Positions 1-64,000 of a stretch of 64,000 nt of DNA are shown piece after piece. Position numbers and translations under genes: made by a program. Location of the stretch: assembly GCF_018873765.1 (NCBI RefSeq), contig NC_057925.1, positions 57,424,970 to 57,488,969 on the forward strand, in the 5' to 3' direction. Source of the DNA: Telopea speciosissima. Its lineage: Eukaryota; Streptophyta; Magnoliopsida; Proteales; Proteaceae. Numbering within the stretch: position 1 is the stretch's first letter; each line of letters starts with the position of its first letter. The notes beneath the pieces are model-generated. The model was given only the letters and a program-made list of their open reading frames with translations. It was not told where the DNA came from and did not search any database.

Positions 1-2187
1 TTCTCCCAAAGCTAGGACTTCAAGGCGCACCAATTTGACTAGGGCCCGGGTCAATGCCTCTCTGTATTTCTCCATGTGTTCTCCTTGAATACTCAGGTCC
101 CTGAGATCAGTTAACATTTCGAGGCCATCCTCTATCCAATCGCCTGTTTGAAGCCATAGTGTCTGGAGATGACTGAGATCCCCGAGATGTCTACGAGGAG
201 AAGGGCATCGACAAATCTCAATAGCTTTCTTAACAATGGAACCATCAGATCTCCACTTTGGTATTCTTCTAAAGCATAGAAGATGTCTCAACTTTTCCAA
301 TTTTAAGATTTCAATTGGGAGATATTCATCAATTTTGGTAGCAAGCAAATTGAGAGTTTGCAAGTTATACAAGTTGCCAATCCAAGGTGGAAGAGTTTTC
401 AAGCCAGTTCCACGTAAGCTCAAGTACTTGAGCAAAATGAGCTTTCCTATTTCCTTGGGTAAGATTTCAATACCTGGGGCATCCTCTAGATCCAACACAT
501 TAAGTAGTTTGAATTGTCCACAATGAGAAAGGGACATTTCAGTGAAGCAGAGTAATGAGCGGAGAAGCTTTGAAGAACTCATCGAGGAGGAATAATGGTC
601 AGAAGCCTCAGACATATTGTCTTCACTACACTTATCATGGAGGGCAACACGACGATAACAATTCAAGGACTTCTGAGGAGTGGAGATGTTAAGAAAGTTA
701 CCTTCCTCTGCTTTTGATATTGCCAAGTTCAAGAGAAGTTCATGAATAATAAACGAATTAGGTACCCCATTTGATTTCCACTTCGCAACTTGTATCAGGT
801 TCCTTTGCATCAGCTCCTCAAGGCACTCTCCCCCGACATCTTCCATATTTAAATTCCCTCTTGGTTCTAGAAATCTCTCCGCGATCCATAGCCGAATCAA
901 TCTGTCCCTCTCGATCTCAGTACCTTCTCTGAAAAACCCAAAATAAAGAAAGCAAGGCTTCAAGTGAGAAGGTAATTCCGTGTAACTTAGACCCAACACC
1001 TCTTGATAGGTACTTGTGTCCAAATTCCAGTTCACACGGTCGAGCCTTTTTTTAGATAAAAGACTTGCCAATACGATAATAGCGAGCGGTAATCCATCAC
1101 ATTTCTTAACAATCGCCTTAACGTGATCGTTGAGACGTGCTCTGATGTCTCTGTCGTCTTGGGATCCAAAGAACACATGCCAGAAGAGTTTTAAACTTCT
1201 CTCTTCATTCATAGCTTTTAACTTGAACGGATCAGAATTCGGGTTGGCATGCCAGGCTACGCCTTCATCACGAGTTGTCAGCAACACTCTACACTGCTGG
1301 CCATGGGATGGAACGAGGAAGATACGTGACAGATTATCCCAATCTTCTTTCTTCCTAACATCATCTAATACAAGGAGATAGTTCTTCTTGTGTTTGAGAA
1401 AATCAGAAAGCTTTTCCTCCAAAATTCCAGCGTTCTCCAATGCAATTTTCTCTGCTCCTGTGAGCCCCGGCATAACTTGTTTTATGATTTTGTACAGAAC
1501 ACCACTTATACTATATTTTTTTGATATAGTAACATAGGCTTGACAATCAAATTGTCTTTTCACATCAACTCTGTGGAAGATTTTTTTAGCAAGGGTGGAT
1601 TTCCCTAATCCACTCATGCCGGTAATTGATACAACACCGAACTGTTTAAGGGGTTCCTTTCTTATCAGCAATTTCGCCAGCTCCTCTGCTTCGGTTTCAA
1701 AGCCGACGACATCGACAAGCTTAAAGTATTGGGCACGTGAAGAAGTTTCAGATTGAGGTGCTTGAGTAAATGTTTGAACTTCTTCTAAAGGCTTAATATC
1801 AAAACTTGTTCTGTCATCGAAAAGCTTTTTGAGCTTTCCTTTGATTTCTTCGATATTTTCTCTTAGCTGATGAGTATCAATAAGAAGTTTTGGGAATTTG
1901 ATGATCTTCCGAACAATATTGTCTCGCTGGTAATGTGCCACTTTGTATACAAACATGTCGATGAAGTCTTCTACTTCGAAGGCCAATTCTCTGAGTTGTG
2001 TCACCCACTGTTTCGCCCGCTCGCTTTTGTGTAGTATTGCATCTGCGTCCTTCAAAGAGGCTTTCATCAGGTTGAGTTGTGTGTGGAGTGATTCCACTTC
2101 TGGCTTGACATTTGAGAGATACTTTTCTTCGTCCATTGTTAAGACGCCTAGTTTTTGTACCAGTGGAAGGACCGCTGTCTCCGCCAT
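1..2187 (-). CDS. CC-NB-LRR disease resistance protein (NLR-1), partial, runs off left edge
   Basis: Intracellular immune receptor of the Rx/RPM1-type coiled-coil NLR class (family knowledge), expected to bind ATP/ADP and sense pathogen effectors. The ATG at 2185-2187 is homologous to the start of the complete paralogue at 10015-12789. From there 729 codons stay open to base 1, so the gene continues off the window. Visible parts: N-terminal coiled coil with an EDVID-like stretch (EVEDFID), P-loop GMSGLGKST at residues 190-198, kinase-2 LLVLDDVR, RNBS-B LLTTRDEG, GLPLA, CFLYFG, an IHE triad where MHD is expected, then the start of the LRRs. Compared with its paralogue it lacks about nine residues after GLPLA, has Arg for Trp after kinase-2 and Glu for Asp in MHD. 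It may be a diverged or weakened receptor; expression is not shown. Confidence 0.88.
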   Translation of the reverse strand, partial: MAETAVLPLVQKLGVLTMDEEKYLSNVKPEVESLHTQLNLMKASLKDADAILHKSERAKQWVTQLRELAFEVEDFIDMFVYKVAHYQRDNIVRKIIKFPKLLIDTHQLRENIEEIKGKLKKLFDDRTSFDIKPLEEVQTFTQAPQSETSSRAQYFKLVDVVGFETEAEELAKLLIRKEPLKQFGVVSITGMSGLGKSTLAKKIFHRVDVKRQFDCQAYVTISKKYSISGVLYKIIKQVMPGLTGAEKIALENAGILEEKLSDFLKHKKNYLLVLDDVRKKEDWDNLSRIFLVPSHGQQCRVLLTTRDEGVAWHANPNSDPFKLKAMNEERSLKLFWHVFFGSQDDRDIRARLNDHVKAIVKKCDGLPLAIIVLASLLSKKRLDRVNWNLDTSTYQEVLGLSYTELPSHLKPCFLYFGFFREGTEIERDRLIRLWIAERFLEPRGNLNMEDVGGECLEELMQRNLIQVAKWKSNGVPNSFIIHELLLNLAISKAEEGNFLNISTPQKSLNCYRRVALHDKCSEDNMSEASDHYSSSMSSSKLLRSLLCFTEMSLSHCGQFKLLNVLDLEDAPGIEILPKEIGKLILLKYLSLRGTGLKTLPPWIGNLYNLQTLNLLATKIDEYLPIEILKLEKLRHLLCFRRIPKWRSDGSIVKKAIEICRCPSPRRHLGDLSHLQTLWLQTGDWIEDGLEMLTDLRDLSIQGEHMEKYREALTRALVKLVRLEVLALGE

Positions 2188-2521
2188 CTTTTCTTCTCTA
2201 ATCTCTTTACAGCTCTAAAAACAAAGCCCATGTACTGATCATCTGGTCTATCTCACATTCTTTCGAATCATTTGTTGTACTTGTAGGTTTGGGACTCCAC
2301 TTTACGTTTTGTCATGTGCGGAAAAAGTGAAGTCAGATATTATCCTGTGCCACAAAAAAAGACAAGAAGGTGGTGCTGCATATAAGATAAAAAGAAAACG
2401 GGGAATTATCAGTGGATTATAAACACTTTTAAGTATCAAGAATCAAGGAGGTGTTAATAGTAGTTGTTCAATGTCGTTGGAGAGGATATGGACTTCCTAC
2501 TGAGCATCCAACGGTTTGGCT
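2188..2521. other. 5' flank of NLR-1
   Basis: AT-rich sequence upstream of the NLR-1 start codon. It presumably holds the promoter and leader, but I see no motif I can assign. Confidence 0.4.
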
Positions 2522-2530
2522 GATTAGGCG

Positions 2531-2725
2531 GGATCCAGATCCTCTACGGTGCGCTACTCGTAGTGGTCTGTGTGGCACAGATTGAGCCACGGCACGCAAA
2601 GATCGACCGCCTTACCCCTGCCCAAACATCTTGCCCAAGCGGGGGTAAGGCGGTCATTGCATGCACGGCCCAGTCAGTGTCGCACAGGCCTCTACGGGCA
2701 GTTGGGCCGTAGACGATCTGAATTG
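2531..2725. mobile_element. GC-rich palindromic MITE, 195 bp, 9-bp target duplication
   Basis: The whole element is a near-perfect inverted repeat around about 2630, with arms ending in GGATCCAGATCC / CAATTCAGATCG followed by TCTACGG. It is flanked by the 9-bp direct repeat GATTAGGCG (2522-2530 and 2726-2734). A 9-bp duplication is typical of Mutator-superfamily elements. It belongs to the same family as the elements at 38056-38239, 51005-51171 and 51196-51385. No coding capacity. Confidence 0.85.
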
Positions 2726-3029
2726 GATTAGGCGTACGCCGAAATGTCTGTCTGCACATATTTCGATGCACATACAAGAAACCCAACCGTTGGATGCCAT
2801 ATTAGGCGCTCACACTCATTGGAGAGGATCCCAATCCATCAACCTGTTAGTTTCGATCGGTTTGGTTAGGCTTAATTGATCCTCATCAATTTAAGGTTTT
2901 GCACTATTACCACCCGTTTAGGAAATCAAGTCTCGTAAGTTAGGGCATGGACACATTTTTATTTGATTGTTTACTTATTGATCATAATTGGGCTTGTCTT
3001 TATTACGTGAAATAGTGTTTTTTTTTTTT

Positions 3030-4817
3030 GAGTAAATTGCACGGATCTCTCCTGTAACTATATCTAATTCAAGGGACACCTCTGAATTTAAAAAAACTCC
3101 ACAAACCTCCCTTGTAACTATGCCTTAGTTACACTCGGCCCCAACTTCGTCCGTGAATTGCTGTTAAGTAATGACGTCACATAGAAAATAAATTATAATG
3201 ACTAAGTTACCTTTATTTGGAAGTAATATTACCCTTTTGCCCTTTCAAATGACTTGCCCCAAATAGCAAAGGCTTTTCGTTTTTTACTTCTACTATGCAA
3301 CTCATATCGAAACTCCTTCAAGGAAGATCGACGAAACTTGAAGAGCTGCTGAGCTGCTGTGTTCGTCGCCCCAGTTGGTGAAATACATCCACAAAACATA
3401 TTATTCATGTTGTGGTGAACATGAAAAAATCCCAATTTAGCTCTTAGAGTTTGAATAGGAATCTTTTTTTCCCGTGTGATCTTGTTTGCAAAACCCTTTT
3501 CCACGACCTTGGAACATAGGAGCTTCAAATCAAAACTCAAATTTGAGTTTTGTCCCACCGCGAGTACTAATTTCTTCAACTTTATCTACCAATCCTTACT
3601 TGAGCCCATCACCAGCAGATCCATCTATCTTATCTGTATTAAATGGTATTGCCCCTGGAGAATTGATATGTTTAAAACTGATTGACATTTCCACCATTCT
3701 CATTTTAAAAACACTTCAAAGTGAAAAGGGAATCTCAAATGAAGACCAGGTTCTTTAAAACAGGAGTCTTCACCTCTGTCTTCTGAATAAGTCTCACCAT
3801 GGATCAGCCCAAAGAATAAATGGGGGTCATCCGTACGTTGTGAGTCAGCAAGGGCACTTAAAAATGAAGAGGATATGGAAGAACAAATTTTCTCCTGCTG
3901 TCCACCATTTTCCTCAACATGAGCCCTGTTTTCCTTCTCCAAGATAAGAAAGGAATTAGGCTGTCGATTAGTGTAGATGAGAGAATATAGGAATGAAAAT
4001 GAAGAAAAGGTGGTTATGTGGTATGGGAGAGAAAATAGGATCAGATCTGAAAATCTAGTCAAATCCTTCGATTCAGAAAATTCTGAAAGTTGAAGTACCT
4101 TGGTGGGATGATTATGGTGGATGAATCATGGTGATATTTTGGCAGAAAAATTCTGAAACTTTATGAAATGCATGACCCGGAACAGAAAAGCAGTATTAAA
4201 CTGTGAGGCAAATGACTGGGAGGAAGAACAGGGGTCGGGGTGGGGCTGAATTGCAGGGGTGGAGGTGGAGCGGTGGATTGGGATGAAGAACAGGGGTTGG
4301 GGTGGGGTTGTGTTGCAAAGGTGGAGGGGGATGAGGTTTAACATCGGTGAGGTCCGGAGCCAGAGATGCTTCCGAAGCAAATCGGCTTGGCAGATATCAA
4401 GTCGGTTGATTGTAGTTTTGCTGGTTCATCTTTCCTTGCATATCCTCCTCCAAGTTCCCTTCCTTTAACTGGCTTTTTTACCAAGAAGGTTGTAAAGAGG
4501 AATAATGATGTTGCGACGACGGATCTACGACGGACACTGCAGCTGGATTATTCGTGATCTCGGTACTCCGTTGATGGTGCTCTCATTCAGCTGTTTTTTA
4601 GGTCCAAGTAAGGAAGAAGAAGAGAAATAGGTGTTTTAGGTTTAAGGGTAGTGGGGTAATTTCGTGATTTTAAGTAGTTTTGATATAAGGGTAGTAGGGT
4701 CATTTCCTTATTCAACCTAACAGAATCTAACGTTTTGGGGTTGACCGTAGTTTTTAAACTAACAGGGGTGTCCCTTGAATTAGACATAGTTATAGAAAAA
4801 ATCTGTGTAATTTACTC
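3030..4817. mobile_element. Pack-MULE-like TIR element, 1.79 kb, carrying a host gene fragment
   Basis: The two ends are inverted copies of each other for about 60-80 bp: both begin GAGTAAATT and share TCTAATTCAAGGGACACC further in. Both ends abut runs of T (3017-3029 and from 4818), compatible with a 9-bp T-only target duplication. There is no transposase. The interior carries a fragment resembling a plant protein family (see 4366-4557). Classing it as Mutator-like is inference from TIR length and the gene capture. Confidence 0.7.
4366..4557 (+). pseudogene. Captured C-terminal fragment of a plant PNRC-like / uncharacterised family protein
   Basis: A 63-codon reading frame runs from LPKQIGLADIKS through FAGSSFLAYPPPSSLPL to ATTDLRRTLQLD. 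This order (PKQI, AGS-F, P-PSSLPLP-F, AT-DLRRLLRL) matches from memory the C-terminus of a conserved, functionally unknown plant family with a PNRC-like proline motif. Only the C-terminal third is visible, inside a TIR element, so it is read as a captured fragment and not a host gene. The ATG is internal to the family alignment. No promoter was recognised. Confidence 0.5.
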
Positions 4818-5239
4818 TTTTTTTTTTTTTTTGGATAGTAAGGTTAAATAGTGTTTATATAGGCTTTAAACGGATTCAAACTATATAGGGTTTAAAATGC
4901 CATTAATTATATGAATATTTTAATACTCCAACAAGATTAAAAAAATATCGAGGTAAGGATTAAAAAAACTATTAAAAGAATGGAATTAAAATTTTATGAT
5001 GAAATTGAAACAGATTTTATAAGAGGATGACACCACTTACAGAAAAATAAATAAATAAAAACTATCACAAATGAGTACATGCAAAAAATAACAAGATTAA
5101 AAATTTATTCTTAAAACAATCCACAAATTAATAATAGAGGATACTATAAGAATGTCTGATTAATAATCGATTGGTGCATAAGTCCGTTACATTTAATAAT
5201 CAATCAAGCCGGTCTCGGGAACAAATTGAATTCATGTCT
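4818..5239. other. AT-rich intergenic stretch
   Basis: After the T-run bordering the TIR element there is only AT-rich sequence with stop codons in all frames. No gene or repeat boundary is recognised. Confidence 0.4.
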
Positions 5240-6190
5240 AATAAATCATCAATCTCACATTCCCAGTTAATCTAATTAAATCAGGAAATAATAAAGACAG
5301 AAATAAACTAATAAGACAGTAGACAAAGACCCATACCTTGCACTGTTCGAGAAATCCCTAAACCCAGCTGAGCTTCACCAAACGCTTTTAGCTAACGACT
5401 CAAACGTCTCCTCGCCGCAACATAAATTTAAAACTACGTACAAACCAAACGTTTTGGGTTTGAGTCGCAACTCACAATTAATTGTGTGGGGGGGGGGGGG
5501 GGGGAAGGGAGAGGCTTTTTGAAGGAAACAAGAAAGGAATCTTTTTGTTGTAAACCGGAATTCCCATGCATGCCCTCCTATAAACACCACCATTGGTCAA
5601 AGTTAAGACAGAAATGTAATTTTATATATTTGAATCTAAAACTATGACATCTCAAAAGACCAACTATTTATGATTCAAGCAATTCCTCACCAAAAGATGA
5701 ATAGTAAAACACAAGCCAAAATAGCTTCAAGTTTGAGTCACAAATCACAACTGTTGAGCATAAAGCAATTCCGCACCAAAAGATGAATAGTAAAGCACAA
5801 GCCAAAATAGACTCAAGTTTGAATCACAACTGTTAAGCGTAAAGCCACACTCTTCTTCTTCTTCTTCTTCTACTTCTCATGTGTTATTGGTTCTTATAAA
5901 GGAAAAGTTTCATGGAACATGATTCCTTTCGATGTTTGTAGGGACCAAGGATATCAGGTAGAAGAAGAAATTTTGAAGGAAAAACAGAAGAAATTATTTC
6001 CTCTTTTTTTTGGGTCACCGATTTTCCCATGCCCTTTTAATAATTCAATGTTGGTTGAAGTTAAAAATATATATAATTCTTTCATAATTTGAATAACAAC
6101 TTAAAAATATAGAATCTTGCATTATTTCATTGATTGAGGATATAATAGAAATTGCATCTCATGGGACCCACCTACTGGTGATTAAAACAA
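5240..6190. repeat. Duplicated intergenic segment, copy 1
   Basis: Shares an ordered series of blocks with 7900-8870: a CATACCTT block, a TCAAAGTTAAGACA block, ACCAAAAGAT, a CTTTCGATGTTTGTAGGGAC block and a GGACCCACCTACTGGTGATT block. The copies have diverged by substitutions and indels. It contains a 17-base G run (5488-5504) and a CTT-type microsatellite near 5850. No open gene. Confidence 0.65.
5680..5844. repeat. Two-copy tandem repeat, units of 86 and 79 bp
   Basis: Units at 5680-5765 and 5766-5844 both begin CAATTCC and share ACCAAAAGATGAATAGTAAA and ACAAGCCAAAATAG. The second lacks a few bases. Local duplication inside the larger repeated segment. Confidence 0.75.
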
Positions 6191-6249
6191 GGGATTCTTG
6201 GCCAGATTTGGTATGAACCATCTTAGTTACAAACACTTTTATAAAATAG

Positions 6250-6436
6250 GGAGAAAGAACGCTATCGGGGTGCGTGCAGAGCTTTGTGTTGTTCATGTGT
6301 ACACAAGGGTGAGCGAAATGACCGTGGTGCCCCCATGGAAAGGCGGAAATTCTCAGGGGCACGGCGATCATTTCGTTCACCCATGTGTCTGGGTGCAAAG
6401 ACAGCGCACCGCACATGCCTAGGTTGCGTTCTTTTT
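6250..6436. mobile_element. Palindromic MITE, about 187 bp
   Basis: Inverted repeat with outer arms AAGAACGC / GCGTTCTT and inner arms containing GAAATGACCG / CGATCATTTC. The whole could fold as one hairpin. Ends are approximate and no clean target duplication is seen. Confidence 0.65.
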
Positions 6437-7040
6437 CCTTATAAACTATTATTGATAAAATTATCATATAATCATATTTTTATAATCAGTTTGGATAATA
6501 TCCTACGTGAAATTGAAATATATGTATCTACATCTGATTAGCTTTCGAACAAATTCGAATAGTTTTCTTAAACCAAAATTCCCAATCCCCTAAACGGATA
6601 TGAGCACAAATCGAATACAGATACATCTATTGATTTACATCCCTATAAGAAGTTATCAGAGACCACAAGGGTTGAATGGACAAATATGAGTGGGTATGCG
6701 ATTGAATATGACGTGTGGAAAATTCTGACCATTCCACCAATATCATGAATTCAAGAATCGGGATTGGATTGGCCAAATTGGTTGATTCCAATCTGAATCG
6801 GCCGAGGCTCATCGTAATACTAGTGATCTGACTCGGCCTACCCCCTTTCCAAAATTTAGGGTTATGGCGGATTTCAACTGACTCTTGCCGATTACTATCC
6901 GATTCAAGCTGATTCTGATACAAATCTAGACCAATCCCGATTCAAATTCAGCTCTTTAAAACCCTGCCTGACATTCAATGATTGGAATTGTCTATTTTTC
7001 GAAGCGGCAAATATAGAGGTGCCCATCTAAAAATCTCTCT
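6437..7040. other. AT-rich intergenic stretch with a degenerate repeat
   Basis: No gene. Around 6740-6965 there are several GATTC/GAATC-rich blocks (GATTCCAATCTGAATCGG and inverted relatives) that look like a decayed inverted-repeat element of the kind at 35811-36480. Boundaries are not clear. Confidence 0.35.
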
Positions 7041-7185
7041 GGGAAAAGTTTTCATACACGGTCGTGTAAACTGTGTATGTGAGAGGGTGGAAGTTTCAAC
7101 ACATTAATTAATGGGTGGGGATTTATGACTTTTCCAATTCTTTGTGAGAGACCCTCTCACACAGCCGTGTATGAAAATTTTCCCC
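7041..7185. mobile_element. Palindromic MITE, 145 bp, 9-bp target duplication
   Basis: Ends GGGAAAAGTTTTCATACACGG and its inverted copy CCGTGTATGAAAATTTTCCCC, each given here only as the outer 20 or so bases. It is flanked by the direct repeat AATCTCTCT (7032-7040 and 7186-7194). Arms also share CTCTCACA. The 9-bp duplication suggests Mutator-type mobilisation. Confidence 0.85.
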
Positions 7186-7899
7186 AATCTCTCTCTAGAC
7201 ATGTTTTTTTTTTTTTTTTGTGAAACTCTCTCTAGACATGTTAGAAAAAAATTTATTGCATTTTCTTTAAATCATGTTTTGATCCTTCTACCAAAAAAAA
7301 AACATGTTTAGACCCCTCGAGAATTTGATTAGTTAGATAGGTTAGGGGTCTTCTACAATACGGATTGTTCTACTTTTTTTTTTTTTTTGGTAGAAGACAA
7401 TTCTACTTGTTGAATCATACATTCATACTCATGAGAACATGTCAGCATCACCTATCTAGAAAAAATCCCTCAAGAAAAATCTCAATTACCACGTATAAGC
7501 ATAAAAATAACAAAAAACAATTAAGAGAAACCCCCTACTAAAAACAATTAGAAAAAAATAATTCTTCATTAGTAATGTTAGGATTAGAGATACCACTTGT
7601 TATGATGTGGCAACTCTGATGGAAAAAAATCCTTCTAGAAAAATCTCAATTATCAACTATACGCATAAAAAAAACCAAAAATGATCAAGAGAAACCCCCT
7701 CCCCTGGATAGGGCTCCTTTGTGGCACGGTAGGGTGTTTGGTACACATCGGTTGGCTAGGAGCACTCGGGCATGCAGTCCCATCTACATGCCTCTTGACT
7801 GTCCAATGTGCATCGGAAACCCTCGCCATAGAGCATTCGGATTCTCCCCCCCCCCCCCCTCTTCCCAAAAAAAACAAAACCTCTTAATTTCATTAATAA
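7186..7899. other. Low-complexity intergenic stretch
   Basis: Contains long T runs (7208-7220, 7374-7389), a 14-base C run (7846-7859), and a repeated phrase (TCAATTA-CA---ATA-GCATAAAAA) at about 7480 and 7645. No gene recognised. Confidence 0.4.
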
Positions 7900-8870
7900 A
7901 TACACCCAAATTTTGGAAACAAATTGAAGATGAACCTAATCAATCATCAATCTTGGTTAGTTCAACAAAATCAGGAAAATGATACCAAAAGAAAGATGCT
8001 AAGAAGAGAAAGACACATACCTTACAGTAATTGAGATATCCCTAGAAGGAAATATTCACAAAACCTTATCAGCCATCAACTCAGACATTTCCTCGTAGAA
8101 GAAATTAAAAATGGCAAACTATAAACTGAAATCGTCAAGGCTGGATCATCTATTTCAATTCTTCCTACATCTACACCCTCTCCCTATTTAAAGCATAAAG
8201 CTGGCATCTTTTTCTACCTAGTAGGTTTTATTAGTTTTTAAAGAAAAAGCTCTATGGAAAGATGATAGCTTTCAATGTTTGCAGGGCCATTGTGTGGAAT
8301 GGAGAAGAAACAAGAAAGGAATTTTCTAGTCACATCAAACCTAAATTAACATGTATTACCATGCCCTTCTACTAAGGCCATCATTGTTCAAAGTTAAGAC
8401 AAAATTGTAATTTCATATAATTTGAATTTAAAAAAATATATATATATATATATATATATAAATTTTTGTTTTATTTCATTGATTGAAAATATAATATAAA
8501 TTACCTTTCATAGGACCCACATATTAACCATTCAAACAATTCCCCACCAAAAGATAAATGGCAAAGCATAAACCAACGTTATCATTGTGTTATTGGCTCT
8601 TAAAGGAAAAACCTCTATGGAATATGATACCTTTCGATGTTTGTAGGGACCCAACGGGTTGAAGGAAAAAAGAAATGTTGGTTGAAGTTAAAAAATATAT
8701 ATAATTTCATATATTTAAATTACAACTTAAAAAATTAAAATGTTGTATTATTTCATAGTTTTTTTTTCTTTTTGGATTAAGTATTATTTCATAGATTGAG
8801 GATATAATAGAAATTGCATCTCTTGGGACCCACCTGTTGATGATTCAAACAAATTTTTTTTTCTATTAAA
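7900..8870. repeat. Duplicated intergenic segment, copy 2
   Basis: Second copy of the segment at 5240-6190, same block order. It contains an (AT)n microsatellite at about 8436-8461. Its position immediately before a LINE 3' end suggests the duplication predates or flanks that insertion. Confidence 0.65.
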
Positions 8871-9345
8871 AAGAATAAAGAATTTATTCAAACAAAGAAA
8901 AAGCGCAGTCTCCTCCCAGAGAGAGAGAGAGAAACAAGTACAAGAAATAGAGAGAGCCACCAGACTCGGGAAATTCCCAACAGCAAAACCCTTGTTAACA
9001 AATGAACCTCTCCATTAGAAGACCAAAGAATGAAATGAAAAGCAACATCATGAGAAGAAACTCCTAAGGGCCCAATCCAAAGTAGATATAACATTATCCA
9101 AACCATTAACTACAGACAAAAAGTCTGAATAAACAACCAAGGGACATAGATCAAATTGCAGGGTTCGAAGAAAGCCATCATGAATGGTCTCTGCCTTTCC
9201 ACCAAAAAAATAATGAATGGTCTCCGCTTCAATACTAGCTGTAAAGAAGTAAGATCCACGCTTGCATCTAGCAGCCACGAAAGAGCCCGATTTTTTATAA
9301 AGAACAACACCCCCTACAACTAGCAAAAGACCCAGATTTCCAAGC
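8871..9345 (-). pseudogene. LINE 3' fragment with RNase H-like domain
   Basis: Minus-strand reading gives VLYKKSGSFVAARCKRG, AETIHDGFLRTL, PLVVYSDFLSVVNGL and, in another frame, HDVAFHFILWSSNGEVHLL. This is the layout of the C-terminal RNase H domain (RVT_3 type) of plant non-LTR retrotransposons. The strand then runs into an AATAAATTCTTTATT tail and an A-rich end near 8855. Frame changes make it inactive, and the 5' part is missing, as usual for truncated LINE insertions. Confidence 0.7.
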
Positions 9346-10014
9346 TATCTTCTGAATGCATAACGAAAAAAAACAATCAGTAGATATGGTCTCAATTACA
9401 AAATTACATGAATAGATATATGATTGAATTTGAGTTTAAAATTTGACATGTGATTAATTCTGAATTATGATTGAAATTTCAAAGTTCTAAACCATGTTTA
9501 GATCGAGCCCGGATCATGTCAAAGTTCTAAAATGTGGGACCTACCACTTCTTCTTCCTTCCCTCCTTCGCTCCCGACTTGTCCACACAATTCTCTCCTGT
9601 TGCAACTTCCTCCCTTCTTCCCCGTCCCAGCCCCCACCCTTGGCACTCATCTCCTCTGCAACCAGACCCACCGCCACCCCTGCCCTCACTCCCTCCTCCC
9701 TGTTCCCCACATCAAACACCCCAAGAAAACACAAACATTCATGAAATCAAAATTCCTTGACCATGAGCTAATGTATTAAATGACCTGGAAATATGGATTC
9801 ATCTTCATTTTGACGTAACTCAGCCACATTTTTTGCATCCGTAAGGAGTTTGATCTCTTCAAAGCAATAATTCACTACTTCTGCACAACAAAGCAATTCA
9901 TCACATCATAATCTCACTAGACTTGTTCAAATTGACATTATTTAACTCAGAGAGAGAGAGAGTCAAACTCACCGATTCTAGATGCAAGGCTGGTTGGATC
10001 CACGCAATTTTCAT
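9346..10014. other. 3' flank of NLR-2, no gene
   Basis: AT-rich sequence with a C-rich block (9540-9720) open in several frames because of low complexity. A GA microsatellite lies at about 9950-9963. It presumably includes the NLR-2 3' UTR (minus strand). Confidence 0.4.
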
Positions 10015-12789
10015 TCAATCATCATCAGGTATTCTCTCCCCATTACATTCAAACCATCTGCGTTCGTTTGCATCAAGATGTTGGGAATTAATTTCTGGGA
10101 TTTCTACTTCCCATCTATTGATGGAAGGTACATGTTTGATCTTCTCCCAATCTTCTCCACCTTCTTTAACCCTCTCAAGGAACTCCTTTGGCATACCCAA
10201 TGAAACTTTCTGTAGTGTTGTGATGTGCCTCAGCCCACCAGGAATCCATTTTAACCCAAAAATGTAACTAAAGTCCAATATCCTCAGGTTAGGCATTGCT
10301 CCTTCTTCCACTATCCAATACCTTAACCAATCAAAATAAGTAAGAGTCAAAATCTCAAGTTTAGGAAAACCCCGTTTAGAGCATTTCATCACTACTCCAT
10401 CGTATGGGTGCCAATCCATATGGAGGTCTTGTAATTGGGGCAGCTGCTCCAGTGTCGCCATCATATCTTCCATTAGATGCGTGCAAGCCAATCGCAGCTT
10501 AGTGAGACTCCTTGGGAAGTCAGGTAGCTCAAGTATGCATCCAACAATGTTGATATCATAGAGATGTTCATGGCCCAAAAATGAAGGGAGATATCCACCG
10601 TATCCATAATCTCTCAAGTATAGGACCTCAAGGCTCACCAAATTGACTAGTGCTCGGTACAATGCCTCTCCGAATACATCCATGAGTCCATCCTCACCTC
10701 CTAGTACACGCAGTTCCCTGAGATCTTTCAACATTTCGAGTCCATCCTCTATCCAGTCTCCTGTGTGAAGACATAGTGTCTGGAGATTGCTTAGATTGCA
10801 GAGGCTTCGATGAGTGGAAAGGCGACTGATCCGCTTCCATTTTCCGCTAGAACATAGAAGATGTCTTAACTTGTCTAATTTTAAAATTTCAATGGGGAGA
10901 GACTCAATACTGGTTTTGTCCAAATTGAGAGTTTGTAGATTATACAAGTTGCCAATCCAAGGTGGAAGAGTTTTCAATTTGGTTCCACATAAGCTCAAGT
11001 ACTTTAGAAAAATGAGCTTTCCTATTTCCTTAGGTAAGGTTTCAATACCTGAGGCATCCTCTAGATCCAACACATTAAGTAGTTTGAATTGTCTACAAAG
11101 AGAAGGGGACATTTCAGTGAAACAGACTACTGAACGGAGAAGATTTGAACTTGAGGAACGACAATAATCTGTAGTATCTTCTTCACTGTAATTAACACGA
11201 TGAAGGGCTACACGACGATTACATTTCAAGGACTTCTCAGGAGTGGAGATGTCAAGAAAGTTACCTTCTTGAGCTTCTGAAATTGCCAAGTTCAAGAGGA
11301 GATCATGAATAATAAATGATTCAGGTTCCCCATTTGATTTCCACTTCGCAACTTGGATCAGGTTCCTCTGCATCAGCTCCTCAAGGCATTCTTTGCCCAC
11401 ATCTTCTATTCTTAAATTCCCTCTAGGTTCCAGAAATCCCTCCGCAACCCATAGCCGAATCAATCTGTCCCTCTGGATCTCAGTATCTTCTGGGAAAGCC
11501 CCAAAATAAAGAAAACAGGGCTTCAAGTGACAAGGTAATTCAGAGTAACTCAAAGCTAATGCCTTATGACACTTACTTGACTCTAGATACCAGTTCACAC
11601 TATCAAACACATTCTTCCATGCAGCAACAATCGGTCTCTTTGTCGATAAAAGGCCTCCCAATACCACAATAGCTAGGGGCAATCCATCACATTTGGCAAC
11701 TATTTTCTTTGCCAGATCTTTCATCTCCTGGTTAAGACTTGCTTCTGTGTCTCTATCAACTGGGGATTTGAAGACCACCTGTAAGAAAAGTTCCAAACTC
11801 TTCTCTTTATCCAAAAGTTGTAGCTTGTGTGAAGGAGCAATGGGATCAGCATACCGGGCTACACCTTCATCACGAGTTGTCAGCAACACTCTACATTGCT
11901 GACTATTGCATGGAACAGGGAAGACACCTTTAAGTTTATCCCAATCTTCTATAGTCCATACATCGTCCAATACGAAGAGATAGTTCTTCTTCTCTCTGAG
12001 AAAATTAGAGAGCCTTGTCTCTAATATTCTAGCCTCCATTGACGCCAATGCCACTTTCTCTGCTTCTGTGAGCACCATTACTTGTTCTATGATATTGTAC
12101 AAAACATCTCTCATTGTATATTCTTTTGATATATAAACCAAGGCTTGACAATCAAAGTACCTTTTCACATCACCTCTGTTGTAGATTTTCTGAGCAAGGG
12201 TGGTTTTCCCCAATCCCCCCATTCCTGTAATTGAGACAACACCAAACCGTCCAAGGGGCTCCTCGTTCATCAGCAACTTCGCCAGCTCCTCTGCTTCGCT
12301 TTGCAAGCCCACAACATCAATGTACTGAAATTTTTTCTCACCTGAAGCTTCAAGTTGATGTGCTGGAGCAGATGTTTGACCCTCCTCAAATTGATGAATC
12401 TCCAAAGGTGATTTCTGATCTGAAAGCTTCTTGAGCTTTCCTTTAATCCCTTCGATTTTCCCTCTTAGCTCATGGGCATCAATTAAAAGTTTTGGGAACC
12501 TGGTGATCTTTCGAACAACACCGGCATTTCGCTTCTGCACCACTTGGTACACAAAACCATCGATGGCGTCTTCTGCTTCGAATGCTAACTGTCTGAGTTG
12601 TCTTACCCACTCTTTCACCCGTTTGCATTGGTTGTGTATTGCATCTGCATCCTTCAGATACGCAGTCATCAGCATGAGTTCTTTGCAAAGTGATTCCACT
12701 TCTGGCTTCACTTCTAAGAGGTAATTAACTTCATCTGTTACTAAGAAGCCTAATTTCTGTACCAGAGCAAGGATCACACTCGCAGCCAT
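10015..12789 (-). CDS. CC-NB-LRR disease resistance protein (NLR-2), complete single exon
   Basis: A 924-aa intracellular immune receptor of the RPM1/RPP13-like coiled-coil NLR class; role inferred from family. Rx-type coiled coil at residues 1-130 with EDAID at 73-77. NB-ARC: P-loop GMGGLGKTT at 189-197, kinase-2 LFVLDDVW at 271-278, RNBS-B CRVLLTTRDEG near 299, GLPLA at 369-373, RNBS-D CFLYFGAFPE at 425-434, and IHD in the MHD position at 494-496. About 12-14 leucine-rich repeats run from 550 to 890, ending in an acidic tail. Length is normal for the class and all nucleotide-binding motifs are intact, so it is probably functional. The ATG at 12787-12789 precedes the conserved coiled coil and has no upstream in-frame competitor. 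It lies head-to-tail with NLR-1, about 7.8 kb away, as expected for a tandem resistance gene cluster. Confidence 0.95.
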   Translation of the reverse strand: MAASVILALVQKLGFLVTDEVNYLLEVKPEVESLCKELMLMTAYLKDADAIHNQCKRVKEWVRQLRQLAFEAEDAIDGFVYQVVQKRNAGVVRKITRFPKLLIDAHELRGKIEGIKGKLKKLSDQKSPLEIHQFEEGQTSAPAHQLEASGEKKFQYIDVVGLQSEAEELAKLLMNEEPLGRFGVVSITGMGGLGKTTLAQKIYNRGDVKRYFDCQALVYISKEYTMRDVLYNIIEQVMVLTEAEKVALASMEARILETRLSNFLREKKNYLFVLDDVWTIEDWDKLKGVFPVPCNSQQCRVLLTTRDEGVARYADPIAPSHKLQLLDKEKSLELFLQVVFKSPVDRDTEASLNQEMKDLAKKIVAKCDGLPLAIVVLGGLLSTKRPIVAAWKNVFDSVNWYLESSKCHKALALSYSELPCHLKPCFLYFGAFPEDTEIQRDRLIRLWVAEGFLEPRGNLRIEDVGKECLEELMQRNLIQVAKWKSNGEPESFIIHDLLLNLAISEAQEGNFLDISTPEKSLKCNRRVALHRVNYSEEDTTDYCRSSSSNLLRSVVCFTEMSPSLCRQFKLLNVLDLEDASGIETLPKEIGKLIFLKYLSLCGTKLKTLPPWIGNLYNLQTLNLDKTSIESLPIEILKLDKLRHLLCSSGKWKRISRLSTHRSLCNLSNLQTLCLHTGDWIEDGLEMLKDLRELRVLGGEDGLMDVFGEALYRALVNLVSLEVLYLRDYGYGGYLPSFLGHEHLYDINIVGCILELPDFPRSLTKLRLACTHLMEDMMATLEQLPQLQDLHMDWHPYDGVVMKCSKRGFPKLEILTLTYFDWLRYWIVEEGAMPNLRILDFSYIFGLKWIPGGLRHITTLQKVSLGMPKEFLERVKEGGEDWEKIKHVPSINRWEVEIPEINSQHLDANERRWFECNGERIPDDD

Positions 12790-13445
12790 TTTTTCTTTTT
12801 TATGCTTTAAACATCAAAAGCTTTCTGGCTCTTTAGAGCTTACAAGCCCAGGTACTCACTCTTCTTCTGTTCTCCTTCTCAGTTCTTATCGTTCCTTCCT
12901 TCAAAACTTAAAAATATTTTCTTCTTCTTGGGTATAGTGATCAGAATACAAAACCAAAAAAAATACCATGAATATTGCTGCAATGAAGCTAACCAGATGA
13001 ACAGAGCACATGTTCTTGTAATGGCCCGAGGTCAAATCTCGATGACAAAATGAACAAAACGAAACCTGATAACTTATTAAATCAATAAGGTGGGTGGTTA
13101 AATGATTTTTTTTTCCCAGTAAGACAATGAAATGTGTTGGACTTTAGCCATGAGAAAGCTTGATATAATAGAAGACTGAAACAGCAAAATATTATTATTA
13201 TTATTGTCCATATAACTAATAAGATCTAGTTTCAATTCCCATCTGCATTGGTGACTCCAACATTGCAACTCAGGCTCGCCTAGATTCAAGCATTTGACAT
13301 ATTTTACCTTGTGCTCTAAGCACTAGTTTGGCAAAATAAATTGTCTAAACTTGCATCTGAAGGTACTGTAGGCCTAAGAGCTATGGGAGTATGAGACCCT
13401 GATTCTTTGCATGTGACTTCAACAGTTCAACATTATAAGAAGGGA
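12790..13445. other. 5' flank of NLR-2
   Basis: Upstream sequence of NLR-2 on the minus strand, with a CTTCTT-rich leader and an (ATT)n microsatellite at about 13190-13206. No gene. Confidence 0.4.
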
Positions 13446-13622
13446 AAAAGGACTCTGTTTGTCAGGGAGTGTGGCCCATGCTTCCGAACACTAGATTGGG
13501 CGACGCGAAATGATCATCCCGTCCCATGAAAGACAGAAATCTCATCCATGTAGATGCTTCTATATACATTTTCATTGGCCCTTGGCCCGGCACATGAGCC
13601 AAACTCCCAGACAAAGAACACG
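13446..13622. mobile_element. Palindromic MITE, about 177 bp
   Basis: Inverted arms: GTCAGGGAGTGTGGCCCATG on the left, and on the right the inverted counterpart of CTGGGAGTTTGGCTCATGTG. Same style as 36048-36216 (GGAGTGTGGCC...). Ends approximate. Confidence 0.6.
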
Positions 13623-14029
13623 ATATCCTTCATTAAATTTTTTAACCAAGGCAGCTCAACTAGGATCTTGAAGGAAATCTGTTTGTATTTTCAAGTAGTT
13701 CTTGTTCTGAGAGATTTCTAGGAACAAGAAGTGGTGCATGGACAAACATGGTAAAAGATACATGATTGAATTTGTGTTTAAAATTTGACATGTGGCTAAA
13801 ATTATGAGTTCTGCCCATTCCCATTAATAGGGAAATACTCATCTATAAAAAAAAAATTTACACATGTTTAGACTCCAAGACATATAAGATAGGACTGAGT
13901 TTCTCTCCACCATGGTGAGGAGTGTATCTCTTCACCCACTACTTCTGGTGGTTGGATGGGACTCCTAGAAAGGACAATGTGGAATCGTAAATGAGAATAT
14001 TCAATTAACAATGAGATCCCTATTAGATA

Positions 14030-14830
14030 AAGCTCAGTTCCTTCCAATCTTGAACATTTGTTCCTTCTGCAACATTGAAACTGAATTTGATTAGCACCTA
14101 TTCGCGTCTTGTACTTTCTCTACTCACTGATCCTTTCAACCTTAAGAGAAACTCTGACTTCCTCTATCTGTTTTTTCTATTACTAGTTATTTCCTATGGC
14201 ATTCTAGAAACACTCTACTAATGGGAAACTAGACCTCGTTGCTCTAATTACTAACATTAGCAGAATAGTGAGTAATCTGAAAATACTTACCAAGCCTCAA
14301 CCTGAACCTGTTGTTGACTGGTTTCACCCTTCGCTAATTAATCTTACTAGCTTTATCTGTTATGGATCATCCACTGATGGGAATTTCAACATTCAAACTA
14401 AAGAAGTGGGCTAAGCGCTTGTGATATGTTTTAGAAAGAAAAAAAAAGGTGTACTGGTATATGCAGAATATGGATTTACACCCCAAGAAACAGTGACGAG
14501 AGGATTGCAACAAGGACCATATGAGATAACATGTCAATGAGAAGCAACAGAATAGAAGTCTGAATAGATTCATTGGAGCTTTCACCGTGGCTACCAGAGG
14601 ACAGTATGCATGACTGGCCTTGGGAATTCTTTCCCTTCCTGCTAGATATTTTGACTATTTTGAAACAATTCCAATTTGTAAAAAATTTTGAAACAGCAGG
14701 TCTTGGATTAGTATACATCATAACCTGGCAAATCGGGCCAGCCTAACCAGTGGACAGTTGAGATGATTGGTGAATCTACATTTTTGTTCTTCTTTGGTGC
14801 TCATTGTGAATATACATTATCCATATCATC
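14030..14830 (+). pseudogene. Decayed LINE fragment (zinc-binding and RNase H region)
   Basis: Plus-strand conceptual pieces include C-FCNIETEFD-HLFASC, resembling the zinc-binding region after plant LINE reverse transcriptases. Next comes a linker with LKILTKPQPEPVVDWFHP that precedes RNase H in such elements, and near 14700 HHNLANRASLTSG, like the end of an RNase H domain. Many stops and frame changes. Boundaries uncertain. Confidence 0.5.
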
Positions 14831-14970
14831 CATCAAGGGGGGGCAGAGGGGGAAATGGGCAAAAGTCCAACATATTAGAAGAAGATTTTAACCCAAACTG
14901 AAGCCTTGACGGAGTCTAAATCAAAAGTATTTGAAATTCTATAATAGTTTTATCAAGGTCAACTTAAATA

Positions 14971-15358
14971 GGGATGTAAATGGATAACCGAAAATCCGAA
15001 TCTAATCCACATCTGTATCCATTTAGGGACATCTGTATTCATTTAAAGATGTCCGGAAAAATATCCGAATACTTAATAATAAAAAATTAAATAAATAATG
15101 ATCTTGAGGGTTTTTGAAGGTTTAACAAGTTCTAGAATATGAAGAAAAGAGAATCATGATTACGAGATATGGATTGAGACTAAATTGAATCTGCTAGTGG
15201 GGAGGAAGGTCCGGGTTACACAAAGCATAGATGTAAACAGATGATCGAAAATCCGAATTCAATCCGCATCTGTTTAGAGATATCTGTATTTGGTTAGGGA
15301 TCCGGATCCGATCACATTCGATCCGTATCCGAGCCGAATCCGATCCGTTTACATCCCT
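14971..15358. mobile_element. MITE with GGGATGTAAA... inverted ends
   Basis: Left end AGGGATGTAAATGGATAACC, right end GATCCGTTTACATCCCT, inverted to each other. The interior is rich in ATCCGAAT/ATTCGGAT words. A relative lies at 49446-49712. Probably hAT-type, by end structure only. Confidence 0.65.
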
Positions 15359-16300
15359 AGACAAGTATAAAAAATTACAGTAATTTCAACTATATTTAAA
15401 AGAAATATAGTTATATTTGAAACATTAGGATTTATTCTATCCATGGTTTTTAACAGCTGGATCGAATCGACTCATTCAACTCAGAATCAACCAGCACCAA
15501 CTCTAATTAAACCCCATTTTTTCAGACTATATATATCCAACCAAGATCAGACAAGTCCAGCCAATTTAAGAACAATTCAAATCGGAATTGATGGAAACGA
15601 AACCCAAAATTCCGATTCCGAGTTTTCAACTCTTGATTCTGTCACTGCTGGACATGCAGCATTTTTGGATGGACGCTGGTGCATCCATGTCATAGAGGGC
15701 ACCACTCCTCTTGACCAGGCTCCCCGCCTATTTTTGCAATTTCCCTGCTCCTGATTGCAGGCTATTCAACATTAATCTCATACCATAGAACTAATGACAT
15801 CACAAACTATGATCAATTCGAGCAACTCACATTGATCTAACACCATATTTTGATGCAAAACATGAATGGCAATGGACTAAGGACAGGGAGGGAAAGGGCA
15901 GGGAAAAAAAGTTCACTACAACATTGAATATATCGAATGAAGTATTGAAAAAAAATTGGCAACTTGGTGCCGAAGGTTTCACATACTATGCACAGAACAC
16001 AAATAACCCAATTTGGAACAGCAATGGTGAGAATTCTATACTTCAATTCTCTTCCTCACAGGAAGCCATTCATAACACATAGGTGGAGCATTCTCTGTAC
16101 AAAGCTCTGGTTAGCAAGCTAGTCAAAAAGAAAAGGAACTAACCTGAAAAATTAATTGTACACCTATAGATCACATAAACGATGAGGGGAATGGGAAAGA
16201 CTAAAAGCTACAATTCGGGTCATAAATCTCAACCCTATGACAGCATAATTACCTGAGGTTGCTGAGAATGTGCAACACATGCATCTCTAAACAAGCCAAA
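15359..16300. other. 3' flank of the OBERON-like gene
   Basis: No gene recognised. The part next to 16301 should contain the 3' UTR of the minus-strand gene. A short open frame at 15443-15754 (+) has no recognisable features. Confidence 0.4.
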
Positions 16301-16869
16301 TCAAGTGCTAAGGTTTATTTTTGCAGTTTCCATTTTTAACAACAGATCTTGAATTTCCGCTTCCATCCTCATTTTCATATTGAAATACTCACGATGTGAT
16401 CTTTCAAGAATCTGTAGTTCTTCAAGCTTTTGTCTGCGCCTTTCCTCGGACTCAGCCAAACATAACTTTGTAATTCGGCTCCCATATTCTTCTTCAATCT
16501 TTTCATTCTTAGCAATTGCAATGCGTTTCAGGCCTTCAGCCTCTCTTCTTGCATCATCTGCCCGTGCTTGGAACATTTTTGCCTCTGCCTGTTTGATTCT
16601 CACAATGCTCTCCAGCTCATCAATGACTGGTTTCTTTTCTACACTCTTCTGCAACTGTGAATCCTCATTCGACCGACCTACCCGATCCCAATCCAATATG
16701 GGAACCCCACTACCAGCATTTTCTAGTTGTGGAGTAGTCTTTTCAGTTGAAACAGATGTCAGCCACATAGCTTCTTGGCTTGGTCCAAAGACCCCACTGC
16801 TTAACTCTGGGTTCCTATGGGATTGTTCCTTTCCAGAAGCAGAGGTGTTGCCCAACTTGGAATCAGTTT
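16301..16869 (-). CDS. OBE4: OBERON4-like, exon 2 (C-terminal coiled coil)
   Basis: Last coding exon. The acceptor reads CTCTAATTGCAG on the minus strand. The split codon G|AA gives Glu, joining EFLT to ETDSKLGN. The exon codes a heptad-rich coiled coil ([19 protein letters not shown] ... [19 protein letters not shown]) and ends at TGA 16301-16303. This coiled coil mediates OBERON dimerisation in the family. It is 14.7 kb away from exon 1. Confidence 0.88.
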
Positions 16870-19800
16870 CTGCAATTAGAGGAAAAGTAAAAGATGTAAA
16901 CAGCAATGTCCTCGTCTCAAACTCCAAAAGTATATATAAGCATTGCAAATGATTATGACAAAGACAAGCATGTCTGAAGTTGTAAAACACTTATGCAAGC
17001 CTGAAGTAATGATATCAGACCAGCACATACATGATTGAAGACCACAAAGTCCAGATCACAGTGCAGTCTGTGAAGAAGCTTCCGTTTCGATGTCATGCAG
17101 GTCTACAGTTGTGGCATGCCCTACATCAGTCTTCCCAAGGGCTTATAAATAAGGGTATACCCAGTGCATTAGGCTCCCGCCACTGCGGTGTCTGGGGAAG
17201 GTCATAATGTATGCAGCCTTACCCCTGTTTTCGCAGAGAGGCTGTTTCCAGACTCGAACCTGTGACCACTTGGTCACAATGGAGCAACCTTTACTGTTGC
17301 ACCAAGGCTCGCCCTCTTCCCTAGGGCTTATAAGCCATACTAATTCTTCTGGAGTAATAATTCAGTTTTGAATACGTTTCTTATTGTGTCCACTTTAAGT
17401 TCATATGAGAAGAGTTACTATCTAGTTTTTACAGAGAATCAAACCATGATCTATAAGCCTCTAATGCCTGGTTGTCTAGCCCTACAAATATAGGCTAAAT
17501 CTTGTCAGCAGAGGAGGAAATTACTTGAACGAGTACAATGTTTTCAGAAGTTTATTTTGAAGCCCTATTTAATGCAAGGTTTGGAAGGTTGATTCCAAGT
17601 GTTGACATAGCAGTTAGCACTTGCTCAAGATAAGTCTTATGATGCTTCTCCAAGGTTAGGAGTCCCCAACTCAATTGTTCTTGACATCAAAGTTAATTCT
17701 TGAAAGTAAAACCTTATTTACACTCCTACTCTTAGTTGTCAAGGTGTCACCTAAGCGACACCTAGGTGTCCAGGCGCTTGACAGTGAGCTGGGCGGCCTA
17801 ATGCCAAAAGTATGCTTCGAAACAGGAGCACGCCTTGTAACCCTAAGCGTCGCCTAGGCGTCTGAATTGGAGCCATGGTCCACTTTGGGTATTGGGCGCC
17901 CGCTTTTATTTACAATATTTTTTTTATTTTTATTATATAAAGTGATTCTAGTTCTAACTTCTCTATTCGTTTATGTACAGGTTCTAATTGAGGTGAGAAG
18001 CATGGAATCATTATGTTTTTGTTTTTAAAAAAAAAAAACCTAACCAAAATCAAGTTCATTTCATTGATTCATTCACACTATTGCTATGCAAAAGATAACA
18101 GAAGTCTGGAGACCCCAAGTACGTGGCACACTGGCACCCTTCCTTCCAGGCAAACACCATCTCTAGCGGCAGCGGTAAGTTATTTTATTTTATTATTCCT
18201 CTTTTTTTGCTACTGCAGTTTCTACTGCCCTGCTTGGTCAATCATTAAGAACTCAAGTACACAAACGTACAAGCCTATAGTACAAATTCCTTTCAAATAA
18301 AGTCATCTATGTTACATGTTTAATTTATTGTGTTTATTTTTTCTGTCTTAGCTGTTTTGCAATTTGCAATTTTGCATTCTCATTTCTCACTGGTTTTACT
18401 TGCTCTTATAATATATGTTCATGTTGAGAGTGCTGGAATGATCTTGATTACCCTTTTCATTCTTGAATTAAACTTAAGAAAAAGAAAAAAATTAGTTAGC
18501 TGTTGGCATATGTTGATTGAATTTGCTATTGCTGTAAAGTATAATGGGCTGTTAATTTATTCATGTATGTGTAGCTTACTGGAGGATGATGTTTCACAGA
18601 GAATTAAAGTAGGATGGATGAAGTGGAGACCAAAGTGCTGTGTGACCGACGTATTCCTTTAAAGCTGAAAGGGAAGTTCTATAGGACTGTTGCTCGACCG
18701 GCTATGATGTATGGGGTAGAATGTTAGGCAGTTAAGAAGTGTCATATTGAGAAGCTATGTGTAGGCAGAGATGAGGATGTTACGATGGATGTGCGGAAAA
18801 TCTAGGAAGGATAAAGTACAGACTGTGAACGTATTAGAGCTGACTAGGGAGTTGCCTTGATCAATGACAAGCTATGAGAGAGTCGTTTAAAGTGGCATGG
18901 TCATGTCCAAAGGAGGCCTAGGGACGCCCCAGTAAGGAGGAGTGATATGATTCCGATTGAAGGAGCGAAAAGAGCTAGGGGCAGGCCTAAAATGACCATA
19001 GTAGAAGTTGTGAGGAAGGACTAGACATGCATAGTCTAGGTCTTGTACCAAGAATGACCTCGGAAGAGCCTGTTGGAGGGCAAGGATCCATGTAACGAAC
19101 CCCATTTAGCTGAGATTCTCCTGGTATGCTAGGCTGTGCCTCTTTCCTCTTACTTTCTTTTTTCACTTTCATTTTTCACCTTTCAGCTTCCATTTTTCTT
19201 TTTATTTTCCATCTTTCATTTGTCATTTCCCATTTTCATTTCTCATCTCATTTTTCCATCTCTCCATTCCCCTTTTTTTGTTTAGACCTCAGTCTTCTCT
19301 ACTTTGGTTTGTTTGGATCCATGTCGCCGGCCCAATTAAGTTGGGATAAGGCTGAGTTTGTTGTTGTTGTTGTGTAGCTTAGTAGTTAATTTATTCATGT
19401 ACGTGCAGCTTACTAGCTAATTTTATTAATGTATGTGTAGCTTACTAGTTGCTAGCTTTAATGGGCTGTTAAATTGTTCAAAAATCATACTTGCTGAAAA
19501 CTTTTGTATGCACAGTGTCTAGGCATCACCTAGACGTCCAGGTGCCTTGTCAACTAGGGTCGTTGTGGCCTTGCCCCCAGGCCCCTCTCTCCAACACCTT
19601 GCGTCGCCTAGATGCCGTGACAGCTATATATGCTTCCTTAGTTCTTTATATCCTATACTTTGTTCATTATTTGTTGGTTCTCTCATATTAAGTCCTTACT
19701 AGCATAATTATTTCATGTAGAATTGATATGGCTTCTACGTTGATTCTTGATGTGGCTTAAATGTTGATAGAGAGAAGAAATCGCATAAGAAAGAGGGGGG

Positions 19801-22800
19801 AGGGGGGCGGAGAGTGCGCACGCACATAGCCCTCTGGCTACTCAAACCAGAAACTCAATTCATTCTTCAAATATATTCAACGATGGGGAGTTATACCATA
19901 TATAAAGAGAAATAAAAGACTACTAAAAATAAAGACCAACTTTCTAACTAGGAAACTAAGAACAATTGGGAAACCAAAGTTCAAACATAGCCTACGTCTA
20001 AAATAAACTAAAAGACATTATTTCCCCAAATAACATAAATCCTACTAAATTCCAAAAACTCAATCTGGACCCGGTTCATCTCCATCTGGATACCAAACTG
20101 GGTTTGGGTCGGTCCAAGGTAGTGTATCTGCATCAATTCCCCCGGTGTTGAGAAAAACTCATCCACGAGTTTTGTAGAATGGTAGAAATAAAAGCTTACG
20201 AGCGGGGGCTATAGGTTCCCTATTTGCAACTTGAAGAAAATCCAAAATATGAAGCTTTGGAGGTGCATCCATTGATGGAAAATCGTGGGGAAGAACGAAC
20301 TCATGATGTGGAATAGCTTTCACTACACTGGAATCCGTCGTTACTTGGTCCACGATCTGCTCATCTTCCGTTGCCACTATTTGTTGTTCTGATTGAGGCT
20401 GTATCACTGGTGCTGCCTCCTTTGGCTTGGAACAAACATCGTCAACTAACCCATGAAGAATGAATGTATGGGGCATGTGAAAAGGATGTAGAATGCACAA
20501 GTTTCCATCACAATCAATGATACCTTTTCATTCTGCTAGCCACTCACGACTCAATTTAATAACACGCCAAGGATAATCAAACACTTCACAATGAGCTCCA
20601 TCACAATACTAAGAAACGGAGAATTTGACGAATACATAAGAGTGAATAATGATCTGGTCGTTCTTGGATAACGTCTCTACCACAGATCGTGAGACGAAAT
20701 TGTTGTTTTGTCGTTCATCAATAAACAATATGGTAAGCTTTCCATTAGGCAACTAAACTCTGAACTTGAACACACAAGAATCCACGGCCAAGGTTGTATT
20801 CGGAATCGGTATAGGTCCACACAAATAAGAGAATATGTAAGTAAGAGTTAATGGCAAAACAGTGAATAGATGAAGTTTATGACACTAATGGCAAAACTGT
20901 AATTATGGGAAGTGCAGCTAACACACAAGGGGATAGAGTATCATGTATAGGGTAAAGGGCAAACTGGGAAGTGGGTGAAAAAAGGGGATAAAACAGAATT
21001 AATAAAAACTGAGGGGCAGTTCAGGAAAGAAAAAGAAAAGGAACAGAAGAATCATCGTGGGGTGGGGGATATGTTAGGAAATAAAAGGAGGAAGGGAATC
21101 GATTGAACAAAAGAGGGAGAGGGGGATGTTACCGTTACTGGAACCAGAGGAAAAGTGTGAGGAAAATGATGGAAGCTGAGGAAGACGATGGGGCTGGGTG
21201 GGAATCGACTTTGCAGTCAGAACAGAACGCCAACGAGAATGCGAACTTCAAACTGCAGTCCACGATCCGACAGGAGCAGCGTCCAATTTAATGGAAATAT
21301 CACTTGGTACAAAGGATTTTGTTCTCCGGGAGGTGGATGTTAGGAGCAGTGGTGGTGTCATCTGAAACCAGAATCCAGGTATGCAATTTCTTCTTCTTTT
21401 TTTCCTTCTTCTCTGCTTCTCGATTTTTCTCTTCTCTTCTTTCTGTCCCGAACTCTCTTCTCTCTGCACTTTTTTTTTGTTTGGTTCTGGCGGAACCAAG
21501 GAAGTGCGCAATGGTGGGTTAGGGATTATGCTCAGGGAATCGAAAGAGATGGGATTGGGGGTTTGTCGGTGGGAATCTCTGGGGTGGGGTGGGGTGGGTC
21601 GACGGAAGGAGTGATCTTTTTTTTTTTGTGGGAATCGCAGGAATGGGCTGGGTTAGGGTTTCAGTGGATGTCAAAGGGAGGGATGGGTTTAGGTTTCACT
21701 GCGTTGGGAAAGAAAAAGAGGATAGGGTTGCTGTGATGTCACAGGGGATGTTATCGCAGATTTTTTTTCACTACCGCTGGTCGCAGAACAGTAACGAAAG
21801 ATAGGGGATAGAGAAGAAGAAGAAGAATGGGATGAGAGAGATGGACAGGGAAGGAGATGGATACTTCGGCTCTGATACCAAATTGGTGGAGGGCCGGTTA
21901 GGAGAAGAGGGGAACTTGGTAGAAATCAGAGTTGCAGGGAGGAAGAGAGAAGAAGAGAGAGAGGGGGGGGGGGAAGAGTGCTCACGCGCACAGCCCTCAG
22001 GCTACTCGAACCATAAACTCAATTCGTTCTTCAAATTTATTCAACGATGGGGAGTTCCACCATATGTATAGAAAAATAAGACTCCTAAAAATAAAGACTA
22101 ACTTTCTAACTAGGAAACTAATTCAAATTAGGAAACTACGAACAACTGGGAAACCAAATATCCTACGTAGCTAACTTTAAAAATAAAGATAATAAAATAA
22201 TCTAAACGATATCATTTCCCCAAATAACATAAATTCCTAAAATCCTACTAAATTCCAAAAACTCAATCTGGACCCGGTTCATCTCCATCTGGATACCAAA
22301 CTGGGTTTCGGTCGGTCCAAGGTAGTGTATCTGCATCAGGCATATAAGCATAATTATATCATTGCTAAATGCTAATTGCTATGCTAGATATAATGGAACA
22401 ATGGACAGCCGGATACATAAAATGATGAAAAATACTAGGGTGCCTAGACAACGCCTAGGAGAGCGCCTTGTCAACTACTGCTTAAGCAAAGGTCGCCCAG
22501 GTGCTGTGACACCTATGCTCCTAGTATTTCATTTTATTTTGAACTCAATACCACTATTTGTTTCTAGTCAATCAAACCCCCTTCATTCCAAGGTCACACA
22601 TTACCCTTAGTATTTGTTCGATGTATGACAACTGGAACTGAAACAAAAAGATATAAAGGACTTAGAAAAGACACTTGCAACACGCAAAAAGGAGATTTTG
22701 AATATCTGCAAAAATTTAAATTAAAAACCTATGCTTCTTTACTCGGACATTCCCAAGATAGCAATAGGTGACAGTGCCTAATGGAGATGCTAAATGTAAC

Positions 22801-25800
22801 CTCTTTTACTAGTTTGGGCGGATTAAACTTTCCCTTAGATCCCTGCCAGCCTGTCTCACATCAATAATTTATAGCATTCTTTTTTATCTAACTTCTTAAC
22901 ATGTATTATGCGCAGTGTGTGAAAGATCACATTACATGAGTCTATTGCAGATTTTATAACCATAACAAAATAAATATTTATATGAAAAAAAAAAAAACTA
23001 TTCTCCACTTCCAAATATCTGCAGTTCAGGTCAACTTACTCACTAGGCCCTTCTCTATGCTCTTAGATGACCAACAAGGTCCAACTTGGAGGCTCCAATA
23101 GTCCAATGTAACAAGCCTGAACCCAAAAGCAACTACTAGTTGGATTTTCTGTGTGAATTAAGGGTAAAATATTCAATCAGGCTTTCTGAAATCCAAGATT
23201 AAAGTGTATAGGTTTTCAAAGGATTTAAATTTAGGACTATAAAATTATGCTGAACTTCATAAATTATGGCCGGGGTTCTAAACAAGAATTGGAGCTAATA
23301 GTTTTTTTAGGATTTATCAGTTGCAAGGACTGATGGATTTGATGAAACAAATAGAAAATAGTAAATCAGTATTATGAAACACAGAAAAGACTATCTTGTG
23401 GGCACGCACTGTCATATAGCGTTCATGAGATTATAGGGAAGCTTGGTCCTATCAGGTAGGGTTTTAATTTTATTTATTACTAATGTCCCTCAATTGGAGA
23501 CATCAAGGGTGTTTCTGGAATCTGGGGCATAATACCATCATCCGGGGTCAGAATTCAATCTTGTCTATTAAGTGCTAGGATTAGTTTTTGATTGTCAATT
23601 TAGTCATTCTCAGTTTGAGTTTTCATTATTTTTATTATTAGAAGATAAGATTGACTTTAGCAACTACTTCCGACACTTCCTTTAGTCAAAGTTCCCCAAA
23701 AACTGATCTTCATGTACAGTGGTTATTACCTCCCAGTATAAACTGCATTAAAATTCTTTTGAGAAGGCAATATTTTTCTAGTTGAGGGGTGAAAAGAACT
23801 TATTTTCTATGCATTTCAAGGCTTTGAAGATGACTTCCTTGTCAAGGTTTTTAGTGTATTTAACTTTTTTTAATTTGGTGTGCTAATACTAAAGTCTGAA
23901 ACCCATAACATCCTTCTATTCCAAGAGCCTGCATCAATCTAAGTACTCATGGCAGTCATCAAAAAATGTCAAGAGGTTGACAATCTAGTGGTTAAGAAAG
24001 ATTCAACTATTTTGGAATTGAATCAGAGCAAGGGGTATTATGATAGACTGTATCCAATCAGAATTTAGCACTTTCTAGGCAACGGCAACATAAGGATGGA
24101 TGACATCATGGGAAGTCCTCATGTTGTATACTATTTTAAGCAGTGCTGCCGATTTGCCTCCTGACAGATCTCCTGAAACATTCTAAGAGATTTATAGCCA
24201 CAAAACCCATAGAACCTATCTCTATCTGCCTATCTACTGGATATCTCTATTTATTTTCTCAGGCATAGTCCATCCTATAATTCACATAACCTTCATCACT
24301 ACCTTCAATAATGCAACCTAAATGGCTAGATCCCTATATAAATCAACCATAGTAATAGATTACTACATTAAATGGTAAGGCTTATCAAATTAGAAGCATG
24401 CATATTGGAAAAGATGCTAGATACTGCAGGCAAACTGTTGTATGTTATAAAAGAGGGGAAATAAAAAATAACACTTGGTCGCCTAGGAACCCCTCCACCG
24501 CCTTGGGTCACCTTGCTGCCTTGACGACTATGACTATTTTTATAAGATAACAGCTGATATTATAGAACTAAGGGGGCAAAAGTGGCCTCCATGGGGAAAG
24601 CAAACATGACACAAAAATGTAAGATCCATCAGGTAGTCCAATACAACATATAAGTCACCAAAAAGAAAAGAAGGAAAAACAAGAAGGAAGCATAGTTATC
24701 AAGGCGTCGCCTTGGCGTCCTGGCGGTTTTCAAGGGTCAAGGCAAGCAGTCGCCTTAGTGGTAAGCCGTTATTTTATTATTTTTTATTTTATTGTATTTC
24801 CTATATTTTTATTGGTTTTGTGTATAAGATTTTCACACACTATATGATACACCGAATCATTTAAAAAACAAAACAAAATAAAAAATATGTAAAATCTTAT
24901 TTCATTTCTTAGATTTTCATAGGCTTGTATACATTATTTTTGTACATTGTGTTACATAGAATCACCTAAAGCAAATAAAATCGAAAGATTCTTGAGAAAG
25001 TGAAACCCTCAACTTCCTGCTCCAGAGATGCCAGCTCTTGCTCAACGACTCCAGCGCCATTTCCTTCGATGATGATGAATATTGACCACGAACCCTACTC
25101 CGGTGACAGACTCCGACCTCGAATCCTTGCTGCGATGTTCTATATTTTTTTTCTTCTTCTTCTTTCGATTTTTTTTTTCTAGTGACTACTATGTTACTCG
25201 ATTCTGTTACCTAATTCCTTTTTTATTTTTTTTTAAATATTCTACTTCTTCTTTTTCCTCTTTCCCTGCGACACTTCTCTAAAGAAGAAAGGAATGTGAG
25301 AATCGAATAAATAATTGAAGGAACTGGATCGTCTTCTTCTTCCCCTTTCCCTGCGACTCTTCTCTGAAGTATTCTTTGTTCCTCTTTCAATTGTCAACTG
25401 TTTGTTGCAAAATTGATTGTGTTGGTTCCCCTTTCCCTGCTACACTTCTCTGAAGACAATCATGATCTCTAGATTTTTCAAAAACAAAGGCATGCGCCCT
25501 TTCAAAATTTCTGAAACCTTCAATGTTCTTGTTTTGTTGCGTTTTTTTCCCCTCCTTTTTCTTCTCATCTTCCTTCTTCTATGTTGGTGGCAGTAGTGGT
25601 GGCTGCTGGTGGTGTGGCCGGTGGCTGTAATTCTTTGGTATGTGATTTTGTTATTCAAATCAAATTGTGCAACTGTTAGTATAAGTCATGTAATTTTATC
25701 ATTTTTTGATTATATGATTATGTAATCTGAGATTATTTGATTTTGTGTTTCACTTATTTTGTAATGTTGTGATTATATGATTATGTAATTCCTAGATTGT

Positions 25801-28800
25801 TGACTTCATTTTAATGTTTTATGGATGGCTTGTTGACTTCATTGTAATGAGTCTAACGACTGCTTTTAATGATTCTTTAATATTTATTTACCATATAAGT
25901 AAAACTATATAATTTTTAATATGCTATTTGTGTTAGCATTTAGGGTGGAAGAAGGAGAAGAGAAGGAAGAGATAGAGAGCAGCCACTGTTTTGGTTTTGT
26001 GTGTTATGTCTCAAAACAAGAGACTAACATGCTTATATTGAAAAGAATATGTAATTACACACAGGCCCTTGGCCTTATACAAATGACATAAAGAATACAC
26101 AAAAGAGGGGTTATGTACATATATACCCCTAATACAACTATTCTTAACACTCCCCCTCAAGCTGGGTGGTATATGTCATACATCTCCAGCTTGTCTAACA
26201 TAAAACTAAAGTGATGAGAGCTAAGTCCTTTGGTAAAGATGTCTGCCACTTGTTCATTTGTCTTCACAAAAAGAGTACAAATAGTCTTAGAGTCTATCTT
26301 CTCCTTGATAAAGTGTCTGTCAACCTCAACATGCTTTGTCCTGTCATGTTGAACTGGGTTGTGAGCAATGCTGATGGCTGCCTTCTTATCGCAATACAGA
26401 CTCGAAGGTTCAGTCGTCTCAAATCCCAATTCTTGAACAAGTTTCTTCAACCCCAAGATTTCACACACACCATGAGCCATGGCTCGAAATTTTGCTTCAG
26501 CACCTGACCTAGCTACCACAAGCTGCTTCGTACTTCTCCAGGTGACTAAATTTCCCCCAACAAAGGTACAGTATCCAAAGGTGGATCTTCTATCAGAAAT
26601 AGACCCGGCCCAATCAGCATCTGTATATACTTCAATTCTCAAGCGACCATTCCTAGAGAAGAGAAGACCTTTTCCGAGGTATGACTTCAAATACCTGAGG
26701 ATCTTGTAAATTGCATCAAGATGTCCCATCTTAGGTGCATGCATAAACTGACTCACCACTCCAACAGCATAGGTGATGCCAGGCCGGGTGAGGGAGAGAT
26801 AGATTAGCTTACCTACTAATCTCTTATACTTTTCAGCATCTACAAGAGGTTCACCACAATCTTCCCCTAGTTTGTGGTTCTGCTCAATAGGGGAGGAGAT
26901 TGGTTTGCATCCTAAGTAGTCTGTCTCTGTAAGTAGATCAAGAACAAACTTCCTTTGACAAACATTGATCCCTTGCTTGGATCTTGAAACTTTAATCCCC
27001 AAAAAATACTTCAATAGACCGAGATCTTTGATCTCAAACTGCCGAGCCCAATAAAGCTTAAGCTTTGAGATTTCAACTTCACTGTTTCCCGTGACCACAA
27101 TGTCATCAACATAAACAATGAGTGACGTAATAGTGTTGCCCTTCCTTTGTATAAACAATGTGTGATCAGCTTGACTTTGAGTATATCCATTCTGTAGGAG
27201 GGCTTGTCTAAACCTTTCAAACCAAGCTTTAGGAGACTGTTTGAGTCCATAGAGAGCCTTCCTAAGTCAACATACTTTCCCATTGTCACCTGGATGCTTG
27301 AACCCAGGAGGAGAGTGCATATATACTTCTTCTTCTAGGTCACCATGTAAGAATGCATTCTTCACATCAAGTTGGTACAATGGCCAATCAAGATTTGCAG
27401 CCATTGAGAGAAGTACACGAATGGAGTTATGCTTGGCCACCGGAGCAAAGGTTTCTTGATAGTCAATGCCATACATCTGTGTATAACCCTTGGCGACAAG
27501 TCTTGCCTTATACCTCTCCACAGTACCATTAGACTTGAACTTGACTGTGAATACCCATCTGCATCCAACAGGGATTCTCCCTTTAGGGAGTTCAACTAGG
27601 TCCCAAGTGTGATTCTTCTCAAGAGCCAACATCTCTGTGTTCATTGCTTCTCTCCATTTTGGATCTGCCATAGCCTCTTCTACATTCTTGGGAATAGAGA
27701 TGGATGAGATAGCCACAGTGAAGGCTTTACCTGTAAGGGAGATAGAATCATAGGAAACAAACTTGGCAATGGGATTAGTACATGCCCGAGTTCCCTTGCG
27801 GTGAGCTATAGGAAGATCTAAGTCTGAGAATGTAGAAGTAGAGGAAGGTATACCTGTCTCGATGGATGGAGGCTCAGGATGAGGAGACGAAGAAGGATTT
27901 TGGCAGGTCTTCTATATAGGAAGCCATGAAGAAGGATTTCTCCTATCCTTCGTATACACCAGTAGCTCCCCTCTGTTCTCTGTTCTCTTGTGCACTAGGA
28001 GGCTCCCCCTCAACAACAGTATCCACAGAATTTCTCTTTCCCTTGTCAATCTGAAAAGTGGAAATAGGGACAAGAGAGAAAAAAGGAAATGAAACAAACT
28101 CGGGAACCTCTTCACCCTCAACACCACCACCAAGAGAGGAACACTCCCCCTGAAGAGGTGACTGAAAATACGGAATGGTTTCAAAGAAATGAACATCTTT
28201 GGAGAGAAGCCACCGACGAGTAGGAGGATGATAGCATTTATACCCTTTGGAGGTGGAGCAATACCCAAGAAAGATGCACTTTAGGGCCTTAGGATCCAAT
28301 TTAGTGCGGGCAGATTTGCTAATATGTACATAGCAAATACAACCAAACACCCTTGGAGGAAGAGAAAAGGAAGAAGACCGTGAAGGTAGGACATCAAGAG
28401 GAACCTTGAAGTTTAGGACACTAGATGGCATGTGATTAATAAGAAAGACAGCAATGAGTAGGGCATCAGACCAAAAAGTTTTTGGAACATGCATGGTAAA
28501 CCAAAGGGATCTAGCCACTTCAAGGAGATGGCGATTTTTTCTTTCAGCCACCCCATTTTGTTGGGGGGTATCAACCCAGGCCACCTGATGAATAATGTCA
28601 TGGTTAGAAAAAAAGTTTTCCAAACCACTATACATATACTCCCCACCTTTGTCAGAGCGGACAATTTGGATCCGAGTGTCAAATTGGGTATACACTAACT
28701 CACAAAAATTTTTAAATGCAACATAGACATCACTCTTATGTTTCAAAAGGTAAACCCAAGTAACCCGAGAAAAGTCATCAATGAAAAAACAAAGTTGCTG

Positions 28801-31800
28801 AAGCCACGCAAAGAGATAACAGGGGAAGGCCCCCAAACATCAGTATGGATAAGGTGAAAGGGTGAAGTAGATCTATTAACATTAGATGGATAAACTGTTT
28901 TACAACTTTTGGCAAATAGAAAAGGTTCACAATAAAAAAACATGAGTGACAGGAAAAAAAATAAATAAATGTTGCAACAGTTTACTCATAACAGAAAAGG
29001 AAGGGTGTCCCAAACGACGATACCAGAGCAAAATATCCTCCTGAGTACGTCCACCTTCTTGCCCCCAAACATAAGACTGAGCTTGCACAACAAGGGAAGC
29101 ACCAGTCTCCAAAACATACAAGCCGTTAGCCTCACGACCACTGCCAATCACCCTCCTCGTCACCAAATCTTGGAAAAGACAATGGGTAGGAAAGAAGGTG
29201 ACAAAGCAGTTCAAAGATTTAGTCAATTGGCTAACTGAAAGGAAGTTAGTGGCAAAGTTGGGAACATGAAAAACAGACTTCAAGGGTAAAAATGGTGCAA
29301 CTTGGATATCTCCCTTACCAGAAATAGAGGAGAAGGAACCATCAGCAATTTTTACCTTATCTTTCCCAGAACAAACAGAATAAGAATTATACAGCTGAGA
29401 CCTACCAGTCATATGATCCATGGCACCTGAGTCAATGACCCAAGGTGTGGTACCGGAGGAGGAAGATGCCTGCAGTGCGGTGAAAGGAGTAGTAGCAGAG
29501 GAACCATCCAGATGGGCCACAATCCAGCGAAATGCAACAATGTCTTCTTTAGACAGAGAGGATGGATCAGATTCAATGACTCCAACATGAGCCTTAGGCC
29601 CCTTCTTCCGCTGCCCTTTCAGTCCCCCAGATGAACCAGCAGAGGGCTTCCTATGGAGATCCCAACAAAAGTCCTTCGTATGCCCAGATTTGCCACAATC
29701 GTCACATAAGAATCGACCCTTTGCAGCCCCCTTATCAGCTCCCTTAGTGGAGTCCTGAGGGGTGGAAGAAACAAGAGCAGAATGCTCAACAGTGGGAGCA
29801 GTCCCCATGGCACCCCTACGGGTCTCCTCACTCTGTAGATATCCACACACCTCCTCCAGTGAGGGAAGACTTGGGCGGCCGAGGATTTGTACCCTAAGAG
29901 GCTCAAAGTCAGAATTGAGGCCTCCAAGGAGAAATAAGACCCTCTCTTTCTCAAACAACCGGTGCATTTTGACCTCCATCATCAGGACACAACTGAAGAT
30001 CTCTATAGTGGTCATACTCCTCCCACAGGCCCACAACAAGACTGTAGTAGTCAGAGATGCTTTTATCACCCTGGCGCAAGCTAACAAATCTGTTGAAGAA
30101 GTTGGTACACTTTTGTAGAGTCCCCAACTCGATCAAAAATACGGGCCACACTGTCCCAAATGTCTGTGGCAGTCTCCTTGCCCATAAATCTTCTTCCAAT
30201 CTCAGGCTTCATGGAGAAAAGAAGCCAGGCCATCACAAGGGAATTCTCAGTGTCCCATTTGGAGTACCCTTGTTCGGTAGGAAGGGGGGCCTTGATGCTA
30301 CCATTGATGTATCCCATCTTCCCCCTGCACCAAAGAATCAATTTCATGGAGCGAGACCAATCCAAATAGTTATGGTTCTCAAGTTTGGCAATAGGAAGTT
30401 GGATATTGGGGCTCTCAAAGTGAGAAGGGAGAGATGGAGCTATTTCCACAAGGGGCAGGGGTGTTTCAACATTTTTCTCACCCATATTGAAGCTTTAATC
30501 GACCACTTAGAATAGGGAAACAGCAGTACTTCAAGCAAACAAATATCTCCCAAAACAGTAGGCACAAAATAGAGCAAACAATAGCCAAAAAAGGCTTAAA
30601 AACACTTGTAGATCTTCAAAAATTGCTCAAATAGCAGCGGAGTAAGGATGAGTAATGTTCCTTACCAAAAAACAATGCAAATAGACCATAAACAATGGTC
30701 AAACAAAGCCCTATTGAAGACCAAGGTGCCAATCTAGACTCAAGCTGGCGGAAATTCTGGGCAGAACAGCCACCACGAGATTCCTTGTGGATGAATGGAT
30801 GCTTGGAAAAAGCTTGAGAGAAGCCAAGGAGATCAAAGAAGATCCCCAAACGAAACTAGAGTACTAAGAAGCACTCCATTTGGATTCCAAACCAAAGAGA
30901 AACAACTTGGAGAAGATAACCTAACCAGACCTTCAAACAGCAGCAGCAACCAGGTGAAAAAAAACCTTCTTCACACTCCAAACTTCCTTCAAACACTTGC
31001 AAACAGCAGGATAAGCTCTGATACCATGTTAGCATTTAGGGTGGAAGAAGGAGAAGAGAAGGAAGAGATAGAGAACACCCACGGTTTTGATTTTGTGTGT
31101 TATGTCTCAAAACAAGAGACTAACATGCTTATATTGAAAAGAATATGTAATTACACACAGGCCCTTGGTCTTATACAAATGACATAAAGAATACACAAAA
31201 GAGGGGTTATGTACATATATACCCCTGATACAACTATTCTTAACAATTTGTGCTAAATAAAATGGTTATATAGAAAAAGGAACACTAGAATGCCTTGTCC
31301 GCCGTGGCGACGCCTTGCGGCTGCCCTATCGCCAAGGCGCTTAGGAAGGCCCTCAAACGCCTTGGTCGCCTTGCCGCCTTGATAACTATGCAAGATTGCA
31401 AAGAAGCATTCAAAAGGAAATAATGCACATACAATCACAAGGTCATAAATATGTGCATAATTGTCAACTGTTTACAGAATAATAAAGAGTACAATAAACC
31501 AAACCTTACAATGAAATTCTTTGTTTACATAAGCTAGAAAACTTACCAGTCAGGAACTCCATGATTTGATTATAAACCTCTGAGAGATTGGATTTGTTAT
31601 TTTCTAGTCTTGCCTGCATCTTCTCAGCGACATTGTGAAGTTGTTTCCCTCGCACATCATTACTAGCAGAAAAAATCCTCTTCACATATTCAAGTTCCTT
31701 GGAAAGAGTCTCATCTTTCCATTCCCTTGCACAGGTCTTGAAAACTTCTTTCACAAAGCCAAACATCTCAGAAGGGTGATTGCAAGCAAGACAGTGGAAC

Positions 31801-34619
31801 TGCATCTCAGTTGTTCCTTGAGCCCCAGTGACACTATGCCCGTTTCTGATATAAGATTCCCGTAAGCCACAACTCGTATGGCACCAATGAAGACAGAAAT
31901 CACACCCAACCCAACTACAGGTATTGGATGCCATATCAAACTTCGAACAAACAAGGCACATACAAGCACTGCAGAAGCCACTTTTCTGAGCACAAACTTT
32001 GCAATCGCATTCATCCACTGGAAGGGGACTCCCGCAAGCAAGATTTCTGCACTTCAAGTTCAGAAAGATCTCAGCTAAATCAGGAGGAGAAGAATCCTTG
32101 GCTCGGTAGAGAAAATCTTGAAGACCAGTTTTAAAAGCCACCAAGATCTCCAACTGAGCTCGATTACACTTTGATAGCGTCTCTAGTGTAAGGTCAGATC
32201 TACTCTGCAATGCTTCCTGAAATGCACGTAACTGCCCATGTTTATCTTCATTCACTATCATCTCACGGACACTCTCCTTTAAACATGCTATGGACTGTTC
32301 AGTCATTTCATGAATTCTCTTGGCCATTACTTGTACTGGCTCTAAAATTATCATGGCAATAATCCTCTCTACAAAACCAGTTCCACCTACAACAGGCTGT
32401 TCTATCTCCTTCTGACTACTACTGCGAAATAAACTACCACCTCTTTTCTCTCTCATTACCCATTTCTTATCCTCACTATACTCTGGTCTAACTTCAAGAG
32501 AGACAACACCATGTGCATGGGATTTGATTTCATCTTGGTTCCTTGACAGTACACCTGTAAGCTGTCTTGGCCGACTTGACTGCCAATCCAAGGCAACAGG
32601 TACTCCAGAGGTTCCCTCAGAATTCCTATTATGATCTTGAACTTGTGCAGTGTGATGATTTAAAATGCCTTGAGATGACTGAGATGCATTGCCATTTTGT
32701 AAAATCCTTGGATACAGGGGAACTTCCTTGCGCTTAGGGTCATTTGACGATTGCACCTGCCAGGAACCATGAGAAATTTGATCAACTCCCTTAAATATAG
32801 GATGACTGCCAACTGATTGTTCATAGTTGTCAAATGAATTCTGTGTGAGAGAACAGCTGGGGTTATGAACGAATGGCTGGGAACCTGAAAAGGAAATTGA
32901 TGCAGTAAATCCATCAGAGCCCGTCCAAAATGTGGAAGGTACAGACTGAACACTCCTTATACGACTGGGGGAACCAGGAGCTGGCTTTGGATCAAGGGAA
33001 TGCAGTTCTAATGATACATTTGGCAAGCCCAGAGAAAGGTCAAGTGGCTCCATTTTAAGCATCCCATCTTTTTGCTTATAAACACCAGAATTGTTTGTCT
33101 TCTCTTGTCTTGTTGCAGCAAGACTAGAGAACAACTCAAAACCCCTACAACTTGGCCCTCCCGTAGCAGCTTCTCTTCTGACTACTACATCTTCTTCCTT
33201 CCATAGGCCATCTTCCATGGAATTAGCTTCATTATATGAAGAAACGGCAAGACTTTTTCCCTTATCCTTGGAATTTTGAGTGGACTTTTCTGTTATGAGG
33301 TTCAAAGTCACCTTAGGTGTTCCATTTGCTTTTGCAACTTCCTTATTCGAATTGAGCAAATCGATGTCCTTCACATCAGCTTCCAAATCAATACCTTTGC
33401 CCTCATTCCGCTCCTCCTCCAAAGGCAATGGTTTCTCAGCATCCTCGTCCTTGGTTGCTTCGTATCTATCGTGGTCTTCTGGTGTACGGACACAAGGGCC
33501 TACAGACTCACAATCTTCTCTTGCATTTTCTCCTTCTCTACCTACATTATCTGCCACTGTTGCTTCTTTGCTTGTACTCAATTCATTATCAGAGTTCCCT
33601 AGACGTTCTGGAACCTTATCAATCTCCTTCACCACCTCTGTCACAGGCTCTCGTGTCCCATCCTCCCGGATTCCATCACAATTATCTTTACCGTTGAGCT
33701 CTATCTTCTCTTCAGCTGAAGATTCCCCTCCTTTCTCCAAATCCATCTCTGACTTGATGGCATGCACACTCTCCAATTCCTTGCAATTCTCAGTGCACAC
33801 TCCTGGAGCTTCAGCATTTTGGTTGGGTTCAGATTCAGGTTTAGGTTCAGCTTCAACTTCAGGTTCTTCATGTTCAGGCTTGGGTTTGTGTTTAGGTTTG
33901 GCTTCCCCTTCAGGTGCAGGTGTAGCTTCGTCTTCGGGTTGCAGTTCCCCTTCTTCCATCTCACTGCTGCTTCCACTCTCTTTGTGCACTTCTTCGTTCT
34001 TCTTCACCTTAGTACTCTTAGACTGCTCCCCACCAGAATCCTTCGAACAAGGAGACGACTTCAGAACATCTCTCGAACCCTGCGGCGATCTTACATTTCC
34101 TCTTTCCTCAGAAACAACTCTTCTTCCCCTCCCAGTGTCGACATTAAACCTAGCATCTTCGTCAACATCCTTGCTTCCCCCGAACCTCCGCCACGATGAA
34201 ACACTCTCTTCTCGCCGCGAACGGTCCCTCTCTGACCTAAACCCCTTGGGGAACTCCCGCCTAGAGCCACAAAAGCTCTCCGACCGATGAATCCTGTCAC
34301 CACTATAGGAAGTCCGAGGTGAAGAAAGTGAAATACCCCTATCACCGCAATCCCGATAACGATCAAAGCTCTTCCTCCTCTCAAAACCATCAGAATCATG
34401 ATCAAAACGCTTCCTCAACGATCTGGAAACCTCACGATCATCTTCTATTGATCGATCGTAACCAGACGACGAAGATAAACCTTTCCGCCCGTTTTCAGCT
34501 TTCGAATAAAATCGCCGATGCGAACGATCTGGTTCTTGATCCCTTCTACCCCAATCTTTCAAAACCCCTCTATCCCCAATCGAATCGAGATCGTCATCAT
34601 AAGATCTCAACCTTTTCAT
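16301..34619 (-). CDS. OBE4: OBERON4/TITANIA1-like PHD-finger protein, join of 31547-34619 and 16301-16869 (minus)
   Basis: Nuclear PHD-finger protein; in Arabidopsis OBE3/OBE4 act with OBE1/OBE2 in embryonic and shoot/root meristem establishment. Exon 1 (34619 to 31547, 3,073 nt) ends CTGACTG before GTAAGT. Exon 2 (16869 to 16301, 569 nt) starts after TTGCAG. Together they make 1,214 codons with matched phase, a protein of 1,213 aa, close to the OBE4 size and far longer than OBE1/2. The N-terminus [10 protein letters not shown] is followed by a charged Arg/Ser-rich region and a Pro/Glu/Lys repeat at about 220-265. The Cys/His-rich PHD-like zinc finger is at about 856-945 (starts CRNLACG, includes [30 protein letters not shown]), then the OBERON helical region. 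The C-terminal coiled coil in exon 2 begins around [21 protein letters not shown]. The ATG at 34619 fits the family start, so an in-frame upstream ATG at 34700 is not used. Confidence 0.9.
17149..17315 (-). mobile_element. Au-type SINE
   Basis: Minus strand reads GAGCCTTGGTGCAAC (tRNA-like head with box A), GGTCACAGGTTCGAGTC (box B), AAACAGCCTCT, GGGTAAGGCTGC, CTTCCCC, GGGAGCCTAATGCACTGGG. This order is that of the plant Au SINE family. It is flanked by an 18-bp target duplication CTTCCC(A/T)AGGGCTTATAA at 17131-17148 and 17316-17333 with one mismatch. Transcription would be by Pol III from the internal boxes. Confidence 0.9.
17727..19632. mobile_element. TIR element of the AAGGCGCCTAGGCG family, interrupted by a LINE
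   Basis: Left end AGTTGTCAAGGTGTCACC with GCGACACCTAGGTGTCC; right end inverted (GCGTCGCCTAGATGCCGTGACAGCT). The ends are rich in CCTAGGCG words, like 22440-22520 and 24688-31392. The LINE at 18579-19370 is inserted inside. No transposase seen. Superfamily not assigned. Confidence 0.55.
18579..19370 (+). mobile_element. 5'-truncated LINE 3' end with (TTG)n tail
   Basis: Plus-strand pieces [52 protein letters not shown] and KRARGRPK match the C-terminal part after the reverse transcriptase in plant L1-type LINEs, with several stops. The element ends in GTTGTTGTTGTTGTTG, a typical tail of this group. The 11-bp direct repeat TGTGTAGCTTA (18568-18578 and 19371-19381) is the likely target duplication. 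Confidence 0.8.
19762..20135 (-). repeat. 3' LTR of the non-autonomous element
   Basis: Left (3' in element sense) LTR, about 374 bp, matching 21884-22338 with several indels. The right-hand limit (TGCATCA then AATTCCCCC) is clear; the left-hand limit is approximate. Confidence 0.7.
21884..22338 (-). repeat. 5' LTR of the non-autonomous element
   Basis: Right LTR, about 455 bp, starting TGG three bases after the primer-site complement and ending CATCA. It contains an additional GA/G-rich stretch and an insertion near 22120 relative to the other LTR. Confidence 0.75.
22440..22520. repeat. Fragment of the CCTAGGCG TIR-element family
   Basis: GTGCCTAGACAACGCCTAGG, CGCCTTGTCAACTACTGC and GCTGTGACACCTATG resemble the right end of 17727-19632. 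Isolated end fragment; a further small piece (CGCCTAGGAACCCC...CTTGACGACTATG) lies at 24480-24540. Confidence 0.45.
22525..24475. other. Intronic stretch without recognised features
   Basis: AT-rich, stop-rich sequence in the OBERON-like intron. I see no gene, terminal repeats or tRNA-like heads here. Confidence 0.4.
25931..26149 (-). repeat. copia 3' LTR
   Basis: 219 bp. Left on the plus strand, 3' in element sense. Followed by the polypurine tract complement CTCCCCCTCAA. Confidence 0.95.
26157..30485 (-). pseudogene. copia gag-pol polyprotein, broken by frameshifts and a stop
   Basis: Reading leftward: gag from 30485 ([11 protein letters not shown] start); a CCHC knuckle [14 protein letters not shown] near 29690; a protease site WVIDSGA near 29430; GAG-pre-integrase WYRRLGHPS near 29010; integrase with [15 protein letters not shown] and [12 protein letters not shown] (28836-27943); reverse transcriptase from about 27716 with [12 protein letters not shown] and YVDD; RNase H with TDADWAGS, to 26157. 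Frame changes occur in gag (about 30085 and 29975), between gag-pre-integrase and integrase (about 28940 and 28815), and between integrase and reverse transcriptase. One TGA at 27267-27269 replaces the Arg codon of the family's VCRL motif. It cannot make a full polyprotein. Confidence 0.93.
31015..31026 (-). promoter_or_regulatory. copia primer binding site (tRNA-Met type)
   Basis: Minus strand TGGTATCAGAGC, complementary to the 3' end of initiator tRNA-Met, immediately inside the 5' LTR. Confidence 0.92.
31027..31245 (-). repeat. copia 5' LTR
   Basis: 219 bp. Preceded on the plus strand by the primer-site complement. It would carry the element promoter, directed leftward, antisense to nothing and sense with the host gene (both minus). 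Confidence 0.95.
31547..34619 (-). CDS. OBE4: OBERON4-like, exon 1
   Basis: Coding part of the first exon, 1,024 codons plus one base. It holds the disordered charged N-terminus, the PHD-like finger and the helical region after it. The donor GTAAGT at 31546-31541 is strong. An open frame without splicing would add about 13 residues and stop at 31506. Confidence 0.9.
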
Positions 34620-34732
34620 ACTTAATTTACAGAATATTTGAACAAAATAAAAAAGTTGAAAAGTAAGAGAATTAAACGGGAAACTAGATACCAGCTTCAA
34701 AAGTCTAGTTTCCCGAAGCCATAAGATTCCAG

Positions 34733-34769
34733 AACCCTAACTCTTCATAGTAAGCAATCAAAACCCTAA
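34733..34769. promoter_or_regulatory. Two telo-box motifs upstream of the OBERON4-like start
   Basis: AACCCTAA at 34733-34740 and 34762-34769, about 115-150 bp upstream of the ATG. Telo-boxes are common near transcription starts of plant genes active in dividing cells, consistent with a meristem gene. Function here is inferred from position only. Confidence 0.55.
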
Positions 34770-35810
34770 CAAAACATAGACCAAGAGATGCTGAAGAGTT
34801 ACTAGTCATGGAAATACGATCTCCAACCAGAGAAAACTGGTAATTCGTCTTGAGAATGTTTTTTAGCGACCATCGACGGGCGAGTGCGAGCTAATCTGCT
34901 GCTAGAGCCCGAGTTATCCATGGAGGTCGAACTTGAAGAAAGGAAGACACTTTACGAAAAGGAAAAGAGAGGGTTTTATCGGTTGAGAAATCTGGATCTC
35001 TCAGTCAACATGGTTTATCAGGGATGATGTAAGAGAGAAGAAACACAATGAGAGGAGTGTTAGGTTCCTGAGTACGCAGCGTGCGCGATACGCATACCCT
35101 AGACCCGTCGGACTTATTGCCCTGATCCGAATTACTGATAGCAGGAATAGCCGACTAGTTAGACTTCTAATGGAATCTAACTCGGGTTCAAATGAACCCG
35201 AACCTTGTATAGTTTGAGTTGGGAGAGCCGTTGACATGTCTGAGTGGGACAGCCAGAGAAAGACTCGACCTTTTGCTTTAATGGTGGAGAGAGAGAAGGA
35301 TGGTTTGACTAATTTGACAGACTTTTGACGCCTAGATATTATCGTAGTTTTATTAATGGGCGTGTATGTGTCTGTGAGCTGTGGTGGGTTTGCTTTTTTG
35401 ACTCTCTGACCCTTCTCTCTCTCTTTTCCAGAGGAGTCGTGTACTTGCTGGTCACCGATTCTTCCTCATTCTTTCCATCTGTGTCCTTTTTGTTGTCCTT
35501 TTTGTCTGCATAATCTGGACCGTTGTTCTTAGGGACAAATGTTATATTCTAGACCGTCGATGCATTTAGATGAGTTCCTTATAGAAGGAAAGTAGCAGTG
35601 GACCCTGCAGGTCCACGAGACAGAGGATGAGGTCATTGTGTCAATGGAATCAGACTACAACACCACGTGAGCGTTGAAATCAGGATGAGAAGGGATCGAT
35701 TACGACACCAAATGGGGGTATAAAGCAGAATGGGGCCAGTAAGAGTTCTAAACTTGAACTCATCTTCCTCAATCACTCAATCAGGGATAGAGAAATAGGG
35801 AATAAATCAT
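34770..35810. other. Promoter side of the OBERON4-like gene, intergenic
   Basis: Contains the probable 5' leader and promoter of the minus-strand gene, and a short palindrome CGGGTTCAAATGAACCCG near 35183. No other gene. Confidence 0.4.
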
Positions 35811-36480
35811 GGTTTCAAGTATCGGTCTTGGATTGATCGATTCGTATCGGTGTAGACCTACTCCAATGCCGGTATCGGATCAATGATGATATGGATATGG
35901 GGTATAATTGTTAAAACATCATATGGAATTGGTATCTTTGAGGGCAAAATCGTGTTGATACTATATCTGATACAACCGATAGTATCAGGGGACCCGTAAG
36001 GGTGGCTGATATGGATCGATCACATCGCTCAAACACCAAATTTTTTAGGGAAAAAGTTCTCTGTCCAGGAGTGTGGCCTATGCCAACACTCCCATGAGTC
36101 TATCTCTCTCCTCCCCATGTGAAAAGACACCTCTGCTCCTTTGTTTTAAGGAGGAGAGAGATAGACACATGGGAGTTCTGGCGTAGGCCACACTCCCGAA
36201 CCGAGAACTGCTTACCAATTTTTTATTAGAAATCTATATATACATTCTATTGGCCAATTTGGTATCAGGTACGAGGACCAGTATTGGTTGTCATGATCCA
36301 ATATCAATATAGATTCACCATATCGGTCTAATATTGAATCAAAACACTATTTTTTCAGTAAAGAACCCAAATCCATTTAGTATTGGTTAATCCACATTAG
36401 CCAGGTATCAGTCACAATTGATACTAATATGGATCGACTTATACAGTCAATCTAGTACCAATTTCTAAAACCTTGTCTCG
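35811..36480. repeat. Old inverted-repeat element rich in ATCGGT words, with a nested MITE
   Basis: Left end TGGTTTCAAGTATCGGTC and right end inverted (TACCAATTTCTAAAACCTTG), poorly conserved. The interior is rich in GATATGGATCGAT-like words. The palindromic MITE at 36048-36216 is inserted inside it. Confidence 0.45.
36048..36216. mobile_element. Palindromic MITE, 169 bp, 9-bp target duplication
   Basis: Arms of about 58 bp: AGTTCTC then GGAGTGTGGCCTATGCCA on the left, inverted as TGGCGTAGGCCACACTCC then GAGAACT on the right. Both arms also share GTCTATCTCTCTCCTCC. Flanked by AATTTTTTA at 36039-36047 and 36217-36225. Confidence 0.85.
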
Positions 36481-36688
36481 AATGGACCGATTTCTATTCA
36501 CAACCCAAACGGATCGGATTGGAATCATCCCAACGGTTAACTGGGTGCAAGTAGAGATATGTGCGGCACAACCCAACCGTTGCATGCCCCCTGGCACTCC
36601 CTGGGCTTTGGGCTCCCTATAGAGGAGTTGGATCCCTGTTTGACACTTGTAGAGTTGTAGTTGTTACCATTACCATACACTTGCATAT

Positions 36689-36969
36689 AGGGGTGCCAAT
36701 TTGGCCCTGACGGCCCGAGCCTGCCCTGAGCCCAAACAAGACCTAGGTTGAGATATCCTGGCCCCGAGGTCAGATCCAGATTGAGAATTTCTAACTCTGA
36801 ATCAGGGCTGGGCTGGACCGGGTCAGGGTTGGGGCCTTAGGCTTAGCCCGGCCCAACCCGATCTTGTCTTCTTCTTTCTTCTTTCTTTCTTCTTAGAAAA
36901 GACTAAGGGGACTCAAGATTGGGCTGGAGTATTAAAAGGCCTGGCCCAACCGACCCTCTTGCAGCCCTA
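36689..36969. mobile_element. hAT-like MITE with AGGGGTGCCAA ends
   Basis: Left AGGGGTGCCAATTTGGCCC, right CTTGCAGCCCTA, interior rich in GGCCCGAGCC/GGGCTGGGCC words. Family members at 40852-41410 and 41412-42182. Superfamily assigned only from end style. Confidence 0.55.
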
Positions 36970-37402
36970 CTTGCTTATGGGACACGCATATAGTTTTCGT
37001 GGGTCCTATGTGGGAGCTCTCATGGACCAACTACAAATGGACTAAAATGAATGAGTACACGAGTCCATGACCATCCAACCATCCAAATGTAACGCATCAG
37101 AACATATTTGTACACAATAATACCTAGCTAGCTACCAAACCATCAGTTATCCTCACATTTCTTATCCTTTGCTTCCAAAGAAAAGGAGAAGAGAAGATAT
37201 TTTCATATCTCGCTTTCTGGCGTGGTTCTGTCGATTTTCTACTCTTCTCCTTCCAAATGTTATCAAAGATGATACCTCCTCCTTTCCTCTCAAAGATCGT
37301 CCATGAACAAAAAATCATTTCTTCTTCATCTCTTTAAGATTAAAATTGATTTTTTGATTGCACGCCTCTTCAATTCTTTACCACTTTTAATTCTACCAAT
37401 GA

Positions 37403-37813
37403 TTTCCACTGAACAAAATCTCTAGCTTTACTTCCACGGCTACTCTCTCAACTGGGCATTCTTTCCACTTAAAAAATATCTCCGCTTTTCCTATCAGACC
37501 CAATTCAAGATTTCAAATCTGTTTAGCTTGTTCTCCAAGACATGAACCAGGAGGGTCTCAGGATGCAAAGAGGAAGAAGAAAGAGAAAGAAAAAGACAGA
37601 CACAAAGAGGAGGAAAAGCACTTGTTTCTGAGGGTTTTGGCAAGTGTTAAGAAGGTGGGAAGAGGAGTGAAGGAAAATTTAAGTCCTAAACAAAAGGGTG
37701 ACTGGAAGGATCTGATGTTGATGAGCTTCTCATTTGCTGTTTATGTTTATATATCTCAGAGGATTGTTTGTGCGTACTGTGCTTGGATGTCCATGCTCAA
37801 ACAGCCATGGTGA
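37403..37813 (+). CDS. Terminal exon of a small conserved plant protein (unknown function)
   Basis: Open frame without an ATG, ending TGA 37811-37813. The gene-like part reads SQDAKRKKKEKEKDRHKEEE, KHLFLRVLASVKKVGRGVKE, NLSPKQKGDWKDLMLMSFSF and AVYVYISQRIVCAYCAWMSM followed by LKQPW. A highly basic region is followed by one hydrophobic segment with the pattern AVYVYISQ-IVCAYC. I have the impression that similar short proteins exist in other plants, but cannot name them. An initiator Met must come from an upstream exon; the likely splice acceptor is GTTTAG at 37521-37526. Three broken relatives lie at 43885-44331, 49862-50010 and 50740-50960, which supports this being the parent-like copy. Confidence 0.55.
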   Translation, partial: FPLNKISSFTSTATLSTGHSFHLKNISAFPIRPNSRFQICLACSPRHEPGGSQDAKRKKKEKEKDRHKEEEKHLFLRVLASVKKVGRGVKENLSPKQKGDWKDLMLMSFSFAVYVYISQRIVCAYCAWMSMLKQPW

Positions 37814-38055
37814 GGATTATTCCTTCCCATGAATTAGGGGGTTGGGCTCTTGGTATCAATTTGTAAGTTGAGAAGAGAACCTGTTTTGGTACCAAAATGG
37901 TTCTGATAATCTCTATTCTTGTTATTTCTTCCTTCTATTTTTAGGTCTTTTATTTAATCTGATACTTTGTTAGGGGATGAGTGAAGGCAGTACTATATAG
38001 TACATAACTAAATACTGGTTTTCACATGTGACATAAGAACCAGTGTTTGGTTTTG
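37814..38055. other. 3' flank of the small-protein exon
   Basis: AT-rich. The part from about 37975 is shared with the tRNA-Pro upstream region in the other cassette copies. Confidence 0.4.
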
Positions 38056-38239
38056 GGATTGTGATCTTCTGGAGCGCGCTGCCGCTATTGTGCGGTCCAG
38101 ACAGAGCGTCGTGCACAATGTCCGCTTTACTCTTACCCGAGCGCCTTGCCCGAGCAGGGGTAAGGCGGACATAACACTTGGTGCTCTGTCTGAACTGCAC
38201 AGACTGCTGTGGACAGCGCGCTGGAAAGGATCGGTATCG
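38056..38239. mobile_element. GC-rich palindromic MITE, 184 bp, 9-bp target duplication
   Basis: Inverted repeat around GGGTAAGGCGGAC, same family as 2531-2725. Flanked by TTGGTTTTG at 38047-38055 and 38240-38248. The related cassette copies at 46530-46560 and 50665-50690 (minus) lack the element and carry a single TTGGTT-like site, giving an empty-site comparison. Confidence 0.88.
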
Positions 38240-38344
38240 TTGGTTTTGCTGAAAGCTTCGATGTTCAAACATAAAAATAGGAAAATAAAGACATAATTAT
38301 AATTTATCCAAAAAACAGAGAGAATGTAATCCCTACAACGTCCT

Positions 38345-38416
38345 GGGTGTTTGGTCTAGTGGTAAGATTCTTGCTTTGAGTGCAAGAGGTTGTCAGTTTG
38401 ATTCTCGCAACTACCT
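38345..38416 (+). pseudogene. tRNA-Pro pseudogene with TGA anticodon
   Basis: Aligns along its whole length with the intact tRNA-Pro at 50492-50563. Anticodon stem CTTGC/GCAAG is kept, but the loop reads TTTGAGT, changing TGG to TGA. The acceptor GGGTGTT/AACTACC has two mismatches and the T stem is disrupted. Probably not functional. Confidence 0.8.
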
Positions 38417-38419
38417 TTT

Positions 38420-39327
38420 TTGGTTTTGATGATAACGAGCTAGGCTCTCTTTGGCATGATTTGTATTTATGTTTATATCCTATCTATCAAAAATTATATA
38501 TAATAATGATTTATGAACCATGGCATGACTTAAATTTATGTTATATCTATTTATGAAAGATCATATAAAATAATAATTTGTGGACCATAATTAGAAGTAA
38601 TTTTTTATGATCAATTAATAAAATAATAAATGCAATACATTCATGTGTGATATAGTTATGTTTATTAGGATATGATTCTTCATCAAATCTTTCCTAATTT
38701 ATTCCTCCCAATTAGCAGTAACAATCTTGCTCAATGTTTATCTTAATTGATTGTAAGAGTAATCTTAGGATTATTTTCTTCCATCATTCTTTGTATATTC
38801 ATCATTTTTTATGTATATATTCCATATACAATTATAAAGAAAAACACACACAACTGTAGAATTCTGCAATATCTAGCTTCTTCTTATCAATGTAGCTTTC
38901 TTCTTGTCCATCCCCCTCCCAATGCACCCCCCAAACCAAAGCTAAGCTTCGGTTCTCTTTAGCATGATTTGCATCTATGTTTATATCCTATTTATGAAAA
39001 AGAAATTACGATAATAATTTGTGGATCATAAATATAAGTCATTTGATATCAATAAACATGATAGTTTATATACTTACAAATAGGTTTGGTTTTGCCTATT
39101 TTTTAAATAAATTATATAACCAAGGGTGTGTGTGTGTGTGTGTGTGTGTTAGAGAGAGAGAGAGAGAGAGAGGAGTAGCAGCATAAGAGGGTTTTTTTTT
39201 TTTGTGGAAGAAAACAGCATATATAAGAGATGAGGGTAGGAGTTTAGGAGTCGGAATGGGAAATCATAATTGTCTATGGAAATAAGTCCTTCATGAGCAT
39301 CTCATGAAACATCTTCGCAGCTAGTCA
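38420..39327. other. AT-rich intergenic stretch with microsatellites
   Basis: Contains a phrase (TTTGGCATGATTTG ... TTATATCCTAT) repeated near 38450 and 38960, and (GT)n followed by (AG)n at 39126-39173. No gene. Confidence 0.45.
39126..39173. repeat. Compound (GT)n(AG)n microsatellite
   Basis: About 12 GT units then about 11 AG units. Confidence 0.9.
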
Positions 39328-39450
39328 AGTTAGGTTCTACAACGCAGGTTGTGTCCAGGCACATGGGTAGTCTATGCAAGGGGCAGGGTGGTCATTGCAC
39401 CCACATCCATGTGCTTGGGTACAGCCTGCGCTGTGGCACAGAGAACAGTG
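39328..39450. mobile_element. Palindromic MITE, about 120 bp
   Basis: GGTTCTACAACGCAGGTTGTGTCC on the left (outer bases) and the inverted GCGCTGTGGCACAGAGAAC on the right, with CAGGCACATGG / CCATGTGCTTGG inside. Ends approximate. Confidence 0.55.
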
Positions 39451-39984
39451 CCCCTACATTTATTTTATAGGTTGATATTAATATGTTTGTTTCAATAAAA
39501 ATAATAATAATAATAATCTGTTTGTAACCAGACCGACTTATCTGTATGACTCATTAGTCGTTTCTCTCTGCTCTTCACCGCTTAAAAGAGTGCTCATTTC
39601 TCAGTGATTCATTTATTATAAGAAATCAATGTGGAATTCACCCAAACAAAAAAAAGGAAGAAAATGGTATGGCTATGGCAGATTCTCATTCATATATCGT
39701 TCTTTTGGGGTTTTGTGAGAGAATTTCGAGAATATGGCCCCGAATTAGAGGGTTAACGGAGGGATTACTATATATATACTTCCAGTAGTTGTCGATTTAT
39801 AGGTTTCTAATTGTTTCGGATTTCATTAATTTGGGATTATCTGAGTTTGGATGAATTTGGGACTTTCTGGGTTTGGATCATCGCTGCTGGTTTATTTCTG
39901 GTTGGAGCTGGAGGTGCAACGAAAAGTTTGAAGTCAATTGTTGGATTCATTCGTGAGGGACCTGTCTAACAAAATCATGCTTCG

Positions 39985-40165
39985 AAACGTGTCATACCAA
40001 GGCCACGAGTGCATCTAGCTGGCATTACATCCTTGGGTATTGTAGGTCATACTCCCATGTGTCTCTCTCTCTTTCTCCTTCTCAAAACAATGAGACATAG
40101 GTGTCTTTTCATATAAAAAAGAGAGAGATAAACTCATGTAGAGTCTTTGGCAGTAACTATACTCT
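39985..40165. mobile_element. Degenerate palindromic MITE
   Basis: CTCCCATGTGTCTCTCTCTC and the inverted GAGAGAGATAAACTCATG around the centre 40090 resemble the arms of 36048-36216. Outer arms have decayed. Confidence 0.4.
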
Positions 40166-40243
40166 CTCCCTTTATTATATTGCTATCTCACAGCATGAAT
40201 GGCACCCAAAGATAAAACAAGAGCTGAGTCGCATAGATAATAT

Positions 40244-40550
40244 GTTTTTTTTTTTATAGAAAATAACTGATATTAATTAAAGCAATGAAATGTCTGAAAT
40301 AAACATCTGAGACCTATTACATTTGGCCTGGATCGCAAGATCATTGACCAGGCTAATAAAACATCTATTTTGCTTACATAAATTGAAATTAGGAAAGGTT
40401 CCCAAAATATTTCTAATGTCCCATAAAACAGTAAAAAATTCCCAAGGTCATTGTTTGATAGATTGGGTTAACTACCGAATCAGATCAAGGCAGTCAGTCC
40501 AAATGTTGAAGAGAACGACGAGCCCAAATTTTACATAGGTAATATGATAG
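40244..40550 (-). pseudogene. LINE 3' fragment with RNase H remnant and A tail
   Basis: Minus strand gives WTDCLDLIR, a LTQSIK piece, WEFFTVLWDIRNI and FISLVNDLAIQA, fitting the last part of the LINE RNase H domain. It is followed by a CATTGCTTTAATTAATATC tail and poly(A) (T run at 40244-40254). Contains stops. Confidence 0.6.
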
Positions 40551-40851
40551 AACTTCTTAGTTATCACTAAAATGTGTATTACCGAATCATCTCTCCCTCG
40601 GATTTTGACAGTGTAAACTATAATCTATTGCTGCAATTATTAATGTTGAATAGAATTTAGAAAAAGGATTTTTTTTTTCTAAATATTTGAACCTTCATCC
40701 ATGGAAGCACCGGATACGCCACGTCCATCAAAACCACCAAGACAACAACCAACCATTAATTGCATCAACTACAAGCCAACTTAAAACCCCCTAATGGTCG
40801 TCTCCACCGCCAATTTGTGAAAACAGAGAAATTGGTGCTTCAGTTCTAAGT

Positions 40852-41410
40852 TAGGGCTGCAACAGGGTCGAGTTGAGCTGAGGTTTATAGAATCCAAGTC
40901 CAACCCTAAATCCCCTTAGCTAGGCCTAGGCCCGATCCAACCCTGATTCAGGGCCAGAAAAATCCAACCCTGACCCGCCCTCAAGGTCGGGTGGGGCTTA
41001 CCCTGATTGGAGCTGATCATGGGGAGGGGGAAAGAAATGCATGGGTTGGAATAGGTTGGGGAGAACATTATCAATTTTACATCAAATAACACTATAATAA
41101 AATGTATTATATCACTTATTGTTTTCATATATAATATATTATATCAAAAAATGTGGTTGACGTTTAAAGTTTATAATGTATATATTATTTCAATATATAT
41201 TTTATAGTATAACTTAAATCAGGGTTGGGCCGGGCCAGGCCAAGCTTAGCTCGAGGCCTCAACCCTAACCCAACCCGACCTTGACTCAGGGCCAGAAATC
41301 TCCAGCCCTGACCCGCCCTCAAGGACAAATATTTCAGCCCAAGCCCTATTCGGGCTCAGGGTGGGCCAGAGTGGGTTCGGGCCGACAAGACTAAACTTGC
41401 ACTCCTATTC
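40852..41410. mobile_element. hAT-like MITE, about 0.56 kb
   Basis: Left TTAGGGCTGCAACAGGG, right inverted ACTTGCACTCCTATTC. The interior has repeated GGGTTGGGCC/GGCCCTGA words and two AT-rich parts. Directly abuts the next element. Confidence 0.5.
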
Positions 41411-41411
41411 T

Positions 41412-42182
41412 AGGGGTGTCAACCGGTCGGGCCTAGCCGGGCCTCACCAATTTTATAGGCTGCACCGTGTTCGACCGTTTAGACATTTGGGCTTGCCTTG
41501 GGTGGGCATGGTACGGTTTCATTTCGGTCAATCGGTGTTCGGTTTTTAATCGGGGCAACTTTATTCTGATTAAACGGGCCTAAATCGGGTCCAAAACGGG
41601 CTAATGAGCCGTTTAACTCTAAACGGTCTCTAAACGGTGTGAGCTTACTAATTGACATGCAATCAGAATTTTAAGTTCAAACCATCACATCGTTGGGCAG
41701 TCACGGTACACCTCAACTCAAAGTCAAATAAAGCTTATCTCAACTAAAATAGTAGCACAACACCGAATAGAAGCACATCTAGAGGGAAAAATAATAACAG
41801 CACAACACCGAATAGAAACACATCTAATAAAGTAAGTAGAGGGGAATAAAAAAATAGTAACACAACACCGAATAGAAGCACATCTAACAAAGTAAGATCT
41901 AAAAACCAAAACTAAGCCTCATCTCACCTACGTTAAGTGTATCTAACCAATAAATGTCAAAGACCAACAAAGAAACAAACAAAAAAAGAAAATTTGGAGG
42001 GAAGGAGAGGGGAAGTTTATAAGTTAAAGGGTTGGGCTGTAATCGAACGGTCTAGGTCGGGCCTGGAATCGATTGGTCCGATCGGGCGCCTGACGGACTA
42101 GGACCCAACACTGGGACCGCCCGATTACTAAACATGTTTAATAATCGGGCCGGGCAGGGCTGGGCCTAGAATTGACACCTCT
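41412..42182. mobile_element. hAT-like MITE, about 0.77 kb, with internal 60-bp repeats
   Basis: Left AGGGGTGTCAACCGGTCGGG, right inverted GGCCTAGAATTGACACCTCT. Flanked by CCTATTCT / CCTATTCC, a possible 8-bp duplication. The phrase ACAACACCGAATAGAAGCAC recurs three times (about 41758, 41803 and 41861). Confidence 0.65.
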
Positions 42183-42674
42183 ACCCTATTCCAAGTTATT
42201 CGCATCAGATCAGTAAAACGGAGCTGCAGATCTGGAATCTTCAAAAAAAGAAGGACAACATAGTTTATCACCGCTTCACAACGGAAATCACAAAAATGTA
42301 TAGACGCTGCTGCAATAGATAAGTCCCGTGATGTGGAATGAGCTCTCCTAATGGTGGACTTGGCTATGATTTCCGCTCTCAAGCCCCATCACGATCTCTG
42401 CCACTTTCGTGCCCGTGATCCACTCTCTCTTTCTCTAGAAGATTTCTTGCAAAATCTCATTTTTTTCTCGTATATCCAGCGAGATTTGTTTTTCTGCAAC
42501 GCGAGAAATTTGCGTTAAATTCAAAGCAATTTTAAATTAAAAAAAATAAAATCTTTTCGTTGGCCTGGAAACAACCAAACACATGGAAAACACAAAAAAG
42601 TCAAAAAATCCATACTGAATCAGTAGGATTTTCTTTTATTTTCTATCCATGTCGTGAGAACCTAACATAGCCTA

Positions 42675-43288
42675 AAAAAACATGAGTTGTAGCGAAACGT
42701 AGAACTTAATGAGTTACAAAAAATTAAATAAGATTAAAAGAAACACATAATCTAGCTATGTGCTTGCACACACCAAATCTAATCAGATTAAAAGGAAAAA
42801 TTAATTTTACGGGCCTATGATAAATATACACTAACCAAATATGTTCATATTATTGGTTTCCTCCAATGTTTTAGTCTTGACATTTAAAATTGAATCATCA
42901 AAATTATTTTCTCTTATCATAACAAAATGCATCTTGTTCAAGATAGGAAATTATAAAAAAACTATGTTAATTAACCACCTTAGGGCAATGAGTTTTATTG
43001 ACAAATATAATGCCAACAATGCATAATAATTTTATGTATACGCTGCTCACAACAAATGCATTCATTTTACTAACATTATGTCATGCATCTTATAATGGTA
43101 ATGGCGTTTCTGTGTTTTTTGTTATCTATCATCAAAAATGATATTTAGGGCTTATTGGTTACTTGGGCTGGATGTCAATCCATTGGAAGAGTGGACATTG
43201 GGTCTAACGAGGAGGGTCACACCAAGGAATGGACCCAATCTTGGAAAGGATTAGCTTTTATTTACAAGTGATGAAAGTGGTCCAAATT
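42675..43288 (+). repeat. Cassette upstream block, copy 2
   Basis: Shares blocks GAACTTAATG, TTGGTTTCCTCCAATGTTTTAG, AACCACCTTAGGGCAATGAG, GACAAATATAATGCCAACAATGC and GTGGACATTGGGTCTAACGA (only representative words quoted) with 48140-48876, the inverted 51480-52140, and 62885-63960. No coding frame is conserved. Confidence 0.8.
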
Positions 43289-43682
43289 AGGGGTGTCCAA
43301 AGCTGGTCTGCACTAGTAGGCTTGATTGGAATCGACCAGTTAAAGCCTGAAACTGGACCAACCAGCTAGTAAACTGACCGGTGTTGGGCCTAGACTGATC
43401 ATGATTTACTCAGTTGTAGCCCTATGATAGCCTGATCGACTGAGACCCATCGACAACGGTAACAAACCGGGATCGACTGTTTTAAATTGTTTACCTGTTT
43501 AAAGACCGATTATAACTCAATTACAAAACGGTAATTGATCAATCGAATATAAACATGTTCATACAAAGCCTATGAGACCCCCCGATTAACTAAACGATGT
43601 GGTAACCATACATGGTCATAAAGTGGTGGAGACTGATTAGGCCTGATTGAAACCAACAAGAATTGAGCAGTTGACAACCCTA
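43289..43682. mobile_element. MITE with AGGGGTGTCC... ends
   Basis: Left AGGGGTGTCCAAAGCTGG, right inverted CAGTTGACAACCCTA. The interior is rich in ACCGGT/GATTG words. The same element sits at the same place in cassette copy 3 (48876-49146), so it was there before that duplication. Confidence 0.6.
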
Positions 43683-43690
43683 GTGCAAAT

Positions 43691-43825
43691 GTTTTTTTTT
43701 TTTTTTTTTTGGGTGGGATGGGGAGTAGGGATAGCTATCGCCCCTAGGAGAGTTGAACATATAACCTCTTAATTGTGAGGTATTGGTACTTAACAGTTGC
43801 CAATTGAACTACTCCTTGGGGTGTC
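43691..43825 (-). mobile_element. tRNA-derived SINE with poly(A) tail
   Basis: Minus strand: AGGAGTAGTTCAATTGGCA (box A like), GAGGTTATATGTTCAACTC (box B like), ending in poly(A) (T run 43692-43711). Family not named. Confidence 0.6.
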
Positions 43826-43884
43826 AAGCTGTTTCGATTTATGTTGTAGTTGCTGGTGTCCTGCGTCAAACATAATCATTCAAA

Positions 43885-44331
43885 TCTGTTTAGCTTTGTT
43901 CTCCAAGCCATGAACCGACCGGTTCTCAGGATACAAAGAGGAAGAGAGACAAAGAGAACGAGAAGCATTTGTTTCTGAGGATTTTGGGAGACGTTGAGAA
44001 GGTGGGAAGAAGACTGGCGGAGAATCTGAGTGGTAAACAAAAGGGTGTTGGAAATTCCTGATGTTGATGAGCTTCTCATTTTCAGTTCATATTTATATAT
44101 GGAAAGGTATTCGTACTCGACAGATTCATCCATTGACTCCGTCAAATAAGGGGGTAAGGGTGTTTATGTGATTTTGGATTTATATTTATGCCAATTTAAC
44201 TGCTTTTAATGTCGATTATGCATGAAATTTTTTGCCTTATATATCTTAGAGGATTGTTTGTGCCTATACTATGATTGGATGTCTTTTCTAAAATTGACCA
44301 GATGAGGTTTCAGACTTTCTTTTATTATTAT
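43885..44331 (+). pseudogene. Small-protein gene relic, cassette copy 2
   Basis: Matches 37511-37790: KHLFLRILGDVEKVGRRLAE then NLSGKQKGV, then frameshift. The part encoding the hydrophobic segment is split by about 135 bp of unrelated sequence (44105-44240), and the Pack-MULE follows at 44332. Confidence 0.7.
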
Positions 44332-46035
44332 GAGATAAGTACACGTACACCCCTGTAAAGCCCTAAGCTTCTGATAAGTCCACGCACTACTCTTCAATAT
44401 TTCACGTATCACCCCTGCTTTACCCCCATGCCATTTAAGTCCACACCAAGTGTTAAATGCTAAAAAATGACCAAATTACCATTTCTTCTATCTTTTCTAA
44501 AATTTGAAAAGATCTAATTGCCCTGACCTATTTGCTAAAATTTGAAAATACCAAACTACCCTCATCTTCCCCAAACTGCCCTTTATTCTCTTGAAGAGGG
44601 TACTTCAGGAGAAGAGGGAGAAGAAGAGTTTTACTCACCAAGAGGTTCTGTCAGTAGTAAAGAGAGCCCAGCTCTTACAGGTTCGAGCTCAAGAAGAGCG
44701 TTTCAAGCTGTGGTTCCAGAGAATTTCGAAAGCAGGAGCTCGAATTCGAGTACTTCGTCTTACCCTTCCTCAGGCTCTGCCTCTCCTAATTCTTCACTCT
44801 CTAACACTCCTCCCTCTCCTCCTCCACCGGTGAGCTTAAGCTCCAAGTCAAAATCACCGAAATCGCCAGTGTTTGTGGTGAAATTGCCTCCTCCGCCACC
44901 ACCTCCATCACGGCCGCCTCCATTAGCTCCATCGCATTCAGAGAGAGATATAGAGAAAAATAAGAATTCGCAGGAAAGAAATTACTTAGATAAGAACTCA
45001 GTTTCGCCTTCAAGAAGTTCTTCAGAGAACCTACATTCTCCGGCAAGAACGTAACTGGCGAGGAATTCCAATGTTTCTCAGCAAAATCTAGAATCTCCAG
45101 CGAGGAATTCCAATGTAGAAATTGACATATAAAACATAAAGGAATAGATAGCCTTACATCCGGTGTTCTCTTTTTTAATTCTTCGAGCAACGGATTTGGA
45201 GAGCCGCACTGAAAATCTTTGTTTCCTGAGAATTGGAAAAAACTGATCTGTTAGCTTGCTTAGCGAGTAACTAGGTTAGCACGAGATCTGAAAATCAAAA
45301 GGGATGTGCGATGATGGATCTGAATCTGTGATTATTTTCAGTTTGGGATTTTAGAAAACTTCTGGCTTTAAAAATTTGAACTTTTAGTGGAAGCACTATT
45401 AGCTTAAGAATGATGTCATCAGTCATCACCCATTATTGGATGCTAGAATATATTTTTTCCCAGTGCTGTCGCTTTTGATTTTGGAAACGATTATTCTTTA
45501 TGAGCCTATTAGATCTATTTTAGTTTTAACTTCTTCTAGATCTGATGTTCTACGCTGTAATAAAATGATGACCTTGCAAGACAACGGCAGTAGTTGCAGG
45601 TTCATAAGCAGAGCTTCTGCGTCGACATTTTCCACTCCAGTTGGATCGTAGTTAGGACTTTGATGTCGGTTCGATCAACGATGCAGGTTCATTTGGGGAA
45701 TGTGGCTCATTCTTCTGAACTCGTGGAAGCACCTTGAGTATTTGATTTGGTGGGTGGTGGTGGTGGTGGTATTGGGGAAGATGAGGGCATTTTGGTATTT
45801 TCAAATTTTAGCAAATAGGTCAGGGTAATTAGGTCTTTTCAAAGTTTAGAAAAGATAGAAGAAAGGGTAGTTTGGTCATTTTCTAGCATTTAACACTTGG
45901 TGTGGACTTAAATGGCATTAGAAGGGTAAAGCAGGGGTGGTACGTGGAATATTGAGGGGTGGTACGTGGACTTATCAGAAGCTTAGGGGGTACGAGAAAT
46001 ATTGGGTGCATTATAGGGGTACTTGCACTTATCCC
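44332..46035 (+). mobile_element. Pack-MULE, 1,704 bp, TIRs about 240 bp, captured formin fragment
   Basis: Left TIR 44332-44575 (GAGATAAGTACACGTACACC...) and right TIR 45775-46035 (inverted, GGGATAAGTGCAAGTACCCC...) match closely for about 240 bp, including CTAAGCTTCTGATAAGTCC and AACACTTGGTGTGGACTTAA. Flanks carry TATTATTAT at 44323-44331 and 46036-46044; 9 bp is the Mutator value, although low complexity weakens the evidence. No transposase. The interior carries an exon piece of a type-I formin. Confidence 0.88.
44575..45140 (+). pseudogene. Captured fragment of a type-I formin (FH1-like) gene
   Basis: Open reading LYSLEEGTSGEEGEEEFYSP, RGSVSSKESPALTGSSSRRA, FQAVVPENFESRSSNSS, then a Ser-rich part and a poly-Pro block KLPPPPPPPSRPPPL. 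EEEFYSPRGS, SRR-FQ and the poly-Pro FH1-like tract are hallmarks of plant class-I formins, actin nucleators of the plasma membrane. The frame stops at 45052-45054, with family-like LESPARN words after it. No FH2 domain is present, so no formin can be made, though an RNA from it could be antisense or a decoy. A further open frame (45436-45651, +) is not recognised. Confidence 0.8.
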
Positions 46036-46064
46036 TATTATTATTATTATTATTAGGGATAAAG

Positions 46065-46225
46065 TTCTATGCATTGGGGGCGCTGGGTGTGCCTAGACAA
46101 ATGGGGGATAGGTGAAATGATCGGCCTGCCCCTTGAATGACCCAAATCCCGTCCCTGTCCTGGCCCATGCATGTGTCTAGGCACAGCTTGTGCCCAGATG
46201 TGCTCCTGAACATAAAACGTGCGCC
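46065..46225. mobile_element. Palindromic MITE, about 160 bp
   Basis: GCTGGGTGTGCCTAGACA on the left and the inverted TGTCTAGGCACAGCTTG on the right, with AAGTTCT at the outer end. Inserted next to the Pack-MULE. Confidence 0.55.
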
Positions 46226-46239
46226 CAATATATCTGACA

Positions 46240-46463
46240 TCCTATTCTTGGCTCCTTACTTCCTTGATTGTAAGTTTTCTTTTATTTCTAGGGAGCCAAC
46301 AATGTCATGGACTCTCTAGCAAGGATGGCCCTGTCAATGCAGAACTCGACAGTTTAGCCCTTATCCAGTCCTTGTTTGAGGGAAACCTGTTATCCCCCAT
46401 CCAGGAGTTTCTCTTATACTCATCAATAAATTGATCTTCTCCAAAAAAAAAAAAAAAAAAAAA
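46240..46463 (+). pseudogene. LINE 3' end with poly(A)
   Basis: Plus strand GANNVMDSLARMALSMQNST, the end of a LINE RNase H domain, then a 3' UTR and a 19-20-base A run (46444-46463). Confidence 0.65.
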
Positions 46464-46489
46464 GAGCAGGAAGATGGAAGTATAACATA

Positions 46490-46695
46490 TATAACTTTAT
46501 ACCGGGTTTTCTCATGTGATCTCTAAGAATCATTGTTTGGTTCTAGTTGAAAGCTTCGAAGTTCAATGATAAAAATAGGAAGAAAAAAATCTATCCTAAG
46601 ATCAGAGAGGAAATAATCTCTCCAACAACCTATGTGTTTGGTCTTGTGGAATGATTCTTGCTTTGGGTGCAAGAGGTCGCTAGATCTCTTCCATT
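46490..46695 (+). pseudogene. Truncated tRNA-Pro copy and upstream region, cassette copy 2
   Basis: The upstream part (GAAAGCTTCGAAGTTCAA...AAAATAGG) matches those of the other two tRNA copies. From 46633, GTGTTTGGTCTTGTGGAATG and CTTGCTTTGGGTGCAAGAGGTCGC keep a TGG anticodon, but the acceptor 5' end and most of the T arm are lost. Confidence 0.75.
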
Positions 46696-46744
46696 CAATT
46701 GAAAAACTGAAATTTACAAAAAGGAAACTGCAGTTATAGGTACG

Positions 46745-46957
46745 CCGGTCGGTATAGAGAGGGTTCTCCAGGCGAGCCTTGGTTTTGCCATATGGGGTAA
46801 GTCAAATAGAGTTATAATTTTCTGGATAAGTGGATCTCAGGGGATTCCTAAACTAGATGAGGAGTAGAAGGTCTCAAACTTGAAACCTCCTGGGACTAGG
46901 CTCAACTACACTACTACCTTCAAGCCAGCAGCTGCGCTAGCAACTGTCCTCAAGGTC
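46745..46957 (-). mobile_element. Possible tRNA-derived SINE
   Basis: Minus strand GTTGCTAGCGCAGCTGCTGG (box A like) and CAGGAGGTTTCAAGTTTGAG (box B like) in the right order and spacing. Tail and target duplication not seen. Confidence 0.4.
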
Positions 46958-46959
46958 CC

Positions 46960-48139
46960 CTATCCATATATCAAAGTGGAAAAATAAACTATTAAAACAT
47001 TAAGGACCACAGTAAACGGTGCATGGCAAAAACTGAATAGTTGACACATATATGGATGCATGAACATTCATGGGGTATTTGATTGAATTTGACTTTAAAA
47101 ACTGACACATGGCATATCAGACTACTCCTTCGACATCCAATAGTTTACCTCACATGTTAGAAACAGGTGGCCCATTTAGAAAACCTCTCCAAACAGCTGA
47201 CCAAAATTTTTTTTACCGTTACACATTTACATTTGCACTAGAAAGAATTTTAGTGGGTCAGAAAACCTTTTTCCCTTAAATAATTAACAAGCTTGTATAG
47301 ACCATGAGTCAATTCATCCATTTGTATTAGCATTTGAAATAATTTTACAACAGTGCACTTGATTGATAATACACATATCAAATAAAGTTTAAGACTGACT
47401 GCCTTCAACTTGTATGGGAAGAAAATAATCCATAATTAATACAAGTTGAAGGAAATAATCCATAATTAAAATTGAGCAGCAAGCAATATCAAGTTGAAAG
47501 AGAATGACAACCCAAATCAATCTCTTCTGTCCTTCCTATCAATCTGTTATCTTCACAGGCAGCATCTAAGTTGTTTTCTTCCTTTCTCCCTCTATTTATT
47601 TTTCCCTCGCGTCAATAAACTGCTTTTTCCTTTATCCTTAAGCTGCCACAGGTGCTGGAACCATGTCTGATTTAAATAATTGTAGGTCAATAGCAATTAT
47701 ATATATTAGTTATTGATTCCTGATATGTCATTTGCATCTGAAACTCTATTGTCAGTCCTATTTATCTATTATCTGCTTTCAAATTTGCAAATTAGCTTCA
47801 AATCTTCATTCATTTAATTAAACATAACTATTTTATCTGTTAACTGTTAACTAAGGTTCTCTTCTGCCCAATAATTAGACTTGGTTTAGCTAGGATCCCA
47901 CCCATTATAATTCCCCTTTCTTTGCGATAAAATTTAGTTGCAGTCATGTTCCTGCTGCCTCCAATCGTAGGCCTCGACTTCGAATAATCCCTTTCCCCTT
48001 GGGGTTCACAAATACCTTCTTAGGTTTTGGTATTTTCTAAAATAACCTTTTGGATTCCAAATCGATGCCTACAATTGGGGCAGCAGGAACATAGCTGCAA
48101 CTCAGGCAACAACCAATTTTTGTCCCTTTCTTTGGTCTT
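46960..48139. other. Intergenic stretch
   Basis: AT-rich. CAACTTGTAT / ATACAAGTTG and CCATAATTAA words recur near 47400-47460. The phrase TGTTCCTGCTGCC at 47948 recurs inverted at 48070-48095. No gene. Confidence 0.4.
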
Positions 48140-48876
48140 GACGTGAGAGAAAAAGCACGACTTGCCAAGGAACAGAGAACTTAATGCATTACAAAAAAAT
48201 AAATGATCAATTAAACAACAAATTATTTTTTATTTCTGTCAAATAAAATATAATCTATGTGTTTGCATATGTACAAATGTAATCAAAATAAAATAAATAT
48301 ATAATTTTTTATCTCTTCATGTTTTTTTTTTTTTTTTCTTTAAATAGTCTAGATCCAAAATTTTATGATTTAAGAAAATAAAAATTCATTTTACTGGCCT
48401 ATGGTAAATGAGTACTTACCAAATGCATATGTATTATCGGTTTCCCCCAATGTTTTAATCTCGACATTTAAAGTTGTATCCTCCTTATTTTTTTTTCTAC
48501 TTATCATCACGACATGCATCTCGCTTAAGAGAGAGAAGTACTAAAACGATGTCAATTAACCACCTTAGGGAAATGAGTTCTTATTGACAAATATAATGCC
48601 AACAATGCATATTATTTTGTATAAACATTGCTCATAACAAACGCATGCATTTTACTAACGGCTTTGTGTCATGCATCTTATAGAGGTAATGGAGTTTCTG
48701 TGACTTTTGTTATCTATCATAAAAAAAATGATATTTAGGCCTTCTATGTTCATCAATTGGTAGGGTGAACATTGGGTCAAAGGAGGAGGGTCGCACCAAG
48801 TTGGGCCCAAGCTCGAATAGTCGAATAGTATTGGTTTTAATGTCCAAGTGATGAAAGTGGTCCAAAACTCCAAATT
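48140..48876 (+). repeat. Cassette upstream block, copy 3
   Basis: Same block order as 42675-43288, ending GTGATGAAAGTGGTCCAAA. Confidence 0.8.
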
Positions 48877-49146
48877 AGGGTTGTCAAAAGCTGGCCCACA
48901 CCGATAGACTCCATCAGAATTGATCAATCAAATCATAAAACTGGATTGACCGGTTAGTAAACAGTTTGGTGTCGGGCCTAGACTGATTATTATTTAGGCA
49001 TTCACTGTACTTGGTTTTGACCGAATATAAATGCATCCATATGGAGTGTACGAGGTCTGAATAATTAAATGATGTAGGGTCTTAAATTGGTGGCGACTGA
49101 TTAAGCTCGACTGAAACTAACTAGGACTGACCGATTGACACCCCTA
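48876..49146. mobile_element. MITE homologous to 43289-43682
   Basis: AGGGTTGTCAAAAGCTGG on the left, inverted GACCGATTGACA on the right, shorter than its relative. Confidence 0.55.
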
Positions 49147-49445
49147 TCACTCCTAATATTGATTTAAGGGGTGTAGAATACCAGGGTTTAACTAGGCCAC
49201 AGGCCTCTGATCAAAAAAGAAAAACAAAAAAACTACGCCATAGGCCTATTGTCATGGGCACTTTGTTTTATATTTTATATCCAAATAAACGGATTCCAAG
49301 TTTGAGATTTAAGGATATCCTTGAATGAGATGATTATTAGCCTGCATTTACATGGGTCACTTACAATTTAGCTGGCTCTGGATACAATTTTGGTCTTGTC
49401 ACCATAAATAAGGACGATAGTAATTGTATCCACTGTTAGGGATTT
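49147..49445. other. Intergenic stretch
   Basis: No gene or recognised repeat. Confidence 0.35.
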
Positions 49446-49712
49446 AGGGTGTAAATGAATAGCCGAAATCCGATTCCGTATGCGTGTTCGTATCTATTTA
49501 GCACTATCCGAATCCGTTCGAAAGCTAAATGGATGTGGATACGGATAGGGTATAGTTATTCGCAAAGCTATATTTACATTTAAACGGATAAAATATTTGA
49601 TCCGTATTCATCTCCGTATCCGTTTAGCACTATCCGAATCCGTCCGATAGCTAATTGGATGCGGATGCGGATATAGCACTATCCGAGCCGAATCCGATCC
49701 GTTTACAACCCT
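49446..49712. mobile_element. MITE related to 14971-15358
   Basis: Left AGGGTGTAAATGAATAGCCG, right inverted GATCCGTTTACAACCCT. The phrase CGTATCCGTTTAGCACTATC occurs twice. Confidence 0.65.
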
Positions 49713-49861
49713 ATCCATTGCCAATCTGTTGACTAAAGTGGCGTCGTGGAAAATGGTATTGGAAAAATGGCTATCGTCAAGCAAAAATTTTGATAATGAA
49801 TTATTTAATACCATTGCCAAAAACATTTATAGCGACGTGCATAACATATTATGTACATAGT

Positions 49862-50010
49862 CGTCCAAATCCAAATCTGTTTAGCTTGTTTCTAAGGCTT
49901 TTTAATTGAAGGTATTGAGCAGGTAGGAAGAGGACTGAAGGAGAATACAAGTCCTAAGGAGAAGGGTGACTGCAAGGACCTGATGTTGATGAGCTTCTCA
50001 TGTGCCCTGC
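49862..50010 (+). pseudogene. Small-protein gene relic, cassette copy 3
   Basis: IEQVGRGLKENTSPKEKGDC then KDLMLMSFSCAL match the 37.6-kb exon, then the reading ends in an unrelated hairpin (50018-50145). Confidence 0.7.
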
Positions 50011-50017
50011 ATAAGAG

Positions 50018-50145
50018 GGTGAAATGACCGCTCCGCCTTCTATGAAATGTGTAAATGATCGATTCCCCGCTCAATGCCCTTGTGCGTTCTCCCATAGGCC
50101 CCCCATGCACGCATAGGAGCTACGTTCTCAGACTGAGAACACTTC
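50018..50145. mobile_element. Palindromic MITE fragment
   Basis: GAAATGACCG...GAACGCACAAGGG-type arms and an outer GAGAAC. Ends approximate; resembles 6250-6436. Confidence 0.4.
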
Positions 50146-50465
50146 CCCAAGAAAATATTAGTACCAAATAAAACTTGATACTTTACATTGATGAGATTGC
50201 AAACATAATAACGCAGTTTCTATTCAATAGAATTGCATGTTTTTTGGGCTGATTAGGCCTTTTGATGGACCCAAAAGAAAAAAAAAATTTGCATGTTTTT
50301 AAGAACTTGACCATTGTCAGATTTTCTTTAAAAGGATCATTACCAGATTTCATTAAATTAAAAAAAAATTATAATCTATGTCGGATTTGATGATCAACTT
50401 GTCCAAACTCAGCATTCTAATTGAGAAGTTAGCTCCTCCTTTTTTGGCCCGGTTACACAATTACT
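50146..50465. other. AT-rich intergenic stretch
   Basis: No gene seen. Confidence 0.35.
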
Positions 50466-50470
50466 AAAAA
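50466..50470 (-). terminator. Pol III terminator of tRNA-Pro
   Basis: Minus-strand TTTTT about 21 nt after the tRNA 3' end. Confidence 0.6.
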
Positions 50471-50491
50471 TGTATAGAAATGTAATAAGAT

Positions 50492-50563
50492 GGGGCGTTG
50501 CGAGAATCGAACTCGCGACCTCTTGCACCCAAAGCAAGAATCATACCACTAGACCAAACGCCC
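50492..50563 (-). tRNA. tRNA-Pro (anticodon TGG)
   Basis: 72-nt cloverleaf without intron. Acceptor GGGCGTT pairs with AACGCCC and discriminator C. Anticodon stem CTTGC/GCAAG with loop TTTGGGT (anticodon TGG). T stem GCGAG/CTCGC with loop TTCGATT. A CAA triplet lies six nt upstream (50569-50571) and an AT-rich TATA-like stretch about 30 nt upstream, as in plant tRNA genes. It is the only intact one of three related copies here. Confidence 0.95.
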
Positions 50564-50739
50564 ACCATTTGAGATTATGAAGCTTTACTTTTATATTTTA
50601 ATAAATTATAATTTTGTCTTTAACTATTTTACTATTTATATGTTTGGACTTCGAAGCTTTCAACCAAAACCAGACACTGGCTCTTAAATCATATGATAGA
50701 TATGTACTACTATATTGCCTATCTACAAATTGACATCCA

Positions 50740-50960
50740 CAGAACAACCCAATTCAGGGGAAGGAATCCTCACCAGGGCTGTTTGAGCGTGGACATCTAA
50801 GCACAGGTGCTTCTCCTCCTCTTTGTCTCGCTCTCTTTCCTCCTCTTTGCAACCTAAGAACCAGCCGGTTCTTGGCTTAATTGGAGAACAAGCTACACAG
50901 ATTTGAATGATAATGTTTTTACACAGGACACCAGCAGCACAAATCGAAACATCTAACACA
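50740..50960 (-). pseudogene. Small-protein gene relic, inverted cassette copy 4
   Basis: Minus strand IQICVACSP then CKEEERERDKEEEKHLC, then a deletion that removes the central part and joins to CTTAGATGTCCACGCTCAAAC, the end of the 37.6-kb coding region, out of frame. The order gene then tRNA is kept on the minus strand. Confidence 0.75.
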
Positions 50961-51004
50961 AATATGCACCCGCTAAATTGTACGTAAATGACCCACGTAC
51001 ATAT

Positions 51005-51171
51005 CAACACCCTGCTCTGCCTGTGCTGCGCAGACACAGGGCCGCGTTCAATGAGCACCTTACCCCCACTCGGGCAAGGCGCTTGGGCAGGGGTAAGGCG
51101 GTCAATACACGCCGCCTTGTGTCTGTGCAGCACAGCAGGACGGGCAGCCTGTAGTAGAAGATCTGAATCCT
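51005..51171. mobile_element. GC-rich palindromic MITE, slightly truncated
   Basis: Core CACCTTACCCCCACTCGGGC / GCAGGGGTAAGGCGG as in 2531-2725. GTACATA occurs on both sides (50997-51003 and 51172-51178), a partly decayed 9-bp duplication. The left arm lacks the outermost bases. Confidence 0.7.
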
Positions 51172-51195
51172 GTACATAGCTCCTCATTAATAAGG

Positions 51196-51385
51196 ACCCT
51201 GATCTCCTACGGTGCGCTGCCCGTAGCGGCGTGAGCGGCGCACACCAGGGTGCACGCGCAATAACCGCCTTACCCCCACTTGGGCAAGGCACCGGGCAGG
51301 AGGTAAGGTGGTCATTGCACGTGCACCCTGGTGTGCGCTGCTCACGCCGCTATGGGCAGGCGTGCCGTAGAAGATCTCGATACCG
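51196..51385. mobile_element. GC-rich palindromic MITE, 190 bp, 9-bp target duplication
   Basis: Near-perfect inverted repeat with GTGCACGCGCAATAACCGCC and its inverted copy. Flanked by TTAATAAGG at 51187-51195 and 51386-51394. Lies 24 bp from the previous family member. Confidence 0.9.
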
Positions 51386-51479
51386 TTAATAAGGGATTTC
51401 CTTGAATCCCAAACTTTTGGAATCCCACTTTAATTTTGGACAGAGAAAATAACAGTGGTTAGAAATGGATCCATGAAAA

Positions 51480-52140
51480 CAAGCCGATGGGCCTAGTTAA
51501 ACCCTCTCAACTCTCTTCATCCATTAAGCCAAAATCTGGACCACTTTCACCACTAGGACATTAAAACCAATCCATTTGAGCTTGGCCCATTCCTTGGCAT
51601 GGCACCACCTTGTTTCCCCCAATGTCACACCCTCTCAATGGATGAACATCTGACCCAAGTAGCCAACAGAGCCTTAATATCTTTTTCTAATTATAGATAA
51701 CAGAAAACACACAGAAATCCTATTACCATTATAAGATGCATGACATTAAACAGTCAGTAAAATGCATGCATTTGTAGTGAGCAATGTATACACAAATTTA
51801 ATAATACATTGTTGGCCTTCTATTTGTCTATGAGAAAGCATTGCCCTAACGTGGTCATTTGATATCGGTTTCCTACATTCTTATCTTAAGAGAGATGCAT
51901 GTTGTTATGATAAGAGAAAATATTTACGCTGAAACTAAAACATTGGAGGAAATTAACCAATTATATGAACTTATTTGGTAAGTATACATTTACCATATGT
52001 CTATAAAATGATTTTCTTTCTTAAATCATGTTTTTCTTTTAATATGATTAAGTTTGTGTGTCAAACACATAGATTCTATTTGTGAATATTAATTTTTTGC
52101 GATTCACTTAGTTCTCTGTTGCATTGCAACTCGTGCTTTT
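51480..52140 (-). repeat. Cassette upstream block, inverted copy 4
   Basis: Minus strand shows the same block order as 42675-43288. Together with 50492-50960 it forms a full inverted cassette next to the direct copy 3. Confidence 0.8.
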
Positions 52141-53395
52141 TGATAATAGGGGCGAATTAGAGTATATATAAAATGTCTTATAGCGAAATATGATATGATT
52201 CGGAAAAAAACGCATTTCAATGAGAAGTGAAAAGTTAGAAGTTGAAACAACTCCTCTACAAAACTCATGTTTTGTTTTTTTTTCTGGTAAAATCGAACTA
52301 AAAAATGATTTGGTAAAATGAGCGACAATGGTATCTGAGAAATTATAACCAAGTCATGGATGTCATGGCAAAGGCTATTGTTTTCTGTAGGGTGCCCCAG
52401 TTGATTTTTGTGAATCCTCCATTAGAGTTGAGTTATTTTCTTAACAGATACATAACAACTACTTCAATATATGTACTATTAAAAATAACAAGTCTAGACA
52501 TACATTTTGACCATATGTGTTAATTATGTATTCTGTTAAGATAGATGCAATAAAATTTCTCACAGTAAAAGATTCCTCATCTAGTGTAAAAAAGAGATAG
52601 AGAATAAGATTATATTGCATGGTTAGTTTTTAGTCTACTTATTAAGGTGAATGTTACTAGTATAACCTATATAACCGGAGATATATCTCAATTTAATTTT
52701 GTTGTATGTTTCATTTTGATAGTAGATATCCCATTACATGTCTAACAATAGCATATTCAATGTGGCAGCACTTTTTACCTCCATAAGCTTATATGTTTGT
52801 GTAGGTGATAAAATTTTATGTAGTAATTTAAATTTTGTTTAAGTGGGATGTTTTCTCTCTATGTGTGTGGGATCGAGCCATGCTTTTAGGCATGGATGGT
52901 ATGACTCAAAATGACTTTCTATCACGCTTTAAGATGCCCTACATGAAATCGAAGAGTCAGTACTCTTCCTTCATATCCAAAATTTCCAAGGAAAACTACA
53001 AAGATGACTTTTACTCCTCCAAAAGGAGATCGAGATCTAATCCATCAAATCCGTATTTCAGTTCAATTAGACTATTCTTTCATTACTAACTGAGATTACG
53101 TCCAGGGAATGAATTCTCTAGTTTATGTGAGTTCTTTGCTCTTGGTGGACCAGTTGGTGTTCATTTAACTAGGGCTTCTGTAGGTTGTTTGGTGGAAATC
53201 GTCTTTCTTGTATGTTGTTGAAGCAACTGCAGAAAATGTTGAGCAGCGATTTGCCATGATAAGCAACCAAACACCTTTAGGTATTAAAAAGAAAATAGAT
53301 TATAAAGAATATTTTCTTTTGATCTAGTTGAAGTACATGGAAGGAAAAAAAAGCTATGAATCCAAAAAAAGAAGAAAGAATAAAATGCACTTTTT
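52141..53395. other. Intergenic stretch with one unidentified open frame
   Basis: AT-rich. An open frame at 52865-53089 (+) reads GMDGMTQNDFLSRFKMPYMK and a Ser/Lys-rich end; I do not recognise it and no splice context is obvious. Confidence 0.35.
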
Positions 53396-53399
53396 AAGA

Positions 53400-54540
53400 T
53401 TCCTCTCTACTTATAAGTTTTAAACTGATGATACATTAATGTTGGGCATGCATAATGTTTTTTTTTTTTTAAACTTGTAATAGCTTTGTGAGATTTTTTT
53501 AAAAACTTTTTAAAGATACAGAACAATCCTCGTAATCCTTTGTATAAGTAATACTCATCATGAAGTTTCCTTTGTTTTTTTTAGTGGTATGTATGAGCTT
53601 TCATATCATTATTTTGATCCTTTGATGATCTTAATCAAAATTGGAAACTTGTAATATACTTAAAGGATGACGCTCGTTGACAAATAGAAACATTTTTAGG
53701 ATTAAAAGTGATCAGTTTTTTATCGGTATTGTCACTAAGAAATGGCATGACTTTAGGCTACAATGACTACAATGTTGACACATATGGAGATAATACATGT
53801 ACACTTCTCAATAGACATAATCTTATTCTTCGATATTTTGTTTTGGTTAAAGATTATTAACGATACAGAAGAGAAATCAAATTCAAATTCAAATTCAAAA
53901 TTGAATTTGAACTCCATCAACGGGCTTGCAGGTTGATCGAGTCAAAGCTTATCCCACACAAAGCTCCATTAGCTTATCCTCTTCCTATCTCTTCTCTTCT
54001 CTTCATCTCCTTGTATGTAGGAGTTTGTATTACATTCGAACTCAATTCCTCTTTGCTGTTTAAATTTCAAATACAAGATATAAACGTATATGTCACACAT
54101 GATATAAATACAACATCACTGTAAGCTAAGAAGGGCGGTGAAATCTTATCTTCAATATTGTCTAGGTGTATCCTATTCTATCTTCCATTGTTATCATTTC
54201 AAAGATAAAACAAAGATTATATTAATAATAAAAGAAAATATGTACAGAATTTTATGTCCAGGCATACCCATATGGAGCTGATAAGATATATAGAGTGTCA
54301 ACTAGTTTCACCTTCGGCACCAAGTATAACATTGAGCACAAGTTTGAAGACATATGACTAGAACAACGGTCAATTGAAATGATCTTGGAAAAATGTACAA
54401 ACCTACATGATTCAATCTCAAATCCTTTATTTTCTTTTTTTTCTTATGATTTTGTGGGCAACTTATACAGTTTTTATTTTCTTTTTATTCTTATGATTTT
54501 GTGGGCAACTTATACAGTTTTTAGTGTGTCAGACACTTGT
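53400..54540 (+). repeat. Decayed duplicate of the FKBP42 intron-exon region
   Basis: Blocks match 57540-58400: TTGACAAATAGAAAC, GGCATGACTTTAGGCTACAA-like, GTACACTTCTCAATAGACA, and the exon copy below. Insertions (for example about 53868-54240) interrupt it. Confidence 0.7.
54311..54395 (+). pseudogene. Duplicated FKBP42 exon relic
   Basis: Matches the exon at 58220-58309: GAGCACAAGTTTGAAGACAT ... GAACAACGG ... GAAATGATCTTGG then GTACAAACCTAC. In the reading frame the conserved Trp codon TGG is TGA, followed by CTA, and the last codons differ. It cannot be used as an exon. Confidence 0.8.
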
Positions 54541-56029
54541 GTGTAAGGGTGACAAACAGTTGGTTCGATCCGATTTCAGTCTGAGAATGAGTGAGACTGA
54601 AACCAAAGGGACTTCGGTTTTTTGATCGATTCCAGCTTTGTCCGGTAGTGTCTTGGTTTATTTCGGTTTTCCAATATTGAGTTGATACTAGATTAGATAA
54701 AATAAATTTTGGGCTGAACCACAACAGAATCTGATATTCATAACCTACCGAGGAAAGAACAGATACTTTAAATTGTCTTCTCAATGAGTATAAAAAAAAA
54801 TACAGAAGAAGCTACTTCCTGTATGACTCAAAAGTTGAACCTAATTGGTTAACTATCAAAATTTAGTGATTTAGTGCGTTATATGTACATCAATATTGAC
54901 CATCAACCCAAAATAGTCGGGGAACATTGTTTCAATTCCTTTCATCATATAGGAAGTTTCACGAATCCGGCTGTTCTCCAGCGCAGGTGTTTCCAGAGAT
55001 CTATCAACGTGGCACCGGAGCTCGCCACATGGACGAGATTTCCTTTGGACGACGTGGATCAAGCTGGAAATTCAGATTTCAAAATTAAAAAATTTTCATG
55101 TCCATTACATGTGCACCATGCTCAGCTGTGCTTCATCGATCTGCACCGTCCAAATAGAAGCTCGTCCACTTGGCAAGTTCTGGTGCTGCACAGCCAAATC
55201 TCCGGCGCACCCCACACTACAGAGAAGCCGGATCCAAGTTTGACACAGATATCCTTTGCAAAACCCTTTTTTTGGTAATACCTTTGCAAAACCCAATCCT
55301 CATATTTATTAAGAGGTATTGGATGGGCTTATAAAAAGCTCACAGCATAATAACACAAAAGTGAGAAGAAATGATTGGTGTTAACAAACGATTTTCTACT
55401 CTTTCTTTGTTTTCATGAACCCTCCAAAAAAAAAAAAAATTAGAGAAACAAAAATGTTATCATGCAAACCCTTAATTGTTCGGCGTACTTGTATAACCAA
55501 AATTTAATGTCGCACTAACAAATCTGCCATCAATAACAATACCTACGGCCCATCCTGCTTCGCTTGAGCTTAAAAGAATTTTCTAAAATTCCTTATAACT
55601 TTAACACGTTTAAAATACACTAGTTTGCTGATAATTTAAAAAAAAAAAAAAACCTAGTTTGCAAACTATCTTTTTATTATTTTAGACAAAAAATAGAATT
55701 TAATGTTATGGTCCTTCTTGGCATCATTATGCCTAGTGAAGTAATAAACTTCACTATTTGCCACTAGGCAGTACACGAGTTAATCTATGTGATAGAAGAC
55801 TTCAGATACATCTCAATGACCAAATTTTAGTCCAAAGTAAGCAATGAAAGTTGTTCACCCTCTGATTCAAAGTTTAAGTACAGCTATCAAATTACCATTA
55901 AATGGAGATGAATATAAAATACAAGATGAAATCTTTTGTAATTTTTGCTACTTCATCTTCAAATTTTAAACTAAAATTGTACCATTGAGATGCTTACCTA
56001 GTTCTCTAAACACATTGACTAACCCTTGT
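54541..56029. other. Intergenic or intronic stretch
   Basis: No exon recognised. An open frame at 54874-55278 (+) is not conserved to my eye. If the FKBP42 N-terminal exon is upstream, this lies in an intron. Confidence 0.35.
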
Positions 56030-57437
56030 ACAACCATAACTCGTACATTTTATATGGGACATTAAATGTCATAAGTCGGTAGGACATTAAAAATCAAAGT
56101 AAATTCCAAATTAAGCGATGTAATTCAAATTATTAGCATCTCGCCAGTAAGATGTACATCTCACCGGTGAAATACGAAAGATTTGTTGTTTTTTTAAGGA
56201 AACACCGACGAATACTGTCACACAAAGGTTTCAATTCAGGTAGACATAAATACATCTTTATCAAATAAAAAACATCGACTTATTGCATGCAGGTTAGCCC
56301 CTAGAGCCCCCAAACATCCAATGCCACTCGAAAAAATTGGGGTCAACATTTTGGTTTTTATATAATTAATACGGAAGTTTGAGACTCAGTATTTTTTCGA
56401 CTATGGTATGCCTCGTATATGGGACGTTTGATTTTATAAGTCGGTAGGATATTAAAAGTCAAAGTAAATTCCAATTTAAGTGATGTAGTTCAAATTTAGC
56501 ATCTCGCCGGGAAGATGTACAACTCACCGGCGAGATACGAAAGAAAATTATTTTAGAAGACTATCACACAAAGGCTTCAATTCAGGTAGACATGAATTTC
56601 TCTTCGTCAAATCAAAAGCATCAACTTATTGTACATTGGACAGCCATAGGAGCCCCCAAATATCTAATGTCACGCAGGAAAATTGGGGCCAGCATTTAGG
56701 TTTTTATACAATAAGTACAGAGGTTTGGGATTCGGTATTTTTTCGGTCATGGTATGCCTCGTACATTTTCTATGGGACATTTGATGTCATAAGTTGATAG
56801 GCCATTAAAAGTAAAAGTAAATTCCAAATTAAGTGATGTAGTTCAAATTATTAGCATATCGACGATAAGATGTACATCTCACCGGCGAGATACGAAAGAT
56901 ATTTATTTTAGAAGCCAAACACCTATGAACACAGATACCTAAACGCTTCAATTCAGGTAGACATGGATACCTCTTCATCAAATCAAAAGCATCAACTTAT
57001 TGCACATTGGTCAGCCCTTAGAGCCCCCAAACATCCAATGTCACCCAGGAAAATTTGGGCCAGCATTTAGGTTTTTATATGATTAGTACGGAGGTTTGAA
57101 ACTTGATATTTTTTCGGCTATGGTATGCCTCATACATTTTATATGGGACATTTGATGTCACAAGTCCATAGGGCATTAAAAGTTAAAGTCAATTCCAAAT
57201 TAAGTGATGTAGTCCAAATTATTAGACTCTCGCCGGTAAGATGTATATCTTACTGGCAAGATACGAAAGATATTTTTTAAGAATGAAACACCTCCGAACA
57301 TTGTGACACAAAAGCTTCAATTCAGGTAGACATGAATACCTCTTCATCAAATAAAAAACATCAACTTATTGTACACTGGTCAACCCCTAGAGCCCCCAAA
57401 CATCCAATGCCACTTAGGAAAACTAGGGCCAACACAG
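56030..57437. repeat. Tandem array, about 3.8 units of 353-371 bp
   Basis: The anchor GGGAC (in TATGGGAC) starts at 56056, 56421, 56774 and 57145. Each unit contains CATCTCACCGGCGAGATACG-like, TTCAATTCAGGTAGACAT and GCCCCCAAACATCCAATG words in the same order. Units differ by substitutions and indels, so the array is old. No coding frame is conserved. Confidence 0.9.
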
Positions 57438-58219
57438 ATCTAGGCAATTTGCCCTTGAAAGTATTTGTGGGTGAACCCCTCCAGTTGCACAGGGATGTTC
57501 GGTTCCCTTTGTTTTGTACACACCTATAAGCATCGTCATGTTTGATGGTGCATTAACATTGGGCATCCTAGTTTTGCTGGTTATAAGCTCTGTGAGGATG
57601 TTTTTATGCTATATTTGTTACTTCTCATGATACATTAAAACAAAACTGTCCTTGTTATCCTTTCTGCAAGTAAGGCACATGAAGTTTCTTGTATTGTTAT
57701 TTTTATGTGAAGTTTGAAGATGAGCTTCTATGTGATTGTTTTGAGCCTCTGATGGTCTTTTGCTAAAGACAGAAACCTCTAATATACTGAAAGAATTTCA
57801 CTCGTTGACAAATAGAAACTCTTTAGGTTTAAAAGTAAGAAATAACATGACTTTAGGCTATAGTCAATACAATGTTGATTTATGCCGTAGTGACTACATT
57901 GTCAGACATTGTATGGAGATAACATGTGCACTTCTCAATGGACACAATCCTAAAACTGCTGTTTATAAAAAAAAAAACTGCCTAATCTATTAATTGAGTG
58001 AGGAATGTGCACCTTTTTTTGGCATTATTTTTAAAAAAAATTTTAAGTGATTTTTATATTTTAAATGCTTGGTTTGACACACTGGAACTATGATCTTGTA
58101 TTTTGTGAGAAGCATAAAGATAATATTGTATATTCCATTGAAGTTTTGTGGGAAAAAGCCATTTGTAATTTGTAGTCTAAACATTTGGTGAACTTAAGTG
58201 ACTATCTTTGTTCTTATAG

Positions 58220-61200
58220 TGCACTATAGAGCATGGACCAAAAGCACCCAACACAAGTTTGAAGACACATGGCTTGAACAACGGCCGGTTGAAATGATCT
58301 TGGGAAAAGGTACAAACCTACGTGATTCAATCTCAAACTTTTATTTTCCCTCTTGCCTATGATTTGTCAAGCATTTCGTAAATATTTGGTGTGTCTGCAC
58401 ATGTTGTGTCATGCACTTGTGTGGACACAACTAGACTCTCATTGGGATACTGTTGTTCATCTTTAGTCTTTGATCTAGCTTAATATGGTCTCACTTGGAT
58501 GTTTCCTTTTTATGCTAATTTTTGTGTTGATCGTGTCTTTTGACTCGCTTTAGTAACATGCATTAGAATACACCTAAATACATACTTGTATGCTTTGCGT
58601 TAATTTTATTTCTTATTGACTTATCATTCCGCCTATATTATATAAGAGGTAGGGTTCCCCACGATGCCAGTGTGGGGTGGAATCTCCCACACCACACCAA
58701 TGGTGGCGTGGGGAATTTTATAACCCATATGATCAGGATAGGAGAAAGAAAACAATAAAAAAATCTCACGTGAGAGGGTGATCATAATTTGGTGCTGTGG
58801 GGAACTTTTTCCCATAATGTAATGTTATCTAGCATGCAAATAGGCAAGAGCATAGAATTTACTTCCTTTTGAATTTAAGCATCAAATAGTCTCTATTTGA
58901 GGTTCCCTTTCACTTTTGACAAGAAACTTGAAGTGAATATGCCCAAGATATTCAAATACCTATCAAGCATGCTTAACATACCTTTACATAGGTGATGCTC
59001 ATTGTTCATTTTCTTTTGTTACTGAAATATTTACTTGTTTTAGTATTTCTATTCTTATTTAATGTAATTTTTTTTAAATAAATACCCAATATTTACTTTG
59101 TGAAAATTTTTATTGGGTGTTGGTTAATGATAATAGTAAGTACACTATCCATATAATTCAGCACCATCCATTGTTTGATTGGAATATATATGTGCTGGTA
59201 TGCACTGGCATAGTGATATTGATCGAAACATAGCATTTTCCCAGTTTCAATTAGCTTTCCTCATTGGAACCTGTAAAAAATGGACATGTGCAGGCAACAT
59301 TTGCATACACTTTTCAGTAATTCCAACCATTTTACATGCAACCATACATGGACAAATGTCCAATCATGGCATATTTTTAGGTAGAAGATAATGAAAAGGG
59401 GAGTGGGGACATATAGTTTTGTTAACTGGTTTTATGTTTGGAAAGCTTCATTTATCATTTTCTAAAAGGACTCGTAACCAAAAAAAAAAAAAAAACCTTC
59501 TAAAATGACTAAGAAACAACAAAAAGACTAATTTATTTATAGGAGCCTTCATAAAGTATGGTATAAGAGGGGAGTCACAAAAAATTAGTGTGCATTTTAC
59601 AACCGTCTAGTTGGAAAAGGGAAGGAAACAAAATTAAAACAAAACTGAAATGGAAATTTTTATAATCGTTACCAACAATAAATGTGTAACTAACCTTAAA
59701 CTTTCTAAATCTAGCAATTAAAATCCACTTTACTTTGGAACCAAATTCTTTATATTTGAAAAGTAAAATAAAGATTCCATTCGATAAGTTTTATTGCCAA
59801 ATTTGGTTACATTTTTAAGTTACACAATCATGATTATAAAAACACCCATTTTCTTTTTTAAACTAATTTCATTTCCCTTTTACTTGCAACCAGATAAACA
59901 AGAGGACTCATGTGCCTCTTAAAATGTACTTCTTTCTTACTGTGGTACTGATGATGTAGTGGGCATTTTTCCAGTATGTTTTTTGCTCTGATAATTGATT
60001 GACTACGGTTTAAGCTATTCATATTTATCATTGTTTTGTAGAGAAAACTGAGATGGCAGGATTGGGTATTGGTGTCTCAAGCATGAAGGCTGGTGAACGT
60101 GCCCTGTTACATGTTTGTTGGGAATTAGGTTATGGCAAAGATGGAAACTTTTCTTTCCCAAATGTCCCACCCATGGCAGATCTCTTATATGAAGTTGAGC
60201 TCATTGGTTTTGATGAAACCAAAGAAGTAGGTTGCCCTCGTCCCATCTGGAATCTGTTCTAGTGTATTCCTGGAGGAGTAGTTTTTTACTTTTCATGGTT
60301 GGAGTCCTTGCAATTTTTCAAAAATCCTGACTACAAAATATATGATATATTTTTCAGGGGAAAGCTCGTAGTGATATGACAGTTGAGGAAAGGATTGGAA
60401 CTGCAGATCGAAGAAAGATGGAAGGGAATGCTCTTTTCAATGATGAGAAACTTGAGGAGGCAATGCAACAGTATGAAATGGTTACACTCTTATGTTCCTT
60501 GAATTTCTCACTTTACATTTTACAGTAATATATGTTTAACATTCCAATTTTAAGTAAGAAATTTACTGAAATTTACTATTTCTTCTTCTTGCTAGGCAAT
60601 AGCGTATATGGGAGATGACTTCATGTTCCAGTTGTTTGGGAAGTATCGGGACATGGCGTTGTCTGTTAAAAATCCTTGCCACCTTAATATGGCAGCATGC
60701 CTAATAAAGCTAAAACGCTATGAAGAGGCCATTGGACAGTGCAGCATTGTATGTATCTAACTTCATGAACATATTGGTCTCTTTGCACATTTATGCCTTG
60801 ATTATTTTCAGTGATTTTAGACTTTTGGAGTAACCCTTCAAAATCTCCCTTCAACTTCTTTTTCCTTCATCTTGGTTTCTACACTTCCCTTTTAATGTGT
60901 AGAAACGGATTACTTTTGATGTCACCTAATTTCTCATGGCCTTAAAGCAACCTAGCACTAGTCAGCCACCAGCTAGTGTACAAGCTGTTCCCTCACCCCC
61001 CCCCCCCACCCCAAAAAGAGCACACACAAATCACCCCTCTTTTGGGCACTAATTAACTTTCCCCTCATCAGAATGCTGCTTTCAAGCAAATCTGCGAAAT
61101 GTTTACATAACTGGTGTCTAAAACCCAAAGTCACAACCAATGGATGTTCTGAGATTTGATCTATTGGCATATTTCTTATTCTTATGTTAGGTTTTGGTTG

Positions 61201-61696
61201 TTTATTAATCCTGACGGTTTTTGGGATATGTGGCTTGGCTTGCTTGTTGCGGTTTCTTTAATTTTACATCAATGAAATTTAATTTTCGTCTTAAAATTTA
61301 GTGTTATGTCGATATGGTTTGTTGAAGTAATTTTAGGGAGTTCTAATCAATTGCATGATGTCCTCCCAGGTATTGGCGGAGGATGAAAACAACGTCAAAG
61401 CACTATTTCGACGTGGGAAAGCCAGAGCAGAACTTGGACAAACAGATGCTGCCCGTGAAGACTTTCTTAAGGCCTGTAAATTCACTCCTCAAGACAAAGC
61501 AATTGCGAAGGAGTTACGACTGCTTGCTGAGCATGATAAGGCTATTTATCAGAAACAGAAAGAGCTCTACAAGGGTATATTTGGACCAAGACCTGAACCA
61601 AAGTCTGAGCGGAAAAATTGGCTCACCTTAATTTGGCAATGGCTGGCCACATTAATTTATCAGGTTTTCAGGTTGAAAAGGCAGAAAACTGACTAA
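58220..61696 (+). CDS. TWD1: FKBP42/TWISTED DWARF1-like immunophilin, C-terminal exons, join 58220-58309, 60042-60226, 60358-60480, 60596-60748, 61370-61696
   Basis: In Arabidopsis TWD1/FKBP42 is a C-tail-anchored immunophilin-like protein that works with HSP90 and brings ABCB auxin transporters to the plasma membrane. Five exons splice in phase with GT..AG borders and encode 291 aa to TGA 61694-61696. Exon 1 seen: RAWTKSTQHKFEDTWLEQRP. Exon 2: end of the FKBP domain (GIGVSSMKAGERALLHV, NFSFPNVPPMADLLYEVE, FDETKE). Exons 3-5: three TPR repeats (MEGNALFNDEKLEEAMQQYE, NPCHLNMAACLIKLKRYEEA, VKALFRRGKARAELGQTDAA). The C-terminal anchor is WLTLIWQWLATLIYQV then FRLKRQKTD. About 75 N-terminal residues of the family are missing and no exon for them was found upstream in the window. 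The gene is therefore either split by a very long intron, or broken. Confidence 0.88.
58655..58815. mobile_element. Palindromic MITE in an FKBP42 intron
   Basis: GTAGGGTTCCCCACGATGCC on the left, inverted GGTGCTGTGGGGAACTTTTT on the right. CTCACGTGAGAG lies inside. Ends approximate. Confidence 0.5.
59604..59900. mobile_element. Possible Tourist-like MITE remnant in an FKBP42 intron
   Basis: GTTGGAAAAGGGAAGGAAAC and the inverted CCCTTTTACTTGCAACCAG resemble the ends of 63367-63800. No target duplication seen. Confidence 0.3.
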
Positions 61697-62884
61697 TATG
61701 ACATGAATTGCAACCGACTTTCAGCAGGAAGTTTTTATTATCTTTGCTCTTTGATAGTTAAGGATTGGCAATTTAAATTATCAATTACTTATTGGAAAAG
61801 AATCTGAATTGATAGGACTAGGTTGACTGACTGTCCATCTATATTTCCCAAAACTGAACAAATTGTTACTTATTTTTACCTTGACTAAAATTTGTGTAAG
61901 ATTGTTTGCATATGCATTGGTGAATTGTATGATACTACTTTCAGCCTCAGCGTTTCATAACCCCTTCATGGCTAATTCTTTGGTGATATCTCTATGGCAA
62001 TATCAACAAACAGGGTCAAGCAATTGCATCTAATTAATTGCATGGCTTAGTGGGTGATGCTGACTTTTATGTTTGAAGTGGACCATCATTGTAGCCTGAT
62101 GGAGATACTAGCTAAAATTTCGACTATGATGGTCTTGATTTTACAATTCTTTTTTTACTTCTCTTTGAAGATGTTGTGCACTACTTTCTATGTGATTTGT
62201 ATTGTCAAAGTGATGCAAAAATTGGAAGTGAGTTGGTCAAAGAGATAAACAAGGCGATCTTCCAACTATAACAACCGCCCCCCAGAAAATATAAAATCTT
62301 AGGACTTCCAATTGCTTGTGATTTCCCAGGTGAGCTCGTGTAAAAGGATTAATGTTTCTTATGATGCCCGATTAAAACCAAAATTGCTCTGGCATTGGAG
62401 GGAACCTACTCCCATAACAAAATCAGAAGGTGTAATGGTGTATGATTATTGTGTTCTAGTCTTGGTGGGAAAGAATGTTATGAATAAACTATCTTCAACA
62501 GGGGATATTTTTTGTACGGACAGCAAGCGGAGGGTGGTCATAGATCATAAGCAATTAAACTCTAGTTGCTTGAGATAAACAACGAATATTCCTCCTTTGT
62601 TCATTCTTTCAAGTAAACTGGACCGCCTGACTTCTTATTCTTTCCCAACTCTTTCCCAACTTATGCTGAAGACCAACAATTATCATGTTGTTTGCAAATG
62701 TTGGATGTTATAGGGTTGGGGAGGAGTTTGGTGGTGGGATGCTTGGCTCCCAAATAACCATTGTATATACTAGTCAAAACCAGAGCTTTCATGGAAGGGA
62801 ATTCTCTATTGGTTTTTGGTTTCATATTTTTTCTTATGAGGAGTGAGGGTGCAGTCGGTTAGGGGCATTATAGGGATTTTAAAC
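61697..62884. other. 3' flank of the FKBP42-like gene
   Basis: Contains the probable 3' UTR. A frame at 62312-62578 (+) has no recognised similarity. Confidence 0.4.
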
Positions 62885-63960
62885 TAATGAGAGAACCAGC
62901 GGAATTGATTCAAAGATTTAAGAAAATAAAAAATTTATTTTATGGATATGGTAAATGTACACTTACCATATTAGCTCATATAATTGGTTTCCTCCAATGT
63001 CTTAGTCTTGACATTTTGAAGTTGCATCGTTATATTATTTTCTTTTATCATAATAAAATGCATCACGCTCAAGATAGGAACGTAGAAAATCAATATCAAA
63101 TGGCCACCTTAGGGTAATGAGTTCTTATAGACAAATATAATGCCTACTATGTATTATGAATTTTGTGCATACATTACTCACAACAAGTGCATGCATATTA
63201 GTGAGTGTTTAATGCCATGCTTCTTATAAAGGGAATGGGATTTTTATGTTCTACATTGCTCACAAGAAGTGCATGCATTTACTGAGTGTTTAATGTCATG
63301 CTTCTTATAAATGTAATGGGATTTTTACGTTTTCTGTTATCTATTATGAAAAAAAAATGATATTAAGGGTATGTTTGGTTGGAAGAGAAATTAAAAGGAA
63401 GGAAAGTGAAAGTTTTTAAATGTAAAAAAGAAAATTTTGTACTCATTATCCCATGGGGTTGTTTGGTTGGAAGAGAAATTAAAAGGAAGGAAAGTGAAAG
63501 TTTACTCATTATCCCATGGGGTTGTTTGGTTGGAAGAGATTAAAAGGAAGGAAAGTGAAAGTCTTTAAATGTTAAAAAGAAATTTTTGTACTCATTATCC
63601 CATGGGGTTGTATAAACTACTTAAATTTCTTATCATATTTAGCAATCATACATTTACACGTAATTTTTATTTTATTTTTTAAACTAAAGGAATTTAGATG
63701 CAAAATAAAGTGACATTTAATAACAAAATATAGAATGATTGATTGTTATTGAAAATTTCACTTCCCTTCCTTTTACTTCCCCTTGCAACCAAACGAAGCC
63801 TAAGGCTTCATTGGCTACTTGGTGGGCCGGATGTTCATCCATTGAGAAGGTGGACATTGGCTCTAACGAGAAGGTGCCACGCCAAGGAATGGCCCATGCT
63901 CAAAAGGATTAGTTTTAATGTCCAAGTCGTGAAAGTGGTCGAAATGTTGGTTTTATGGAT
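62885..63960 (+). repeat. Cassette upstream block, copy 5, interrupted by a MITE
   Basis: Shares the block order of 42675-43288 (TTGGTTTCCTCCAATG, GCCACCTTAGGGTAATGAG, ACAAATATAATGCC, then GGTGGACATTGGCTCTAACG). A 90-bp internal piece (TGCATGCAT-TA-TGAGTGTTTAATG) is doubled. The rest of the cassette would lie beyond the window. Confidence 0.8.
63367..63800. mobile_element. Tourist-like (PIF/Harbinger) MITE, 434 bp, TAA target duplication
   Basis: Ends GGGTATGTTTGGTTGG and CCAAACGAAGCC with TAA on both sides (63364-63366 and 63801-63803). The left subterminal sequence of about 90 bp is present three times in tandem (63367, 63460 and 63520). Cassette copies 2 and 3 lack the element (GATATTTAGGGCTTATTGG), which confirms the insertion point. 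Confidence 0.88.
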
Positions 63961-64000
63961 GAAGATAGTGGAGGGTTACACTTCGCCCATCGGCCAATTT

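Follow-up and report, generated by a model that had tools for sequence, protein, structure and literature searches.

A transposon-filled 14.7-kb intron separating the PHD from the coiled coil in a waratah OBERON4-like gene

Introns swollen by transposable elements are common in plants. The account of 2,697 grapevine introns longer than 3 kb describes them as rich in LTR elements, with copia exceeding gypsy, and as containing LINEs (PMC3058033). For the Arabidopsis NLR gene RPP7, EDM2 is reported to control alternative polyadenylation at COPIA-R7, a copia element in the first intron: RPP7 transcripts can terminate in its 5' LTR, they do so without EDM2, and the resulting short form is reported to be a non-coding RNA (PMC7529245). 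A rice study reports premature polyadenylation in heterochromatic introns of OsIBM2 mutants, and describes chromatin genes with such introns inside the portion that encodes the domains or downstream of it, namely intron 7 of Arabidopsis IBM1, which carries organelle DNA, and the last intron of rice OsJMJ718 (PMC7145194). Within the OBERON family, Arabidopsis obe3-2 (wen9) is described as a nonsense point mutation of OBE3 whose stop lies past the PHD (residue 518), with loss of the C-terminal part; its transcript is also roughly halved, and the description given is of no intronic event (PMC4873020).

Here, we analysed a window of 64,000 nucleotides from Telopea speciosissima (waratah; contig NC_057925.1, positions 57,424,970 to 57,488,969), in which an OBERON4-like gene is divided by a very long intron. 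This intron is of an ordinary kind, with no feature that would distinguish it in kind from those in the grapevine account, which concerns a different lineage. Like the first intron of RPP7, it holds a copia element. Its load is transposons, in contrast to the organelle DNA of the IBM1 intron. The gene model has the following parts:

31547 to 34619, minus strand: exon 1, coding part, from the ATG through the first base of the split codon
31506 to 31546, minus strand: read-through frame, in which 38 intron bases complete 13 residues, followed by TAA at 31508-31506
16870 to 31546, minus strand: intron, GT-AG, phase 1, 14,677 bp
16301 to 16869, minus strand: exon 2, coding part including the stop, holding the Oberon_cc coiled coil

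The donor at 31546 reads TG/GTAAGT, and the acceptor ends at 16870 with a polypyrimidine tract and then GCAG/AAAC, so that the intron splits a codon as G/AA. Once joined, the exons encode 1,213 aa plus the stop, and this translation is identical over all 1,213 aa to P0001, the Telopea speciosissima “OBERON 4-like isoform X2”, of which exon 1 accounts for residues 1-1024 and the first base of codon 1025. The gap between the coding parts, the splice sites, the phase and the 1,214 codons that an earlier note had reported are thus borne out, and the sequence comparison supports the two parts as a single OBERON4-like gene divided by a long intron that looks real. The name of P0001 looks automatic, and the label “X2” implies a further isoform. 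In the joined protein, Pfam identifies PHD_Oberon (PF07227) at residues 857-980 (E=5.9e-38), encoded by exon 1, and Oberon_cc (PF16312) at residues 1091-1201 (E=3.3e-45), entirely within exon 2, and the intron falls between the coding parts of the two domains. Database matches obtained with residues 760-1213 as query have OBERON 4 proteins as the nearest relatives; Macadamia P0002 is 90% alike over these residues, the only part searched, and P0004 is a paralogue from Telopea. Judging from both domains and the closest relatives, the protein fits the OBE3/OBE4 (TITANIA) branch of the OBERON family. A search of solved structures gave no match at E 0.001.

The comparison with homologues also informs on the history of the intron. 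The best 120 of the 726 matches to residues 760-1213, P0001 among them, all have aligned sequence to either side of the exon junction, although the query itself spans the junction and thus biases these 120 toward continuous proteins. In 117 of them, the residue at the split codon is one whose codons start with G (E, D, G, A or V), as predicted from a conserved exon-final G; the three misfits are a gap, S and C. Protein constraint could be an alternative source of the acidic residues at this site. The Tetracentron homologue P0013 has a 31-residue insert at the junction, starting with KLPVFSQ right after the G; this insert resembles translated intron sequence beginning GGTAAR that was retained. 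Hence, the G-first codons and the Tetracentron insert suggest that the phase-1 position is probably old and conserved. The source “lgn” contributed 13 of the 120; here the longest contigs measure 4.0-5.0 kb and the proteins 1,142-1,262 aa. These sizes fit spliced templates, which we infer to be the nature of that source.

The intron contains the following elements and parts of elements:

24691 to 31390, no strand assigned: TIR element enclosing the copia element, about 1,380 bp without it
25931 to 31245, minus strand (gene sense): copia LTR retrotransposon, 5,315 bp, recognised by its LTRs, TSD and Pfam domains
31027 to 31245, minus strand: copia 5' LTR, 219 bp, TG...CA
25931 to 26149, minus strand: copia 3' LTR, 219 bp
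31246 to 31250, minus strand: copia TSD CAAAT, 5' side, with its partner at 25926-25930
31026 to 31015: copia PBS-like TGGTATCAGAGC, directly after the 5' LTR
19787 to 22338, minus strand (gene sense): decayed LARD-like LTR element, 2.55 kb
18560 to 19380, plus strand (antisense to the gene): putative LINE remnant, left boundary approximate
17149 to 17314, minus strand: SINE, 166 bp, with flanking 19-bp TSD

Paired LTRs, which differ at 6 of 219 positions (97.3% identity), a TSD, a PBS and an integrase ahead of the reverse transcriptase place the largest of the retrotransposons among Ty1/copia elements. The PBS-like motif has two matches at up to one mismatch, a number also attained in 5 of 100 shuffles. 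Separate open frames of the element match Retrotran_gag_3/_2, Pol_BBD, gag_pre-integrs, SH3_retrovirus and RVT_2 in Pfam, with rve under its cut-off, and the five frames scanned gave copia families only. These frames are interrupted by stops and frame changes, and the element is therefore defective in its present form. It is nested within the TIR element, 145 bp from the outer end of the latter, which is delimited by the perfect 16-nt TIR CATAGTTATCAAGGCG at 31390-31375 and 24691-24706 and for which no TSD was recognised. The decayed LTR element has LTRs about 80% alike (22338 to ~21950 and 20135-19787), a PBS-like motif at 21880-21869 and a polypurine tract immediately before 20135, but no Pfam domain, a combination that makes it LARD-like; no TSD was recognised by eye, and its 3' LTR end is decayed.

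The earlier note had listed a nested copia element, an LTR element, an Au SINE and a LINE. The LTRs, TSD and Pfam domains uphold the first, with the TIR element as its host, and the second is substantiated as LARD-like. The SINE holds as such, given its TSD (17333-17315 and 17148-17130, 19 bp with one mismatch; mean of 0.00 in 100 shuffles), whereas its assignment to the Au family is tentative. The LINE remnant has many stops and no Pfam match in six frames; it was recognised by its (TTG)n tail and its 3'-end sequence, and is putatively RTE-like. Altogether, about 30% of the intron lies outside assigned elements (14,677 minus 10,275 bp of counted elements). Elsewhere in the window, the plus-strand frames of 43001-53001 had no Pfam match.

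All this is very probably explained by an OBERON4-like gene with an intron that transposons, inserted one after another, would have enlarged to 14.7 kb. This intron parts the PHD from the coiled coil, and its phase-1 position is apparently conserved. Splicing over the entire intron would give the full-length protein, and we infer from the sequence that such splicing occurs and predominates in vivo. The transposons would be passengers: the TIR element and the copia element later inserted into it, the more decayed LTR element, the SINE and the LINE remnant. One could argue instead that the two parts belong to separate transcripts, or were brought together by an accident of assembly or annotation, exon 2 being part of another gene. 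They are far apart, genes with large introns are reported to be broken up by gene prediction (PMC3058033), and the open frame of exon 2 contains an in-frame ATG upstream of the coiled coil, so that the frame alone permits a separate short product. However, this first ATG is only the 34th full codon, the coiled coil is the OBERON family's own partner domain, and the listed homologues are continuous over the join. The identity with P0001 and this continuity lead us to reject the separate-gene explanation, to which we give hardly any chance. It is also very improbable that the intron is retained for a regulatory or nested-gene function, as a host exon, a non-coding RNA or an enhancer. The fraction free of assigned elements leaves room for one, but the six-frame Pfam scan of 16870-25930 and 31246-31546 gave nothing above cut-off, the five copia frames scanned gave copia families alone, and neither a tRNA nor any Rfam family at its gathering score was detected in the intron, so a nested host gene or structured RNA was rejected. 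Two weak Pfam matches below cut-off in one antisense frame of 31247-31546 (KIAA0319_N, E=0.0061; BRCT_3, E=0.023) look like chance.

The earlier note had further proposed that such an intron is likely to need IBM2/EDM2-type silencing against early polyadenylation, which is plausible by analogy. In its full form, this proposal would supplement the passenger explanation and is compatible with it: the intron would be heterochromatic, an IBM2/EDM2-type complex would mask its cryptic poly(A) sites, and loss of silencing would let transcripts end early, e.g., at the sense-oriented copia 5' LTR, with OBE4 loss of function as the outcome. We regard this as possible but somewhat doubtful. The closest precedent is RPP7, and the OsIBM2 mutants point the same way. 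In waratah, both LTR elements share the sense of the gene, the copia 5' LTR starts 301 bp into the intron, and the copia element has the lowest CpG value of the segments measured (0.24, versus 0.62 in the LTR element, 0.82 in the TIR element and 0.51 in exon 1). On the other hand, the depletion is strong in the copia element only, the LTR and TIR elements not being depleted relative to exon 1, and the four transitions among the six copia LTR differences lie in one CHG, three CHH and no CG context. A methylation footprint was rejected on these grounds. The intron has 24 sense AATAAA motifs against 8.3 expected, a number reached in none of 200 shuffles, but this enrichment is uninformative because the antisense strand has 23, and we dropped the argument that early termination is favoured by a strand bias of poly(A) signals. 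None of the 24 is within the copia element, and the search for nine poly(A)-signal variants found one AATATA in its 5' LTR. Rice intronic transposons show no orientation bias, and heterochromatic introns are reported in 93 of the 454 affected rice genes against more than 10% of all genes, figures that the authors say may be underestimates (PMC7145194). Sequence proxies for silencing are thus weak or mixed, and do not settle the question.

The locus shows cleanly, in a basal eudicot, an intron enlarged by transposons at what is apparently an old position. It also offers the heterochromatic-intron field a sharp prediction, since the cut made by early ends would fall exactly between PHD and coiled coil, and a testable locus beyond Arabidopsis and rice, although the mechanism itself is not new. 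Unlike in RPP7, coding sequence amounting to 3.07 kb precedes the waratah intron, and a protein would result from an early end: transcripts ending in the intron are predicted to encode a PHD-only product of 1,037 aa, because the read-through frame reaches its stop 13 residues on. This product would resemble that described for obe3-2, with the PHD kept and the C-terminal part lost. It is improbable, though conceivable, that the silencing state of the copia element sets the ratio of full-length to PHD-only OBE4 in waratah via alternative polyadenylation. If it did, a meristem and embryo regulator would be under transposon control, and the short form would be a natural equivalent of obe3-2.

The splice join that the earlier note had proposed between the two coding parts of the OBERON4-like gene, and their spacing of 14,677 bp, are borne out, and the sequence features named there are real and were described correctly. 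On the minus strand, the donor TG|GTAAGT directly follows 31547 and the acceptor GCAG|AAAC lies at 16870/16869, 14,677 bases downstream. The joined exons are in phase 1, with the split codon G|AA, and encode 1,213 aa (1,214 codons including the stop). The coding parts and the main elements of the intron are:

34619-31547, minus strand: exon 1 coding part, ATG at 34619, open frame through 31547
16869-16301, minus strand: exon 2 coding part, open frame, stop ending at 16301
25931-31245, minus strand (gene sense): copia element with LTRs, TSD, PBS-like motif and Pfam frames
22338-19787, minus strand (gene sense): LARD-like element, LTRs ~80% alike, PBS-like motif, polypurine tract
between TSD copies 17333-17315 and 17148-17130: SINE, 19-bp TSD
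plus strand: putative LINE remnant, (TTG)n tail

A protein search scoring residues 760-1213 of the joined translation gave 726 matches, the best 120 of which were examined. The first, P0001 (protein OBERON 4-like isoform X2 of Telopea speciosissima, from a 63.6-Mb contig), is identical to our translation over all 1,213 residues, which places the window in waratah (Proteaceae). Judged by its sequence, this public protein, whose name looks automatic, already contains the join. A second waratah protein, P0004, shows 83% identity over the searched region. In the joined protein, Pfam places PHD_Oberon at residues 857-980 and Oberon_cc at 1091-1201. Since the split codon, residue 1025, falls between them, the intron separates the two domains.

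Is the position of the intron old? When the best 120 of 726 matches, P0001 included, are aligned with MAFFT, both sides of the junction are present in 120/120 proteins, a continuity partly built in because the list was ranked on the region spanning the junction. At the split codon, 58 of these proteins have E, 47 have D, 8 have G, 3 have A and 1 has V (the exceptions being a gap, S and C). Hence, 117/120 are compatible with a G-first codon, which fits a conserved exon-final G, although a preference for acidic residues alone could contribute to this pattern. Precisely at the junction, P0013 from Tetracentron carries an insert of 31 residues that begins KLPVFSQ after a G; waratah read-through past exon 1 gives KFSSLCKQ after a G. 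The insert looks like an intron retained in annotation at the same place. Residue 518 of Arabidopsis OBE3, past the PHD domain, is still within the "predicted first exon" (PMC4873020), which is compatible with an intron farther downstream.

The copia element has LTRs of 219 bp with 6 differences (~2.8% divergence), the TSD CAAAT at both ends and the PBS-like motif TGGTATCAGAGC. Its open frames match the gag, Pol_BBD, SH3_retrovirus and RVT_2 families, and rve only below its cut-off, and are interrupted by stops and frame changes. The rice LTR substitution rate of 1.3e-8 would make it ~1 million years old, and a slower tree rate several million. It is nested in a TIR element, 145 bp inward of the latter's outer end, whose 16-nt ends match perfectly (31390-31375 and 24691-24706). 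With up to 3 mismatches, the TIR-end pattern occurs 4 times against 0.42 expected, a count reached in 1/100 shuffles. Further degenerate copies lie in the same intron at 17731-17746 and 24517-24532 (3 mismatches each), as do other AGGCG-rich islands seen by eye near 19540-19620 and 22440-22510; together they perhaps reflect repeated hits by one DNA-element family. The LARD-like element gave no Pfam domain; a 122-aa open frame within it (20162-20527) likewise has no Pfam match. Copia, TIR, LARD-like, SINE and LINE sequences make up 10,275 of the 14,677 bp. The content claimed earlier stands for the nested copia (LTRs, TSD, Pfam), the LTR element (LARD-like) and the SINE (TSD); the plus-strand remnant with the (TTG)n tail is a putative LINE.

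It is a fair hypothesis that this intron would require IBM2/EDM2-type silencing to prevent early polyadenylation. EDM2 acting at RPP7/COPIA-R7 (PMC7529245) and OsIBM2 in rice (PMC7145194) are good precedents, and the gene-sense orientation of both the copia and the LARD-like elements fits. This orientation weighs less, however, because rice intronic TEs are reported to show no orientation bias (PMC7145194). The intron has 24 sense AATAAA motifs (8.3 expected; 24 reached in 0/200 shuffles), but also 23 antisense ones; copia contains 0 of the 24, and its 5' LTR a single AATATA out of nine variants looked for. CpG observed/expected is 0.24 in copia, yet 0.62 in the LARD-like and 0.82 in the TIR element, versus 0.51 in exon 1, and the four transitions between the copia LTRs fall in CHG (1) and CHH (3) contexts, with 0 in CG. 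The sequence-level backing for silencing is thus weak and mixed.

An early end could plausibly carry a cost. Translation from exon 1 into the intron adds 13 residues before a stop, and the predicted 1,037-aa product retains the PHD and lacks the coiled coil, much as obe3-2 cuts OBE3 after its PHD domain, at residue 518. According to PMC4873020, the obe3-2 single mutant resembles wild type, whereas the allele acts as an enhancer of wus alleles, and in the obe3-2 obe4-2 double mutant development does not proceed past the seedling. The obe3-2 transcript is also roughly halved (PMC4873020), so the missing C-terminal part is not the sole possible cause of these effects. We infer that the waratah gene would behave like OBE3 in this respect; the second copy, P0004, might buffer an early end.

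Such an intron is not very unusual. In grape, PMC3058033 examined 2,697 large introns (>3 kb), with >80% repeats and copia ~6.5x as numerous as gypsy; the waratah intron is likewise large and holds a copia element. Intronic heterochromatin is found in >10% of rice genes (PMC7145194). Among the titles and abstract beginnings listed on OBERON4/TITANIA (20 of 424), IBM2/EDM2 introns (20 of 21), Proteaceae introns (20 of 22) and intronic TEs (9 of 9), we found no earlier account of this intron, and "Oberon" is absent from the main text of PMC7145194 and of PMC10241880. We regard it as a fresh example of an already known sort of intron.

A frame of 39 codons begins with the ATG at 34921, upstream of exon 1, and its stop overlaps GTAACT, a donor-like site at 34802. 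A splice of 182 bp from this site onto the AG at 34621 would bring the frame into register with MKRLRS and lengthen the protein by 40 residues. The upstream peptide is similar to the N-terminal end of isoform X2 from Nelumbo (P0007; alignment score 49, reached in 0/1000 shuffles), a protein picked after its sequence had been looked at and the sole MDNS start among the best 120 of 726 matches. The frame at 34921-34621 is perhaps an alternative N terminus and isoform X1. The neighbourhood also holds:

10015-12789: CNL-type NLR gene, single frame of 924 aa (Rx_N, NB-ARC, winged helix, LRR), lying ~3.5 kb beyond the stop of the OBERON4-like gene, on its downstream side
38345-38416, plus strand: tRNA-Ser(TGA)
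50492-50563, minus strand: tRNA-Pro(TGG)
56566-57431: tandem array, unit 371 bp, 2.3 copies, 85% matches
44542-45054, plus strand: proline- and serine-rich frame, 170 aa, no Pfam match
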